DNA from: a virus
Length of the DNA: 50,091 nt
Reading direction: 5' to 3' (one strand)
Virus record (IMG/VR): IMGVR_UViG_3300032236_001323
Location: 1 to 50,091 of that record
Shown one piece after another: positions 1-50,091 of this stretch; positions within the stretch are counted from its first letter, which is position 1; each line of letters opens with the position of its first letter. A program made the position numbers and the translations under genes. Under the pieces are notes generated by a model. That model searched no databases and had not been told where the DNA came from. It saw only the letters and a list, made by a program, of their open reading frames with translations.

Positions 1-1
1 A

Positions 2-112
2 ATAAATAGCCAAGCAACATCAAATGTGCAAATTTATACAGGTTATGAATATCCAGGTGGCGGTAGTGCGACCGCAGATTTTCCAATAGTATGCGTTTCT
101 TGCTTTAGATAA
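2..112 (+). CDS. C-terminal fragment of an upstream tail/receptor-binding protein (partial)
   Basis: The frame starting at base 2 is open from the window edge to a TAA at 110-112, giving 36 residues ending in VCVSCFR. It is followed after 15 nt by the next gene, with an AAAGGA ribosome binding site between. Its position just before small tail-associated genes and the lysis cassette suggests the end of a tail fibre or spike gene. The fragment is too short to assign a family. Confidence 0.5.
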   Translation: MNSQATSNVQIYTGYEYPGGGSATADFPIVCVSCFR

Positions 113-127
113 TTTAAAGGAATAAAA

Positions 128-520
128 ATGTCACAAGTAATTATATTTAGTAATAGCAACGGTGGAGTAAGTGTCACCGTACCAACAGGCGAATTGTCTA
201 TTGACAAAGTGCTTCAAAAAGATTGCCCAGCAGGTGCAATCATTGTTGATGACAGCACATTGCCACAAGGCGCAGACGCCCAGTTCTTTGACGCTTGGGA
301 GCTAAACGGCTCTACAGTCACAGTAAACTTTGCTAAGGCACAGGCTATCAAACTAGCTCAGTTTAATGCTAAGGCGGTACAAGAAGCCCAAGCAAGGCAA
401 CTGAACACTTTAGCTGGTATTGCTAACGAAGTATCTGACGCAGACTTTACTGCCAAGCTACAAGCTGGTCGTGATGCCATTACTGCTGCTAAAACAACTG
501 CCGAATTAGTGGCTATTTAA
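128..520 (+). CDS. Putative tail-associated protein, 130 aa
   Basis: This 130-residue protein begins MSQVIIFSN and has a compact N-terminal half followed by an Ala/Gln-rich helical C-terminal half (residues about 68-130). Similar short proteins often sit between tail-fibre genes and lysis genes of aquatic phages, where they are annotated as hypothetical or tail-fibre-assembly-like; that comparison is from memory. An AAAGGAATAAAA leader supports the ATG. It lies 7 nt before the next start region, so the genes are probably co-transcribed. No enzymatic motif is visible. Confidence 0.6.
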   Translation: MSQVIIFSNSNGGVSVTVPTGELSIDKVLQKDCPAGAIIVDDSTLPQGADAQFFDAWELNGSTVTVNFAKAQAIKLAQFNAKAVQEAQARQLNTLAGIANEVSDADFTAKLQAGRDAITAAKTTAELVAI

Positions 521-529
521 GGACATATT

Positions 530-997
530 ATGTCAGTATCTTTATATGGTAGTGGAAATACGGTAATTCAGGTAGTACAAGCTATCTCGACTACTACCGC
601 AACGACTGGTTCTAATTCCTATTCTTCTACTGGCTTTTCTGCTTCTATTACGCCGCAAAGCACTACAAGTAAAATTTTAGTAATGGCACAACTTTCATTT
701 TCTACTGGCGGTGCAACAGGTGCTGGTATTGGATTTGCTATTTATAGAGGCGCAACTGCTATATGGGTTCCAGCGGTAGCGGACTCAGGAGGACCTTATG
801 GAGCAGCTTATAGCCAAGCAGCAAACGGTGCAAGAGGACAAACACTTTTAACTTATTTAGATTCGCCAGCTACAACTTCTACTACTGCATATAATATTTA
901 TTTTGCAATTCGTAGTAGCACCGGAACCTTTAACCCAACAGACAACGTAAATAATGGTAGCAGTTCTTTAACATTATTAGAAATATCAGGAAGTTAA
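530..997 (+). CDS. Putative tail-tip/receptor-binding beta protein, 155 aa
   Basis: The sequence is rich in Ser, Thr and Gly with alternating hydrophobic residues, typical of a beta-sandwich virion protein. The segment around ITPQSTTSKILVMAQL (residues about 40-56) matches a pattern I recall from C-terminal domains of many aquatic phage structural proteins. There is no signal peptide or coiled coil. It starts 9 nt after the preceding gene and ends 1 nt before the next. A role in host recognition or virion decoration is inference from composition and position. Confidence 0.55.
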   Translation: MSVSLYGSGNTVIQVVQAISTTTATTGSNSYSSTGFSASITPQSTTSKILVMAQLSFSTGGATGAGIGFAIYRGATAIWVPAVADSGGPYGAAYSQAANGARGQTLLTYLDSPATTSTTAYNIYFAIRSSTGTFNPTDNVNNGSSSLTLLEISGS

Positions 998-998
998 T

Positions 999-1247
999 AT
1001 GGCAAATTTACATGAAGCAATTCTTGCAATAAATCCAAGCGTTTGTGTTATTCGTGGCGATATTGCCTATGACAAAAATGAGCAAGTAGTTCAGTATGAT
1101 TTAGCCGCTGCACAAGCTAAATTGGTAGAACTAAAAGCTGCCGAGGCACAAGCAGAACAAGCCGCTAAAGATGCAAAGGCTTCTGCACTAGCTAAACTAA
1201 CTGCATTGGGATTAACCCAAGCTGAAGTAACTGCCCTAATAGGATAA
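999..1247 (+). CDS. Small helical tail-region protein, 82 aa
   Basis: The first 35 residues are mixed; residues about 36-75 form an Ala/Glu/Lys-rich helix likely to be a coiled coil. The C-terminal half resembles that of the protein at 128-520 (Ala-rich helix ending in a short hydrophobic tail), suggesting the two could be related or interact. It is tightly packed between its neighbours. Function unknown. Confidence 0.55.
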   Translation: MANLHEAILAINPSVCVIRGDIAYDKNEQVVQYDLAAAQAKLVELKAAEAQAEQAAKDAKASALAKLTALGLTQAEVTALIG

Positions 1248-1250
1248 TTG

Positions 1251-1490
1251 ATGGACTTACAAACCCTCATCAACACCGTACTGCCGCTCATCTGTGTGGC
1301 AATCGGCTGGTTCTGCAAAGAGCTTTGGACGGCAGTTCAAGAACTCAAAGACGACTTGTCTGACATCCGTACCCACCTAGCCGACAACTACATCCGCAAA
1401 GATGACTTTGCAATACGTTGGGAAGAGGTTCTCAAAGCCGTTCACCGTATTGAAGACAAGCTGGACTCTTTACGTGACAGAAATTCTTAA
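1251..1490 (+). CDS. Membrane-anchored coiled-coil protein of the lysis cassette, 79 aa
   Basis: An N-terminal hydrophobic segment (about residues 8-24, LINTVLPLICVAIGWFC) is followed by a charged helical tail, giving an N-in/C-out or N-out/C-in single-span protein. A TTG three bases upstream is an alternative start. It precedes a holin-like gene and the Rz pair, so a role as holin, antiholin or lysis accessory is inferred from context. Confidence 0.55.
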   Translation: MDLQTLINTVLPLICVAIGWFCKELWTAVQELKDDLSDIRTHLADNYIRKDDFAIRWEEVLKAVHRIEDKLDSLRDRNS

Positions 1491-1695
1491 ACAGCTCCTC
1501 ACTGGCAAGGACAACTCCACCTACGACATTGGTCGGGTGACTTGGCTCATTAGTATGGCTGCCGTGATTGCCCTAGCCTTTTATGAAGTGCTACACAACA
1601 CCGTCAGCATTCGTGAGCTTGCCGAATCGCTCGGGATTGTCTCAGCTGCGGGCGGTGCTAGTGTGGCCATGAAGTCTAAATCAGAACCAGAATAA
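1474..1695 (+). CDS. Putative holin, 73 aa
   Basis: The conserved part begins around VTEILKQLLTGKD and contains one clear transmembrane stretch (about residues 22-42), followed by a second weakly hydrophobic Gly/Ala segment and a charged tail ending KSKSEPE. This layout matches small phage holin-like proteins I know from aquatic phages with the same ending. I chose the GTG at 1474 because the open frame further upstream (to 1402) overlaps the preceding gene heavily; the ribosome binding site is weak, so the start is uncertain. It ends in TAATG overlap with Rz. Confidence 0.5.
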   Translation: MTEILKQLLTGKDNSTYDIGRVTWLISMAAVIALAFYEVLHNTVSIRELAESLGIVSAAGGASVAMKSKSEPE

Positions 1696-2105
1696 TGTTT
1701 CCCTTACCGATACTATTTTATGTCAAAGCTGGATTGGTTGTTGTACTCTTACTTGGCGCTGGTTATACTGGCTATTCTATCGAGGCCGGTCGTTTTGAGC
1801 GTTATAAGGCTGAACAATTGGCTCAGACCCAAAAAGCCGAACAAGCGCACCAAGCCGCCGCAGACCAAATAAGGACTCAAAAAGATGCTCAAATCGCTTC
1901 TATTAACAATCAGCTGCTCGATGCTGTTAGCCAGCTGCGTAGCCGTCCCAATCGCGCCCAAGACGCCGCAAATGGACAAGACGGAACTGGGCGAGCCCTT
2001 TCTGCCGAGGATGCAGAATTTCTTGTTAGGGAAGCTGCCAGAGCAGACAAGCTCCGCACCAGCCTCTCTGCCTGCTACGACCAATACGACTCGTTAAACA
2101 AATAA
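1695..2105 (+). CDS. Rz-like inner-membrane spanin subunit
   Basis: The 136-aa protein has an N-terminal transmembrane anchor (about residues 7-26) followed by a long periplasmic coiled coil (about 35-80) and a linker. This is the classic i-spanin plan: it spans the periplasm with the outer-membrane lipoprotein to fuse the membranes in the last step of lysis of Gram-negative hosts. A second lipoprotein frame is fully nested inside it (1885-2097), which is diagnostic of Rz/Rz1 pairs. It overlaps the preceding gene by TAATG. Confidence 0.75.
   Translation: MFPLPILFYVKAGLVVVLLLGAGYTGYSIEAGRFERYKAEQLAQTQKAEQAHQAAADQIRTQKDAQIASINNQLLDAVSQLRSRPNRAQDAANGQDGTGRALSAEDAEFLVREAARADKLRTSLSACYDQYDSLNK
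1885..2097 (+). CDS. Rz1-like outer-membrane spanin lipoprotein, nested in Rz
   Basis: This 70-aa product in the +1 frame inside Rz has a signal peptide MLKSLLLTISCSMLLASC with a lipobox LASC (lipidated Cys18), followed by a Pro-rich mature chain. These are the hallmarks of o-spanins. The complete nesting within another gene explains why it could be missed. It presumably binds the C-terminus of the Rz protein encoded around it. Confidence 0.75.
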   Translation: MLKSLLLTISCSMLLASCVAVPIAPKTPQMDKTELGEPFLPRMQNFLLGKLPEQTSSAPASLPATTNTTR

Positions 2106-2257
2106 TGGATACATTAGACATCCTAGCCAAAATCTGGCCACTTCTTTTAGCGTTTGTATCGCTAGTAATTGTTCTTGCTAAGACAGATAACCGAGTGGCT
2201 GTACTGGAAGAAAAAGTTAAAGTCCTATTTGATTTATGGAACAAAAAAGATAAATGA
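2105..2257 (+). CDS. Small single-span membrane protein, 50 aa
   Basis: The 50-residue product MDTLDILAKIWPLLLAFVS... has one transmembrane helix (about residues 9-26) and a charged coiled-coil-like tail ending NKKDK. It starts in a TAATG overlap with Rz and ends in an ATGA overlap with the next gene, showing translational coupling in the lysis cassette. Candidate holin or antiholin; function not proven by sequence. Confidence 0.6.
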   Translation: MDTLDILAKIWPLLLAFVSLVIVLAKTDNRVAVLEEKVKVLFDLWNKKDK

Positions 2258-2472
2258 CAAAAGAACGCCTATCAGCCTATGTCACCCTCATCGCTACTAT
2301 CACTCTTACTCTTATCCTTTTGTCTATGGTTGCTGTTTTACTTATGGGTCTTTTCAACCCCGCTGTAGACAACACCAAGATATTTGAAGCCATCACCCCA
2401 GCCTTCCAGACCATCGTTGGGGGCTTTATTGGCCTAATTACAGGCATTAAGATCGGCACAAACGAAGAGTAA
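2254..2472 (+). CDS. Small two-span membrane protein, holin candidate, 72 aa
   Basis: Residues about 8-33 are strongly hydrophobic and residues about 46-66 form a second Gly/Ile-rich hydrophobic segment; the C-terminus is GTNEE. Small size, two spans and location between the spanins and the endolysin fit a class II holin. It is translationally coupled (ATGA) to the preceding gene. Which of the small membrane proteins here is the true holin cannot be told from sequence. Confidence 0.55.
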   Translation: MTKERLSAYVTLIATITLTLILLSMVAVLLMGLFNPAVDNTKIFEAITPAFQTIVGGFIGLITGIKIGTNEE

Positions 2473-2480
2473 TCCCCCAA

Positions 2481-2494
2481 TTTGCATTATTATA
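2481..2494 (+). promoter_or_regulatory. Phage extended -10 promoter motif, copy P1 (endolysin)
   Basis: TTTGCATTATTATA lies 21 nt before the endolysin ATG, with a TAAGGAG ribosome binding site downstream. In this copy GCATTATTATAATGC is a perfect palindrome. No -35 hexamer is apparent. See the findings for the whole motif family. Confidence 0.75.
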
Positions 2495-2514
2495 ATGCAG
2501 AGTAAGGAGCAAAA

Positions 2515-3033
2515 ATGAAAAGATTTATAGCAGTACTGCTATGGTCGTTAGGTGTGTTTGCAGTTATCCACTTCACCGACCGTTACACTCAAATTGAAGA
2601 AAACATCATGGCAATCGCAAAATCCACACTAGACTTTATTACCAAAGAAGAAGGCGCTCGTAACAAGGCGTATAAGGACACTAAGGGTCTGTGGACGATT
2701 GGCGTGGGTCACCTCATCAAAGCTGACGAACAGCACCTCATCACAGCCACCCTGACAGACGAGCAGGTAGAAGAGCTTCTTAGAAGCGATTTAAAGTGGT
2801 GTAGCGAGGCCGTAGAGAGCTCGGTGAAGGTACCCCTTACCCAGAACCAATACGACGCCTTATACAGCCTCTGCTTTAATATTGGAGGCACTAATTTTGC
2901 CAAGTCTACAGTGGTTAAGAAAATCAACGAAAATGACCTCAAAGGGGCGGCTGATGCCATCCTAATGTGGAACAAACCAGCTGTATTGGAAAACCGCCGT
3001 AAACGCGAAAGAGCGCTGTTTTTAGGGGCGTAA
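2515..3033 (+). CDS. GH24 endolysin (T4-type lysozyme) with N-terminal signal-anchor
   Basis: The 172-aa protein cleaves peptidoglycan. Residues 44-66 carry the GH24 catalytic pattern E46-x8-D55-x5-T61 within KEEGARNKAYKDTKGLW...GVGH. Residues 3-20 are a hydrophobic segment preceded by MKR, so it could be a signal-arrest-release or exported endolysin that does not depend fully on a holin. An internal ATG at 2608 (MAIAKSTLDF) would give a cytosolic form. It has its own motif promoter and TAAGGAG site and is followed by a terminator. Confidence 0.88.
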   Translation: MKRFIAVLLWSLGVFAVIHFTDRYTQIEENIMAIAKSTLDFITKEEGARNKAYKDTKGLWTIGVGHLIKADEQHLITATLTDEQVEELLRSDLKWCSEAVESSVKVPLTQNQYDALYSLCFNIGGTNFAKSTVVKKINENDLKGAADAILMWNKPAVLENRRKRERALFLGA

Positions 3034-3041
3034 ACACCCCT
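3024..3041 (+). terminator. Hairpin terminator abutting the next promoter
   Basis: AGGGG (3024-3028) pairs with CCCCT (3037-3041) around an 8-nt loop, then TATATTT runs directly into the next promoter motif at 3045. It ends the lysis/endolysin transcript. Confidence 0.55.
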
Positions 3042-3044
3042 ATA

Positions 3045-3058
3045 TTTGCATTATTATA
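3045..3058 (+). promoter_or_regulatory. Phage extended -10 promoter motif, copy P2 (tail operon)
   Basis: TTTGCATTATTATA followed by AGTAGAAC, 29 nt before the ATG of the 199-aa gene. It immediately follows a terminator hairpin and drives the tail operon 3088-9514. Confidence 0.75.
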
Positions 3059-3087
3059 AGTAGAACATTAACACTTGAGGATTCACT

Positions 3088-3687
3088 ATGGAAGGCTTTA
3101 AAACACTACCAAAGGGCGTAAAAGCCTTTAAAGAAGGCGGCTCTGTATACAAGTCCCGCAAGTCAGTTGAGAAGGTAGACTCTGCAGATATCAAGCAAGA
3201 TAAAGCGATTGTCAAAAAAGCCTTTAAAATCCATGACGAACAAGAGCACAAAGGTGAACACACCGATTTGTCCAAGCTCAAAAAAGGTGGCCGTCCTAAG
3301 AAAGACTGCGGCACCGTGCGCAAGTACAAAACTGGTGGCAAGGTAGAAAACCAATACGCAGCTAAGAAGACTGACAAAGACATCAAAGACATTGCCAATA
3401 CCAAGCGCCAAAAGCCAGTGTTATTGTGCGGTGGTAAGTCTGTTAAGAAGTACAATGGCGAAGATGGTAGCTATGTAAAATCCGATGGCATCGGCGCTAG
3501 ATTAAGCCAAGGCATTCAAGATTTTGCCAAAAGTATTAAAGAAAACACACTTGGCAACGAAGAGCAAAATCGTATCGGCCAAAAAAGACTTGACGAGCAA
3601 GCACAAGCCGGATCCACAATTGCTAGATTGTTGGGCGGAAAAGCACAAACTACCCCTAATAAAAAACGTGGCGGAAAGGTCTGCTAA
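3088..3687 (+). CDS. Lys/Gly-rich virion-associated protein, 199 aa
   Basis: The protein is strongly basic and punctuated by Gly-Gly-Xaa-Val/Lys modules ([32 protein letters not shown] at the C-terminus). The segment [19 protein letters not shown] followed by [10 protein letters not shown] matches a pattern I know from uncharacterised proteins of many marine and freshwater phages. The same GG modules recur in at least five other virion genes here. It is the first gene of the tail operon and overlaps the next start by one base (TAATG). Function unknown; DNA or capsid binding is possible from charge. Confidence 0.6.
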
Positions 3688-3854
3688 TGCCAATCAAATC
3701 TGAAGCTCAACAAAAAGCAATGTACGCCGCAGCCGCCGGTAAATCCACTCTAGGCATTCCTAAAAAGGTTGGCAAAGAGTTTATTAAAGCTGGCAAAGCA
3801 CAAGCCAATTTACCTAAAACTGTAACCAAGCGAGCAGCTGGAAGAGGACGATAA
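3687..3854 (+). CDS. Small basic protein, 55 aa (DUF3008-like)
   Basis: The product [18 protein letters not shown]... contains the phrase [21 protein letters not shown] that I associate with short DUF3008-type proteins of phages and bacteria. The middle is [12 protein letters not shown] and the C-terminus is Arg/Gly-rich. It starts in a one-base overlap with the preceding stop and ends one base before the next ATG, so it is clearly part of the operon. Confidence 0.65.
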
Positions 3855-3855
3855 C

Positions 3856-4140
3856 ATGGATGATTTTAAACAAAACACAAAAATGAAATGTGAAGGTAGT
3901 CACTACAAAAAAGGTGGCTCGGTTAAAAAATATGATGGCGGTGGTAGTGTTTCAACAGGTCGCGCCGAAAATGCGTTACCTACAATTCAAGCCGAATCTA
4001 GGCAGATGCAACAACAGGGCGTTCCAGCAAACCCAAGTCCTGAGCAGATGCGTGCTGCAAGAATGACCCGTATTGCTGAAGCATTTAGCAATAAACCAAC
4101 TCCTAAGCGTACTGGTGGTTCTGTAAAAAGAAAGAAGTAA
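3856..4140 (+). CDS. Small GG-module virion-region protein, 94 aa
   Basis: It carries KKGGSVKKYDGGGSV near residues 15-32 and TGGSVKRKK at the C-terminus, the same GG-Xaa-Val modules as the 199-aa protein upstream, separated by a Gln/Met-rich helical segment. Function unknown; probably a minor virion or assembly protein from context. Confidence 0.6.
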   Translation: MDDFKQNTKMKCEGSHYKKGGSVKKYDGGGSVSTGRAENALPTIQAESRQMQQQGVPANPSPEQMRAARMTRIAEAFSNKPTPKRTGGSVKRKK

Positions 4141-4143
4141 CCC

Positions 4144-5211
4144 ATGGCCTACTCTGGCACTACTGGTCAGACGACAGTCAACGTCGACCAGCTCATCTCA
4201 TACGCGTTCCGTGATGCCGGTAAGCAGGCAGAAGAAATCACGCCCGAGTATGTCGAGGCAGCAAAACAAGCCCTTTTCTACAACCTACAGAACTTGTCAA
4301 ATCTTGGCGTTAATCTGTGGCTTTTGGAAAATCAATTGTATGGCGCTGTAACAGCCCAGCAACAGCTCTATTTACCCAAAACAGTTATCGATGTTCGTGA
4401 AGCAAACTGGGTATACATCATCAACTCCGCGGCAGCACAATATCTCCCAGTAGATAACATTAGCTCGCCAGTGGTCTTTGACCAAAACCTGGATTTGTAT
4501 GCTAGCTCAACCCCATCAGAAAATTGGTTTGGTTTAGAGTATCAACAGGCTTTGCCTGTTTTCTACGTTGGCTTTAACGGTTACGCTGCCGCAGGACAAA
4601 CTACAACCTATAACTTTGCTTATGAGGTTAGTGATGATGGTATTAATTGGGTAACAAAACAACAACTACCAACAACTACATTGGCAGATCGTGAGTGGGC
4701 GTATTTTAATATTGCCATCACGCCAAACTACAAATACTATCGTCTTAGAGAAACCGTGGCGCCAACATTCATTGTGCGTCAAATTGTGTTCTCTACCAGC
4801 CAACAAGTAATTCCCCTGGCTCGCTTAAACCGCGACGATTACTGGAACCTTCCAAACAAACAATTCCCATCGGTTCGTTCACTCCAGTATTGGTTTGACC
4901 GTACTATTGAGCCATCAATGTATCTATGGCCCGTACCAAACAACGACTTCCAGATGTTCCAGCTTGTTGTTGAAAAGCAAATGCAGGACGTTGGCAAGTT
5001 GACTGATCAGATCTATGTGCCTGATCGCTGGATTAATTCAGTCCAAAAATCACTATCACATACGTTATCATTGCAGCTACCTGGCGTAGACATGGGGCGT
5101 ATTACTTATTTAGAAGCTCAAGCCAATAAAGCATTTATGCAAGCCAGCGAAGAAGATCGTGATAAGTCGCCAATTTACTTCCAACCTAATATTAGCTACT
5201 ACACACGATGA
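4144..5211 (+). CDS. P22 gp4-like head-completion / tail accessory protein with lectin-like insert
   Basis: The 355-aa protein has an all-alpha N-terminal part (residues about 8-62, VDQLISYAFRDAGKQ...) typical of head-completion adaptors that bind under the portal. Residues about 150-220 hold a beta segment with SDDGINWV and YKYYRLRE...IRQIVF that resembles an F5/8 type-C (discoidin-like) fold inserted into the adaptor. The C-terminal part resumes adaptor-like sequence. In P22, gp4 closes the portal channel and seals packaged DNA. It is coupled by ATGA to the next adaptor gene. Confidence 0.65.
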   Translation: MAYSGTTGQTTVNVDQLISYAFRDAGKQAEEITPEYVEAAKQALFYNLQNLSNLGVNLWLLENQLYGAVTAQQQLYLPKTVIDVREANWVYIINSAAAQYLPVDNISSPVVFDQNLDLYASSTPSENWFGLEYQQALPVFYVGFNGYAAAGQTTTYNFAYEVSDDGINWVTKQQLPTTTLADREWAYFNIAITPNYKYYRLRETVAPTFIVRQIVFSTSQQVIPLARLNRDDYWNLPNKQFPSVRSLQYWFDRTIEPSMYLWPVPNNDFQMFQLVVEKQMQDVGKLTDQIYVPDRWINSVQKSLSHTLSLQLPGVDMGRITYLEAQANKAFMQASEEDRDKSPIYFQPNISYYTR

Positions 5212-5828
5212 CCAACGCATACGTACAAACCTATGACAATCTTGTAGCTGATGTGATCAACTACATGGAGCGTGATGACGCTCAATTTGTGGCGCAGATT
5301 CCTAGCCTGATTGGCTTAGCGGAATCTGCTATTGCTGCTGAACTTAAGACCTACTTGCAATTAACTGTGGTAGAAAGTTCTTTGGCACAGAACCAAGTTG
5401 TATTAGCCAAACCAGCTCGTTGGAGAAAAACAGTATCCATAAAGGCAAACGGCAAACCCATTTTGATGCGTTCACAAGACTATATCGCACAGTACCAGTC
5501 TGAATCAACCCCTGGAACTGTTCAGTATTATGGTGAATACGATTACAATAATTGGGCTTTTGCTCCAGCACCTGCAGCAAACACACCAATTGAAATTATT
5601 TACTACAGTGAAATCCAACCATTGGATTCACAAAACCAACAAAACCTCTTTACTAGAGAAGCGCCACAAGCGATGTTGTTTGGTACGCTCCTTCAGGCTC
5701 AGGGCTATTTAAAAGCCTTGGACAAATTGCCTGTATGGAAAGGCTATTATACAGACGCACTTGCCGCACTCAAGAAAGAAGATAACGCACGTCGCATCGA
5801 TAGAAATACATCGGTTCAGGAACCATAA
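5208..5828 (+). CDS. Tail-tube/portal adaptor protein (T7 gp11 / SU10 adaptor-like)
   Basis: The 206-aa product has the N-terminal helical core and central ARWRKTVSI...GKPILMRSQDYI segment of portal adaptor (tail tubular protein A-like) proteins, which form the ring joining the portal to the tail nozzle. It overlaps the gp4-like gene by ATGA and precedes further head-tail proteins. Assignment rests on sequence pattern and order. Confidence 0.6.
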   Translation: MTNAYVQTYDNLVADVINYMERDDAQFVAQIPSLIGLAESAIAAELKTYLQLTVVESSLAQNQVVLAKPARWRKTVSIKANGKPILMRSQDYIAQYQSESTPGTVQYYGEYDYNNWAFAPAPAANTPIEIIYYSEIQPLDSQNQQNLFTREAPQAMLFGTLLQAQGYLKALDKLPVWKGYYTDALAALKKEDNARRIDRNTSVQEP

Positions 5829-5831
5829 AAT

Positions 5832-7094
5832 ATGTCAACATTTGTATCCCCATTTACTGGCAACGTCATCCAACCAACGGATGTATCCTATTATGCTCTC
5901 ACATTTGGTACCAACACTAACCTTTACTGGCCTACTGTCGTTAACCCTACTGAAGTGCCTGCAGCTCGTATTATGGACTGCGTTGCTACTACCACTGGTC
6001 TTACTATTTATTTGCCAGATGCAACACAAGGAGCTGTTGGCTCTGACATCCTTTTCCGTAATCAAGGCACGCACTCATTTGTTGTTAAAGACTTTTCTGG
6101 TGCAGAAACAATCACTGTTGATGTTGGTATTTCTAAATACGTATATCTTACAAGCAATTCTAATACTGGTGGTTCTTGGGCTAATGTAACATTCGGAGCC
6201 GGTTCTTCAACTGCCGATGCCGTATCGTTACAAGGTGCTGGTCTTACCACTATTTCTGGTAAGTTAGCGACTACACAAAATATTGTTGATATTACTGCAA
6301 CACCAACAATCAATGACGCAAGCCGTGCAGTTACCTATAATTGGAATGCAGGTAATGGCAATTTAAACCTACCAGCTGCTGCAACACTATCCCGTGGTTG
6401 GTACATTGGTTTTAGGAATAGCGGCACTGGCGCATTAAATATCAATCCAATTTCACCCGCTAAGATTAACGGTATAGCTTCGGTTATTGCCAATCCAGGT
6501 GATTCTGGTTTTATTGCTTATGATTACGATACTGGTAACTTTATTACCATTGGTTTAACTGCGCCATCAAACGTAACATTTACATCTGCAACGTATGACG
6601 TAGACAACATTCCTGGCAGTAGTTTAAGTTTGGTCTCTTTTGCACCAATCATTCAAACTTACATTGCTCAATCTGGCACTCGTACAACTACATTAACTGT
6701 TACATTGCCAGCGATTACACAGCTTTATGTGTTGATTAATGACACTAATCAAACTGCATACAACATTAACTTTGTTGTAGCAGGTACTTCACAGCCGCCA
6801 TTGGTACTAGCTGCGGGTCAAGTAATTTTAGCTTTAAGTGATGGCATTAACTTATTCCCATTGACAACGAGCACCACCGGATTTTTCTATGGTGCAAACG
6901 GCAGTGCTGCTCTTCCAACATTCGCATTCAATACTGATACCCACACTGGTATGTATCTTGTTGGTAGCAATGTACTGGGCTTTTCTGCAAACGGTATACA
7001 AATGGCCCGTATGGATAACACCAATACTTCAGCGCCAGTAATGACTATTAATGCAGCACTAAATGCTCAACTAATTGCTGGCGGAACATTCTAA
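5832..7094 (+). CDS. Beta-rich virion protein (head or tail fibre), 420 aa
   Basis: The protein is dominated by Thr, Asn, Gly and alternating hydrophobics with repeated blocks of the type LYLPDATQGAVGSDILFRNQGTHS and LNLPAAATLSRGWYIGFRNSGTG, suggesting tandem beta-helical or beta-sandwich repeats. The C-terminal third (about 350-420) contains FNTDTHTGMYLVGSNVLGFS, a phrase common at the C-termini of phage fibres. It starts 3 nt after the adaptor gene. Likely an appendage protein. Confidence 0.55.
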   Translation: MSTFVSPFTGNVIQPTDVSYYALTFGTNTNLYWPTVVNPTEVPAARIMDCVATTTGLTIYLPDATQGAVGSDILFRNQGTHSFVVKDFSGAETITVDVGISKYVYLTSNSNTGGSWANVTFGAGSSTADAVSLQGAGLTTISGKLATTQNIVDITATPTINDASRAVTYNWNAGNGNLNLPAAATLSRGWYIGFRNSGTGALNINPISPAKINGIASVIANPGDSGFIAYDYDTGNFITIGLTAPSNVTFTSATYDVDNIPGSSLSLVSFAPIIQTYIAQSGTRTTTLTVTLPAITQLYVLINDTNQTAYNINFVVAGTSQPPLVLAAGQVILALSDGINLFPLTTSTTGFFYGANGSAALPTFAFNTDTHTGMYLVGSNVLGFSANGIQMARMDNTNTSAPVMTINAALNAQLIAGGTF

Positions 7095-9257
7095 ATGGCG
7101 GCTGATAACCGGCAACAAGATACCACGCAGTTTACTCAAATTTACAGCCTAGCAATCCCGGCTGGGATTAAACGCGACGGTACTATATTCCAAAACGATC
7201 AGTACACTGATGGTGTTTGGTGCCGTTTTCAAAGGTTGGAGCCTAAGAAGATAGGCGGATATAAGACCATTTTCACAGCATTTAACGGCATTTACCGCGG
7301 AATGATTTCTATTCCATATAATGGTGTTAACTATATTTTTGCTGGCACAGCGGAAACACTGGATGTGTTTACTACTGGAACCACGTATTCTGTTGGTAGT
7401 GGTCCTTTTGTAGTGAACATGCTACCAGGGTCCGTGTTTGCCAATGTGATATCTAATACTACAACGCAAGTAGTTGTTCCTGGAGATGCAACAACAACGT
7501 TTGCTCCGGGCAAACAAATTATTCTGACTCAGACTGGCACACCGACAGCATATACAATTAGCACGTCTACCTATTCTGCAACACCGACACCAGCACACAC
7601 TACAATTGTATTTTCTCCGGCTGCTCCTGCAGGCACTATTAGTAGAATTTGGTTAAATGATTCTATCTTTACACCAGATCCAGTTCTAGGCCCCTATTCA
7701 AACGACTGGCAATTTGACGCCCAGTTTAGCCCACAAGGTGGCAATTTAGCTTGTTTTGCACACCCCGGTAAAAACCTTATTAACATTGATAGCGGTATTT
7801 TATCTCAAGTATTAGTTGGTAATGTTTTACCTGATAATGATAATGATTACTATTTTACAGGTCTATGCGATAGCACTGGTCAAAACCCAACCTATAAACC
7901 TATCAGCGTAGACGGTGGTGTTTGTGTATTGTATCCATTTATTTTTGTTTATGGATCACACGGTTTTATTGCCAACAATAACGTAGACGTTACTCCTGGC
8001 AATTATGGCACACAAAACTTTTATGACTGGAATGGCCCGTTTGCTAACCAAGTAAACGTGGCGTCATCCAAGATTGTAAAAGGTATGCCAATGCGTGGTG
8101 GTACAAACTCACCATCGGGCTTATTCTGGGCTACTGATTCGCTTATTCGTGTATCCTTTAACTCACAGGCTGCAAGCCTGTATTGGACATACGATATTGT
8201 TTCTAGCCAAATCTCTATCATGTCATCTAACGCAGTTGTAGAGATGGATGGTGTATTTTTCTGGATGGGTGTTGACCGGTTCTATCTATATAATGGTAGT
8301 GTAAAAGTATTGCCAAACGATAAGAACGTAAACTGGCTATTTAATAACTTAAACTACGAACAACGCCAAAAAGTTTGGGCAACCAAAGTTCCAAGATACA
8401 ATGAGATTTGGTTCTTTTATCCTCGCGGCACAGCAACAGAATGCACTGATGCAATTATCTACAACGTAAAAGATCAGTTATGGTATGATGCTGGTTCTGC
8501 TGTTGGTGCTCGTCGTTCTTGCGGTTACACTACTGAGTTGTTCCCAACACCAATTTGGGCTGGTTGGGAATACAATCCGCAGTATAATCAGGCAAGCACT
8601 GTAATAGCACATCCGGCAAGTTTATCTGCACCAGGACCAAATCAGTTTTATTTAGCTGGTAATCAAACTACTGGATTTAAACCTGGTAGCTATGTAGCGT
8701 TTTCACAAGATACACAAGCCACTATTTATCAAATAACAGCCAGTGTAAATATTTTTAACATGGTGATTGGAACACCTGGTGTTACTTTGGTTACACTGTC
8801 CCAAAATATTAGCCCCCCTGTTTCTGCTGGAAGTTTGGTTTATAATGCTACAAATGGATATTCTATTTGGCAGCATGAATTTGGATTGAACCAAGTAAGT
8901 TTAGGTGGTGAAACAGCGGTATACTCTAGCATCACTACCAGCGATATTAGCTGGTTAACTGGTAGCCCATCCGGTGACCAATTGGTGGGTATAAACCGCA
9001 GGATGCACCTACGCCGTATTGAGCCTAACTTTGTACAATCTGGCACAATGGCGTTAACCATTTTAGGCCGTAAGTTTGCTGGCGGTCAAAACGAAGAAAA
9101 CTCTGGTCCATATTACTTTACCCAAGATACCGGTAAAATTGACTTGCGGGTTGAGCATCGTTTGATTCGTTTACAATTTGTATCTAACGAAATAGACGGT
9201 AATTTTGAAATGGGTCGTAACTTGATTACTGCCGAATACGGGGACGAAAGACCTTGA
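7095..9257 (+). CDS. P22 gp10-like tail hub / DNA stabilisation protein, 720 aa
   Basis: The N-terminus holds the pattern YTDGVWCRFQRLEPKKIGGY (about residues 36-56), characteristic of P22 gp10-like tail proteins that cap the portal-gp4 assembly, retain packaged DNA and hold the tailspikes. The remainder is long and beta-rich with many aromatic residues. Length (720 aa) is longer than P22 gp10 (about 470), with an inserted Thr/Pro-rich segment near residues 110-180. It overlaps the next gene by TTGA. Confidence 0.7.
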   Translation: MAADNRQQDTTQFTQIYSLAIPAGIKRDGTIFQNDQYTDGVWCRFQRLEPKKIGGYKTIFTAFNGIYRGMISIPYNGVNYIFAGTAETLDVFTTGTTYSVGSGPFVVNMLPGSVFANVISNTTTQVVVPGDATTTFAPGKQIILTQTGTPTAYTISTSTYSATPTPAHTTIVFSPAAPAGTISRIWLNDSIFTPDPVLGPYSNDWQFDAQFSPQGGNLACFAHPGKNLINIDSGILSQVLVGNVLPDNDNDYYFTGLCDSTGQNPTYKPISVDGGVCVLYPFIFVYGSHGFIANNNVDVTPGNYGTQNFYDWNGPFANQVNVASSKIVKGMPMRGGTNSPSGLFWATDSLIRVSFNSQAASLYWTYDIVSSQISIMSSNAVVEMDGVFFWMGVDRFYLYNGSVKVLPNDKNVNWLFNNLNYEQRQKVWATKVPRYNEIWFFYPRGTATECTDAIIYNVKDQLWYDAGSAVGARRSCGYTTELFPTPIWAGWEYNPQYNQASTVIAHPASLSAPGPNQFYLAGNQTTGFKPGSYVAFSQDTQATIYQITASVNIFNMVIGTPGVTLVTLSQNISPPVSAGSLVYNATNGYSIWQHEFGLNQVSLGGETAVYSSITTSDISWLTGSPSGDQLVGINRRMHLRRIEPNFVQSGTMALTILGRKFAGGQNEENSGPYYFTQDTGKIDLRVEHRLIRLQFVSNEIDGNFEMGRNLITAEYGDERP

Positions 9258-9514
9258 GTAGGCCCCAGTTTCAGCAGTTTTTTCCTTGTCTTCCAGACTA
9301 CTCTACCTGGGAGGATTGGAACGGCAATCTGGCTATTTATTATGGCCAAAAGAATATTGAGTTTTCTCCGGAAGAAAACTGGCGAGATGGGGCTATGAAC
9401 ATTGTTTTATCTGAAACCTTTGGCACATACCCTGTTCCAGACCCCAATACGTTTGATACATGGCAGGATTGGGCTAGGGAATTTACCACTATTGTCAATG
9501 GTGTTAGCAGATAA
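9254..9514 (+). CDS. Small tail-region protein, 86 aa
   Basis: The frame starts at TTG 9254 overlapping the preceding TGA stop. The product is rich in Trp and Asp (DYSTWEDWNGN, FDTWQDWAREF), with two related Trp-Asp-Trp segments at either end. No family recognised. It is the last gene of the tail operon before a hairpin and promoter. Confidence 0.5.
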   Translation: MSRPQFQQFFPCLPDYSTWEDWNGNLAIYYGQKNIEFSPEENWRDGAMNIVLSETFGTYPVPDPNTFDTWQDWAREFTTIVNGVSR

Positions 9515-9516
9515 AA

Positions 9517-9531
9517 AGGGCGTAAACCCCT
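9517..9531 (+). terminator. Weak hairpin before promoter P3
   Basis: AGGG (9517-9520) can pair with CCCT (9528-9531) around CGTAAAC, then TGATTATTT leads into the promoter. The stem is short, so termination is uncertain, but the layout matches the other terminator-promoter cassettes. Confidence 0.35.
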
Positions 9532-9536
9532 GATTA

Positions 9537-9550
9537 TTTGCATTATTATA
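9537..9550 (+). promoter_or_regulatory. Phage extended -10 promoter motif, copy P3 (internal virion operon)
   Basis: TTTGCATTATTATA followed by TGTAGAAC. It precedes a roughly 90-nt leader with a GGGAGG site before the acetyltransferase ATG and is the only motif copy serving 9644-16724. Confidence 0.75.
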
Positions 9551-9643
9551 TGTAGAACAAACAGCTTTGCCGCGAACAGGGGTTGCTCCCTTTTCTTTAC
9601 TCCCTTAAAGAATAGCGGCACCAAACAGGACAGGGAGGTCCAA

Positions 9644-10096
9644 ATGATCACATTTCAACAAGAAGCACCCTCACCATTCGCGGATGAGGCCATGGAGTTG
9701 TTTAAAAAGCATTACGAGGAAATAGCAGAACGACAAGACGTTATTGAGCTAGATCCTAATATCGAAAGGTATAACCTATTACATAGGACTAAAGCGCTAG
9801 AGATTCACACGGCTAGAGATAATGGTAAATTAATTGGTTATAGTTTATGGGTGGTTGTAAACCACTTGCATTATAAGAAAAGCATTACAGCGTCTTCAGA
9901 TGTCCTTTACATTAGCCCAGAGTACCGAAAAGGTATGCTGGGTTACAAGTTCATCAAGTGGACAACTGAAGAAATTAAGAAGCGCAATCCCCAACGCATT
10001 TTATTCCACATGAAGCCATTTTTGGATTACGGGAAAATAGTTGAGAGACTTGGTGGTCATTATTTTGAAAAAACATATTCAATAGTATTGGAATAA
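9644..10096 (+). CDS. GNAT-family N-acetyltransferase, 150 aa
   Basis: The fold pattern is GNAT: beta4 segment DVLYISPEYRKGMLGYKFIKW (about residues 86-106) carries the R-K-G-M-L-G acetyl-CoA pyrophosphate loop, and the following strand RILFHMKPF and helix fit motif B. Substrate unknown. Acetyltransferases in this position, ahead of internal virion protein genes, are common in podoviruses. They might modify virion or host proteins; that is inference. Confidence 0.75.
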   Translation: MITFQQEAPSPFADEAMELFKKHYEEIAERQDVIELDPNIERYNLLHRTKALEIHTARDNGKLIGYSLWVVVNHLHYKKSITASSDVLYISPEYRKGMLGYKFIKWTTEEIKKRNPQRILFHMKPFLDYGKIVERLGGHYFEKTYSIVLE

Positions 10097-10098
10097 TT

Positions 10099-11124
10099 AT
10101 GGGCGTTACAGTTATCGGTGGTGAAATTGGTTTAGATGCAATCCTTGGTGAGATTGCTGCTGGAACTATGACTGCAGCCGAAGGAATTGCTTCAGGCGCT
10201 TCAGTAACCGACTTAGTTGCAGCGGGCGCTTTACAAGATCTTGGCGCAGGTACATTTTTAGATGCTGCCACCGGTTCAATATTAGACGCCGCAGGAACTC
10301 CAATTTTAGATACTGCGGCTGAAGGTATTACTGAACAAGCAATTACTGATACTGTAGCAGATCCGTTGGGTAACATTACTCAAACCTTTGATGATGGTTC
10401 TACGCTTACAACAGATTCCGCTGGTAATGTTGTTAGTTCTACGGAAGCGCCACCAGATCCGCTAAATCTTAAAGATGCGCTTGGTAATCCAATCGTTCAA
10501 AAAGTCGGTTCTCAAGTTGCCAACAAGGCATTGGGTTCATTATTAGCGCCTGCTACCAAAGCATTAGGCACTGCTAAATTTAAACCGGTAAGCTCTGTTC
10601 CTGGCGCCCCTGGCAGCACTGGAACTGGCACAGGATCTGCACCTGGCGGATTAAACAGCATTTCAGCCGACCTGATTAAAGGTAATCCAAATTTTAGTTT
10701 AGAAGGTGGATTTACACAAACATCTCCCTCCGATCTTTATAGCACCCCAACAAATACCGCATTAGTCGCCCCACAAGCGCAAGCTCCTCAAGGATTTGCT
10801 ATGGGTGGTTACGCTATGGGCGGTCAATACCAAGACCATAACCCATCATTTTTTAGTGAAGGTGGTATGGAAAACCGTTACGTTCAAGGTGACGGTGACG
10901 GCACATCAGATGATGTAGCCGCTATGTTGGCAGATGGCGAGTTTGTTATTCCAGCGGATGTAGTGTCAAGACTTGGCAATGGTAGCAGCAACGCAGGCGC
11001 ACACGTATTAGATCAATTCTTATCTGTTGTTAGAGCAGATAAGAATGATCACGATCCAGATGAATTACCCCCAGACAGTAAAGGCCCCTTGGCCTATTTG
11101 GCACAAGCACGGAAAAAGGCATAA
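10099..11124 (+). CDS. Internal/minor virion protein with GDGTSDD...GEFVIPADVVS module, 341 aa
   Basis: The N-terminal half is Ala/Gly-rich and hydrophobic (possibly membrane-interacting after ejection). Residues about 230-256 contain GG modules (FAMGGYAMGG, SEGGM). The C-terminal 85 residues hold GDGDGTSDDVAAMLADGEF plus VIPADVVSRLGNGS, a module I recall in many phage virion proteins. No catalytic residues are assigned. It is first among the internal virion proteins and starts 2 nt after the acetyltransferase stop. Confidence 0.6.
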   Translation: MGVTVIGGEIGLDAILGEIAAGTMTAAEGIASGASVTDLVAAGALQDLGAGTFLDAATGSILDAAGTPILDTAAEGITEQAITDTVADPLGNITQTFDDGSTLTTDSAGNVVSSTEAPPDPLNLKDALGNPIVQKVGSQVANKALGSLLAPATKALGTAKFKPVSSVPGAPGSTGTGTGSAPGGLNSISADLIKGNPNFSLEGGFTQTSPSDLYSTPTNTALVAPQAQAPQGFAMGGYAMGGQYQDHNPSFFSEGGMENRYVQGDGDGTSDDVAAMLADGEFVIPADVVSRLGNGSSNAGAHVLDQFLSVVRADKNDHDPDELPPDSKGPLAYLAQARKKA

Positions 11125-11126
11125 TT

Positions 11127-12107
11127 ATGGCAGGCTTAAGTAACCTCATAGCAGATACTACAACTAAATCCACGACGCTACCGTCATGGATGAACACGGC
11201 GCAACAAAATGTTGTTAACGCCGCAATGACTGGTGCGGGTAATGTTCCTACGTTACAAAACACTGTAGCTCAGGGTGCAATTAACCAACTCACGCCAACG
11301 GTAAATCCTTTTACAGAAGCACAGAGCTCACTTCGTTCAATTGCTTCTGGCGCAGCTAATCCATGGATTGTAGATCCATCCACTGGTGCAGTTACTCCCA
11401 ATGTTAACACAGCAATGGGTGGTTTGTTCCAAGCACAGAACCAACAGCTACAACAATTGGCACCAAACATTATGGCTCAGCCAACTGCCACTGGTATAGC
11501 TCAAGGTCAATTTGGTAGTTTGCGTGCTAACACTGCAGCAGACAAAGCCCTAGCAGATGCACAAGCTGCATTATTTGCCCAACAAATGACTGCTGCACAA
11601 CAAAACCAGCAAACTGGTGTTCAAGCTGGTACTGCAATGGGTAACGTTGCTAATCAGTATGGCACAACAGCTGGCGCGTTGGCTAACTTACAACAAACAG
11701 CCCCATTGTCTGCTCCAGCAAACGTGGCTAAGATTCTCGGTGGTATGACAACTGGTTCTGATGTTACTCAAAGCACACAACTATCACCACTTAGTCAAGT
11801 TGCTGCTGTCGGTAGTGCTCTTGGCGGCGGCTTGAATGCTGTTAACTCTTTGCTTAACACGGTAAGCCCCGGAACAACCATTGCTAGTTTGTTAGGCAAC
11901 TTAACTAGCGGTGATTCAACTATTACCAACGGTTCTACAGCAGAAAACCAAACTGGTGGGTTCTACGGAACTTCTGATGGTTCTAGTCCAGTTAATCCTT
12001 ATGCTGGTATGAGCGACACACAAATTCAATACGCTATTGACAATAACTTTGGATCCAGTCCATCGCCAGACCAAATTAGTCAACTTCAATCTCTTGTGAA
12101 CGAATAA
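11127..12107 (+). CDS. Internal virion protein, Ala/Gln-rich, 326 aa
   Basis: Long Ala/Gln-rich helical stretches (about residues 90-190) are followed by Ser/Gly/Thr-rich sequence with hydrophobic patches (LLNTVSPGTTIASLLGNL). This composition resembles T7-type ejected proteins that form a trans-envelope channel. It lies between the 341-aa protein and the transglycosylase protein, 2 nt from each neighbour. Function inferred from context. Confidence 0.55.
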   Translation: MAGLSNLIADTTTKSTTLPSWMNTAQQNVVNAAMTGAGNVPTLQNTVAQGAINQLTPTVNPFTEAQSSLRSIASGAANPWIVDPSTGAVTPNVNTAMGGLFQAQNQQLQQLAPNIMAQPTATGIAQGQFGSLRANTAADKALADAQAALFAQQMTAAQQNQQTGVQAGTAMGNVANQYGTTAGALANLQQTAPLSAPANVAKILGGMTTGSDVTQSTQLSPLSQVAAVGSALGGGLNAVNSLLNTVSPGTTIASLLGNLTSGDSTITNGSTAENQTGGFYGTSDGSSPVNPYAGMSDTQIQYAIDNNFGSSPSPDQISQLQSLVNE

Positions 12108-12109
12108 CC

Positions 12110-14182
12110 ATGGCAGATACAATAGCACCATTAAGCTCAGTTCCAGTTAGTGCAGATACTGACGCGGTTGCGCAGGTTAAAACAAATCCAAAAGGCGGAA
12201 TCTCTCCTGTTGGCAACGTTCCACTAAGCGAAAAGGACACAGCAGAGCTTTTAGCTAGAATGGAAGAGCTTGTTAAAGAGCGTCAAAGCCCTTTAAACTT
12301 GCTCATGTCCGGTTTGAAAGATGCTGCAGCTTGGGGCGTTCCTAACTTGGAAGGTCAAAAGTCTGCTGCACTTAAAGCACGCGACGAGCAAAAGATTTCA
12401 GAAGCAAAAGACTTGTTTAACATGCGCTCAGAAATGGCAGCATTACGCTCTGCTCAAGGCCAACAAGAATTGCTTAAAAAGCAATATGAAGGCGTTGTAG
12501 GCGCCCAAGGTGCTCCAGGCGCTGCAGGCGCACCCGCTGGTGTAGCTGCTATCCCTGGATTAACTCCAGCGCAAACTAATACTATTTTAAGCAGCCCTAA
12601 CGTTCAAGCAGAGTTAAGCACTCTTGCGCCGAATGACTACGCTGGTAGACTAGCGGTTATTAGAAAAGCAGCCCAGACTGAGTTTGGATCAGAATCCAAA
12701 TCAAGATATGGCGCTCCAGAAAATACTCCACAAGAAGTTCCAATTCCTGAACTAGGCACTGGCTTAGACTTAACTACTAACGAGTTCAGAGCCTACGAGG
12801 CAACTGGCAAGTTACCTACAAGATACAGCCAGTATCAAGACAAAGTATACGCAGCAAGAGGAACTGGTAAACCTGCGGCAGCAACTACTGTTTCACCCGA
12901 AGCAATTACTAAAAATCCTATCCTGCGTTCTATTGCTGGTGGTGAAAGCGGCTTTAAAAATGTGCCGAATGCAGAAGGCGCTTCTACGGCTTATGGTCCT
13001 TATCAGATTGTTAAGGGCACATTTGACAGCATCAAAACAAATCACCCAGAATTTGCCAACGTTACTTGGGATCAGTTTAAAGCTAATCCAAAGATTCAGA
13101 CAGCAATGGCTGAGGCTTACTACAATGATAATGATGCTGTTCTCAAGCGCAATAACATTCCAGTAAACGCGGACACACATCATGCAATGTGGTTCTCTGG
13201 AAACACTAAACTGGCTACATTACCAGACAACACTCCGATTGAAAAAGCGTTAACCGCAGATCAAATTGCTGCTAATAAGCTAGAAGGCAAAACTGTTGGT
13301 GATGTTCGTAACGGACTTAGAACTCGCAGAGAACAAGCTGCAGTATCAACAGCTCCTGCAGAATTAGCTCCAACAACAAAAGCGGATGTTACTACAGCAG
13401 CTCCGGTAACTGGTGAGCCAGTAACTAAATCTAGTTTGTTAAAAAAACGTGAACTAGAAAAGAAAACTGCTGAGATTCCTATTGAAGCCGCTGCAACTGA
13501 AGCGCGTACTGCTGCTGAAGCTAGTGGTAAATCATTAGAGCAATTGAGAACTGAAAACGACAGAGCTAACAGCACAATCGCTGCTGCTCAACGCGTTATT
13601 AATTTAGCTGATGATCCAAAACTAAATAAAGTAATGGGTTATATGCACGGTAACTCTCCGCAAGCTACAGCGTTGGCTACAGTTCCTAAGTTTGCGGCAA
13701 GCCTAGTTGGCCAAGGCGAAAATTTTGAAGACTTAGTCAAAGCAAACGTATTCTCTAAAGATGAGTTAGCTGCACATCAGCGCCTTAATACTGACGCAAC
13801 TCAACTTGGTATTGAATATACTGCCAATATGTTTAAAGGCGCACGCCTTGGTATTGGTTTGGAAAAACTGGGTCTTAAAGGTAAGGGCGTTAGTGCCGAT
13901 TATTTGCCAGAGGTTAACAAGCTCTATGCAAACTTGGCTAAAGACGCCGCTGAATTTGAATTGAAAAAGAACAAAGCCTTTTCTGAATGGAAAGGCAATG
14001 ATCCTATGAAGACCTATTCTCAGTTCTTGGATACTCCAGGATATGACGAAATGCGCAACAAACAGCGCGAATTGCTATTGAGCCGTTACCCTGGAGTAGT
14101 AAAAGCTGAGACTCCAGAAGACGGACAAAAAACAACAAAATCTGGTGTTAAATATAAGGTCGTTAAAAAAGATGAAAGTTGA
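12110..14182 (+). CDS. Ejected internal virion protein with lytic transglycosylase-like domain, 690 aa
   Basis: Residues about 265-400 resemble a lysozyme-like transglycosylase: RSIAGGESGFKN with the candidate catalytic Glu279, then STAYGPYQIVKGTF (the conserved G-P-Y/F-Q-I motif) and YYNDND...HHAMWFSG. Such domains in internal virion proteins (as in T7 gp16) open the peptidoglycan during genome entry. The N-terminal 260 residues include a Gly-Ala-Pro-rich linker, and the C-terminal half is long, helical and charged. It overlaps the next gene by 11 nt. Confidence 0.7.
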   Translation: MADTIAPLSSVPVSADTDAVAQVKTNPKGGISPVGNVPLSEKDTAELLARMEELVKERQSPLNLLMSGLKDAAAWGVPNLEGQKSAALKARDEQKISEAKDLFNMRSEMAALRSAQGQQELLKKQYEGVVGAQGAPGAAGAPAGVAAIPGLTPAQTNTILSSPNVQAELSTLAPNDYAGRLAVIRKAAQTEFGSESKSRYGAPENTPQEVPIPELGTGLDLTTNEFRAYEATGKLPTRYSQYQDKVYAARGTGKPAAATTVSPEAITKNPILRSIAGGESGFKNVPNAEGASTAYGPYQIVKGTFDSIKTNHPEFANVTWDQFKANPKIQTAMAEAYYNDNDAVLKRNNIPVNADTHHAMWFSGNTKLATLPDNTPIEKALTADQIAANKLEGKTVGDVRNGLRTRREQAAVSTAPAELAPTTKADVTTAAPVTGEPVTKSSLLKKRELEKKTAEIPIEAAATEARTAAEASGKSLEQLRTENDRANSTIAAAQRVINLADDPKLNKVMGYMHGNSPQATALATVPKFAASLVGQGENFEDLVKANVFSKDELAAHQRLNTDATQLGIEYTANMFKGARLGIGLEKLGLKGKGVSADYLPEVNKLYANLAKDAAEFELKKNKAFSEWKGNDPMKTYSQFLDTPGYDEMRNKQRELLLSRYPGVVKAETPEDGQKTTKSGVKYKVVKKDES

Positions 14183-16724
14183 GATTAACGGACATCAGGT
14201 TGAACTTGATGATAGTTTCGCCAATTTATCTGAAGAAGAGCAGCATCGTCAAATTGACGAAATAGCTGGTAGTTTACCTAATGCTCCTGCAGCGGTTGAC
14301 ACTCCTGCTCCAGAACATGCTTCTGGTGTGGAAGCCAGCATCATGCCAAACGTATTGGCTGGTGGTGAAGCTGCGTTAATGACTAAAGGTGTTGGCTTGC
14401 CTAAAGCTGCTTTTAACGCTGCTAAAAACTATTTTGGTGGTGCACCTGCTGCGGCTCCAACTGTTGCACCTTCTGTTATTCCGGGTGAAGAACGTTGGTT
14501 CAATGCTGCAAACGCAATCAACGAAAAAGCAAAGATTATTCGCCGTAACACTGAACTAGCAAAACGTTTCCCTCAATTTGAACGTGCTGTAACACCGGAG
14601 CCAACAGTAAGCCTGCCTAAACAAGCTGCTGCAGGTTTGGAAACACTTCGCACCAAGACTCCAGGTAAAGCCTTTATCTCTGGCTATAATGTCATGGATG
14701 TGGGCAAACACGCTGGTGAAGGCCCGTTAGGTAATGTACAAGCTGGAGCTTCTGCTGCAGCAGCTGCAGCTCCTTGGGCTGAAAAGTATTTACCGGGTAA
14801 AGCTAAAAGAGTTGCCCAAATTGGCGCCCTTGCAGTTCCGGCCGCAAACTATGTGATTGACAAGTTTACCGGCAAGCCTGTTCCCGTAGAGGCAGAGCAG
14901 AAAGCGACAGGTGGCTTGGTGCAAAACTTTGCGTCGGGAAAGTTAGTAAAGGAAGGCGGCTCCAAAGTAATGGAGATGCTAAAAAACAAAATGGCTCCCC
15001 TGTACGCAAAGTCGGAGGGAATCCCAAGTCGTCTTCCAAGAGCAACTCCAAAAACTGACGCCGAGATTCGTGCGTTTGCAGAGCGCATGGCCCCACAAGT
15101 TCGTGGTGAGTTTGTTCGTGCCCCTGGAGAAACAACTAGCGTAGCTGGCAAAACACTTGCTCAGTTTGAACGCGAAAAGCAATTACAGCACGACATTCGT
15201 GATGTTTACCCTGTAAGTACACCACCTGCTTATGATGAAGCTGTACATCAAGGCAAAGTAAAAATTGGTATTGCTGGCGATCAAACCTTAACAGGCAAAG
15301 ATGTATATGGTATTGCAGGTAATCCATTAAGTGAACCATCAAGGCAATATGGTGGAGCAATGTATCCTGCTGTACACCCACAAGGTTGGGCGTCTGAAAA
15401 GGGCGCCGCTAGTGGTGTTCAAAACTTAGTTGATACCGCTGCACAACAATACGGTGATACCGGTGTTGTTGGTCAGTACATGAAGATGGGCCCAGAAGCT
15501 AGTAACTACGCAATGCACAATGCAGACGCTATCATCAAATCTATTGATCCAAATAAAGTCAATAAATTAGATGAGCTTAACACAATGATTCGTGCAAAGT
15601 TTCCTGACTTTGCTGGCTTACACAATCAAGCAGACGTATTGGCACAAGCACAACAAGACCCAAACCTTAGAAAGTTTTTGGACTATTTGGTGCAAACCAA
15701 AAAACACACTGAGGCTTATAACCTTCCCTCCGGCGCAGACATTCGTCACGCCCTATCTGAACCAGATCTCAGAGATTTAGAGATTGGCTCGACCGGTAAA
15801 TCCGTTATCGAAATGGTTCCCGGCGGTAAAATTACCCCAGCTTCTGAAAAGACAACCACGACTTATTCCCATGATATTCCTGGCCAATATTTAGGTGGCA
15901 CGAAATATCCACGCCCACATGAATTAGAGTTTTCTGATTCTTACGCAGCTCTCCAAAACAAAATCAAATCTGTACAAGAGATGGCCGAGGAATTAGTTCG
16001 AGAAAACCCTGGCATGGACACACAGCAGGCACTTGACTATGCTAAGAAATTTGGCCATCAAGGCTTTGGTGGCTTTAAGTTATCTCAGCCTCGCCAAATC
16101 ATGGACCAGCAGCACATGGATGAGATTGGCAAATACGAAGACTACATGAAAGAGCTGGTTGGCTTTGCCCCTGGTGGTAAAGTAGCCAAGGAAGCCATTG
16201 AGGCTTTTAAGTCTAAGTTTACTCCGGGTTTTTTCCATGGCAGCCCATCGCCAAGTATTACTGCATTTGATCCAACCAAGTCAGCAAAAGACCCAATGTA
16301 CATTACACCAAAGGCAACTTTTGTAACTCGCGATCCAGAGTTTGCAGAATCATTTTTGTCAATGAGTAACAATGGCAAAATTAAATCTGGTTCTACTATG
16401 TATCCAGTTAGTGTAAACCTTGGACAACATTGGAATCCAAATACTCCTGAAGGCAAAGCCATTATTGCCGACTTTATTGAAAAATATCCAAAACGCGTTA
16501 ACCTTGAAAAAGGATTAAAACGTGGTGATTGGACTGCAATTGAGAACTCTGACTTTTTAACACACTTAAAAGACACAGGTCACGATACTTTTCACGTAGT
16601 AGAAGGTGGCGTTCCTAACGTTGGTGTTCTAAAGCCAGAAAACATTCGCGGCAAGTTTGCTGCTTATGATCCAGAAGAGGCGGCCAACCCTGACTTTATG
16701 AAAGCACAGGGCGGCTTAGTCTAA
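14172..16724 (+). CDS. Polyvalent internal virion protein with C-terminal ADP-ribosyltransferase-like domain, 850 aa
   Basis: I chose ATG 14172 (MKVEINGHQVELDDSF) over the upstream in-frame ATG 14145. The N-terminus has the DDSFANLSEEEQ pattern of phage internal proteins. GG linkers (TGGLVQNFASGKL near 245, FAPGGKV near 665, QGGLV at the end) separate domains. Residues about 686-845 begin FFHGSPSPSITAFDP, with YITPKATFVTRDPEFAESF and end VLKPENIRGKFAAYDP; this resembles ADP-ribosyltransferase domains of phage polyvalent proteins, His689 being the candidate NAD-binding His. It would enter the host with the DNA. Domain assignment is by pattern only. Confidence 0.6.
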   Translation: MKVEINGHQVELDDSFANLSEEEQHRQIDEIAGSLPNAPAAVDTPAPEHASGVEASIMPNVLAGGEAALMTKGVGLPKAAFNAAKNYFGGAPAAAPTVAPSVIPGEERWFNAANAINEKAKIIRRNTELAKRFPQFERAVTPEPTVSLPKQAAAGLETLRTKTPGKAFISGYNVMDVGKHAGEGPLGNVQAGASAAAAAAPWAEKYLPGKAKRVAQIGALAVPAANYVIDKFTGKPVPVEAEQKATGGLVQNFASGKLVKEGGSKVMEMLKNKMAPLYAKSEGIPSRLPRATPKTDAEIRAFAERMAPQVRGEFVRAPGETTSVAGKTLAQFEREKQLQHDIRDVYPVSTPPAYDEAVHQGKVKIGIAGDQTLTGKDVYGIAGNPLSEPSRQYGGAMYPAVHPQGWASEKGAASGVQNLVDTAAQQYGDTGVVGQYMKMGPEASNYAMHNADAIIKSIDPNKVNKLDELNTMIRAKFPDFAGLHNQADVLAQAQQDPNLRKFLDYLVQTKKHTEAYNLPSGADIRHALSEPDLRDLEIGSTGKSVIEMVPGGKITPASEKTTTTYSHDIPGQYLGGTKYPRPHELEFSDSYAALQNKIKSVQEMAEELVRENPGMDTQQALDYAKKFGHQGFGGFKLSQPRQIMDQQHMDEIGKYEDYMKELVGFAPGGKVAKEAIEAFKSKFTPGFFHGSPSPSITAFDPTKSAKDPMYITPKATFVTRDPEFAESFLSMSNNGKIKSGSTMYPVSVNLGQHWNPNTPEGKAIIADFIEKYPKRVNLEKGLKRGDWTAIENSDFLTHLKDTGHDTFHVVEGGVPNVGVLKPENIRGKFAAYDPEEAANPDFMKAQGGLV

Positions 16725-18614
16725 TTACTTACGGTAACGCTTACCAAACCATCCCTCAGCTGCAAGAGGAAAGTCGGGAGCCCATGTTGGTGGTGTAGTC
16801 ATAATACGAACTACATCATCTAACGCGGACTCCGCGCTTTGTTCTTCCACAAGGAGTAGCACCTCGTCATGGATGGAGTTAATAACCTCATAGCCAGCTC
16901 GCTCGAGCTCTATCATAGCAAACGCCAAGAAATCGCGAGCCGTTCCTTGAACGGCACTTTGGAAGATACTACTTCCGATCAACGGGTTTCTGGTCCACTG
17001 CCGAGTGTAGGTGTTTTGGGAATGCACTGTAACGCCGAGCTTTTCGCTACCCCATGGTGTGGTGAGCAACTCGAGCTCTGGCCTTTGCCAACAGATGAGA
17101 CGACCTGATGGTAGTTGCATCCATAACGCCTCTTTGGCCATCTTCATTTTTATCTTCTGACCAGCGGGGAAAGCAACACCGGGATTGCGAACTGCATCGA
17201 TGGCAGCAATCTCGCATGAACCCCACAGCGCCTTTACCTTTGCATAAGAGCTACGATAATTATCTACCGCACTCTTTGCTTGTGTCTCTGTTAGTTTGAC
17301 ACCCATTCCCTCAGCGTATTTAACCAGCCCTTTAGCACCTTGACCAAACATTGCACCGAGGACAGCTGATTTTGATACCTGCCGTTGATCCTTCGTGACT
17401 TCATCATAAGCGACTCGGTATAGGCTTTCTGAAGCAAAGACTTTATACTCATCTAATCCTTTCCGGAACAATTCCACTTTATCATTTTGCCCAGCCAAGT
17501 AGACGCCAACTCTGTTTTCAATTGAGCTAAAATCCACGTCAACGAAGGTTTGTCCGACTGGTGCGGAAATGGCCGATCTGACGAGCGAGGAAAGCTCACC
17601 CATAGTACCCACTCCTTCGCCAAATACCCTCGGTATTGCGCGTTCAATTTCATCATCGCTAATTGTAGGCCGGGCAATATTTTGCAAATTAAGGCCCCCA
17701 CGGCTCGCCCAGCGGCCGGTACTAGCGCCATGATATACCAGTGTATTCCTAATCCTGCCTTCATCTTCAATTTCTCCCATTTTTGAATATTTTGCCACGC
17801 TAGTTTGGCTTCCTTCTTGCCGCAGCTCTAAAGTTCTGCGTACGTTACCTTTTAAGTTAGTGTCCGCTAACTTAGCTGAAACGGTCTCGGCGGTCAAATC
17901 GTCAATCAACAAACCCCGATCACGCACCCATTTAAGCAATTTAGCCCGCTCTGACGGCTTACAGCCTGTTATGGCAAGGCATTCGTTGTCCAGTGCATCC
18001 TGCGCCCTTACCACAGCCAAAACGGCGTTGTGGAGCTCCTGTGGATCGACCGGTACGCCTCTCAAATTAATCCGCTGGGTGAGGATCCAAACTTCCTGTT
18101 CCGCAGCTGTAAGGGGCCTTAAAACGCTTCCTATGGCCATCTCTGTGCGTACGTCTCCCATACAATAATCATACATCTGTTTTAGTAGTACTGGATCATT
18201 ATTAAAGGTTCCGTCTTTTTGTGGTTTACAGAGTTTTTGAATAAGCCGTTTACCAATTGGGTCTTTTTGTTCAGCAGTGCCTAAAAATATAGCAGCGTCT
18301 TCAAGGCTTTGCGGTACGTTATTGGCTGCAGCAATAGCCATGGTATCAATACAGCGCTCCAGCCTTACATCTAATCCCAATACATACTTCATAATGTGCC
18401 ACTCAAACATGACATTCCAACCTTGAAACCAGGTTTTGTCTTCGAACATAAACATTGGTAGTGCTGTATCTGGTGTCCACAATTTTACTGGACCCCCGTC
18501 AATAGAATAAGCCATACAGATTACTTCTGTGCTTGGGTCTTTAGCATATATGTCCAAACCGCGTATTGGTAGGTCTACGTTACTACGAACCTCAAAATCC
18601 AAATTAACTAGCAT
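16725..18614 (-). CDS. polA: Family A DNA polymerase with 3'-5' exonuclease domain, 629 aa
   Basis: The N-terminal exonuclease starts NLDFEVRS (D-x-E). Polymerase motif A is VDVDFSSIE (D361-E366), the O-helix is RQVSKSAVLGAMFGQG (Lys415 to Gly421 region), and motif C is IHDEV (His582). The residue equivalent to E. coli Phe762 is Leu419. Length fits phage PolA without a 5' nuclease domain. The stop codon directly abuts the stop of the convergent virion gene. It overlaps the HNH gene upstream by 11 nt, so it is co-transcribed from the promoter at 19032-19045. Confidence 0.93.
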   Translation of the reverse strand: MLVNLDFEVRSNVDLPIRGLDIYAKDPSTEVICMAYSIDGGPVKLWTPDTALPMFMFEDKTWFQGWNVMFEWHIMKYVLGLDVRLERCIDTMAIAAANNVPQSLEDAAIFLGTAEQKDPIGKRLIQKLCKPQKDGTFNNDPVLLKQMYDYCMGDVRTEMAIGSVLRPLTAAEQEVWILTQRINLRGVPVDPQELHNAVLAVVRAQDALDNECLAITGCKPSERAKLLKWVRDRGLLIDDLTAETVSAKLADTNLKGNVRRTLELRQEGSQTSVAKYSKMGEIEDEGRIRNTLVYHGASTGRWASRGGLNLQNIARPTISDDEIERAIPRVFGEGVGTMGELSSLVRSAISAPVGQTFVDVDFSSIENRVGVYLAGQNDKVELFRKGLDEYKVFASESLYRVAYDEVTKDQRQVSKSAVLGAMFGQGAKGLVKYAEGMGVKLTETQAKSAVDNYRSSYAKVKALWGSCEIAAIDAVRNPGVAFPAGQKIKMKMAKEALWMQLPSGRLICWQRPELELLTTPWGSEKLGVTVHSQNTYTRQWTRNPLIGSSIFQSAVQGTARDFLAFAMIELERAGYEVINSIHDEVLLLVEEQSAESALDDVVRIMTTPPTWAPDFPLAAEGWFGKRYRK

Positions 18615-18978
18615 CGTTATCTTTCAAATATTTAATAGCTGATTTTAATAGCTTAACATTGTCTTTGAACTGCCCCAATCCAAAATTACAGTGGTGGCAA
18701 AGTATGCCTCGAACTTTACCTGTGTCGTGGCAATGATCTACATTTGTAAATTTAGCTCTATCCAATTCGGTGTCACAAATAGCACACTTACCGGATTGCA
18801 TATCTATTAAATTTTGTTTTTCTTGGGAGGTTACACCATAAGCCTTTTTTAGCTTATATTCGGCGTTTAGAATCCTATAGCAATCTTTGCAATAAGAATG
18901 AAGGCCGTCTTTATGCTGTTTATTTTTACTAAAAGCAGAAAGAGGTTTTGAGATTTTACACTTACTACATTGTTTCAT
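18604..18978 (-). CDS. HNH / recombination endonuclease VII-like nuclease, 124 aa
   Basis: Two N-terminal CxxC pairs (CSKCKISKPLSAFSKN, CKDCYR) are followed by CAICDTEL...NVDHCHDTGKVRGILCHHCN, the His-Asp-His and zinc-ligand pattern of endonuclease VII / HNH enzymes. It is probably a mobile (homing-type) nuclease inserted between the promoter and polA. ATG 18978 is chosen because GGAG lies 8 nt upstream; a GTG at 18987 is less well placed. A paralogue lies at 23321-23689. Confidence 0.85.
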   Translation of the reverse strand: MKQCSKCKISKPLSAFSKNKQHKDGLHSYCKDCYRILNAEYKLKKAYGVTSQEKQNLIDMQSGKCAICDTELDRAKFTNVDHCHDTGKVRGILCHHCNFGLGQFKDNVKLLKSAIKYLKDNDAS

Positions 18979-19031
18979 AACGCACACTCCTAAGGATAAA
19001 GCTGACGTATCAGCGAATTTACTTCTCTACA

Positions 19032-19045
19032 TATAATAATGCAAA
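19032..19045 (-). promoter_or_regulatory. Phage extended -10 promoter motif, copy M1 (HNH-polA)
   Basis: On the minus strand TTTGCATTATTATA, directly preceded by the T-tract of the RNR terminator. It drives HNH and polA. A half-match to the ATTTCACAT dyad sits further upstream (19076-19089). Confidence 0.75.
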
Positions 19046-19068
19046 AAAGGAGGGGATTTCTCCCCTCC
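19043..19068 (-). terminator. Strong intrinsic terminator after the RNR gene
   Basis: On the minus strand GGAGGGG (19068-19062 complement) pairs perfectly with CCCCTCC (19055-19049) around a 6-nt loop, followed by TTTTTT (19048-19043). The T-tract is also the start of promoter M1, so terminator and promoter share bases. Confidence 0.88.
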
Positions 19069-19092
19069 AAATCACCACCATGTGAAATACTT

Positions 19093-20967
19093 TTAAATCT
19101 CGCAGACACCGGCAGAGCATGCTAACTGCTGTGCACCTTCAACGTTGTCTGTATTCTCTGTAAAAAGCTCCCAATTGATTACTGGCATCTTCGCTTTGAG
19201 CGCCTCGTACTCTTCCTGTGTACAGGTTTCGTACGGAGCTTGGCGGTATGTGCCACCATCATACGGCAGATAAGACACGCCGCTAATCTCACTGAAGTTT
19301 TCCCATGTCCATGCACCAACCGATGGCCAATCCTTCTCTTCAACCGAGATGGTTACTGAGGGTTTGTGCTCGCACCAGTGGCGTTGGAAAGTTAACCATA
19401 AACCTAAGTGGTCGATTGGTGTCACTTCGTCTCTGGTGATTCCGTCCGGGGCTTTGATTGGGAAGCTAAACACAGTTGTTTGAGTTGGTTTATAGACACA
19501 GTCTTCCGCTGGAATTCCTTGACTAACCAAGAATTGTGAGAGAGGATCCTTCTTATCTCCGCGTACTCTTCGGATGTAGTATTTAGCGTGTCGTGGATGG
19601 ATTCCCGAAGCTGCGTCAACGAGTTGCGATACTGTTCCACTTGGTTTAACACATGTAATTGCAGCTGATACAGGGATTCCAAGTTTTGCAGCAAACTGCT
19701 CATTTGCCTTTCTTGCTGCCAAGCGGAGCTCTGCGAGGAGTTCATTTAACTTTTCTCCTTGCGTGGTGAGTAGTGGGTTGTCGTAAATTCCGGTGAGGGA
19801 AACACCAAGGAGTCTTTCCTCTTCGGTATTGCGTTGCCACACTTTTCGCAAATAAGGGAACTTTGTGAAGGTACTTTGGATTGTACCAAGGATGGAGGCA
19901 AGCCGCACTTTGCGCAATAAAGTTTCTTTGGTGTCATCATGGCGCACTACACATTCACTAAGATTGCAAAATTGGTATGGTCGGAGAATGATCTCACTGC
20001 ACGGATTTGTTCCGAATTCATAATTTGGATCTCTATGCCCGTATTTTTCAACCGTCTTCTTAGCAGCCTCCCGATTAAAAATGCCTCGTTCACCGGAGTG
20101 GGAGTTGTAAAGTGATAGCCATTCTTCCATGAACTTTCCGACAGTAGGTGTTTCTGAATACACCGCACTGTTGTTCGCAAGAGCGCGGTGTGGTGCAGTG
20201 TCCCACCATGGTCCAGCTTTTGCATGTCGAATCCTTTCGTCATCAAGATCAGATAATGAGATCATTGCAGAGCGACGTACGCCACCCACTACAACTACCT
20301 CACCAATTTTACACATCAAGTCATGGCACTCTAAAGAATTTAAGCGACGACCCTTTGCGTGTTTAAAAGTGTTTACAACAAACTTAAATAAATCAATTAA
20401 TGGTTCCGGCCCGGAAGCTCTTCCACCAAAAGTTTTGAGTCGTGCTCCGGAGGGTCGGACATTGGACACGTCCCACTTTGGAATTTCTCCAGCCCAGAGG
20501 TGGGCGAGGAGTAAACGTAATGATTTTGCCCAGCCTTCTTTAGAGTCGTGAACTGCGATGGTGTGCTCGGAATCAAACAAGTTTTCTGGCACTTCGGGCA
20601 AATTGTTAATGTACTTTGATTCAACTGAGAATCCAACGCCAGTTCCGCAAAGCAAAATGAACATGGCTTCGTCAAAGGACTTGGGGTCATCCACTGGAAG
20701 ATACGAGCAATTATAGACGCAAGTATTGTCACGATCGGCACTCTTTCCTGCCGTCATCATGGCACGCATGGACGGCATTAGTTCTAGGTTATAAATGGCG
20801 CTACGTAATTCTGTTTTTAATTCTTTATCTTCAGTGATCGCTGGTGTACGGCTAAAAATGTAATCTACATAGCGGTCTACTGTTTCACCCCATGTTTCTC
20901 TACGTTTTTTGTCATCGACAAAACGAGCGTAGCGACTGGCGGCGATATATTCTTGATACTGATCCAT
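19093..20967 (-). CDS. nrdJ: Class II (adenosylcobalamin-dependent) ribonucleotide reductase, monomeric type, 624 aa
   Basis: It reduces ribonucleotides to deoxyribonucleotides for phage DNA synthesis. The active-site block is NPCSEI...FCNLSE: Asn321, Cys323, Glu325 and Cys334 match the spacing of Asn406, Cys408, Glu410 and Cys419 in Lactobacillus leichmannii RTPR. CVYNC at 83-87 supplies the partner Cys, and the C-terminal pair CSAGVC (617, 622) is the redox shuttle. Size fits monomeric RTPR-like enzymes. No NrdB-like subunit is present. It lies behind a terminator that separates it from the ssDNA-binding gene, so its expression is probably partial read-through. Confidence 0.9.
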   Translation of the reverse strand: MDQYQEYIAASRYARFVDDKKRRETWGETVDRYVDYIFSRTPAITEDKELKTELRSAIYNLELMPSMRAMMTAGKSADRDNTCVYNCSYLPVDDPKSFDEAMFILLCGTGVGFSVESKYINNLPEVPENLFDSEHTIAVHDSKEGWAKSLRLLLAHLWAGEIPKWDVSNVRPSGARLKTFGGRASGPEPLIDLFKFVVNTFKHAKGRRLNSLECHDLMCKIGEVVVVGGVRRSAMISLSDLDDERIRHAKAGPWWDTAPHRALANNSAVYSETPTVGKFMEEWLSLYNSHSGERGIFNREAAKKTVEKYGHRDPNYEFGTNPCSEIILRPYQFCNLSECVVRHDDTKETLLRKVRLASILGTIQSTFTKFPYLRKVWQRNTEEERLLGVSLTGIYDNPLLTTQGEKLNELLAELRLAARKANEQFAAKLGIPVSAAITCVKPSGTVSQLVDAASGIHPRHAKYYIRRVRGDKKDPLSQFLVSQGIPAEDCVYKPTQTTVFSFPIKAPDGITRDEVTPIDHLGLWLTFQRHWCEHKPSVTISVEEKDWPSVGAWTWENFSEISGVSYLPYDGGTYRQAPYETCTQEEYEALKAKMPVINWELFTENTDNVEGAQQLACSAGVCEI

Positions 20968-21000
20968 TTATTGTTCTCTAGGTTATGGTTAATAAGGGGC

Positions 21001-21032
21001 AAAAAGGCCCGACGCAGTTTCTACGCCGGGCC
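21001..21032 (-). terminator. Intrinsic terminator/attenuator between ssDNA-binding gene and RNR
   Basis: Minus strand: GGCCCGGCG pairs with CGTCGGGCC around TAGAAACTG, followed by TTTTT (21005-21001). It follows the stop of the DUF2815 gene by 28 nt. No promoter motif lies between it and the RNR start, so it likely tunes RNR below the ssDNA-binding protein. Confidence 0.8.
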
Positions 21033-21059
21033 ACGCCCATCTACTGGGTACTACTAAAC

Positions 21060-21578
21060 TTATACTGCGAAATCTGCAGCGGCTGTTGTAGAGCCACCGA
21101 ACTTCTCACCGTCTTCTAACTTCTGAACGTTGTTCAAACCGGCAGCAATACCTTTGGAACCGCTTGTGTCATACGGATACAAAGTGATTGAAGCGCGACC
21201 ATAGCAACCAGAATAAAACTCGCTAGTGTCGATGATTGGATTCAAATCAGCATCAACGATACCTGGCTTTTCGTTAGAGCTGGCGTTGATAAAATAATGG
21301 CCTGCGTATGCTGGATCATCTTTCTCTGCGTCACCGTCGCGTAAGCCACCCTTGAGTGTCTTAGGAATGCTGCCGCCCCACATTGTTGCGTTAGCTGCCT
21401 TGGTGTCTTCGAATGCTTTCTTAAAGCGGTTGATAGTATCTGTGTCTGATTTTGGGATCAGAATGGAAACAGAATACTTTAAAGTGCCGTTAGGTGTCTC
21501 AGCTGGTGCGAACACATTAGCGTAAGAGAAACGTACTTTGCCAGTTACAAACTTGGTCTTTACTGATTTTGATGCCAT
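21060..21578 (-). CDS. DUF2815 single-stranded DNA-binding protein, 172 aa
   Basis: The product begins MASKSVKTKFVTGKVRFSYANVF and contains KYSVSILIPKSDTDT, matching DUF2815 phage proteins that act as OB-fold ssDNA-binding proteins in replication. GG...SKGIAAGLNNVQKLEDGEKFGG is the conserved C-terminal part, ending in an acidic-poor FAV tip. ATG 21578 is chosen over 21602 because AAAAAGGAAT is 9 nt upstream. It sits between a motif promoter and a terminator. Confidence 0.85.
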   Translation of the reverse strand: MASKSVKTKFVTGKVRFSYANVFAPAETPNGTLKYSVSILIPKSDTDTINRFKKAFEDTKAANATMWGGSIPKTLKGGLRDGDAEKDDPAYAGHYFINASSNEKPGIVDADLNPIIDTSEFYSGCYGRASITLYPYDTSGSKGIAAGLNNVQKLEDGEKFGGSTTAAADFAV

Positions 21579-21644
21579 AATCTTTAATTCCTTTTTAAAC
21601 ATTAAGACTGGTCTTCAATCGGGGCCAGCCTGTCTACCCGTACA

Positions 21645-21658
21645 CATATTAATGCAAA
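21645..21658 (-). promoter_or_regulatory. Phage extended -10 promoter motif, copy M2 (ssDNA-binding protein)
   Basis: Minus strand TTTGCATTAATATG, a variant with ATTAAT instead of ATTATT. A dyad (21675-21694) lies at about -35 to -54 relative to the predicted start point. Confidence 0.65.
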
Positions 21659-21674
21659 CTTCGATTACTTCTTA

Positions 21675-21694
21675 ATTCCACAATGTGAAATAAT
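21675..21694 (-). promoter_or_regulatory. Dyad operator/activator-like site upstream of M2
   Basis: Minus strand ATTTCACATTGTGGAAT is near-palindromic and matches the dyad upstream of the primase promoter (35477-35497) with consensus ATTTCRCAWTRTGRAAT at the same distance. Candidate binding site for a phage or host regulator. Confidence 0.45.
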
Positions 21695-21951
21695 TATGAG
21701 TCGTACAAAATACCCAAATCATTCATTGCTTGCCGCATAGCCAGTGCCCTTAAAAAATCTGTTTGGTACTCTGGCTCATTTAAAACATCGGGCTCTTGCG
21801 CCACGATATCTAAAACTTCATCAATACAATCACGTAACTGCTGGACACCTTCACGATGCCCACTTCCAGGTAAAGCGTCAAAGTCTTTTGCAAACTTATT
21901 AATCAGCAAATCCGGAATATCAAACTTTGAACCGCAATACTCTATTTGCAT
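21694..21951 (-). CDS. Acidic protein of unknown function, 85 aa
   Basis: The product MQIEYCGSKFDIPDLLINKF is helical and acidic, with no recognised family. An AGGAGCCCTT site precedes the ATG. It lies between a small membrane protein and the ssDNA-binding gene. Its coding end touches the dyad element upstream of M2. Confidence 0.6.
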   Translation of the reverse strand: MQIEYCGSKFDIPDLLINKFAKDFDALPGSGHREGVQQLRDCIDEVLDIVAQEPDVLNEPEYQTDFLRALAMRQAMNDLGILYDS

Positions 21952-21959
21952 AAGGGCTC

Positions 21960-22103
21960 CTATTTTGCCACAAGAACCAATCCTGCGTTACCTATGGCGT
22001 ATCCAATAAACATAATACCTGTGCCAATACTACCTTTATAAAACTGTTCTAATCCGACATATAAGTATACCAGACCCATTACTGCAATTAACCATGTACT
22101 CAT
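21960..22103 (-). CDS. Small membrane protein, 47 aa
   Basis: MSTWLIAVMGLVYLYVGLEQF has one hydrophobic helix and a second one near the C-terminus (IMFIGYAIGNAGLVLVAK). The start is the ATG at 22103, overlapping the end of the nuclease gene by 4 nt (ATGA). Small two-span proteins of this type are common in phage replication operons. Function unknown. Confidence 0.6.
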   Translation of the reverse strand: MSTWLIAVMGLVYLYVGLEQFYKGSIGTGIMFIGYAIGNAGLVLVAK

Positions 22104-23227
22104 GCAAAATCCTCCTTCGCACCTTCTTTGCTGCGCACCAGTTTGGGACTGCCTTCTGGTCGCTGCACAAGTTCTCCTAACCATGTAGTTACTTGCTTGT
22201 TGATTTTCTCTAATGAGGCTAGAGATTTGAGCTTAGGAGGCTCCCAAATAATTTGTGGGTCTAACCCCTTTTCTACCAAAACGGTGGCCGCTAGGGCGCT
22301 ATCAGAGATCTTGCGGTGGGTTGTTGAGGTAGTTAGTTTAAATCCGGGCGGGACAATCTCTTGTTCTACTGCTCGGTTTAATGCAAACTCTTCTACATCG
22401 TTTACCCAAGTGCGTAAGTTTTGTGCCTTTACTAAGACTTCGCTGACTTCTTCTTCGTTGAGGAGGCCCGGGGCTTTGAACTCGAGCTTGGCGAGCTCCG
22501 TGTTAAAGTCTGAGCGGGCGCGGCATTGCGCTTTGGCTTTGCAGAAACCGCACCATTCGCCTGGGAGGAACTCGCCTGAGCCACTCCACGCTTTCTTGGC
22601 TTTTTGTTTAACGTAATAATTTGCCCAGTCGACAAGTTTACTGATGCTGGTACCATCGGTACTGATACTGTCAAGCCGGGGCTGATGTATCGTGTAACTG
22701 ACTTCCTTGATTTCTGGGTACTCTTCTTTGAACTTGCTCCACGCGCCGAGGGCGTAGAGCCTGAGCTGCGGGTTGTCTTGCGCGTGGACGGGGATACCTT
22801 TTCCGAATTTAAGGTCAATAACCCGAATGGAGTGCTTAGAAAGTATAACCACATCGGCCGTACCAAAGCCGTCAGGCACCCAGTCAGAAAAGTCCACACG
22901 TTGCTCAAATAGCGGAGTATCCCCTTCTCCAATTTGGCTTCGGACGTAGAGGACGTAGTTGTCGACGTTTGCTTCGAAGTCTTCGTTGTAGTACGGGGTG
23001 TTTTTGATGATTTCATATTCTCTTTCATACTCTTCTATTCCAATTTGTCCATAATAGTGGCGTAACTTAATCTCGCCAAGGGAATGGGCCATCGTGCCTT
23101 CTTGACTAAAGTCAAAAGCATTTGAGCCTCGTTTTTGTTCTGGGAGTGTTGCTTCTAATCTGGCACTTGGGGTGCACATCATCCATCGTTTACTACCCGA
23201 TGCTGATAAAAGGGCATGAGCTGTAAT
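22100..23227 (-). CDS. DUF2800 / Cas4-like PD-(D/E)XK nuclease, starting at an ATT codon
   Basis: The core FGTADVVILSKHSIRVIDLKFGKG shows the PD-(D/E)XK arrangement (D, then D-x-K), and WCGFCKAKAQC resembles the C-terminal cysteine cluster of Cas4/RecB-type exonucleases. The first ATG (23182) would remove a conserved start. In frame upstream is HALLSASGSKRWMMCTPSAR, the usual DUF2800 N-terminus, and no ATG, GTG or TTG exists before the upstream stop. AAGGAG (23240-23235) sits 7 nt before ATT 23227, which I take as start (ATC 23230 is possible). Probable role: recombination or DNA end processing with the ssDNA-binding protein. Confidence 0.8.
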   Translation of the reverse strand: MTAHALLSASGSKRWMMCTPSARLEATLPEQKRGSNAFDFSQEGTMAHSLGEIKLRHYYGQIGIEEYEREYEIIKNTPYYNEDFEANVDNYVLYVRSQIGEGDTPLFEQRVDFSDWVPDGFGTADVVILSKHSIRVIDLKFGKGIPVHAQDNPQLRLYALGAWSKFKEEYPEIKEVSYTIHQPRLDSISTDGTSISKLVDWANYYVKQKAKKAWSGSGEFLPGEWCGFCKAKAQCRARSDFNTELAKLEFKAPGLLNEEEVSEVLVKAQNLRTWVNDVEEFALNRAVEQEIVPPGFKLTTSTTHRKISDSALAATVLVEKGLDPQIIWEPPKLKSLASLEKINKQVTTWLGELVQRPEGSPKLVRSKEGAKEDFA

Positions 23228-23281
23228 GATAATTCTCCTTTTTAGGCTGATTAGGCTTGTTTAACTTTTTTCTGTCGTACA

Positions 23282-23295
23282 TATAATAATGCAAA
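23282..23295 (-). promoter_or_regulatory. Phage extended -10 promoter motif, copy M3 (DUF2800 nuclease)
   Basis: Minus strand TTTGCATTATTATA followed by TGTACGAC. It drives the nuclease, the 47-aa membrane protein and the 85-aa protein. Confidence 0.75.
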
Positions 23296-23320
23296 CTTTA
23301 AGTTGTTTTTTCTGGCTTTT

Positions 23321-23689
23321 TTAATTATATTTTTGTATGTATTTAAGGGCGGATTCTAATATCTTTTCAGAATCTTGTAAGTAGCCCAAACCCCTATTAC
23401 AAGGATTGCAAAGTATGCCTCTAACTTTTCCATTTTTATGGGAATGGTCTATATGAGTTCCATACTTTGGTTTTAGTAAATTAAAACAAATTGCGCACTT
23501 GTAATTTTGACTTTTTATCATTTCTGAAAAGTCATTTTCTTCAATGCTATATTTATTTTTTCGATGCAATGTAGAATTGTATTTGTTTCGGCAACAAATA
23601 CATTCGTTTCTATGGCCGTCTTTTGCTTCTTTTCTTTTTTGAAACTCAGATAACGGCTTTTCAATGCCGCATTTGGTGCACTTCTTCAT
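23321..23689 (-). CDS. HNH / recombination endonuclease VII-like nuclease, 122 aa
   Basis: Same plan as 18604-18978: CTKCGIEKPLSEF, CICCRN, CAICFNLL, then HIDHSHKNGKVRGILCNPCNRGLG with HNH/endonuclease VII ligands. ATG 23689 has GAGGG 6 nt upstream; an upstream ATG 23701 is also in frame. It is A+T-richer than neighbours, fitting recent arrival as a mobile nuclease. It sits downstream of the small terminase-like gene with two tight hairpins between. Confidence 0.85.
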   Translation of the reverse strand: MKKCTKCGIEKPLSEFQKRKEAKDGHRNECICCRNKYNSTLHRKNKYSIEENDFSEMIKSQNYKCAICFNLLKPKYGTHIDHSHKNGKVRGILCNPCNRGLGYLQDSEKILESALKYIQKYN

Positions 23690-23719
23690 TGATACCCTCA
23701 TTGGTTTATTGGTGAACTA

Positions 23720-23753
23720 GCCGGTGAATGAGCACCGGCAGGGGAGCTACCCC
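23720..23753 (-). other. Two back-to-back hairpins between terminase-like gene and HNH gene
   Basis: GCCGGTG (23720-23726) pairs with CACCGGC (23733-23739), and GGGG (23741-23744) pairs with CCCC (23750-23753). There is no T-tract on the minus strand, so it is not a standard terminator. It could protect mRNA, be a processing site or mark the HNH insertion boundary. Confidence 0.5.
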
Positions 23754-23772
23754 GTTCGTTCATTGATTAGTA

Positions 23773-24168
23773 CTACTCTTTTAGCGCACTTATTAAAGCT
23801 GCTATTTCTTTATTAAAATCAACCACAACTTCTGCCTTAACATCCACCTTAGTATCACGTGTTTCCCTGTAATCTTCAGCGAATTGACCGCGCAGGGCAA
23901 TTTCTGCCACGCGAGAATTGAATGCCTTGTTTTCAATGTTGGCAAGCATCATGTTTTCCCAAAATGCTTGAGCATAAACTGTTGCTAAATCAAGGGTTTC
24001 AGCAAAATGCTCGTCTTCTTTTTTAAGACGTGCTGCGGTGGCCTTGCTGATGCCGATAGCAGCAAACATGGCTTTTTGAGACGCGCCTTGTTTACCCAGT
24101 TCTAAAATGGCTTTTGCCATTTCTGGGGTAAAAGACTTCTTGTTTGCTGGTGCTTTTTTAGCTGCCAC
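23773..24168 (-). CDS. terS: Terminase small subunit-like DNA-binding protein, 131 aa
   Basis: An N-terminal helix-turn-helix (FTPEMAKAILELGKQGASQKAMFAAIGISKATAARLKKEDEHF in outline) is followed by AQAFWENMM...KAFNSRVAEIALRGQFAEDYRET and an acidic-ended tail, matching small terminase/DNA packaging recognition proteins. It would recognise the packaging site and load the large terminase. Unusually, it is about 19 kb away from and on the opposite strand to the large subunit gene. It overlaps the DUF6321 gene by 11 nt. Confidence 0.65.
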   Translation of the reverse strand: MAAKKAPANKKSFTPEMAKAILELGKQGASQKAMFAAIGISKATAARLKKEDEHFAETLDLATVYAQAFWENMMLANIENKAFNSRVAEIALRGQFAEDYRETRDTKVDVKAEVVVDFNKEIAALISALKE

Positions 24169-24424
24169 ATTTCCACCTTTTTAAACTTGCTGCTTTGCGT
24201 GTTGGTTTACCATTCTCGTCTTTCATAGGACCTGGCATGCCAGACATGCGTGCGCAGAATGATTTTTTACGAGGGCCGCCTTCTGGTTGAGGGGCTTTTA
24301 AATTGGAGCCTGTTGCTGCGTTGTACTTGGCGCGACCTTTGGCGGTCAAACCTGCGCCCTGAGATACTGGTAGCTTCTCGCCACGGCCTATTGCGAGGGA
24401 TGGGCCTTTTTTCTTAGTTGCCAT
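24158..24424 (-). CDS. DUF6321-like basic protein, 88 aa
   Basis: SLAIGRGEKLPVSQGAGLTA followed by KGRAKYNAATGSNLKAPQPE and GGPRKKSFCARMSGMPGPMK is a highly conserved string known as DUF6321 in many phages of Gram-negative hosts. It is basic and Gly/Pro-rich with two Cys near the C-terminus. Function unknown, but its constant association with packaging and virion genes suggests a DNA-linked role. It overlaps neighbours on both sides. Confidence 0.75.
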   Translation of the reverse strand: MATKKKGPSLAIGRGEKLPVSQGAGLTAKGRAKYNAATGSNLKAPQPEGGPRKKSFCARMSGMPGPMKDENGKPTRKAASLKRWKCGS

Positions 24425-24573
24425 TATTTTTTAGCAGTTTTTGCTGATTGTTTAAATGCTTTGGCTGTAGGGGCACCTTTGGCACCCGGCTTGCGCATCT
24501 TCTCGCCAGAACCGGCTTTAATGCGTTCTTGTTTAGCGTGGATGTTTGCGTACAAACCGGGTTTAGTTGCCAT
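24424..24573 (-). CDS. Small basic conserved phage protein, 49 aa
   Basis: MATKPGLYANIHAKQERIKA is followed by a Lys/Gly/Ala-rich tail ending KTAKK. I recall this string from many phage genomes next to DUF6321. It overlaps the DUF6321 ATG by one base (TAATG). An AAGGAAGC site precedes the start. Confidence 0.75.
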   Translation of the reverse strand: MATKPGLYANIHAKQERIKAGSGEKMRKPGAKGAPTAKAFKQSAKTAKK

Positions 24574-24582
24574 AATGCTTCC

Positions 24583-24840
24583 TTAGAATATTACTGAAAC
24601 TCCAGCCAACTTTTTAGCTACATTGGCCAGTTCTTTAGTTGTTTGACCGCTGATAAAGGTATTGATCTCAATAGCCTTGTCAATGATCTCTTCAGTTGTT
24701 GGGAACTGAGGAGCCAATTCTGCAGCCTCTTTGGTTGTTTTGTTTAGCAATTCCCACGCAGCCATGTTGGCTTCGTGTTGTTTGACCATAAGGTCTTTTG
24801 CTGTGTTGAAAATAGAAAAGCGTAGTTCAAATGGATTCAT
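24583..24840 (-). CDS. Conserved helical phage protein, 85 aa
   Basis: MNPFELRFSIFNTAKDLMVK is helical throughout and resembles short conserved proteins of cyanophages and other aquatic phages with the MNPFE start; function is not known to me. It is the first gene downstream of the structured leader and promoter M4. Confidence 0.65.
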   Translation of the reverse strand: MNPFELRFSIFNTAKDLMVKQHEANMAAWELLNKTTKEAAELAPQFPTTEEIIDKAIEINTFISGQTTKELANVAKKLAGVSVIF

Positions 24841-24874
24841 ATAATTCCTATGTATGTTGTGTGTAATGTGTATA

Positions 24875-24930
24875 AAAATCCCCGTTTTCTATGCAGGTTA
24901 CCGGGGAACCTGTAGCTTTCTTTACAGCTA
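24875..24930 (-). ncRNA. Structured 5' leader with possible pseudoknot
   Basis: Between promoter M4 and the 85-aa gene the RNA can form TAGCT/AGCTA (24930-24913), CAGGTT/AACCTG (24912-24894) with loop CCCCGGT, and a downstream CGGGGA followed by TTTTTATA (24884-24872). The loop CCCCG can pair with downstream CGGGG, giving an H-type pseudoknot or a mutually exclusive terminator. This looks like a cis-regulatory element. No known riboswitch class recognised. Confidence 0.45.
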
Positions 24931-24967
24931 AAGTAAAGATAGGAGAGCTTCACAGCTAGTCCTATAT

Positions 24968-24981
24968 ATAATAATGCAAAT
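24968..24981 (-). promoter_or_regulatory. Phage extended -10 promoter motif, copy M4
   Basis: Minus strand TTTGCATTATTATA followed by TATAGGAC, 128 nt upstream of the 85-aa gene and 18 nt after the previous stop codon. It serves 24840 down to about 23321. Confidence 0.75.
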
Positions 24982-24998
24982 TACCGCCTAAATCCGCC

Positions 24999-25229
24999 CT
25001 ACATATCGTCTGGCACGATAATCGTCTTTTTGGGCTTGGATGGAGGGGTTTTGTTCAATGCACTGTGCAAGTGAGGCATAACATCATTAAGCATCATTTT
25101 GGCCATTGCTGCAGCCTTTTCCTGATGTTCAATTTCTTGCTGGGCTGAAGTCATTTTCGCTTTACGCTCGACTTCTGCAATAATGTTATTGCTTACACCG
25201 GCACGCTTAAGCAGCTGCTTTAGATTCAT
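24999..25229 (-). CDS. Small charged helical protein, 76 aa
   Basis: From ATG 25229 the product is MNLKQLLKRAGVSNNIIAEV, with a short helix-turn-helix-like start, a Met/Ala/Glu-rich helix and a Lys/Pro tail. Upstream in-frame ATG 25250 is possible but has no clear ribosome binding site. It overlaps the preceding gene by 23 nt. Function unknown. Confidence 0.6.
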   Translation of the reverse strand: MNLKQLLKRAGVSNNIIAEVERKAKMTSAQQEIEHQEKAAAMAKMMLNDVMPHLHSALNKTPPSKPKKTIIVPDDM

Positions 25230-25428
25230 CTTTCTTTTCCTTATTGGCAATCAATTGATCAACCTGTGGGCCTGCTTGGCGCTGTACATCATGCACGAAC
25301 GGTGCTGCTACAATGAACGGAGCTTGACCTAAAATCTGCAATAGTCCGTTAACTTGGGCTACTGTAAACTTAAAGATTAAAATCTCATGGTCTAAACTGC
25401 CGTCTACTACTTTCGTTTCTTCCTTCAT
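25207..25428 (-). CDS. Small protein, 73 aa
   Basis: MKEETKVVDGSLDHEILIFK contains a central hydrophobic stretch FTVAQVNGLLQILGQAPFIVA and a charged C-terminus. The phrase resembles conserved short phage proteins with FTVAEVNxIL. It overlaps neighbours by 4-23 nt. Function unknown. Confidence 0.6.
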   Translation of the reverse strand: MKEETKVVDGSLDHEILIFKFTVAQVNGLLQILGQAPFIVAAPFVHDVQRQAGPQVDQLIANKEKKDESKAAA

Positions 25429-25709
25429 TTTTTACTACCTTTCTTTCCAAATAATTCTTCTCTTGCTGCTAATTTAACTGGATCAGTGCAATACTGATTC
25501 AATTGAAATACTCTTGCTGACATATCCATCAGTTGCCAACAACGCATTTCGTGTAATTGCTTAAGCCCAATTAACGCGTTAGCCACTTCGTCTTCTGTCA
25601 TTGGTTTTTCTGCATCACCATGATATTTATATAACGTCTCAATATCATCGGCTGTTTGCCACACTTTGTAGATGGCATCTTCTAAATCAAAATGTGTGTA
25701 CTTCTTCAT
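25425..25709 (-). CDS. Small acidic helical protein, 94 aa
   Basis: MKKYTHFDLEDAIYKVWQTA... is a mostly helical protein with a run of aromatic and acidic residues, ending GKKGSKK. Family not recognised with certainty. It is coupled to both neighbours by 4-nt overlaps. Confidence 0.6.
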   Translation of the reverse strand: MKKYTHFDLEDAIYKVWQTADDIETLYKYHGDAEKPMTEDEVANALIGLKQLHEMRCWQLMDMSARVFQLNQYCTDPVKLAAREELFGKKGSKK

Positions 25710-25927
25710 TTCTTTTTCTTCTTTGCTTTTTTGATATCAGCTTTGAAATCGACGCTGTACCAACCACCAACCAGCTCTAACGCTGGTAATAATTCTTTCC
25801 AAGCTGCTACATCATCTTCATGCCAGTGGTCTCCATTTTTTATATTCTCGCTAATGGATACATAGCTTTGTGCAAGTGATGCGACCAAAATAGCGTCCGC
25901 GCAATCATCATCAATTTCTATAACCAT
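25706..25927 (-). CDS. Small acidic protein with Lys tail, 73 aa
   Basis: MVIEIDDDCADAILVASLAQ is acidic in its first half and ends in a poly-Lys tail (KKAKKKKK). It overlaps the next gene by 4 nt and the previous one by 10 nt. Function unknown. Confidence 0.6.
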   Translation of the reverse strand: MVIEIDDDCADAILVASLAQSYVSISENIKNGDHWHEDDVAAWKELLPALELVGGWYSVDFKADIKKAKKKKK

Positions 25928-26121
25928 ACTTTTTCCTTTTTAAGTTCACTTTCAAAATCAAGACACTGTGCTGCTGCCATAGTTACTTCTGGTCTAAACT
26001 TTGCAGATAGAAACTCCTTTTTCATTTGTTGGCATTGCAATTGGGTTAACGCACTTTTACTCGTCATAAAATCACACTGTTGGCCAATACAAAGAATTGA
26101 TACAAAAATAAATGCGTTCAT
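25918..26121 (-). CDS. Putative small secreted protein, 67 aa
   Basis: ATG 26121 overlaps the DUF3310 stop (ATGA). MNAFIFVSILCIGQQCDFM has a short hydrophobic N-terminus that may be a signal peptide, and four Cys in the chain. Function unknown. Confidence 0.55.
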   Translation of the reverse strand: MNAFIFVSILCIGQQCDFMTSKSALTQLQCQQMKKEFLSAKFRPEVTMAAAQCLDFESELKKEKVWL

Positions 26122-26351
26122 TTTCCGCACTCCGGATCTGTACCGTCTATACGAGTGCGCTTTTGTAACTCACGTTGTATATACCATACAGCTTTACGCA
26201 AATCTTCGATGGCGTCATGCTTTAAATCTGCTCGCCAAATATATTTAACTGCGTTACCAAGGTTAAACCCCATGTGCTCTGTAACTTGAATACATTCAAT
26301 ACCAGAGGGGTGCGCTGTATAGTGTTTAGGATGATTCACTGGATCGTGCAT
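26118..26351 (-). CDS. DUF3310 family protein, 77 aa
   Basis: VNHPKHYTAHPSGIECIQVT followed by GNAVKYIWRADLKHDAIEDLRKAVWYI is the DUF3310 signature. These proteins are widespread in phages near nucleotide metabolism genes; a link to nucleotide kinases has been suggested but the biochemistry is not settled. It overlaps its upstream neighbour by 26 nt. Confidence 0.88.
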   Translation of the reverse strand: MHDPVNHPKHYTAHPSGIECIQVTEHMGFNLGNAVKYIWRADLKHDAIEDLRKAVWYIQRELQKRTRIDGTDPECGK

Positions 26352-26520
26352 GTCTTATCTCCCTGAGTTCTTTTTCCATAATCTGTAGCTCTTCAAAGCT
26401 GTCACAAACCCAGATTCCCAATAAATTTTCATAGCGGCTAGTGTCGATATCCTCCACACCAGTAATGGTTTCCATAACATAATTGCCTTTGTACCTGTGC
26501 TCTACAATAAAGTGGCTCAT
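26326..26520 (-). CDS. Small protein, 64 aa
   Basis: MSHFIVEHRYKGNYVMETIT has a compact alpha/beta look with a Glu-rich helical C-terminus. It begins in ATGA overlap with the sigma-4-like gene and overlaps DUF3310. Function unknown. Confidence 0.55.
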   Translation of the reverse strand: MSHFIVEHRYKGNYVMETITGVEDIDTSRYENLLGIWVCDSFEELQIMEKELREIRHARSSESS

Positions 26521-26828
26521 AGCTTTAATTCCTTCTTAATAAACTCGATGCCTTTAGAAAAATGATAACGCCAATACTTTTCTGTAACATTGATGTCACT
26601 GTAGGAAAGGCCATCCAAAAATGATTCTAATATGAACTGCTGTTTTGCTGGAAGTTGTTCTGCTATCAAACGTCTGATGTCAGAAATATCTTCCGGCTCC
26701 CATGGAAGCCAACCCTCGAGCATCTGAGGATAAGATTCATTACTATCGTCCTTTTCGATTGGATCAATGTCTTCATCGGAAAGGCGTGGAGCTGTTGCGC
26801 TGATCTTATGTTTTGGTTTTGTTATCAT
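26517..26828 (-). CDS. Sigma-70 region 4-like helix-turn-helix protein, 103 aa
   Basis: The C-terminal half, LPAKQQFILESFLDGLSYSD followed by INVTEKYWRYHFSKGIEFIKKELKL, follows the helix order of sigma region 4 (hydrophobic helix, turn G-L-S-Y-x-D-I, recognition helix, basic K-K-E-L end). The N-terminal half is acidic. It could supply a region 4 or beta-flap-binding function in trans to the truncated sigma at 36437-37012, like T4 gp33 with gp55; that pairing is inference. ATG 26828 lies exactly 6 nt after the hexamer of promoter M5 with no ribosome binding site, implying a leaderless mRNA. Confidence 0.6.
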   Translation of the reverse strand: MITKPKHKISATAPRLSDEDIDPIEKDDSNESYPQMLEGWLPWEPEDISDIRRLIAEQLPAKQQFILESFLDGLSYSDINVTEKYWRYHFSKGIEFIKKELKL

Positions 26829-26830
26829 GG

Positions 26831-28174
26831 CTATATTAATGCAAAATTTAAGGAATCCAAAAGGGCTTCTTGTAAATTTATTTTGCCCTCTAAAACATTG
26901 ACTACATGTTGGTCGATACTGTTGGCTATCGTTAGGTGGTGTATGATAACCGGCTTTTCTTGCCCTTGGCGGTAAATTCGTGCGTTGGCCTGAATGTAGT
27001 TTTCGCTTGACCACGGAAGATCGAACCACACTGTTTGGGCTGTCTCTCCAACGTTGCACTGTAGATTGAGCCCGATACCGCCGGATTGCGGGTGGGCAAG
27101 GAGCATACGAATTTTGCCGCTACGCCATGCAGCGATGTTGTCATCGTCCAGCACCACAGCTTCCGGGAACGCAAGACGTAAGCGGTTGAGGCTATGTTTG
27201 AAATGATAGAATACGAGTGTCGGGGATGAAGATTCCTCCATGATCGACTCAAGGTATTCCAGCTTAGCGCGGTGTACTTCTTGCGGCTCTCCTTCTTCAT
27301 TGTAGACTGCTCCAGACGTAAATTGCAGGAGCTTGTTCGCCAGTGCGGCTGCTGTAGGAGCTGTGATCTTTTCGCCCTTGATCTCAGCGACCATGTCTTT
27401 TCTAAGTTCATCGTATTGTGCCTTTACGCTTTTGTCTACTTCAATCTTGTGATAAAGCGAAGTACAGCTAGGTAGCTGCAAATAATCTTCAGCCTTAAGA
27501 CTAAAACAAATATCTGAAATCTTATTTTTAACAATCTCATCGCATCCACTCTTAAATTTCCAACTATATACAACGCGTGTATGGCGGTTCATCTGGTCTG
27601 GCATCATGTACTTGTCCCTAAAGCGGGTCAAGCTGGTTTCCAAACGCTCACCAAGATCCAATATACCCACCTGAGACCAGAGATCGGCCATGCCCTGAGG
27701 GGTTGGTGTGCCTGTGAGGATTACGCGCCTCTGGAAGCCCTTTAAATGCTTTTTAAGGGCCTTAAAACGTTTGGTTGAGGGGTCCTTAAATCGGCTGGAC
27801 TCATCTATTACTAAGTTAGTGAACACTAACTTATCTAAAAGTTCACAAAGCCATGCCACGTTTTCAAGGTTTATCAGGTAGATATCTGCGTCTTTGTTCA
27901 GCGAGGATATTCTCTGCGCAGGGGAGCCCATTATTTTGGATATCGTAAGATGTGACAAATGTTCCCACTTTTTCACTTCCGTATCCCACACTGTCTCCGC
28001 TACCCGTTTGGGCGCGATAATCAATGTCTTGCCCTTGAACTGTTCGGCTATGATTGTAAGTGTGGTCGTAGTTTTGCCCAAACCCGGTGGTAGGAATAGA
28101 CCTAAGTTCGGGATAGATTTCGCCTTCTCGATGATGTCCTTTTGGTATTGATGCAATTGGTTTCGATTTATCAT
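26831..28174 (-). CDS. SNF2-family DNA helicase/ATPase, 447 aa
   Basis: Motif I is LPPGLGKTTTT (Lys34), motif II is VIDESS (Asp124-Glu125), motif III region is LTGTPTPQG, and motifs V/VI are GGIGLNLQ and QANARIYRQGQEKP. These define an SF2 helicase of the SNF2 branch, common in phage replication modules. It likely remodels protein-DNA or branched DNA. Overlaps the HNH gene upstream by 4 nt. The 3' end doubles as promoter M5. Confidence 0.9.
   Translation of the reverse strand: MINRNQLHQYQKDIIEKAKSIPNLGLFLPPGLGKTTTTLTIIAEQFKGKTLIIAPKRVAETVWDTEVKKWEHLSHLTISKIMGSPAQRISSLNKDADIYLINLENVAWLCELLDKLVFTNLVIDESSRFKDPSTKRFKALKKHLKGFQRRVILTGTPTPQGMADLWSQVGILDLGERLETSLTRFRDKYMMPDQMNRHTRVVYSWKFKSGCDEIVKNKISDICFSLKAEDYLQLPSCTSLYHKIEVDKSVKAQYDELRKDMVAEIKGEKITAPTAAALANKLLQFTSGAVYNEEGEPQEVHRAKLEYLESIMEESSSPTLVFYHFKHSLNRLRLAFPEAVVLDDDNIAAWRSGKIRMLLAHPQSGGIGLNLQCNVGETAQTVWFDLPWSSENYIQANARIYRQGQEKPVIIHHLTIANSIDQHVVNVLEGKINLQEALLDSLNFALI
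26832..26845 (-). promoter_or_regulatory. Phage extended -10 promoter motif, copy M5 inside helicase 3' end
   Basis: Minus strand TTTGCATTAATATA encodes the last residues and stop region of the helicase (ending F-A-L-I-stop) and is followed after 3 nt by the ATG at 26828. It serves 26828 down to 24999. Confidence 0.7.
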
Positions 28175-28632
28175 ACATGTCTATTACCTTTTGATATGTT
28201 TTTAATTGCTGGCAGCAGTTGTAAATTCCAAGGTACATGCAAACCTGATACGTTTTTGCCTTGCAATGGAACGATGTGGTCTACATGATACTTTTCACCA
28301 GTAAAGTCTTCCGCTATTTTGGCGCGGGTATACATCTCTTCAATCTGTTTAAAATGTTCGGCTGTTAACCAAGGAGGTGTACGATTCATTTTAGATGTGT
28401 GCCGTTTCATTGACTTGGCATTTATTTTATCTGGATTTCTTTTAGCGTATCTTTGGACAATGTGTTTCATACTATCCATTGTTTTCTGATAGTTTTCCCA
28501 AGTTCTCCATGTCTCATAAAAATAGCCAGTTTTTTTGGATACTGTGGTTTTGTAACTCCAAAACCTGTAAGCATCATCTCTAATGTCACCTTGCTTAAAC
28601 GGCTCACCTGTGTCAGGGTTTAGTCGCTTCAT
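28171..28632 (-). CDS. HNH endonuclease, 153 aa
   Basis: The C-terminal YHVDHIVPLQGKNVSGLHVP followed by WNLQLLPAIKNISKGNR is a classic HNH active site (H-x-D-H, N, then N-x-x-K-G-N/H). The N-terminal half is basic and Trp/Tyr-rich, suited to DNA binding. It lies between VRR-NUC and the helicase, overlapping both by 4-20 nt, so it is integrated into the operon rather than freely inserted. Confidence 0.85.
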   Translation of the reverse strand: MKRLNPDTGEPFKQGDIRDDAYRFWSYKTTVSKKTGYFYETWRTWENYQKTMDSMKHIVQRYAKRNPDKINAKSMKRHTSKMNRTPPWLTAEHFKQIEEMYTRAKIAEDFTGEKYHVDHIVPLQGKNVSGLHVPWNLQLLPAIKNISKGNRHV

Positions 28633-28894
28633 TTATAAAATCCTCAACGTCATCTTTAGAATGTAGCACATGTACCGGAAAGCCGGCTTCGCCAAGATCG
28701 TCAAAAACCAGTTCTTGTCTCTTGCTCAGCTTCCCTGTTTCCGTCTTCAACTCTACTAGAAACACTTTTTGATTTATGAATACTATCCGATCCGGGACCC
28801 CTGTTACGCTGCTTATCCATTTGTAACTTAGCCCCTTTGATTTTTTCACCAAGTTTGTTAAATGCTTCTCGATCTCTTTCTCTAGCACGCTCAC
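28613..28894 (-). CDS. VRR-NUC domain nuclease, 93 aa
   Basis: GVPDRIVF (Asp35) and VFLVELKTETG (Glu48, Lys50) form the PD-(D/E)XK core of a stand-alone VRR-NUC, which in phages is thought to resolve or trim branched replication intermediates. It overlaps the upstream metallopeptidase-like gene by 194 nt in another frame. Its start is supported by a well-formed N-terminal helix that the fold needs. Confidence 0.88.
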   Translation of the reverse strand: MSVLEKEIEKHLTNLVKKSKGLSYKWISSVTGVPDRIVFINQKVFLVELKTETGKLSKRQELVFDDLGEAGFPVHVLHSKDDVEDFINEATKP

Positions 28895-29300
28895 GTTTGT
28901 CTTCCTCTGTTGCGTAAATACTAAACACCTGTTTGAAAATATGTTCGCCTAAATAAGAGCGCGATTCGTCACCAATCTTGGCTTCATCTTCTCCGATATA
29001 TTGAAAGACATGGGTAACAGTGTGTGAGACTTCGTGGTAGATCACACCTAAACGCTCCAGTGCAGACTCCTTGGCCATGTCTTCATAATTAAATACAATC
29101 GCCAGCATGGCGTGGGTTGTGCCTTCCTGTTCAATAAAGTGCGACTCTGCCAAACCAACATCCAAGGACTGATGGCGTGTTGTGATCTTGGAGTCTTTGA
29201 CAGCTTGCTGGAATGCTGCATCAGAAAAACAGATTTTGATCTTAATGCCAAAGTGTCCAGTATCTGCAATATAGTACGGCAGTTTCTTTTTCGTTTTCAT
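28701..29300 (-). CDS. HExxH putative metallopeptidase-like protein, 199 aa
   Basis: Residues 86-98 (GVIYHEVSHTVTH) contain HEVSH (His89, Glu90, His93), the zinc-binding HExxH motif, followed by an acidic helix with GEDEAKIGDESRSYLGEHI that could offer a third ligand. Similar HExxH proteins occur in phage early regions; substrate unknown. The last 64 residues are charged and low complexity and are encoded by the same DNA as the start of VRR-NUC. Its stop would fall deep in VRR-NUC, so the tail is probably overprinted. Confidence 0.65.
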   Translation of the reverse strand: MKTKKKLPYYIADTGHFGIKIKICFSDAAFQQAVKDSKITTRHQSLDVGLAESHFIEQEGTTHAMLAIVFNYEDMAKESALERLGVIYHEVSHTVTHVFQYIGEDEAKIGDESRSYLGEHIFKQVFSIYATEEDKRERARERDREAFNKLGEKIKGAKLQMDKQRNRGPGSDSIHKSKSVSSRVEDGNREAEQETRTGF

Positions 29301-29827
29301 TATTTCCTCATGTCGATGACAACGTGAATACGTTCAGTATTGCCGTTGTTTACTACACTGTGCTCTTTCTTGTTGTCAAACCACCATATCTCTCCAGCGC
29401 TCATGTGAACCTCTTCTGTTTCACACTTAAACTTCACACCAGAGTTGGTAGTAATCACTAAGTGAAATCGATCATGCGCTTTAGCATATTCGCCTTCATC
29501 AATATGGGGTTTGATAACTGCGCCAGAATGCAACTTGGCTACAATGACTCTCCCTAGTCTTGCGTTATCAAACGTTGCTGCTACTAACTTCATTGTCTCT
29601 TTTAAAAAACCCTGAGAAAAATAGTCAACACAATTAAGCTCATTAAAATAACTCGTCAATGTATGCTGCCCTTGTACTGGCTGAAACCGTAACACAATGT
29701 CATCCGCAACATTATGATACAGCCCTGGAGCTTTGCGCAAGTTAAGCCAGTTCCACAGGTTTGTAGCGTTAAGCTCTTTTGCAATAGCTTCTGGATTGAA
29801 CCGTTCAATTAACTTAAAGTTTTCCAT
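29300..29827 (-). CDS. Aspartyl/asparaginyl beta-hydroxylase-like Fe(II)/2OG oxygenase, 175 aa
   Basis: IKPHIDEGEY supplies His108 and Asp110, HSVVNNG supplies His156 and ERIHVVID supplies Arg166 for 2-oxoglutarate, the expected facial triad and co-substrate residue. GEIWWFDNKKEHSVVNNG is the conserved C-terminal strand pair of this family. Phage members may modify host or phage proteins; the target is unknown. It overlaps neighbouring start/stop codons by one base. Confidence 0.82.
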   Translation of the reverse strand: MENFKLIERFNPEAIAKELNATNLWNWLNLRKAPGLYHNVADDIVLRFQPVQGQHTLTSYFNELNCVDYFSQGFLKETMKLVAATFDNARLGRVIVAKLHSGAVIKPHIDEGEYAKAHDRFHLVITTNSGVKFKCETEEVHMSAGEIWWFDNKKEHSVVNNGNTERIHVVIDMRK

Positions 29828-30054
29828 TAGTGTCTCGTTCGTTTTTCTTTTCGATCTAGCATTTGTAGGATTTCTTCTTGCTCTTCCTCTGGCAAATCTT
29901 CTACTCGAATGCCTTCTTCAAAAATTTCTCCCGTTGCAACTAACTCAGTGATACCGCGAACCAAGGCATCGATTTCTTCCTGAGTCATGTCCAGATCTTC
30001 CATGAGCTCATCAGCCCACCCCTCTTCAAACTCGACGGTTTTTCTCTTTGTCAT
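29827..30054 (-). CDS. Small acidic protein, 75 aa
   Basis: MTKRKTVEFEEGWADELMED is very rich in Glu and Asp with a basic tip at each end (MTKRK, RKEKRTRH). Highly acidic small early proteins can act as DNA mimics, but nothing specific supports that here. Coupled by overlaps to neighbours. Confidence 0.6.
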   Translation of the reverse strand: MTKRKTVEFEEGWADELMEDLDMTQEEIDALVRGITELVATGEIFEEGIRVEDLPEEEQEEILQMLDRKEKRTRH

Positions 30055-30335
30055 TTTGGCTCTTTGGCTTTCTTAACACCAAGAGCTTGGCGCAGTTCGT
30101 GGCTATGCAGTTTTTTGCCGGGTTTCTTTACTTCACCTGCAGCCTTAGCTATCTTGGCAGCTTTCTTGCGATCGGCAAACTCACCAGTGGATAACAAAAA
30201 GCCACGTTTATCTGCGTTTTTGGGGCGCCCAGCTTTTTTCTCAATCTCTTCGTGAGAATATGCTGGTGTTTCCGCGATAACTTTACCAGACTTTTCTTTA
30301 ACCGCGGGCTCTACTACTTTAACTTTTTTAATCAT
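30051..30335 (-). CDS. Basic protein with AT-hook-like GRPKN, 94 aa
   Basis: From ATG 30335 the product is MIKKVKVVEPAVKEKSGKVI and then KKAGRPKNADKRGFLLSTGEF, with a GRPKNADKRG segment resembling an AT-hook or minor-groove-binding motif, and a Lys/Ala-rich C-terminus. AAAGGAAAAAGC precedes the chosen start. DNA binding is inference from composition. Confidence 0.55.
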   Translation of the reverse strand: MIKKVKVVEPAVKEKSGKVIAETPAYSHEEIEKKAGRPKNADKRGFLLSTGEFADRKKAAKIAKAAGEVKKPGKKLHSHELRQALGVKKAKEPK

Positions 30336-30513
30336 GCTTTTTCCTTTGTTCAACATGCCATTTACATAAGTCTTTGTAATACTCAATCTCTTTTTGATGC
30401 TCAAACAATTTGTTGTTGTAGATTTCTTTTTGTTCTTGTAAGTCTTTATCTTTTGGACGCATGACAAGACCAAGCATAAAGCCTATAAAAAACGCTAGTC
30501 CTATATCAATCAT
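30328..30513 (-). CDS. Single-span membrane protein with coiled-coil tail, 61 aa
   Basis: MIDIGLAFFIGFMLGLVMRP is a transmembrane segment; the rest is a charged helix. The start at 30513 follows AGGTACCACAGAA and overlaps the previous stop by 8 nt. Function unknown. Confidence 0.55.
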   Translation of the reverse strand: MIDIGLAFFIGFMLGLVMRPKDKDLQEQKEIYNNKLFEHQKEIEYYKDLCKWHVEQRKKHD

Positions 30514-30625
30514 TTCTGTGGTACCTATCGTTTGGGTTATTAAGCATTGCTTTAATAAGCTCATCTATATTAAAGAACCATTGAATAACTTTCATGCCGT
30601 TCTCTTGGTAAATGGTGAAGCTCAT
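30506..30625 (-). CDS. Very small protein, 39 aa
   Basis: MSFTIYQENGMKVIQWFFNI continues to a C-terminus DRYHRND. Its ATG overlaps the preceding stop (ATGA) and its stop overlaps the next start, which is the only strong evidence that it is a real gene. Function unknown. Confidence 0.45.
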   Translation of the reverse strand: MSFTIYQENGMKVIQWFFNIDELIKAMLNNPNDRYHRND

Positions 30626-30753
30626 TTTGACTCTACTGTAATATTAGTAGTCTTGATCTTATCTATCACGCTGTCGATTGATTTAGCAACACCGGTCAGA
30701 CCCATAGTGGCCACAAAAAACCCGAGAATAAATCCTGCGATCATGTTAATCAT
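30622..30753 (-). CDS. Very small membrane protein, 43 aa
   Basis: MINMIAGFILGFFVATMGLT is a transmembrane segment followed by a short charged tail (DSVIDKIKTTNITVESK). AAGGAGATAAC precedes the ATG. It starts 9 nt after the lipoprotein gene. Function unknown. Confidence 0.55.
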   Translation of the reverse strand: MINMIAGFILGFFVATMGLTGVAKSIDSVIDKIKTTNITVESK

Positions 30754-30762
30754 GTTATCTCC

Positions 30763-31074
30763 TTAACGATAGCGTGGTAAGCACTGGATGTCAACGACAA
30801 CATCGGATGTCTGTCCAGTGATGCGGCGTCTTGCTGTTACGGGTGAGGCACGAAGTCCTGAATCTTCACAAGCACGCACGGCATCAATGACTTGGGTGCG
30901 TGTCATCTGTGTCACGTCTGGGTCATACACAAACGAGATCGCGGGGATGTTTGCCACTGAAGTAATGGGCACATTTTGTCCATTGACTGGTTGTACAAAT
31001 ACTGGTTGTGGCGGTGGGGTTGTTGAGCAGGCTGCTAAGCCCAGTGTAAAGATCCCTGCGATTAGTTTTTTCAT
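30763..31074 (-). CDS. Putative lipoprotein, 103 aa
   Basis: A signal peptide MKKLIAGIFTLGLAAC with lipobox LAAC (Cys16) precedes a Pro-rich linker (STTPPPQPVFVQPVNG) and a small C-terminal domain with two Cys. It would be exported and lipidated, and could act in superinfection exclusion or envelope modification; this is inference. An AGGGAATAAC site supports the start. Confidence 0.7.
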   Translation of the reverse strand: MKKLIAGIFTLGLAACSTTPPPQPVFVQPVNGQNVPITSVANIPAISFVYDPDVTQMTRTQVIDAVRACEDSGLRASPVTARRRITGQTSDVVVDIQCLPRYR

Positions 31075-31075
31075 G

Positions 31076-31540
31076 TTATTCCCTTAAGTCTATATAATTG
31101 GCAAACTTAATATATGCCGATACTGAGCTATCAAACTGTAATCCTGATTGTCTTGCGTCCGCCAATACACCATCGAGCGAGTACGAATTCGAGTTGCGTA
31201 TTGTATAGCTGCTTTCTTCGTATGTTTCTACTGTATTGGTCAGTCGATTAATATAAGTCACTTTGGCGTATCCTTCTACTCTTCCTGATGAGAACTGGCC
31301 TCGTACTATCTTAACGTGGTTTGAATGGTTCCACGCCTGTACATAGGCTCCAATCCCTTTTAAACCCGTCCAGCCACAATTGCCAAGGTATACTGCTGCA
31401 GAATTGGGTCTATAATCTGATAGCACCACTTTACAGCGGCTGCCAGAGGGGTTATCCATAAATCCAGCAGATACTGCCATCTCATCAGCAAAACAAATTG
31501 ATGGTAATATTAATGCAAAAATGAGAAATTTATTTTTCAT
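31076..31540 (-). CDS. Putative secreted/periplasmic protein, 154 aa
   Basis: MKNKFLIFALILPSICFADE is a clear signal peptide with a probable cleavage after CFA. The mature chain is Ser/Tyr-rich beta-like sequence with two Cys. It pairs with the lipoprotein gene downstream (1-nt gap). A copy of the promoter-like motif occurs within its signal-peptide codons. Function unknown. Confidence 0.65.
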   Translation of the reverse strand: MKNKFLIFALILPSICFADEMAVSAGFMDNPSGSRCKVVLSDYRPNSAAVYLGNCGWTGLKGIGAYVQAWNHSNHVKIVRGQFSSGRVEGYAKVTYINRLTNTVETYEESSYTIRNSNSYSLDGVLADARQSGLQFDSSVSAYIKFANYIDLRE

Positions 31541-31713
31541 TTGCCTATTCCGTGGGCGCGTTCGATGGCGCGGGCGAACTCAATCTCATCTAACTCTGGA
31601 TTATGCCAAGCGGTTCCGCCACGCAAACATTGACGAGCCAATTCTATAATCTCTTCATCAGTCAACGGTGTACGTTGGGCATCTTGCCGGTCTTGTGTGG
31701 TGAAAGTGGTCAT
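31537..31713 (-). CDS. Small protein, 58 aa
   Basis: MTTFTTQDRQDAQRTPLTDE then EEIIELARQCLRGG and a C-terminus ERAHGIGK. ATGA overlaps with the secreted protein and the preceding 25-aa frame show translational coupling. Family: similar short phage proteins exist with EFARAIERAHGI endings, function unknown. Confidence 0.6.
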   Translation of the reverse strand: MTTFTTQDRQDAQRTPLTDEEIIELARQCLRGGTAWHNPELDEIEFARAIERAHGIGK

Positions 31714-31787
31714 GATCCCGCACCTTTGGTAACGCGTTCCAGAATTTCTTTTAGTAATCTAATTACTTCGTCTTCAAACTCGGTCAT
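31710..31787 (-). CDS. Micro-protein, 25 aa
   Basis: MTEFEDEVIRLLKEILERVT is a short amphipathic helix. CGGAGGATTGAT gives a strong ribosome binding site before ATG 31787, and its stop overlaps the next ATG, supporting translation. Possibly a leader or a helical binding peptide. Confidence 0.45.
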   Translation of the reverse strand: MTEFEDEVIRLLKEILERVTKGAGS

Positions 31788-31788
31788 A

Positions 31789-31959
31789 TCAATCCTCCGG
31801 TGTAATGTACTCTTGCGCTTTTAGATTGTCCTCAATCTGTTTGACCGTCTTATCAGCAAGTGGGTTTGGTTTTTTAAATATGGCGTCCCAATTGTTGTTG
31901 AACTGCTCTTCATCAATTGCCAATGGTCTACGCTTATCGCCTTTGCCGCCGTCTCTCAT
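31789..31959 (-). CDS. Conserved small phage protein, 56 aa
   Basis: MRDGGKGDKRRPLAIDEEQF followed by NNNWDAIFKKPNP is a recognisable conserved phage protein of unknown function. TTAGGAGATAAC precedes the ATG. It ends one base before the next start. Confidence 0.7.
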   Translation of the reverse strand: MRDGGKGDKRRPLAIDEEQFNNNWDAIFKKPNPLADKTVKQIEDNLKAQEYITPED

Positions 31960-31960
31960 G

Positions 31961-32203
31961 TTATCTCCTAAATTGTGCTACCACTGGGCGTCTGCCGTAT
32001 GTGCGGCGGATCCTTAGTGCTTGAATAGTTCCGAATACTTTATTGCGCCAGCCTTGGTGGGCTCGGCGTATCTGTTGCATCTTAAACCGAAGTACTAGAC
32101 TTTTTGGTTTTTGTCTAGTAATTGTCCTTCGAACACCGATATTACCAAACACGCTGGTAAAGTCATTGCGCTTGATGAACTTGCGAAAGTTAAACCTTTT
32201 CAT
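31961..32203 (-). CDS. Small very basic protein, 80 aa
   Basis: MKRFNFRKFIKRNDFTSVFG... carries about 20 Arg/Lys and ends RRPVVAQFRR one base before the next ATG. It overlaps the cupin stop by 14 nt. The basic composition could suit nucleic acid binding, but A+G-rich shadow translation is also possible, so confidence is moderate. Confidence 0.5.
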   Translation of the reverse strand: MKRFNFRKFIKRNDFTSVFGNIGVRRTITRQKPKSLVLRFKMQQIRRAHQGWRNKVFGTIQALRIRRTYGRRPVVAQFRR

Positions 32204-32678
32204 TTACCAGCTTCTCATGGTGTTCACCAATCGTCTCGCCTTCCCAGTTCTTGGTGGCTGATGTTGGTGTTACTCCTTCATTCCATTTTTGGATAGACCA
32301 AAACGCGGCGCCGTTATGTCCAAATACGCCACCATGTTCAAAGTCTGGTGGCACCTTCACTGTCTGGCCATACAATCTATGCTTGCCGTCAAACGCTGGT
32401 GTTTGCATAAACTGCTCTAAGTTTACTTTGTCCAGTTCAGGGTTGGTCAGCTTAAAAGTACCCGAGATATAAAACTCAAGTGAGTCAAAGTCTGGGTGGG
32501 TGTGCACTGGCGCAACGGTGTTTGGCTTTACTAAATACAACTCTACCTGCCAAGGCTCTGCACGATACCATACAAAACTGATTGAGATATCAGTGTGTCG
32601 TATGGGATCGCTAAACGGTGGTTTTAGTGGAAACTTATTGGCCACAAACCAATCTTTAAACTGCTCAAGTGTTTGCAT
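32190..32678 (-). CDS. Cupin-fold protein B, 162 aa
   Basis: From ATG 32678 (MQTLEQFKDWFVANKFPLKP) the product has the cupin pattern VAPVHTHPDFDSLEFYISGT and later FEHGGVFGHNGAAFWSIQKW. It is a diverged tandem copy of the gene just upstream (32665-33135). Metal-ligand His are visible (HTH...E), so it may bind a metal and a small molecule or act as a structural cupin. Role in infection unknown. Confidence 0.65.
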   Translation of the reverse strand: MQTLEQFKDWFVANKFPLKPPFSDPIRHTDISISFVWYRAEPWQVELYLVKPNTVAPVHTHPDFDSLEFYISGTFKLTNPELDKVNLEQFMQTPAFDGKHRLYGQTVKVPPDFEHGGVFGHNGAAFWSIQKWNEGVTPTSATKNWEGETIGEHHEKLVNEKV

Positions 32679-33135
32679 AATTCCTCTTGTCTTGGTTTGA
32701 TTGATGTTGCCAATCATCACCCACGTTGGTTGGTTTTACTCCGTTGAGCCATTGCTGGATGGATAAAAACGCGCCGCCCTTTTCTCCGCTCTTGCCGCCG
32801 TGCCAAGTAGATGGTGATACTCTAATGAATTTTCCGTAATGCACTGAGGCACCATTAAAGTTAGGCGTATTGTCTCTTGGTGTTAATACCTGTCCGTTAA
32901 TGGTGAATTCAATGTCTCCAGATAAAAATACTTCAAAAGAATCAACGTTGGGGTGTAGGTGTTCGGGTATGACCGTATTGGGGTCTAACACAAACAACTG
33001 CACCTGCCAGCACTCAGCTCTGTAAAGCACAAGCCCGCGGATGTTGTTGTCAAAGGCAATGGAGTTATTCTGCGGCACAGTGAATGGCCGTGTTTTAATC
33101 CACCAATCTTTGAATCGGGTTAAATCATCCATCAA
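32665..33135 (-). CDS. Cupin-fold protein A, 156 aa
   Basis: VIPEHLHPNVDSFEVFLSGD and STWHGGKSGEKGGAFLSIQQW align with the neighbouring paralogue (for example WYRAEPWQVEL versus LYRAECWQVQL). H-x-H and a later H are consistent with a metal-binding cupin. It overlaps the primase stop and the second cupin start, so both are in the primase operon. Confidence 0.68.
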   Translation of the reverse strand: MMDDLTRFKDWWIKTRPFTVPQNNSIAFDNNIRGLVLYRAECWQVQLFVLDPNTVIPEHLHPNVDSFEVFLSGDIEFTINGQVLTPRDNTPNFNGASVHYGKFIRVSPSTWHGGKSGEKGGAFLSIQQWLNGVKPTNVGDDWQHQSNQDKRNYANT

Positions 33136-35429
33136 AATATATCCTCTTCAAACTTAACCTGATTGTCCACGAACTTCTGAGCACGTTCATTGAGCTTAAC
33201 GCCAACATACAAGTGAATCCTGTTGCCGTTGGTGCGATCCAACCGGTCATCAACTGCGTGCTCTTGAACTGCGGCAATAAACCGCTTCTTAAACACCAGC
33301 TCAGTCCCTGGAGGTATGCTCTTATTGAGCGCCCACTTCTTGTACGCTGTGAATACATCATCTTTAGGCACGGATGCCTTCGGATCAAATACCAGAGCGT
33401 CTTCAACGAACGTCCCAATGGGGTTGCCCAACTCGGCCATCAACTCCAAATAACCACGTCCAGACTGAGGCTGAATGAAGTGACCGCCACGCGCTAGGCG
33501 ACGTGCCAACCCCTGCATTGCCCAGTTAAAAATACCGCCGAGCTCTTTCTCCAACTTAGTAAACAGTCCAGTGTCCTCCTTGTCATAGAACGAACGTGTC
33601 ATCTTGATAACGATCATACGTCCGGTCAATGCGTTGGAGTTCTCGGTTAACTGTAAAACCTCGTTAGAATAAACAACAATCCGAGTAGGCAGATAGCCAT
33701 TCCAAGATTCTTTGTTTTTCCGGTTGACAGTAATGGTATCGCCCCCCACAATACGGAGCAGCTGAGATACAACAGCAGATCTATTGCGCTCAGGCGCTCT
33801 TGCATCAGTAAAAGAAGCGAGGAGCTTACCCAGCCAAGGCTGCAGACCAAAGGTATCACAAAGTTCTCCTAATTCAGGTGCTACGGTGTTGTGCTGTCCT
33901 AATAGTGACACTAACACCTTGTTAATAGTCCCCTTGCCGGAGCGACGGGGTCCGATAATGTTAAAAAACTTCTGCTGGCTAGTATCGCCTGACAGAATAT
34001 AACCAAACATCTCTTGCAACGTGTCAATCGACTCCTGATCATCCGGCCATACCGAGCGCAGGAAAGAGTCCCACTGGGGGCAGGTAGCAGACTGATCATA
34101 CTCGAACGGCAAAGAGTTTTGAGTAAAGAATCCCAGTGAGTGCGGAATCAAAATCGACTCTTCTAAATGAAACAATCCGTTCTTCAATGACACCAGCTTA
34201 GAGGCATCAGGCTTACTTGACGCATAAGACTCAAACCAAATTGGTGGCTTGGTGTTCGCATGGTTCGGTAAGTGCACAATGGACTTGACTGCGTCCAGTG
34301 CGGCGCTGACCGAGGCGGGCGATGGGTTGAACGGCTGCAGTGAACCTTGCTTTCCTGGCTTCTTGCATTTGTCCAACAGGGCATACAGTTTAGATCTAAC
34401 TGTTTGCTCCTCCAAGATCTCGTAGTGAGTCCCCTGATACACATAAAAGTCCTGAGCGTAGTGGACTATCCGATACCCCTCTTCGCTTGAATACTGCGTG
34501 TCGAGAAAGGTACGGGCATGGTTCATTGCGCCTTGATCGAGAATAATCTCGCCCCGCGCCAATGCTTGCTGCCGCTCCTTTTGGTTTACTTTAAACAGCA
34601 GGGTACGCAGTGTGGCACCGCCGCCCTTAAAAGTCCTCCACTTGTTCTCACAAGCGTTTTGGTGATAGTCCGCACCCTTGGAGCTCCAACGATCCCACAG
34701 CTCGCACGCCTCTACATCACCCTCAAACTGGTGGTGCAGGATCATGCCTACTTTGAGCCAATCGTCGTATCCGTAGTCATCTAGGTGCGCTAGGATCTCG
34801 GTTTCTACCCTGTGGATGTCATAGCCGTCCAAGGGGGCGTTGTAGTCCGCAAACTTATCGCCCGTGTTGGTGATGGTTCTAGCAGGCACAATGTCTGTTA
34901 AGTCCACAGGGGTGGTCGGGATGTTAGTCCCTCGCAGTGCGTGACCTGTCACTGTGAAGTAACGTGACTTGGGGTAAATCTCCAGTCCAATGGAGTGGTC
35001 AACGTGGCTGGCTGGCAGGTTGGCGCGGGTGAAGATCTTAACACCAGTCCCAGAGGGGCTGACCTCCATATAGCCGTCCACTTGGTCTGCAATATGCTGC
35101 AATGCAGCATTATTGAAACGCCTTTCTTGGACATCATAGCAGTCATCCAAATCGACACCGATCAGATTATCCTCATCACTAAACACGAACCCAATGCCGT
35201 CGTATTTGCCGTTGGAGGACTCATAAGCAGATTGGATGGACAGAAAGTCCGTCCAGTGCGCTGGGTTGGTTGAGGAGGCGGATTGCCCTGATGTCTGCAT
35301 TGGCATTTTAGCCCAACGCTTGTTGTCCTCGTCTCCGATCTCAACAAAGCGCCACAACACCCACCTAGGGATCTGCTTTAAGTCCATAGGGATGCTGTTA
35401 AATTGTACGGGCAGGCTTGTTGGTTTCAT
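33132..35429 (-). CDS. Bifunctional primase-polymerase / D5-like superfamily 3 helicase, 765 aa
   Basis: The N-terminal third resembles a primase-polymerase (AEP-like) domain, with GVDLDD at residues 91-96 and VSPSGTGVKIF near 123. A PriCT-like linker follows (around 210-270, YDDWLKVGMILHHQF). The C-terminal half has a D5-like helicase with Walker A GPRRSGKGT (Lys499), then SFTDAR and VVYSNEVLQL (sensor region). It would prime and unwind at the origin. The motif promoter 35449-35462 and dyad 35477-35497 lie just upstream. Confidence 0.88.
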   Translation of the reverse strand: MKPTSLPVQFNSIPMDLKQIPRWVLWRFVEIGDEDNKRWAKMPMQTSGQSASSTNPAHWTDFLSIQSAYESSNGKYDGIGFVFSDEDNLIGVDLDDCYDVQERRFNNAALQHIADQVDGYMEVSPSGTGVKIFTRANLPASHVDHSIGLEIYPKSRYFTVTGHALRGTNIPTTPVDLTDIVPARTITNTGDKFADYNAPLDGYDIHRVETEILAHLDDYGYDDWLKVGMILHHQFEGDVEACELWDRWSSKGADYHQNACENKWRTFKGGGATLRTLLFKVNQKERQQALARGEIILDQGAMNHARTFLDTQYSSEEGYRIVHYAQDFYVYQGTHYEILEEQTVRSKLYALLDKCKKPGKQGSLQPFNPSPASVSAALDAVKSIVHLPNHANTKPPIWFESYASSKPDASKLVSLKNGLFHLEESILIPHSLGFFTQNSLPFEYDQSATCPQWDSFLRSVWPDDQESIDTLQEMFGYILSGDTSQQKFFNIIGPRRSGKGTINKVLVSLLGQHNTVAPELGELCDTFGLQPWLGKLLASFTDARAPERNRSAVVSQLLRIVGGDTITVNRKNKESWNGYLPTRIVVYSNEVLQLTENSNALTGRMIVIKMTRSFYDKEDTGLFTKLEKELGGIFNWAMQGLARRLARGGHFIQPQSGRGYLELMAELGNPIGTFVEDALVFDPKASVPKDDVFTAYKKWALNKSIPPGTELVFKKRFIAAVQEHAVDDRLDRTNGNRIHLYVGVKLNERAQKFVDNQVKFEEDIF

Positions 35430-35448
35430 TCGTTCCTTTCTTCTTGCC

Positions 35449-35462
35449 TATAATAATGCAAA
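35449..35462 (-). promoter_or_regulatory. Phage extended -10 promoter motif, copy M6 (primase operon)
   Basis: Minus strand TTTGCATTATTATA, 20 nt upstream of the primase ATG with a GAAAGGAACG site. A dyad lies at about -33 to -53. It serves the long operon from the primase to the helicase. Confidence 0.78.
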
Positions 35463-35476
35463 ATACATGGTCTGCT

Positions 35477-35497
35477 GTATTTCATATTGCGAAATAC
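35477..35497 (-). promoter_or_regulatory. Dyad operator/activator-like site upstream of M6
   Basis: GTATTTC (35477-35483) and GAAATAC (35491-35497) form perfect 7-bp inverted arms around a 7-nt centre. It aligns with 21675-21694 (consensus ATTTCRCAWTRTGRAAT) at the same distance from the motif promoter. Confidence 0.5.
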
Positions 35498-35789
35498 CTA
35501 TGTGGGGTGTTAGGGTTTACCCTTAAGGGTTTACCCCTAGTCCCTGACAAGGGTGACACAAGGGTGACACAGCCTAACTGCAGATAGCGACAAATGCCAG
35601 TATTTTAGCTACAAATGGATACAGATAATACGGATTGTCACCCTTGTCACCATTGTCACCCTCTATTTCATTTATTTATTTATTTATTTAAAAAAATAAA
35701 ATAAATATATAGGATAAAGTGATTTAGACCCTGACAATGGTGACAAGGGTGACAATTTCTAGTGGTTGTCACCCTAAAACATACTACAT
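35498..35789. other. Non-coding iteron region upstream of the primase
   Basis: No gene is visible here. It contains GGGTTTACCC twice (35513-35522 and 35527-35536), two direct GGGTGACACA-type sites (35546-35570), and the large inverted iteron element 35633-35758 with an A+T-rich centre (TTTATTTATT repeats). A last half-site TTGTCACCCT follows at 35766-35775. The content suggests a replication origin or regulator-binding region. Confidence 0.6.
35633..35758. repeat. Inverted iteron element, copy 1
   Basis: The left arm has ATTGTCACCCTTGTCACC continuing ATTGTCA; the right arm is its reverse complement (TGACAATGGTGACAAGGG continuing TGACAAT), about 25 bp perfectly inverted around a roughly 70-bp A+T-rich core. 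A near-identical element lies at 41302-41425. Confidence 0.8.
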
Positions 35790-35894
35790 CTAGTTTTGTT
35801 GTAATAAAGCAACAATTATATGCCCTAAAAAGTATATAGCTGCAAAAAGTAGTAGCCATTTTACGTAAACGTCTGATTTATCGTGTTTGCTCAT
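35790..35894 (-). CDS. Very small membrane protein, 34 aa
   Basis: MSKHDKSDVYVKWLLLFAAI then YFLGHIIVALLQQN has a single transmembrane helix. Its ATG overlaps the preceding stop (ATGA). It is the last gene of the early operon before the iteron region. Confidence 0.55.
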   Translation of the reverse strand: MSKHDKSDVYVKWLLLFAAIYFLGHIIVALLQQN

Positions 35895-36088
35895 TTTGAT
35901 ACCTCATATTCGTTGTTTTGAGAGACGATGCGATAAGCCCATTCACGAAACTTAGTGCGGTTTTCACTGGTTTGCTCGTCCCGTGGATCCCACTCGGCTT
36001 GAATCTCAAACCCGCCTAGATTGTTATAGAACTCAATACGGGTCAAATTGCCGTCCTTGTCATATACGTCTGTTGGTATTAGTAACAT
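35891..36088 (-). CDS. Small protein, 65 aa
   Basis: MLLIPTDVYDKDGNLTRIEF is a compact beta-rich protein with a charged C-terminal helix. It shares one base with the preceding stop. No family recognised. Confidence 0.6.
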   Translation of the reverse strand: MLLIPTDVYDKDGNLTRIEFYNNLGGFEIQAEWDPRDEQTSENRTKFREWAYRIVSQNNEYEVSK

Positions 36089-36435
36089 TATTCGTTCTCC
36101 TTTGTTACAGAAAAGGTGTCACGCACTTTAGGGGCACGCTCATCCCAGTTATCTGACTGTCCGTAGTCCCCTCGAATGGAGCTCATGCGTTCAGTCTTTC
36201 TAAAAGCTGGCTCAACACGCCACCAAGCCAGCGATGCCTCCTTGTACTCCAGCCACTCATCGTTTTGCTCAAATAGGGGGTGGTTTAGTCCCTCAATGTC
36301 CACTGTGGATTGTACGTCAGCAGTCCTAACCCATGGCTTGGTGTTGTCCCTAGCCTCAGGCACCAGTCCCACGCGGTCTCTAGCCTTGATAAAGCGGGCG
36401 TAAGCGATTTTCTGTTCTTTAGTAAATTCAAGCAT
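36088..36435 (-). CDS. Unknown early protein, 115 aa
   Basis: MLEFTKEQKIAYARFIKARD is helical with many Trp (five) and acidic residues. No motif is recognised. It sits directly after the sigma gene (1-nt gap), so it may be co-expressed with it. Confidence 0.6.
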   Translation of the reverse strand: MLEFTKEQKIAYARFIKARDRVGLVPEARDNTKPWVRTADVQSTVDIEGLNHPLFEQNDEWLEYKEASLAWWRVEPAFRKTERMSSIRGDYGQSDNWDERAPKVRDTFSVTKENE

Positions 36436-36436
36436 A

Positions 36437-37012
36437 TTATTCCTCGTTTTCCTCGTTGTGTTTTTCTTGGTTCAATGAGTCCAGTGACACTGGCTCTCTG
36501 CTGATGTAGCCCTTGAGCTGGTAGATCTTACTAGGTGATACGTCCATAATGGTAGCAAGCTCTTGCGTGGTGGGTTTACGTCCCAACACCTGCGCGAGTG
36601 CCTGCTCGTTGTAATTCATGCGCTTGATGCCCTCCATAATGTTAATTGGTAGCCTGATGATGTTACTGGTGTTATCTAACTCCCTTTGCACGCCCCTAAT
36701 AATGAACGAGCGAGCGAACGCTGAGAATCGAATGTTGCCCATGGGTTTCCAGCGTTTAGCCGCGATGATTAGCATCTCGTTGCCGATGCCAATCACGTCC
36801 TCGACGGGTGTTTTGCCGTGTTGCCAGTACGAGCCCTTTTTGAGAACGTAAGGCACAAAGCGCAGGTTATGCTTGACCAGCTTGTCCAGTGCCTTGCTAT
36901 CCCCTTTGGCGATGCGCAGTCCCAAGTCCCTCTCCTCCTCAAGGGATAACATGGGGATGTCCATTCGCATCAGCTCTTGCAGGTAATCGGTTTTAATATC
37001 GTTGTCACTCAA
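36437..37012 (-). CDS. Sigma-70-like factor lacking region 4, 191 aa
   Basis: Residues 8-37 (YLQELMRMDIPMLSLEEERD...) match sigma region 1.2, residues 38-115 region 2 (LVKHNLRFVPYVL, VEDVIGIGNEMLI, IRFSAFARSFIIRGVQREL) and residues 118-180 region 3 (IIRLPINIMEGIKR, GRKPTTQELATIMDVSPSKI, EPVSLDS). The chain ends there, so region 4 and -35 recognition are absent. The region 2.3/2.4 Trp-Trp pair of sigma-70 is replaced by Ser-Phe, implying altered -10 recognition. It probably directs RNA polymerase to the TTTGCATTATTATA promoters. Located in the host-sigma-driven early operon. Confidence 0.85.
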   Translation of the reverse strand: MSDNDIKTDYLQELMRMDIPMLSLEEERDLGLRIAKGDSKALDKLVKHNLRFVPYVLKKGSYWQHGKTPVEDVIGIGNEMLIIAAKRWKPMGNIRFSAFARSFIIRGVQRELDNTSNIIRLPINIMEGIKRMNYNEQALAQVLGRKPTTQELATIMDVSPSKIYQLKGYISREPVSLDSLNQEKHNEENEE

Positions 37013-37200
37013 AATGGTGCCTCCTTTAGTGTCAATAGTGCCATCTCATAAAGATTGGCTTTAGGAGCCCTTGGAAGAGCCTGTAAGCGCATTCCGTCAG
37101 TGAGGTAGGGGGTAGCCTCCACCTTGCTGGCAAACTTCCTACAAGCCCCTCCAAACTCGTCTATGAGGATGTAGCGGTAATTGCTAGTTGATGAACGCAT
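37009..37200 (-). CDS. Small early protein, 63 aa
   Basis: From ATG 37200 the product is MRSSTSNYRYILIDEFGGAC followed by RKFASKVEATPYLTDG. It overlaps the sigma start by 4 nt. The in-frame upstream ATG (37263) lies deep in the previous gene and is less likely. Function unknown. Confidence 0.55.
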   Translation of the reverse strand: MRSSTSNYRYILIDEFGGACRKFASKVEATPYLTDGMRLQALPRAPKANLYEMALLTLKEAPF

Positions 37201-37399
37201 CTTTTTTGAGCCCGTCGCAAAGTTGTTGACGTAAATACATGACGATATCCCACTCCATGTCATCTCGACCTTTGGAGCGTTGCATATTGGTTAGCCTGTC
37301 TTCATACCAATACAGGGCACGCATGATAGCCAAGAGCTCATCACCATCTAGGCTGATAGTAAATCGGTTAGTGTTTACTGTGTCCGGTAAGTGGATCAT
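37184..37399 (-). CDS. Small early protein, 71 aa
   Basis: MIHLPDTVNTNRFTISLDGD then ELLAIMRALYWYEDRL is alpha/beta with a helical middle. ATG overlaps the previous stop (ATGA); AGGAGGAAGT is a strong ribosome binding site. No family recognised. Confidence 0.6.
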   Translation of the reverse strand: MIHLPDTVNTNRFTISLDGDELLAIMRALYWYEDRLTNMQRSKGRDDMEWDIVMYLRQQLCDGLKKDAFIN

Positions 37400-37554
37400 A
37401 CTTCCTCCTCTTCAATTTTGAATGTGTACCACGACTGCTCGTCACTTGTTTCGATTCGATGGGTTACACCCATGCCAATCTCGTCCATGACCTCTTGCAA
37501 CAAATCCCCAAGATCCCAGCCGTCCTTTGCCTCTACTGTGATGTTTACTCGCAT
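37396..37554 (-). CDS. Small acidic early protein, 52 aa
   Basis: MRVNITVEAKDGWDLGDLLQ then EVMDEIGMGVTHRIETSD resembles a short alpha/beta domain, acidic at the C-terminus (KIEEEEV). GAGGCTGT precedes the ATG. Overlaps with neighbours indicate operon membership. Confidence 0.6.
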   Translation of the reverse strand: MRVNITVEAKDGWDLGDLLQEVMDEIGMGVTHRIETSDEQSWYTFKIEEEEV

Positions 37555-37724
37555 ACAGCCTCCTCAAATACTTCGTCAATGTTCCAGTCACCAAGTCCAG
37601 TGTCCTTGAAGTCCCCACCATCCATCTCACGTGCAAGCTGGATCGCCTCTTCCATTGTTTCTGCCTCAACAGTTGCGTCAAGGTATGTTATGTAGCTTGC
37701 GTGTACTTTAAATTTCTTGGTCAT
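37545..37724 (-). CDS. DpnD/PcfM-like small protein, 59 aa
   Basis: MTKKFKVHASYITYLDATVE then AETMEEAIQLAREMDGGD follows the beta-beta-alpha pattern of DpnD/PcfM-like small proteins seen on phages and plasmids. The match is by pattern only. Start 37724 has a GAGCAAGACG site. Confidence 0.55.
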   Translation of the reverse strand: MTKKFKVHASYITYLDATVEAETMEEAIQLAREMDGGDFKDTGLGDWNIDEVFEEAVCE

Positions 37725-38028
37725 CGTCTTGCTCCTCATCAAATATGTAATATGGCACTTCAAGGAAAGAACCCTCGAACGGCTTTTCTGTAATAAAGTA
37801 ATTCACTCGGTTGACTAAGTGGTAGCCGTCAACAATGTATAAGTTGCCGTCGTCTCCGTCCACAAGAGTCCATATACACTTTGGATCCTGAGCTAGTACA
37901 AAGTCCAGCTCCTCCCCACAAGTCTCGAACTTGTCACTGCCATCAAAATGATTCTTGATTGGTTTGTACTTAGCGTCCCAAGCGTCGAGCTCCTGCTCCC
38001 ATGCTGGGTATTCAATAGTTGTTGTCAT
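37708..38028 (-). CDS. Unknown early protein, 106 aa
   Basis: From ATG 38028 (MTTTIEYPAWEQELDAWDAK) the product is acidic and aromatic, with a central IWTLVDGDDGNLYIVDGYHL segment and an acidic tail (DEEQDDDQEI). A very similar phrase (VDGDDGN...NRVNYFITEKPFE) relates it to the 84-aa protein at 38906-39160, suggesting the two are paralogues. Function unknown. Confidence 0.6.
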   Translation of the reverse strand: MTTTIEYPAWEQELDAWDAKYKPIKNHFDGSDKFETCGEELDFVLAQDPKCIWTLVDGDDGNLYIVDGYHLVNRVNYFITEKPFEGSFLEVPYYIFDEEQDDDQEI

Positions 38029-38161
38029 CGTGCCACTCCTCAGTGTCATAGTCATATACATAAAAGTCCAGCTCTAGGGCGCGTTGGTAGGCGCTAGAGA
38101 ACGTTGGTGCGTCAATGACAAGGGTGTTGCCCTTGTCGTCTTTAAAATATGCGGTGATCAT
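38012..38161 (-). CDS. Small early protein, 49 aa
   Basis: MITAYFKDDKGNTLVIDAPT is a short alpha/beta protein with an acidic C-terminus. Its stop overlaps the next gene by 17 nt and its ATG overlaps the previous stop. Function unknown. Confidence 0.55.
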   Translation of the reverse strand: MITAYFKDDKGNTLVIDAPTFSSAYQRALELDFYVYDYDTEEWHDDNNY

Positions 38162-38427
38162 AATTTACCCTTTCTAACTGCACGTAATTCTTTTTGAATT
38201 AACTCTTTGTTTGCCTCGTACTCACTGCGTAACATTTCCATACCACCCTCACCACTGAATGTCATTGGGTTAAACCTGCATACACTAATCATGTCGTCAG
38301 GTGATTCTACTGGCATCTTATACACTGGCTCCCATGGCACGTCAGGTGCCGATGGGGTATTGCTCCATGTACGGCTGATGTAGCGTGCCTCGTCACGTGC
38401 GCGGCAAATTGAATTTAATGATCTCAT
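38158..38427 (-). CDS. Unknown early protein, 89 aa
   Basis: From ATG 38427 (MRSLNSICRARDEARYISRT) the product ends in a charged helix (QKELRAVRKGKL). GGGAG lies 6 nt upstream of the chosen start. No recognised family. Confidence 0.6.
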   Translation of the reverse strand: MRSLNSICRARDEARYISRTWSNTPSAPDVPWEPVYKMPVESPDDMISVCRFNPMTFSGEGGMEMLRSEYEANKELIQKELRAVRKGKL

Positions 38428-38428
38428 G

Positions 38429-38602
38429 TTAACTCCCAAAAATATGTTTAATTAAATCAGGCTCAAGGTCATAATAACACCCGCCTAAAAAATAATACTC
38501 CCTGCCATTGTAGTCGACTTCTGCGTCGTGCGCAATAGATAATCCACTATCTTGAATAAATAAAATAGCGTCATCTTGGCATCGTGTTTGTACTCGAATC
38601 AT
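38429..38602 (-). CDS. Small early protein, 57 aa
   Basis: MIRVQTRCQDDAILFIQDSG then LSIAHDAEVDYNGREYYFLG with a GGACTAAC leader. It begins 1 nt after the 101-aa gene. Alpha/beta with acidic surface; no family recognised. Confidence 0.6.
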   Translation of the reverse strand: MIRVQTRCQDDAILFIQDSGLSIAHDAEVDYNGREYYFLGGCYYDLEPDLIKHIFGS

Positions 38603-38603
38603 G

Positions 38604-38909
38604 TTAGTCCCCAATACGGATAAATTGAAAATGGTCTGCTTTGAACTTCTTAATTTCTGCAATGGCTTGCTTGCGGATCTCGTTGAGCTCCATCGCGATA
38701 CTGTCACCACTAATATCTTTAATCCATCCACGTCCATACCAGTGCTCTTGGTTTGGGTGGAAGTCGAGCTGGATCCAGTTCTCACCCCAGCGAATGTCAA
38801 ACGACTTGCCGCCCTGCTTGAGGTACTCAGCAAGCGTCCGCATAATGACTGCACGGCTGGGCTTGCGTTTGTTGAATTCAATTTCAATTGTCGGGAATAG
38901 TGTGCTCAT
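38604..38909 (-). CDS. Unknown early protein, 101 aa
   Basis: MSTLFPTIEIEFNKRKPSRA then VIMRTLAEYLKQGGKSFDIRWG. The middle segment FDIRWGENWIQLDFHPN is conserved-looking, aromatic and could form a small DNA- or protein-binding domain. Coupled by ATGA to the upstream gene. Function unknown. Confidence 0.6.
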   Translation of the reverse strand: MSTLFPTIEIEFNKRKPSRAVIMRTLAEYLKQGGKSFDIRWGENWIQLDFHPNQEHWYGRGWIKDISGDSIAMELNEIRKQAIAEIKKFKADHFQFIRIGD

Positions 38910-39160
38910 ACTGTCTCCTCAAATATATAAGATGGTTGGCGATCAATTTCAGTCACAACGTCGCCGTCTCCTGTTAAGTCCGTACCCACTGTAAGCGCGT
39001 CAAACTCATCCGAATCCATAAAGTAAAAGACGCGGTTGTCAGTTGCGGTATCAATCAGGCGATCGTCCCATCCACCCTCCACGACACCGATGTAGTTTGC
39101 AATCGTATCACCTTGATATTCAGTGGTTACTTCGTATAGCTTGGTTTTAATTGTGCTCAT
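38906..39160 (-). CDS. Small acidic early protein, 84 aa
   Basis: MSTIKTKLYEVTTEYQGDTI then NYIGVVEGGWDDRLIDTATD, acidic and beta-rich. The phrase DNRVFYFMDSDEFDAL is reminiscent of the LVNRVNYFITEKPFEG segment in the 106-aa early protein. Could be an acidic inhibitor; no direct evidence. Confidence 0.58.
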   Translation of the reverse strand: MSTIKTKLYEVTTEYQGDTIANYIGVVEGGWDDRLIDTATDNRVFYFMDSDEFDALTVGTDLTGDGDVVTEIDRQPSYIFEETV

Positions 39161-39162
39161 AA

Positions 39163-39324
39163 TTAAACCTCCTCGATTTGTAGTGTATCCCAGTCTGCTG
39201 AGCTGGTGACTAAATGGGTTTTGTTGTCTGCGCCCCGAGCTCTGAAGTAGTCCTCAGCCCTCTCGGGGCTCTCAGCCTCTACCTCATAGCACTGCTCTAC
39301 TAATATGGTTGCGTAGTATCTCAT
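39163..39324 (-). CDS. Small early protein, 53 aa
   Basis: MRYYATILVEQCYEVEAESP then ERAEDYFRARGADNKTHL follows a beta-beta-alpha pattern like the 59-aa DpnD/PcfM-like protein. It is coupled by 4 nt to the upstream gene and precedes the 84-aa gene by 2 nt. Confidence 0.58.
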   Translation of the reverse strand: MRYYATILVEQCYEVEAESPERAEDYFRARGADNKTHLVTSSADWDTLQIEEV

Positions 39325-39722
39325 TGCTTGCCTTTCAGTTCGTATGGCTTCTCCCAGTCACCCACGTTGAGGTGATAGTAGTAAGCCGTGTCAAAGTAAT
39401 CCACCATCGCGTCTGACTTGTCATAGTAGTCCGCACTGCGCAACGCCTCAAGGATCTCACCAATCACGCGCTGAGGGCGGTGGGTGAAGTGCTCCTTGTA
39501 CCAGTATGGATTGACTTGGATATGGTTGCGAATGTGCTGATCAAAGTCCTTACCCGTGGTCTGTTTAAAGTTCTCCATGAAGTCCACAGAGCCACTGCGC
39601 AAGGTGCAGGTGATGCTCATGTAGTCCTGCACCCGTAGGCTGTACTTGATGCCCAATGGCTTGAGCACCTTGTCTAGGTTTGCCTTGATGATTTTCTTTT
39701 TGTCTTGGTTCATGAATGCCAT
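39321..39722 (-). CDS. Conserved phage/plasmid protein, 133 aa
   Basis: IIKANLDKVLKPLGIKYSLR, later VNPYWYKEHFTHRPQRVIGE and YDKSDAMVDYFDTAYYYHLN, is a conserved protein I recall from diverse phages and plasmids; function not established. It may be an accessory or anti-defence gene, which is inference. Its start overlaps the upstream stop by one base. Confidence 0.68.
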   Translation of the reverse strand: MAFMNQDKKKIIKANLDKVLKPLGIKYSLRVQDYMSITCTLRSGSVDFMENFKQTTGKDFDQHIRNHIQVNPYWYKEHFTHRPQRVIGEILEALRSADYYDKSDAMVDYFDTAYYYHLNVGDWEKPYELKGKQ

Positions 39723-39904
39723 TATGCGTACTCCTGATTGTGTTGGTTGATGAGTGAGTCGATGCGGTCGGTCGCAGTCCTATACCCATAGTTAAACTGA
39801 ACTCGGAGCTCGAAGTCCTCATAGGGGTTATCGAACTCTTGGCTCATCATGCCGGAGTGATAGCCCTCGGCGTAGGCGATTTTCTTTTGGTGTTCGTTAA
39901 TCAT
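39722..39904 (-). CDS. Small early protein, 60 aa
   Basis: From ATG 39904: MINEHQKKIAYAEGYHSGMM then SQEFDNPYEDFELRVQFNYG. GGATGGAACTAAC precedes the start. The A-Y-x-x-G-Y pattern suits short phage proteins of unknown function. Confidence 0.6.
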   Translation of the reverse strand: MINEHQKKIAYAEGYHSGMMSQEFDNPYEDFELRVQFNYGYRTATDRIDSLINQHNQEYA

Positions 39905-39905
39905 G

Positions 39906-40070
39906 TTAGTTCCATCCTTGTTTGTCATACATACTCATCAGCTCATGCTTTTCTCTAGTGTTTAACTCAAGGGCAGTAGCGACTTTATAAAATGCGTCCG
40001 GATATTCTACCTCGTTCAATACTTGGCGGTTAAGTTCACGCAATGCCATCTCTAATATATTGGTTCTCAT
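39906..40070 (-). CDS. Small early protein, 54 aa
   Basis: From ATG 40070: MRTNILEMALRELNRQVLNE then VEYPDAFYKVATALELNTRE. AAGGAGAATCACAAT is a strong leader. Helical and possibly DNA-binding; no family recognised. Confidence 0.6.
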   Translation of the reverse strand: MRTNILEMALRELNRQVLNEVEYPDAFYKVATALELNTREKHELMSMYDKQGWN

Positions 40071-40141
40071 ATTGTGATTCTCCTTGGTGGTTGATCTCAT
40101 CAGTACCAGCCTAACTGGCAGACCGCCGGAGCGGTTTCGAT

Positions 40142-40366
40142 CTATCGTGCGTCCAACCATGCTTGTGCCTCTTGCATGGTTGGGAATGGTTTGCGTCCGG
40201 TGCCTACTGTACCGGTGCGAGTGTTGCGTACTGTGTACCCCTCAGTGGTCAACGTCCAGTCTGCTTTACCTGCCTCAGATGTCCAAGGACAGGCGCCGTA
40301 GATTGATGCAGTTAACACGCCGTTAGCATGACGCCATAGTTTTGCTGGGATGATTTCGTATGTCAT
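40142..40366 (-). CDS. First gene of the leftward early operon, 74 aa
   Basis: MTYEIIPAKLWRHANGVLTA then IYGACPWTSEAGKADWTLTT is a beta-rich small protein with RNTRTGTVGTGRKPFPTMQEAQAW, a phrase typical of uncharacterised phage proteins. CAGGAGAACCACC gives a strong ribosome binding site. It is the gene closest to the host-type promoter and so likely among the first expressed. Confidence 0.62.
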   Translation of the reverse strand: MTYEIIPAKLWRHANGVLTASIYGACPWTSEAGKADWTLTTEGYTVRNTRTGTVGTGRKPFPTMQEAQAWLDAR

Positions 40367-40527
40367 GGTGGTTCTCCTGTTGGTTAGTAATCCCTCGAGC
40401 TCACTGCAAGCAATGGGCTCTGAGTATTACTATCTGTCCGTCATACGGCGTGTTGGATAACGCCACTGGTTCTGCCAGCTCCCCCTTATTTATCTCGGTT
40501 GGGTTTGAGTACTGCAACAACGTGGTT

Positions 40528-40557
40528 AGTATAGCGACCTTTGGTTTAATCTGTCAA
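40528..40557 (-). promoter_or_regulatory. Leftward host sigma-70-type early promoter
   Basis: On the minus strand TTGACA (40557-40552) is separated by 18 bp from TATACT (40533-40528). This is close to consensus and points at the early operon beginning at 40366. No other site in the hub fits sigma-70 this well. Confidence 0.7.
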
Positions 40558-40895
40558 CACCTAATTGAATCGACCGCCAAGCCTTATATCTACTGGGTTC
40601 TATTCCTGACTAAAATGTAGGGTTATTGGTTGGTGGGATGCAGTGGTAGATAGTGGGGCTCGGTGGGTATTGGTGGGGATACTGGTGAGTTGGCTAGTCA
40701 CAATATCTCGGTCCTCATACCCCTCGTCTCTCGCACGCCCGTACAGCCCTTTAAACATAATGCCCGCGCCCATAGAGCCGCGATCGCACAGTGGTTGATA
40801 CCTAACCCTCACCTCATAGCCAAACAGCGTGGCGACCCTTTCTCGCCCCTCCTATCCGTCAATAGGTAATTACCCTTATTGCCGCGCTGACCTAT

Positions 40896-40911
40896 GTGAG
40901 TAAGTACTCAC
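40896..40911. promoter_or_regulatory. TetR-operator-like palindrome, copy 1
   Basis: GTGAGTAAGTACTCAC has perfect 7-bp arms (GTGAGTA/TACTCAC). The 22-bp context 40891-40912 is repeated exactly at 41007-41028. Confidence 0.6.
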
Positions 40912-40961
40912 TAACATATATGTTGCGTTGCAATATGGCACGATACTTGCTTAGCCTAGAT

Positions 40962-40980
40962 GCGAATGAGAATCATTATC
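40962..40980. promoter_or_regulatory. Fur-box-like sequence
   Basis: GCGAATGAGAATCATTATC matches the classical 19-bp Fur consensus (GATAATGATAATCATTATC) at 16 of 19 positions. It lies midway between the two TetR-like palindromes. Confidence 0.5.
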
Positions 40981-41011
40981 ATCAGTGCGCCAGCTTGGGC
41001 GCGAAGCCTAT

Positions 41012-41027
41012 GTGAGTAAGTACTCAC
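41012..41027. promoter_or_regulatory. TetR-operator-like palindrome, copy 2
   Basis: Identical to copy 1, including 6 flanking bases, with start points 116 bp apart. Confidence 0.6.
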
Positions 41028-41301
41028 TTCACCTATGAGGCAGAGAGGCTATGTGTCACGTTTGGCCCTCCTTTTCTTGAGGGGGTGTTGTTTATATACC
41101 ACATAGCCCAATTTGGGTCCTATCCGGCTCGGCGGGGGCGGGGGCCCCACAAAGCTCAAGTTTGTATAATTTTCCACATTGTGAAAAAAGTCAACTTCCT
41201 AAAATTTTTTTTGAAAAATTGTCACCCTTGCTCCAAAATTGTCACCCTTCCAAATAGGAATCATTCTTATTTGACTACCAGCAATCAATGACTTACAAGG
41301 C

Positions 41302-41425
41302 GATTGTCACCCTTGTCACCCTTGTCACCCCTTATTTCATTTATTTTTTATTTTTTATTTAAAAAGAAAAAAAGTTTAAGGAAAAGTCAAACAGACCCTG
41401 ACAATGGTGACAAGGGTGACAATTT
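41302..41425. repeat. Inverted iteron element, copy 2
   Basis: The left arm ATTGTCACCCTTGTCACC and the right arm GACAATGGTGACAAGGGTGA are as in copy 1, with one mismatch between arms and a different A+T-rich core (TTATTTTTTATTTTTT...). Copy 1 and copy 2 bracket the early operon. Confidence 0.8.
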
Positions 41426-41464
41426 TAATTTTATTTTTGAAACCTGGGGAGCAAACAGCGTATC

Positions 41465-41478
41465 TTTGCATTATTATA
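41465..41478 (+). promoter_or_regulatory. Phage extended -10 promoter motif, copy P4 (Hint-terminase)
   Basis: TTTGCATTATTATA followed by AGTATG. The ATG at 41482 lies exactly 6 nt after the ATTATT hexamer and has no ribosome binding site, implying a leaderless mRNA. Confidence 0.75.
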
Positions 41479-41481
41479 AGT

Positions 41482-41790
41482 ATGAACAAATACGCATACC
41501 AAATTCAGGGTGCACTGGAAAATAGGCAGGGTCAATTGCTTGGCCTGCGTGTTTTGGTGTGCGATGTGTATAACTTTGATTCGGTTGACGTACCTGTAGA
41601 GGTAATAGACTCAGAAACCGCAAAGTACTTACAGTTCAGGCTAAGTATCACGGCAGAATCGCTTAATGTCAAAAACCTGCCAGTGGAAATCCAAAACCGA
41701 ATACGCGCTCCGTTAGGGAGATGGCTGGACCAATGGGTCCTCGAAAACTTCTATGGCAATTCTCGCAACACAAAAAGTACTAACTCTTGA
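41482..41790 (+). CDS. Unknown protein ahead of the packaging genes, 102 aa
   Basis: MNKYAYQIQGALENRQGQLL then LRVLVCDVYNFDSVDVPVEV is alpha/beta with a helical basic C-terminus; no family recognised. It overlaps the Hint-domain gene by 38 nt. The start directly follows promoter P4 without a leader. Confidence 0.6.
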   Translation: MNKYAYQIQGALENRQGQLLGLRVLVCDVYNFDSVDVPVEVIDSETAKYLQFRLSITAESLNVKNLPVEIQNRIRAPLGRWLDQWVLENFYGNSRNTKSTNS

Positions 41791-42745
41791 CTTTTGGAAA
41801 TATGCCCGCCACTTACAGGTGGGTGACTATGTGTTTGACAAGGACGGTAACCCTGTAAAGGTCAAGCTGGTACAAGAATACCTGGCACCCGTTTGCTATG
41901 AGGTTACATTTAACGACCACCTTACCGCAGCAGGTGACGAGCACCTAGCTTTCATGGCCGAGACGCCTAAGTACCGCAAAAGAATATCAGAGTACAAGGG
42001 TGTGCAGCAATTTCGCAGGCCGCTAAAGCCGCTAGCTGTACGGGATTTACTGGAACTACCCCTTAAAACCAAATACAACCGCACTGCCTATTCGGTACCG
42101 ACTAGCAAACCTATCAATTTTCCACACCAAGACCTGCCAGTACCGCCATTTATCTTTGGGTACTGGTTTTTTAATCGCCGAAAAGATAAAAGTTTGAAGT
42201 TCACCCACGGAATGCAGGAAGAAATCACCCAAATCTTTCGCGATCATGGGTACAAAGTCAAGGTTGGGCGAAAAGTAAACCCCCAAACGTATTTGTTTAC
42301 TACCACTCCTACGGTTGAGTCGCAGTTAATTCCGCTGATTCCCACAAAAATCCCATTTAATTATTTATTTTCGTCAATAGAACAAAGACTTGAGCTATTG
42401 CGTGGTATTATTTTTTCAAAAGCTAGGCAGTATTCGCAAAAAGAAGATACTTTTCGAGTAACGTCCAGAAGTTATACAACAATCACCCAGATTCAAAACC
42501 TGGCAGAGTCGTTAGGTTGCAAAACCAAAATCGAACACAAGCCGCAGCTAGAAAACTACACCGTATTTTTTAAATGCCGGTATCCAATCGTGCCAAATCA
42601 AGTATCGCCACCTGTAAAGGTTCATCAAGCGAGAAGGCATATTGTTGATATCGAGCCAATCCCCGCTCAGTCCTGCATCCATGTGGAGACTGAGGGAAAA
42701 GACAACACGATTCTCGTCGGAGAAGGCTTTATCCCATGTCGTTAA
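41753..42745 (+). CDS. Stand-alone Hint (intein-like) protein, splicing- and endonuclease-degenerate, 330 aa
   Basis: The N-terminus KVLTLDFWKYARHLQVGDYV then FDKDGNPVKV matches intein block A, but the obligatory first Cys/Ser is missing (M-A-I-L-A-T-Q-K). Block B is CYEVTF...GDEHL with its His. The middle resembles a LAGLIDADG homing domain whose catalytic Asp positions are lost (FIFGYWFFNRRKD; LELLRGIIFSKARQ). The end ILVGEGFIPCR lacks the terminal His-Asn. The frame is intact and its last codons overlap the terminase ATG, whose Walker A motif carries no intein. Likely a domesticated intein relic. Confidence 0.72.
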   Translation: MAILATQKVLTLDFWKYARHLQVGDYVFDKDGNPVKVKLVQEYLAPVCYEVTFNDHLTAAGDEHLAFMAETPKYRKRISEYKGVQQFRRPLKPLAVRDLLELPLKTKYNRTAYSVPTSKPINFPHQDLPVPPFIFGYWFFNRRKDKSLKFTHGMQEEITQIFRDHGYKVKVGRKVNPQTYLFTTTPTVESQLIPLIPTKIPFNYLFSSIEQRLELLRGIIFSKARQYSQKEDTFRVTSRSYTTITQIQNLAESLGCKTKIEHKPQLENYTVFFKCRYPIVPNQVSPPVKVHQARRHIVDIEPIPAQSCIHVETEGKDNTILVGEGFIPCR

Positions 42746-44181
42746 CACCAAAACAAGAACTAACCCTTAAAAAATTTGCAGAATCCCATAAGCACTGGCC
42801 TAAGCAGCAGCTCGAAGCTGCGATCTGGCAGGTTAAATGGCATCTGCAAGCGCTTAAACATCAAAGAGAACCCGAAGATGGACAATACGACACGTTCCTT
42901 ATGTTGGCCGGTCGTGGATCGGGCAAGACTCATACTGCTAGCCATTGGATTGGCATTCGTGCTTGGAAGTACGACAACACACGCTGGCTTGTTACTGCTC
43001 CCACCTCCAATGACATACGAGCAACGTGTTTTGAAGGAGATAGCGGACTACTTAACATTATCCCAAAGTCCCTTATCCGCGACTACAACAAATCTTTATT
43101 TGAAATTACTCTTACCAATGGATCTATCATCCAAGGTATACCTGCCTCCGAACCAGAACGATATCGGGGTAAACAATTCCACGGAGCTTGGTTCGACGAG
43201 TTGTGTGCGTTTGATTACCTCGACGATGCCTATGACGGCGTACAGTTTACCCTCCGTCTTAAAGACCCCCGCATCGAACGAGTGCAGCAGATTATTACCA
43301 CCACTCCAAAGCCAAAAGAATTAATTGTTGACCTGGCCGAAGGTAAAATCGGCGGTGATGTGTATATGGTTAACGCCAGCTCATTTGACAACCGCGAAAA
43401 CCTATCTGAGACATTCTTTAAACAGCTTGAGACATACGATGGCACTGACATCGGTCGTCAGGAGATCTACGGTGAGATCCTGGATCCAGAGCAGGCTGGT
43501 ATCATCAAACGCAAACAGTTCCGCATGTGGCCAGCTAACAAGCCAACGCCAACACTGGAATACGTAATTGCTTCATACGACCCAGCGACCTCAGAGAAAA
43601 CCATGAACGACCCAACGGCGTGTACGATTTGGGGTGTGTTTGAAAGAGAAGACGCTGGTACGTGCGTTATCCTGCTCGATGCTTGGGACGCGCACTTAGC
43701 CTATCCAGAACTGCGCCGCAAAGTAATCGATGATTACAAAGAGGTGGTGTATGGCTCGGACAACGACTTTGCCAAAGGCAAAAAGGCAGACCTCATTCTC
43801 ATGGAAGATAAGTCTGCTGGCATCTCACTGATCCAAGAACTCCAAGGCGCTGGTGTGCCGGTACGTGGATACAACCCTGGACGCGCCGATAAGGTGCAGC
43901 GTCTGAACATTGTGGCACCACTGGTAGCTAAGGGCAAAGTGTTCATCCCGGAAGACACAGAACAAAAGGGTGACTATGCTTCTTGGGCAAAACGGTTCTT
44001 GCGCCAGGTGTGTTCGTTCCCAGAAGCAGGCGGCCATGATGACTATGTGGATTCCCTCTCACAGGCACTACGGGTGCTCAGGGATTCTGGCTGGCTACAA
44101 CTAGACCCACTGCCCGCCCGTAACTATGACTATGCGGATATGGACGAATCTAAGAGATTTGTCAACCCCTACAGCCAATAG
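42736..44181 (+). CDS. terL: Terminase large subunit, 481 aa
   Basis: Walker A LAGRGSGKT (Lys64) and Walker B AWFDE (about residues 152-156) form the packaging ATPase; the C-terminal nuclease has ASYDPAT, LILMEDKSAG and HDDYVDSLSQAL with conserved acidic residues. It cuts and translocates DNA into the prohead. Length is typical. The start overlaps the Hint gene by 10 nt, suggesting translational coupling. The partner small subunit is probably at 23773-24168. Confidence 0.93.
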   Translation: MSLTPKQELTLKKFAESHKHWPKQQLEAAIWQVKWHLQALKHQREPEDGQYDTFLMLAGRGSGKTHTASHWIGIRAWKYDNTRWLVTAPTSNDIRATCFEGDSGLLNIIPKSLIRDYNKSLFEITLTNGSIIQGIPASEPERYRGKQFHGAWFDELCAFDYLDDAYDGVQFTLRLKDPRIERVQQIITTTPKPKELIVDLAEGKIGGDVYMVNASSFDNRENLSETFFKQLETYDGTDIGRQEIYGEILDPEQAGIIKRKQFRMWPANKPTPTLEYVIASYDPATSEKTMNDPTACTIWGVFEREDAGTCVILLDAWDAHLAYPELRRKVIDDYKEVVYGSDNDFAKGKKADLILMEDKSAGISLIQELQGAGVPVRGYNPGRADKVQRLNIVAPLVAKGKVFIPEDTEQKGDYASWAKRFLRQVCSFPEAGGHDDYVDSLSQALRVLRDSGWLQLDPLPARNYDYADMDESKRFVNPYSQ

Positions 44182-44195
44182 GGCGGATTCACCCT
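44180..44195 (+). terminator. Weak hairpin before promoter P5
   Basis: AGGG (44180-44183) pairs with CCCT (44192-44195), followed by GTTCC and the promoter. Short stem, so weak evidence. Confidence 0.3.
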
Positions 44196-44200
44196 GTTCC

Positions 44201-44213
44201 TTGCATTATTATA
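44201..44213 (+). promoter_or_regulatory. Phage extended -10 promoter motif, copy P5 (portal)
   Basis: TTGCATTATTATA followed by AATAGGAATATCTT and the ATG at 44228; the TAGGA acts as ribosome binding site within a short leader. Confidence 0.72.
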
Positions 44214-44227
44214 AATAGGAATATCTT

Positions 44228-44971
44228 ATGAACCTTGCTAAAACACCACATCAAATACTGCTGGAAAAGGCAGGGTTGTCCTTGGATCCTAGTCCGGGGC
44301 TTGTTAACACGCCCCAACAAATGCTATTGCAGCAAGCAAACGCTTTGCCCCAATACGCACCTGGCGGCGCTGTTCGCCAAAACCTTTCCCCTGCTGATAT
44401 GCAGGCGGCAATGATTATTCAAGGCCACACACCACAAAAGTTTGCTAGCGGTGGTCAAGCAGCTCAATCAAAGCATGTTACACAATTACGAGACGAAATG
44501 AATCGTAATTTATTAAAGATAAAACACAGCCCACTTAGTGCTCTTTGGAATGCACTAAACTTTTTTGACGTTGGTGCTGAAGGATACGAAGCAGCAAAAA
44601 ACGCATCTCAAGGAAAAGCAGTTCCAGCTACAGAGCATGCGTTTAAATCCTTGTCAGGAATTCCTGCAGCAATGCCTTCTGTACCCATGGCAGTTTCTTT
44701 GGGCGTACCAGTTGCTGGCCAACAGTTAGCAGACTATGCTACTGAGCACATGGCGCAAAATCCACAGTTTAGACAACAAATGCTAGATGTAACCTCATCA
44801 CCATTGGGTGGCGCACTTAGTGGTGATGCAGGACTAGCAGCAAACATTATGGGCAATCTCGATTACTCCCAAGCATTACAAGATCGATTACCCCAAGAAC
44901 AAACACCGGCAGAACAGCCCGTTCAACAACGACGCGTTTCTCCTCTGTATCAAAAAACAATGGTTAAATAA
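44228..44971 (+). CDS. Virion-region protein with duplicated N-terminal helix and GG modules, 247 aa
   Basis: Two related segments (KTPHQILLEKAG and NTPQQMLLQQAN) start the protein, followed by YAPGGAV and FASGGQA modules like those of the tail and ejected proteins. The rest is helical (residues 85-230) with weakly hydrophobic Ala/Gly/Pro patches. It sits between terminase and portal and shares its last base with the portal ATG. Possibly a minor capsid or ejected protein. Confidence 0.55.
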   Translation: MNLAKTPHQILLEKAGLSLDPSPGLVNTPQQMLLQQANALPQYAPGGAVRQNLSPADMQAAMIIQGHTPQKFASGGQAAQSKHVTQLRDEMNRNLLKIKHSPLSALWNALNFFDVGAEGYEAAKNASQGKAVPATEHAFKSLSGIPAAMPSVPMAVSLGVPVAGQQLADYATEHMAQNPQFRQQMLDVTSSPLGGALSGDAGLAANIMGNLDYSQALQDRLPQEQTPAEQPVQQRRVSPLYQKTMVK

Positions 44972-47823
44972 TGGCAAATCCACAACTACCTATTCAAGCA
45001 GGCAGCAATCTTCCAGGGCTAGACACGCGCGATGAAGACTTAGAAAAAGCGCAAGAACAAGAAGCCGATATGGAAGCCTATGAGGCTGAACTTGGCCTTG
45101 ATGCTGATGAGGTAGAAGAAGAACTTATTGAACTGGAAGACGGTTCTGTTGTAGTTAACTTTCAAGAAAAGAAATCTCCACAACAAGACCCAGAGTTTTA
45201 TGCAAACTTGGCAGAAGTGTTTGATGATCAGACACTTCAGTCTCTTGCTGTAGAGTTTTTAGATTTTATTGACGTAGACAAAGAAGCACGTTCAGAGCGA
45301 GACAAACAGTATGAAGAAGGATTACGTAGAACAGGACTTGGCAAAGATGCACCTGGCGGCGCAACGTTTGATGGCGCGTCTAAGGTTGTTCATCCTGTCA
45401 TGGCGGAAGCCTGCGTAGACTTTGCTGCGTCTGCTGCCAAAGAATTACTACCTTGCGACGGTCTGGTTAAGACTGACATCAAAGGCAATGCTGATCAAAT
45501 AAAATCCAAAACTGCAGAACGTAAAGCAAACTTTATGAACTGGCAGTTGACAGAACAAATCCCCGAATACCGAGATGAGATGGAACAACTGTTTACTCAG
45601 TTGCCACTTGGCGGTTCACAGTTCTTAAAATGGCGCTTTGATTCTGAGCAGCGCCGTCCTACCTGTGAGTGGGTCGCAATCGACAATATCCTATTACCGT
45701 ACTCTTCTACAAACTTCTACACATCCCCACGGGTAACAGAAGTACAGGACATTACAGAAGATACGTTCTTACAGCGCGTTGAGGCTGGTATCTACCGTGA
45801 TATCGACTCACAATATTCGTCTGATGCGCCACTTACAGATCAAACTCGGTCTGAAAAAGCAAACGCAAAGATCGAGGGTAAGTCTGAGCCATCGAAGAAT
45901 ATTGACGGCCTGCGTCGCATTTACGAGATCACCTGCTTCATTCGTTTAGAAGATGATCCCTTAACTGACGGTCGTCGCGCCCCATACATTTTAACAATTG
46001 ACGAGTCCTCTTCTAAGGTACTCGCACTTTATCGCAACTGGGAAGCGAATGATGAGAAGCTCGAAAAACTGGATTGGTATGTTGAGTTCAAATTCATTCC
46101 TTGGCGCGGTGCTTATGCTATTGGTCTCCCCCATCTTATTGGTGGGCTCTCTGCTGCTCTTACTGGTTCTCTACGCGCTCTGCTTGATGCTGCTCATATC
46201 AACAACAGTCAGACGATGCTTAAGCTCAAAGGTGGACGAATTGGTGGCCAGAGTGACAGAATTGAACCCACTCAAGTAATTGAGATTGAAGGCGCCCCTG
46301 GTGTTGACGACGTTCGCAAGATTGCGATGCCAATGCCATTTAACCAGCCATCTTCTGTGCTGTATAACCTTCTCGGTTGGTTGACAGACGCAGCTAAAGG
46401 TGTTGTAACTACCGCCGAAGAAAAAATTGGCGAAGCAAACAACAACATGCCAGTTGGCACAGCCCAAGCTCTGATTGAGCAAGGTGCTAAGGTGTTCTCT
46501 GCAATTCATGCACGCATGCACCGAAGCCAAGCTAAGTCTTTGGCAATTGTTTCTCGTCTTAACCACTGGTACCTCGATGAGATGGACAACCAGTCTGGTG
46601 AAGAGATTCGCGTACGTGACTTTGCGTCAAACAACGACATCCGTCCAGTTTCAGATCCTAACATTTTCTCTGAGACACAGCGTGTTGCACAAAACCAAGC
46701 CCTCCTACAGATGGCTACTTCAGCGCCTCCAGGAATGTTTGACATTCGTGGTGTGTATCGCCGAGTATTGGAACAACTTAAAGTTCCAAACATCGATGAA
46801 GTATTGCCAAACCCATTAGGCGCAGCAGAATCGAATCCCGCGTTAGAAAACGTATCGATGACAATGGGACGCCCTGCTGCTGCCTATCCTGATCAAGACC
46901 ATATTGCACACATCCGCGTTCACTTAGATTATGCTAATAATCCAGCTTACGGCGGTAACCCAGTTATTGGTCCTGTGTTTGCACCGCACGCGCTAGAGCA
47001 CATCAAGCAGCACTTGACATTGCACTATTTGCAATCCATGCGTGCTTATGTGGCAGAAGCGTCTGGTGGCAAGGATACATTGGACTTGCATCAAGAAAAA
47101 CCACTGGACTTGGACGCACAGCAAGCTCTTGCACTGGCTTCACAGATGGTCAGCCAAGACGCTCAGCAAAACATGGCGCAGTATGTACAGCAGATCCAAG
47201 CATTGGCTCAAAAAGTGGCTCAAGCTCAGCAACAAGCTCAGCAAAATGCCGCAGCTGCCGATCCAACTGCTCAGGTATTGCTCAAGACCCAGATGGCAGA
47301 GACACAACGCAAACAAGCCGAATCTCAGGCACGTATGCAGCTCGAAGCCTCCCAGGACAAGCAAGATTACCAGCTCAAGATTGCAGAGTTGCAGCAAAAA
47401 GTGGCCGAGTTGCAAACCAAGTACCAAACTCAAACTGCTATCGACTCCAACAAAAACGCTACGCAGATTGCTATGGCCGATATTAACAACGCCTCAAGAG
47501 AGCGTATTGCTGCTATCCAAGCAAATGCCGCTCTCTCAAGCGATCAGTTGGCATTAGCTCACGAACAGAACATGACTGCTATGGAAGCATCACAGCAAGC
47601 CGATCAAGCTATTCGTCAGCATGGCCTAGAAATTGAACAACAGGCATTCCAGCAACAAGCTGAACAAGTCAAGCAACAAATTGCCGCGCAACAGCAGGCA
47701 CAAGCTGCTGCCCAGCAGCATCAGCAGCAATTAGTACAAAATGCCCAGCAGCATCAACAGGCATTACAACAACAAGCAGCAGCACCACAACCAACGCAAC
47801 AACCCCCTATCGAAGGACAATAA
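44971..47823 (+). CDS. Large podovirus portal protein with Gln-rich barrel-like tail, 950 aa
   Basis: Residues about 100-700 follow podoviral portal patterns (YEEGLRRTGLGKDAPGGATF, VVHPVMAEACVDFAASAAKE, later LDAAHINNSQTMLKLKGGR). Residues about 705-950 are a Gln/Ala-rich coiled coil with repeated QQAQQ, KVAELQTKY and similar blocks, plausibly a long helical barrel entering the capsid as in P22 gp1. The acidic N-terminal 90 residues are unusual. The portal forms the dodecameric DNA channel and binds the terminase. Confidence 0.85.
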   Translation: MANPQLPIQAGSNLPGLDTRDEDLEKAQEQEADMEAYEAELGLDADEVEEELIELEDGSVVVNFQEKKSPQQDPEFYANLAEVFDDQTLQSLAVEFLDFIDVDKEARSERDKQYEEGLRRTGLGKDAPGGATFDGASKVVHPVMAEACVDFAASAAKELLPCDGLVKTDIKGNADQIKSKTAERKANFMNWQLTEQIPEYRDEMEQLFTQLPLGGSQFLKWRFDSEQRRPTCEWVAIDNILLPYSSTNFYTSPRVTEVQDITEDTFLQRVEAGIYRDIDSQYSSDAPLTDQTRSEKANAKIEGKSEPSKNIDGLRRIYEITCFIRLEDDPLTDGRRAPYILTIDESSSKVLALYRNWEANDEKLEKLDWYVEFKFIPWRGAYAIGLPHLIGGLSAALTGSLRALLDAAHINNSQTMLKLKGGRIGGQSDRIEPTQVIEIEGAPGVDDVRKIAMPMPFNQPSSVLYNLLGWLTDAAKGVVTTAEEKIGEANNNMPVGTAQALIEQGAKVFSAIHARMHRSQAKSLAIVSRLNHWYLDEMDNQSGEEIRVRDFASNNDIRPVSDPNIFSETQRVAQNQALLQMATSAPPGMFDIRGVYRRVLEQLKVPNIDEVLPNPLGAAESNPALENVSMTMGRPAAAYPDQDHIAHIRVHLDYANNPAYGGNPVIGPVFAPHALEHIKQHLTLHYLQSMRAYVAEASGGKDTLDLHQEKPLDLDAQQALALASQMVSQDAQQNMAQYVQQIQALAQKVAQAQQQAQQNAAAADPTAQVLLKTQMAETQRKQAESQARMQLEASQDKQDYQLKIAELQQKVAELQTKYQTQTAIDSNKNATQIAMADINNASRERIAAIQANAALSSDQLALAHEQNMTAMEASQQADQAIRQHGLEIEQQAFQQQAEQVKQQIAAQQQAQAAAQQHQQQLVQNAQQHQQALQQQAAAPQPTQQPPIEGQ

Positions 47824-47824
47824 A

Positions 47825-48052
47825 ATGGCAAAAAACCCACAAGACGGCGGCGAATTAGGCTTCCGTAAGTCTTACAAAATGACCGGCACCCCTGGTTATG
47901 CTGGCGGCCCTGGCGAAACAACAATCGACAAAGGCAATTCTGGTAGCAAGCGTTCTAACAATGCAGTATTGAATCAGAACAAAATGGCTAAAGACAGCAA
48001 AGTTGGCCCAGGTAAGAATCTTAAAGATATCGACGGCGGAAACTTTTATTAA
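47825..48052 (+). CDS. Small virion-region protein, 75 aa
   Basis: From ATG 47825 (MAKNPQDGGELGFRKSYKMT) the protein is Gly/Lys/Asn-rich with GTPGYAGGPGETTIDKGNSG. The GAAGGA site overlaps the end of the portal gene. Flexible composition suggests a decoration or DNA-associated minor protein, unproven. Confidence 0.6.
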   Translation: MAKNPQDGGELGFRKSYKMTGTPGYAGGPGETTIDKGNSGSKRSNNAVLNQNKMAKDSKVGPGKNLKDIDGGNFY

Positions 48053-48058
48053 TAGCTG

Positions 48059-48080
48059 GGGCGGAAAACTCGCCCTGTTT
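48059..48080 (+). terminator. Hairpin terminator fused to promoter P6
   Basis: GGGCG (48059-48063) pairs with CGCCC (48071-48075) around GAAAACT, followed by TGTTT, the last T's of which belong to the promoter motif. Confidence 0.6.
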
Positions 48081-48091
48081 GCATTATTATT
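48078..48091 (+). promoter_or_regulatory. Phage extended -10 promoter motif, copy P6 (capsid genes)
   Basis: TTTGCATTATTATT followed by AATATG. The ATG at 48095 is exactly 6 nt after the ATTATT hexamer, again without a ribosome binding site, implying a leaderless mRNA. Confidence 0.72.
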
Positions 48092-48094
48092 AAT

Positions 48095-48286
48095 ATGAAA
48101 GACTTTTTGTCACAAATTATTGCGCGTACGCGCGATGAACAAACCAAATTGGCGGATACTCTCACCGCTGGTGCTAATGTCAATTCCTTTGAGGATTATC
48201 AGCGTTTAGTTGGTAGATACGAAGGATTTAAAGAAGTACTTGACATTATTAATGAAATTTTGAGAGAGGACGAAGAAGACCTGTAA
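48095..48286 (+). CDS. Small acidic helical protein, 63 aa
   Basis: MKDFLSQIIARTRDEQTKLA then TAGANVNSFEDYQRLVGRYE is helical with an acidic end (REDEEDL). It starts directly at promoter P6. Such small proteins often precede scaffold genes; function unknown. Confidence 0.62.
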   Translation: MKDFLSQIIARTRDEQTKLADTLTAGANVNSFEDYQRLVGRYEGFKEVLDIINEILREDEEDL

Positions 48287-48306
48287 AGGTTAAGGAGCAC
48301 TGGATA

Positions 48307-48744
48307 GTGTTTGATTTAAAAGGCAACGAAGAGCCGGATACAAGATCGGAATTAGAATGTTTTCCCGATATTGATACTGGTATCGAAGTAGCTGGTGACC
48401 GTGTTTTAGTTCAACTACGACGCGAAAAGTCAACCAGTAAAGGCGGAATCATCCTTGTGGATGAAACCAGACAGACGTTACGTTTCAATGAGACAGTTGC
48501 AAAAGTGCGCCAAATTGGCCCTTTAGCATATAAGTCACCTGAAGACTTAACCCCATGGATCGAAGGTCCTTGGTGTAAAGAAGGTGATTTAGTTCGTACT
48601 ATTAAGTACGGCGGCGACCGTTTTGTTGTGCAGCCAGATGACGAAGGCGCCCCAGTGGTGTTTATTACTCTTCAGGCACGTGAAATCATCTCTCGCATTA
48701 AGAATTTTGAATATGCGCAGAAGATGAAAGCGTTTGTGGACTAA
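48307..48744 (+). CDS. GroES-like co-chaperonin, 145 aa
   Basis: AGDRVLVQLRREKSTSKGGI then LVDETRQTLRFNETVAKVRQ and IGPLAYK...EGDLVRTIKYGGDRF follow the GroES beta-barrel with a mobile-loop-like segment, as in phage co-chaperonins. It could replace host GroES on GroEL to fold the capsid protein, as T4 gp31 does; here that is inference. It starts at GTG 48307 with TAAGGAG 9 nt upstream. Confidence 0.75.
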   Translation: MFDLKGNEEPDTRSELECFPDIDTGIEVAGDRVLVQLRREKSTSKGGIILVDETRQTLRFNETVAKVRQIGPLAYKSPEDLTPWIEGPWCKEGDLVRTIKYGGDRFVVQPDDEGAPVVFITLQAREIISRIKNFEYAQKMKAFVD

Positions 48745-48759
48745 TTTTGAAAGAAAATT

Positions 48760-49743
48760 ATGGCAGAAAATGAAAATGATATTCCCGTCAAGGAACAAGA
48801 AGACGGTTCTGTACTCGTAAAAGTAGATCTCCCAGACGAGATTGAAGTCGAGGAAGAAAAAGAAGACGGCAAAGTCGAAGCCGTAGACGATCGAACTGAT
48901 GAAGAGCGTGAGGAAGATCACGACGAAGAGCAAGACGCCGAAACAGACGACGAGCGCGAAAGAATCCGCGAAGCACGGCGTGAAGAACGCAAGCTAAAGA
49001 AAGAATTAGCTAAGCAACGCGAATATACCGCTAAAAACAAGATTAACGCACTTGAGAAACGCAACGAAGAGCTTGCAAAGCGCTTAGCCCATTTAGAAAA
49101 TGGTGCAGCATCGCTAAAAATTGCGCAAATCGACAAAGCAGTGGAAGATGAAGCCACTAGGGTCGAATATGCCAAGATGAAGATGCTACAAGCAGCCCAA
49201 TCAGGCGACGCAGCAGCTCAGGTGGAGTATTTGGAACAGTTAACAGACGCCAAACAGCGTTTGCAACAAATCCAAAACTATAAAAAGCAGCAACTTGACG
49301 CTGTTAAGTCACCAAAGCAAAATGTACCAAATCCGGTATCGGAAGAAGTACAGCGTAAAGCGCAAAAGTGGCTTAAAAAGAATTCGTGGTTTGATCCACA
49401 AGCTCAAGATACAGATAGTAGAATTGCCAAGGTAATTGACCAAGAGCTCGCTCAAGACGGATGGGATCCAAGTGATTCCGAGTACTGGGAAGAGTTAGAT
49501 AATCGGTTATCAGCACGTCTGCCACACCGCTATACAGCAAAAGGTGGCAAAGAGAGTAAGCGCTCCCCTGGACCAACAGCGTCTAGTAGAGTAGCAAACG
49601 CATCATCAGCAAAACCAGGCACAATCACATTATCGCGTGATCGTGTTCAGGCGATTAAAGATGCTGGTGCATGGGACGATGTTGAAAGACGAAACAAAAT
49701 GATCCGTGCATACGCACAATATGATCGTCAAAATAAAGGTTAA
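48760..49743 (+). CDS. Capsid scaffolding protein, 327 aa
   Basis: The N-terminal 75 residues are extremely acidic (DEIEVEEEKEDGKVEAVDDR...), the centre is a charged coiled coil (about 75-190) and the C-terminal part is basic. This polarity and the position between portal and capsid genes fit a T7/P22-type scaffold that shapes the prohead and leaves before maturation. Confidence 0.75.
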   Translation: MAENENDIPVKEQEDGSVLVKVDLPDEIEVEEEKEDGKVEAVDDRTDEEREEDHDEEQDAETDDERERIREARREERKLKKELAKQREYTAKNKINALEKRNEELAKRLAHLENGAASLKIAQIDKAVEDEATRVEYAKMKMLQAAQSGDAAAQVEYLEQLTDAKQRLQQIQNYKKQQLDAVKSPKQNVPNPVSEEVQRKAQKWLKKNSWFDPQAQDTDSRIAKVIDQELAQDGWDPSDSEYWEELDNRLSARLPHRYTAKGGKESKRSPGPTASSRVANASSAKPGTITLSRDRVQAIKDAGAWDDVERRNKMIRAYAQYDRQNKG

Positions 49744-49748
49744 TTAAA

Positions 49749-50091
49749 ATGGCAAATCCAAGAATCAAACGAGATAGCGCTTCCCGTGACTTAGATGATC
49801 GCTTAGCCGATCGCGCACAGGAAGTAATGGAGAGAGCAATTACTGCTTCTCCTGATGACATTGCACGTCGTGAACGCCTTGATGCGTTTAGAGACAAGTG
49901 GGCAAATAGTGCGTTGCCCGATATTCCAGCGAATGCTATTCCTGGAATGCACTTGTGTTGGTTGTCTTCAACCAATACTTACGACAGTATCGACAAACGT
50001 ATGGCGTTGGGTTATGAGCCAGTTAAAGCCGGAGAATTAGGAAAAGGCTTTGAAGGACTAGGCAAGATGAGCTCGGGCAAGTTTGAAGGCT
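49749..50091 (+). CDS. Capsid-region protein (N-terminal 114 aa, runs off the window)
   Basis: MANPRIKRDSASRDLDDRLA starts the frame, followed by ERLDAFRDKWANSALPDIPA and HLCWLSSTNTYDSIDKRMAL and a Gly-rich segment. This resembles conserved proteins I recall just upstream of major capsid genes (pattern HxCWLTTTNxxDxIxxRMxLGYEPV). It is open to the last base. Whether it is the capsid protein itself or an accessory cannot be decided here. Confidence 0.62.
   Translation, partial: MANPRIKRDSASRDLDDRLADRAQEVMERAITASPDDIARRERLDAFRDKWANSALPDIPANAIPGMHLCWLSSTNTYDSIDKRMALGYEPVKAGELGKGFEGLGKMSSGKFEG

Follow-up and report, generated by a model that had tools for sequence, protein, structure and literature searches.

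We found by computational analysis that a virus record from IMG/VR, analysed here over all of its 50,091 bases (the window), encodes a shortened sigma factor with regions 1.2, 2 and 3, which very probably directs the host core RNA polymerase to promoters consisting of an extended -10 element only, together with a separate sigma4-like protein, its possible partner. The parts of this explanation that were read from the sequence are the anatomy of the protein, the motif, the positions of the motif, its co-occurrence with the sigma gene and its spacing to start codons; core binding, transcription, binding of the sigma4-like protein and timing are what we infer. The positions of the genes and of the candidate promoters are given in Table 1.

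Table 1. The sigma gene, the sigma4-like gene and predicted promoters in the window
Feature	Position	Strand	Basis
Phage sigma factor, 191 aa; regions 1.2-2-3 and short acidic tail, without region 4	36437..37012	minus	Pfam, phmmer, hhalign, AlphaFold2/Foldseek
Small protein of 103 aa, sigma4-like; its ATG coincides with position 17 of the motif site at 26845	26517..26828	minus	Pfam, PHROGs, AlphaFold2, Foldseek
Closest match to a host sigma-70-type promoter (TTGACA-18-TATACT, 11/12), ahead of the early (-) operon with sigma	40528..40557	minus	sigma-70 consensus
Candidate motif promoter, the nearest one downstream of the sigma gene; precedes primase/helicase gene 33132-35429	35445..35462	minus	motif match
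Candidate motif promoter, 2-mismatch copy TTGCATTAATATT	31502..31519	minus	motif match
Candidate motif promoter for the leaderless sigma4-like gene	26828..26845	minus	motif match and ATG at position 17
Candidate motif promoter	24963..24980	minus	motif match
Candidate motif promoter before DUF2800 nuclease-like gene 22100-23182	23278..23295	minus	motif match
Candidate motif promoter, 2 mismatches, before ssDNA-binding protein gene 21060-21602	21641..21658	minus	motif match
Candidate motif promoter after GC-rich hairpin, upstream of ORF 18604-18987 and DNA polymerase A gene 16725-18614	19028..19045	minus	motif match
Candidate motif promoter at start of the late (+) operon; leaderless ATG at 41482	41465..41482	plus	motif match and spacing
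Candidate motif promoter upstream of 44228-44971 and portal gene 44971-47823	44200..44217	plus	motif match
Candidate motif promoter; leaderless 63-aa gene, ATG at 48095	48078..48095	plus	motif match and spacing
Candidate motif promoter before lysozyme gene 2515-3033	2481..2498	plus	motif match
Candidate motif promoter after hairpin, before 3088-3687	3045..3062	plus	motif match
Candidate motif promoter after hairpin, before 9644-10096	9537..9554	plus	motif match

A phage sigma factor that ends before region 4

The sigma gene opens with a TTG codon that overlaps the stop of the preceding gene (TTGA), and its product carries the PHROGs label RNA polymerase sigma factor. Pfam matched Sigma70_r3 above its cut-off (1.6e-6) and r1.2 and r2 below theirs (7e-4 and 0.0075, respectively), and it detected no region 4 in the 191 residues. 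Residues 4-180 matched B. subtilis SigA in phmmer (2.9e-18). Comparison with E. coli RpoD by hhalign (98.9%; 163 columns, 31% identity) aligned the protein with residues 341-509 of 613, and the match therefore stops at the end of region 3. These three methods confirm the claim of an earlier note on this DNA that regions 1.2, 2 and 3 of sigma-70 are present and that the protein ends before region 4. Across the window, PF04545 and PF08281 gave weak matches only and no full region 4.

The earlier note had also described the Trp-Trp pair of region 2 as replaced by Ser-Phe. The alignment bore this out, placing S102-F103 of the window sigma at the position of W433-W434 of RpoD (FSAFARSF versus FSTYATWW); the invariant dyad of the sigma-70 family is not present. 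Equivalents of sigma-70 E458, R441 and R451 are retained, and the Q437 and T440 positions are altered. An AlphaFold2 model built on a 55-sequence family alignment was all helices, with a mean pLDDT of 81, and its nearest solved structures in Foldseek were SigmaS and SigA (E 6e-9 to SigmaS). By the profile matches and the predicted fold of its regions 2 and 3, the window protein is a primary-type member of the sigma-70 family.

Protein scans of IMG/VR for relatives of the sigma returned 17 and then 191 (80 kept). Two further relatives, from a genome scan for hosts, lie on contigs binned with freshwater betaproteobacteria, which are too few to name a host. Every relative listed in the cultivated-phage collection was at most 40% identical. 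All 101 relatives that we read lack region 4, measure 182-193 aa and have a stop codon at the end, after a short acidic tail. Absence of region 4 is thus a family trait and not the result of a broken gene. The region 2.3 Trp pair is replaced in all relatives, by S, P, A, T or another residue followed by F.

An extended -10 motif with a predicted start at a fixed distance

Matches to TTGCATTATTATA with up to two mismatches numbered 17 in the window versus 2.3 +/- 1.6 in shuffled sequences, and none of 100 shuffles was as high as 17. From the window matches we retained 13 sites of the form TTTGCATTAnTAT(A)nnnTA, all co-oriented with the downstream gene. The clade-wide core reads TTTGCATTAnT; behind it an A is conserved, at position 17 when the first T counts as 0. 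The earlier note had suggested that the phage promoters have no -35 element, and this held in both sets: we detected no -35-like conservation upstream of the 13 window sites and no conserved -35-type hexamer in 98 non-redundant clade sites. UP-like A/T phasing upstream of the clade sites was weak and may stem from related sites.

The spacing of start codons indicated where transcripts would begin. Of the 241 de-duplicated sites, 46 have an ATG at exactly motif position 17, compared with 0-9 at nearby spacings, in a count that took open frames of at least 40 residues and in which orthologous sites enter more than once. The genes with this spacing are of several unrelated kinds: the first late gene, the 63-aa gene, the primase, the sigma4-like gene and small ones encoding about 55 and 95-127 aa. 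The pile-up of ATG codons places the transcript start at the conserved A, with leaderless messages, and a start at position 17 gives the register T-15 G-14 C-13 A-12 T-11 T-10 A-9 n-8 T-7. Read in this register, the motif is an extended -10 element with a predicted start 17 nt after the first T. Since the leaderless ATG at 41482 fits the motif site there, the ATG at 41404 in the list of open reading frames is probably not the true start of the first late gene.

A first register, in which TAnTAT (positions 7-12) was the -10 hexamer, was rejected for two reasons: the AT at positions 11-12 is missing in many clade copies, and the transcript start would lie downstream of the ATG pile-up. A Bacteroidetes-type -7 element (TAnnTTTG) was also considered and matched one site only. 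Nor was a terminator hairpin before the motif a consistent feature, only a minority of sites having one: a hairpin below -12 kcal/mol just upstream was predicted for 15% of sites versus 3% of controls, the overall shift being not significant.

In our view the motif is scarcely credible as an RNA or replication element instead of a promoter. Numerous copies, all co-oriented with genes, could suit such an element, but the fixed distance to ATG codons and the hairpin just upstream at some sites fit transcript starts.

Order of the motif and of host-type promoter matches along the genome

Genes in the window run rightward at 128-16724, leftward from 40366 to 16725 and rightward again from 41.4 kb to the end. 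At about 60 sigma loci, the last 2 kb before the sigma gene contain no motif on its strand, and the stretch 2-4 kb upstream contains only 3 matches. The onset of the motif lies 1.2-1.6 kb downstream of the sigma gene, and opposite-strand sites occur beyond 4 kb from it, at late-gene starts. Strong sigma-70-type -35/-10 matches have the opposite pattern, being dense within 5 kb ahead of sigma. This layout fits a presumed timing in which the host polymerase would read the early operon, followed by sigma-directed middle and late transcription.

Two other genes on the leftward strand were noted. One (19093-20967) encodes a cobalamin-dependent ribonucleotide reductase near marine roseophage versions, and the other (29300-29827) is an aspartyl/asparaginyl hydroxylase-like gene that was not seen in 16 relatives.

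The motif accompanies the sigma gene and varies with it

The 24 sigma-clade records (1.02 Mb) contain 103 exact cores (reversed control, 5), and 27 sister-clade records without the sigma (1.1 Mb) contain 2, which amounts essentially to one clade contrast. The sister records had been picked by portal protein, and nine of them are longer than 48 kb. MW202545 and Caulobacter phage RW, two complete phages that likewise have no sigma, contain no core. Four sigma-bearing records have no exact core; in three of these a shifted core takes its place, G032 having TTTGTATTATTATA and both G026 and G018 having GCGTATTAGT. In G028, a sigma-bearing record on a long branch, neither the motif nor the sigma4-like protein was found. 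A blind prediction of the motif from its residues S98 and R130 is ..GTATTAAT. The same genome (L260-L262) carries many CCAGAAATACCAGA-type repeats and may use another promoter.

Residue 98, aligned with T429 of sigma-70, is the top alignment column by mutual information with base -8: T occurs with G, G or A with T, and S with A. Residue 130, near E458, is K in 83/83 phages with C-13 and Y or R in both T-13 lineages. Joint changes of base and residue on the tree number only about two per position, too few for significance, and the covariation is therefore concordant and statistically not decisive; when the automatic labels are set more loosely, a few rows, those with one or two sites, are discordant. 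In sigma-70, E458 and R441 contact G-14 and the W-dyad contacts T-12 (PMC4593229), and T429 serves as a fulcrum, with the flipped bases -11 and -7 on either side (PMC4496690). The phage sigma retains the readers of G-14 (E127 and R110, corresponding to E458 and R441) along with G-14 itself, and its W-dyad is altered jointly with bases -12/-11.

Gene architecture, co-occurrence relative to the sister clade, leaderless spacing and covariation together support the link between a sigma lacking region 4 and promoters lacking a -35, as the earlier note had proposed, at the level of sequence. A point against the explanation is that an earlier purely computational motif for a phage sigma, that of phage 7-11 (PMC4331800), differs from the consensus later mapped experimentally (PMC8948821).

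Two other readers of the motif were weighed. Host sigma-70 might use it as an extended -10 promoter, with the phage sigma acting otherwise, for example as an inhibitor or decoy of core. We consider this unlikely, even though the alternative register in the window, TAnTAT, is near TATAAT and sigma-70 can use an extended -10 without a -35 (PMC4593229). The leaderless spacing sets A-12 T-11 and not T-12 A-11; the TAnTAT box is missing in many clade copies (TTTGCATTAGTTGATA, TTTGCATTAGTGTATA) and the motif from sister phages; a base of the motif varies with the phage sigma; and the early region has ordinary -35/-10 matches instead.

It is very unlikely that the sigma is incidental and that another phage factor, either a phage RNA polymerase or an activator, reads the motif. 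Single-subunit phage polymerases also typically recognise one contiguous element and have a fixed start, which speaks for such a factor. However, the motif bases vary with sigma residues located at the -10 DNA, and a T7-type polymerase was not found in ten clade genomes, a weak test in which control genomes were likewise negative.

A separate sigma4-like protein

The sigma4-like protein is present in all long sigma-clade genomes that cover its locus, except the divergent, motif-less G028. It was absent from 17 sister records and two complete relatives, and was not found in cultivated phages. Its start lies 7.8-9.2 kb downstream of the sigma gene at loci with both and elsewhere at about 11-12 kb, and a motif site is located within 60 nt of this start at 49 of 80 loci.

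Matches of the protein to sigma region 4 were weak (best 0.0022 in Pfam and 8.7e-5 in PHROGs), and hhalign of its profile against RpoD region 4 gave no match. PDB sequence matches of the profile (a tendon-repeat protein and PEP carboxykinase) are non-sigma and look spurious. AlphaFold2 predicted three confident helices at residues 45-100. In a Foldseek search of the PDB, the top 11 matches of this model were all sigma factors or sigma region 4 (best E 0.17, probability 0.99), and it superposed on SigW domain 4 with an rmsd of 1.5 over 49 columns. The model lacks the first HTH helix, the one that precedes the recognition helix, as would fit promoters without a -35. Sequence matches and predicted fold suggest that the phage encodes a region-4-like piece as a separate protein, which amends the earlier note, where this protein is not mentioned.

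It is possible, and in our estimate just short of probable, that the phage has evolved a split sigma, with sigma2-3 and a sigma4-like partner in trans, reaching a logic like that of gp55/gp33 independently. Sigma2-3 would open the middle promoters, including the leaderless one that makes the partner. The partner, with its damaged HTH, would bind the flap, read no DNA and switch or strengthen late transcription. Promoter and sigma would co-diverge over a large freshwater phage clade.

We hold it somewhat more doubtful that the 103-aa protein is an unrelated, co-inherited HTH regulator, the sigma being merely devoid of region 4 and not split. Weak sequence scores, the missing first HTH helix and the negative hhalign result point in that direction, whereas the fold search gives sigma region 4 first and almost exclusively, the protein is found wherever sigma-clade contigs cover the locus and never in sister records, and its gene often stands directly behind the motif.

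Second, diverged sigma4-like copies (40% and 28% identical) were seen in the early region near sigma, at G002:C1:15331-15612 and in L030 (about 8.8-9.1 kb) / L031 (about 3.1-3.4 kb). A search for a full region 4 elsewhere with PF04545 gave only short HTH open reading frames of 54-56 aa in G012 and G029. These (G012:C1:17512-17682 and G029:C1:32670-32834) encode an HTH like sigma region 4.2 and were not seen to be conserved across the clade.

Proposed mechanism and comparison with known systems

In the mechanism that we propose, the host sigma-70 holoenzyme would read the early operon, from which the shortened sigma (regions 1.2-2-3) would be made and would then bind host core RNA polymerase. 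Core with phage sigma would recognise promoters made of the extended -10 only, in the register given above, and transcripts would begin at the conserved A, 17 nt past the first T. G-14 would be read by the retained R110 and E127, the usual contacts to T-12/A-11 (W433, W434, Q437) would have been replaced along with the bases, and residue 98 would set the choice of base -8. Motif promoters would drive the replication genes, the late genes and the separate sigma4-like protein, which would probably sit on the beta flap in lieu of region 4 and read no -35.

The earlier note had likened the system to T4 gp55. In T4, late transcription relies on gp55 (sigma), gp33 (a sigma4 mimic) and the gp45 clamp (PMC2988020), and the resemblance stands as an analogy: a small sigma without region 4, promoters without a -35 and a second small protein for region 4 encoded far off. 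Sequence kinship did not stand, hhalign of the phage sigma against gp55 giving a probability of 0.2%, a value that excludes close kinship only, since gp55 is itself very divergent. Another difference is that gp33 has no recognisable sigma homology, whereas the partner here resembles region 4.

The closest published precedent for a missing region 4 combined with a single-element promoter is phiEco32 gp36 (PMC8948821). This sigma has no region 4 homology, uses promoters with a single element, tAATGTAtA, and no -35, and serves middle and late genes after early genes read by the host (PMC8948821). By description the two systems are alike in the first two features and probably also in the third. 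Unlike in gp36, regions 1.2, 2 and 3 are recognisable here and primary-sigma-like, the motif (TTGCATTAnT) contains the TG of an extended -10, the predicted starts are often leaderless, and a sigma4-like protein is present in trans. By analogy, the phage system may function like T4 gp55/gp33 and phiEco32 gp36.

A cellular two-part sigma is SigO-RsoA of Bacillus subtilis, which has one part of about 9 kDa and acts in the acid-stress response (PMC10141391). Its sigma activity is distributed over two polypeptides, an arrangement that co-inheritance would suggest for the phage; in the phage genome the parts lie about 8-12 kb apart, probably on separate transcripts. With the primary sigmas E. coli RpoD and B. 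subtilis SigA the phage protein shares regions 1.2-3 and the equivalents of E458, R441 and R451, and it differs from them in lacking region 4, in the replacement of W433/W434, in the altered Q437/T440 and in its new -10 sequence.

If true, this would be a second, apparently independent phage sigma split into a DNA-reading and a region-4-like part, and it would explain how early, middle and late genes are read in a common, uncultivated freshwater phage group. About 100 sigma/promoter pairs occur naturally in the clade, with residues 98 and 130 and bases -8 and -13 changing jointly, so that base-by-base recognition of the -10 and the requirement for region 4 become directly testable.

Several repeats were observed besides the motif. 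The window has two clusters of about 10-bp repeats (35538-35760 and 41200-41420), formed by TTGTCACCCT and its complement with A/T-rich flanks, which look like replication-origin iterons or operator arrays. Part of the sigma clade (L039, L058, L072, L077, G012, G033) carries the palindrome GTTTAAAC, with up to 18 copies of one 10-mer per genome. Another palindrome, TTCACATTGTGAA / TCACAATGTGA, recurs in about 30 clade loci and is possibly an operator.
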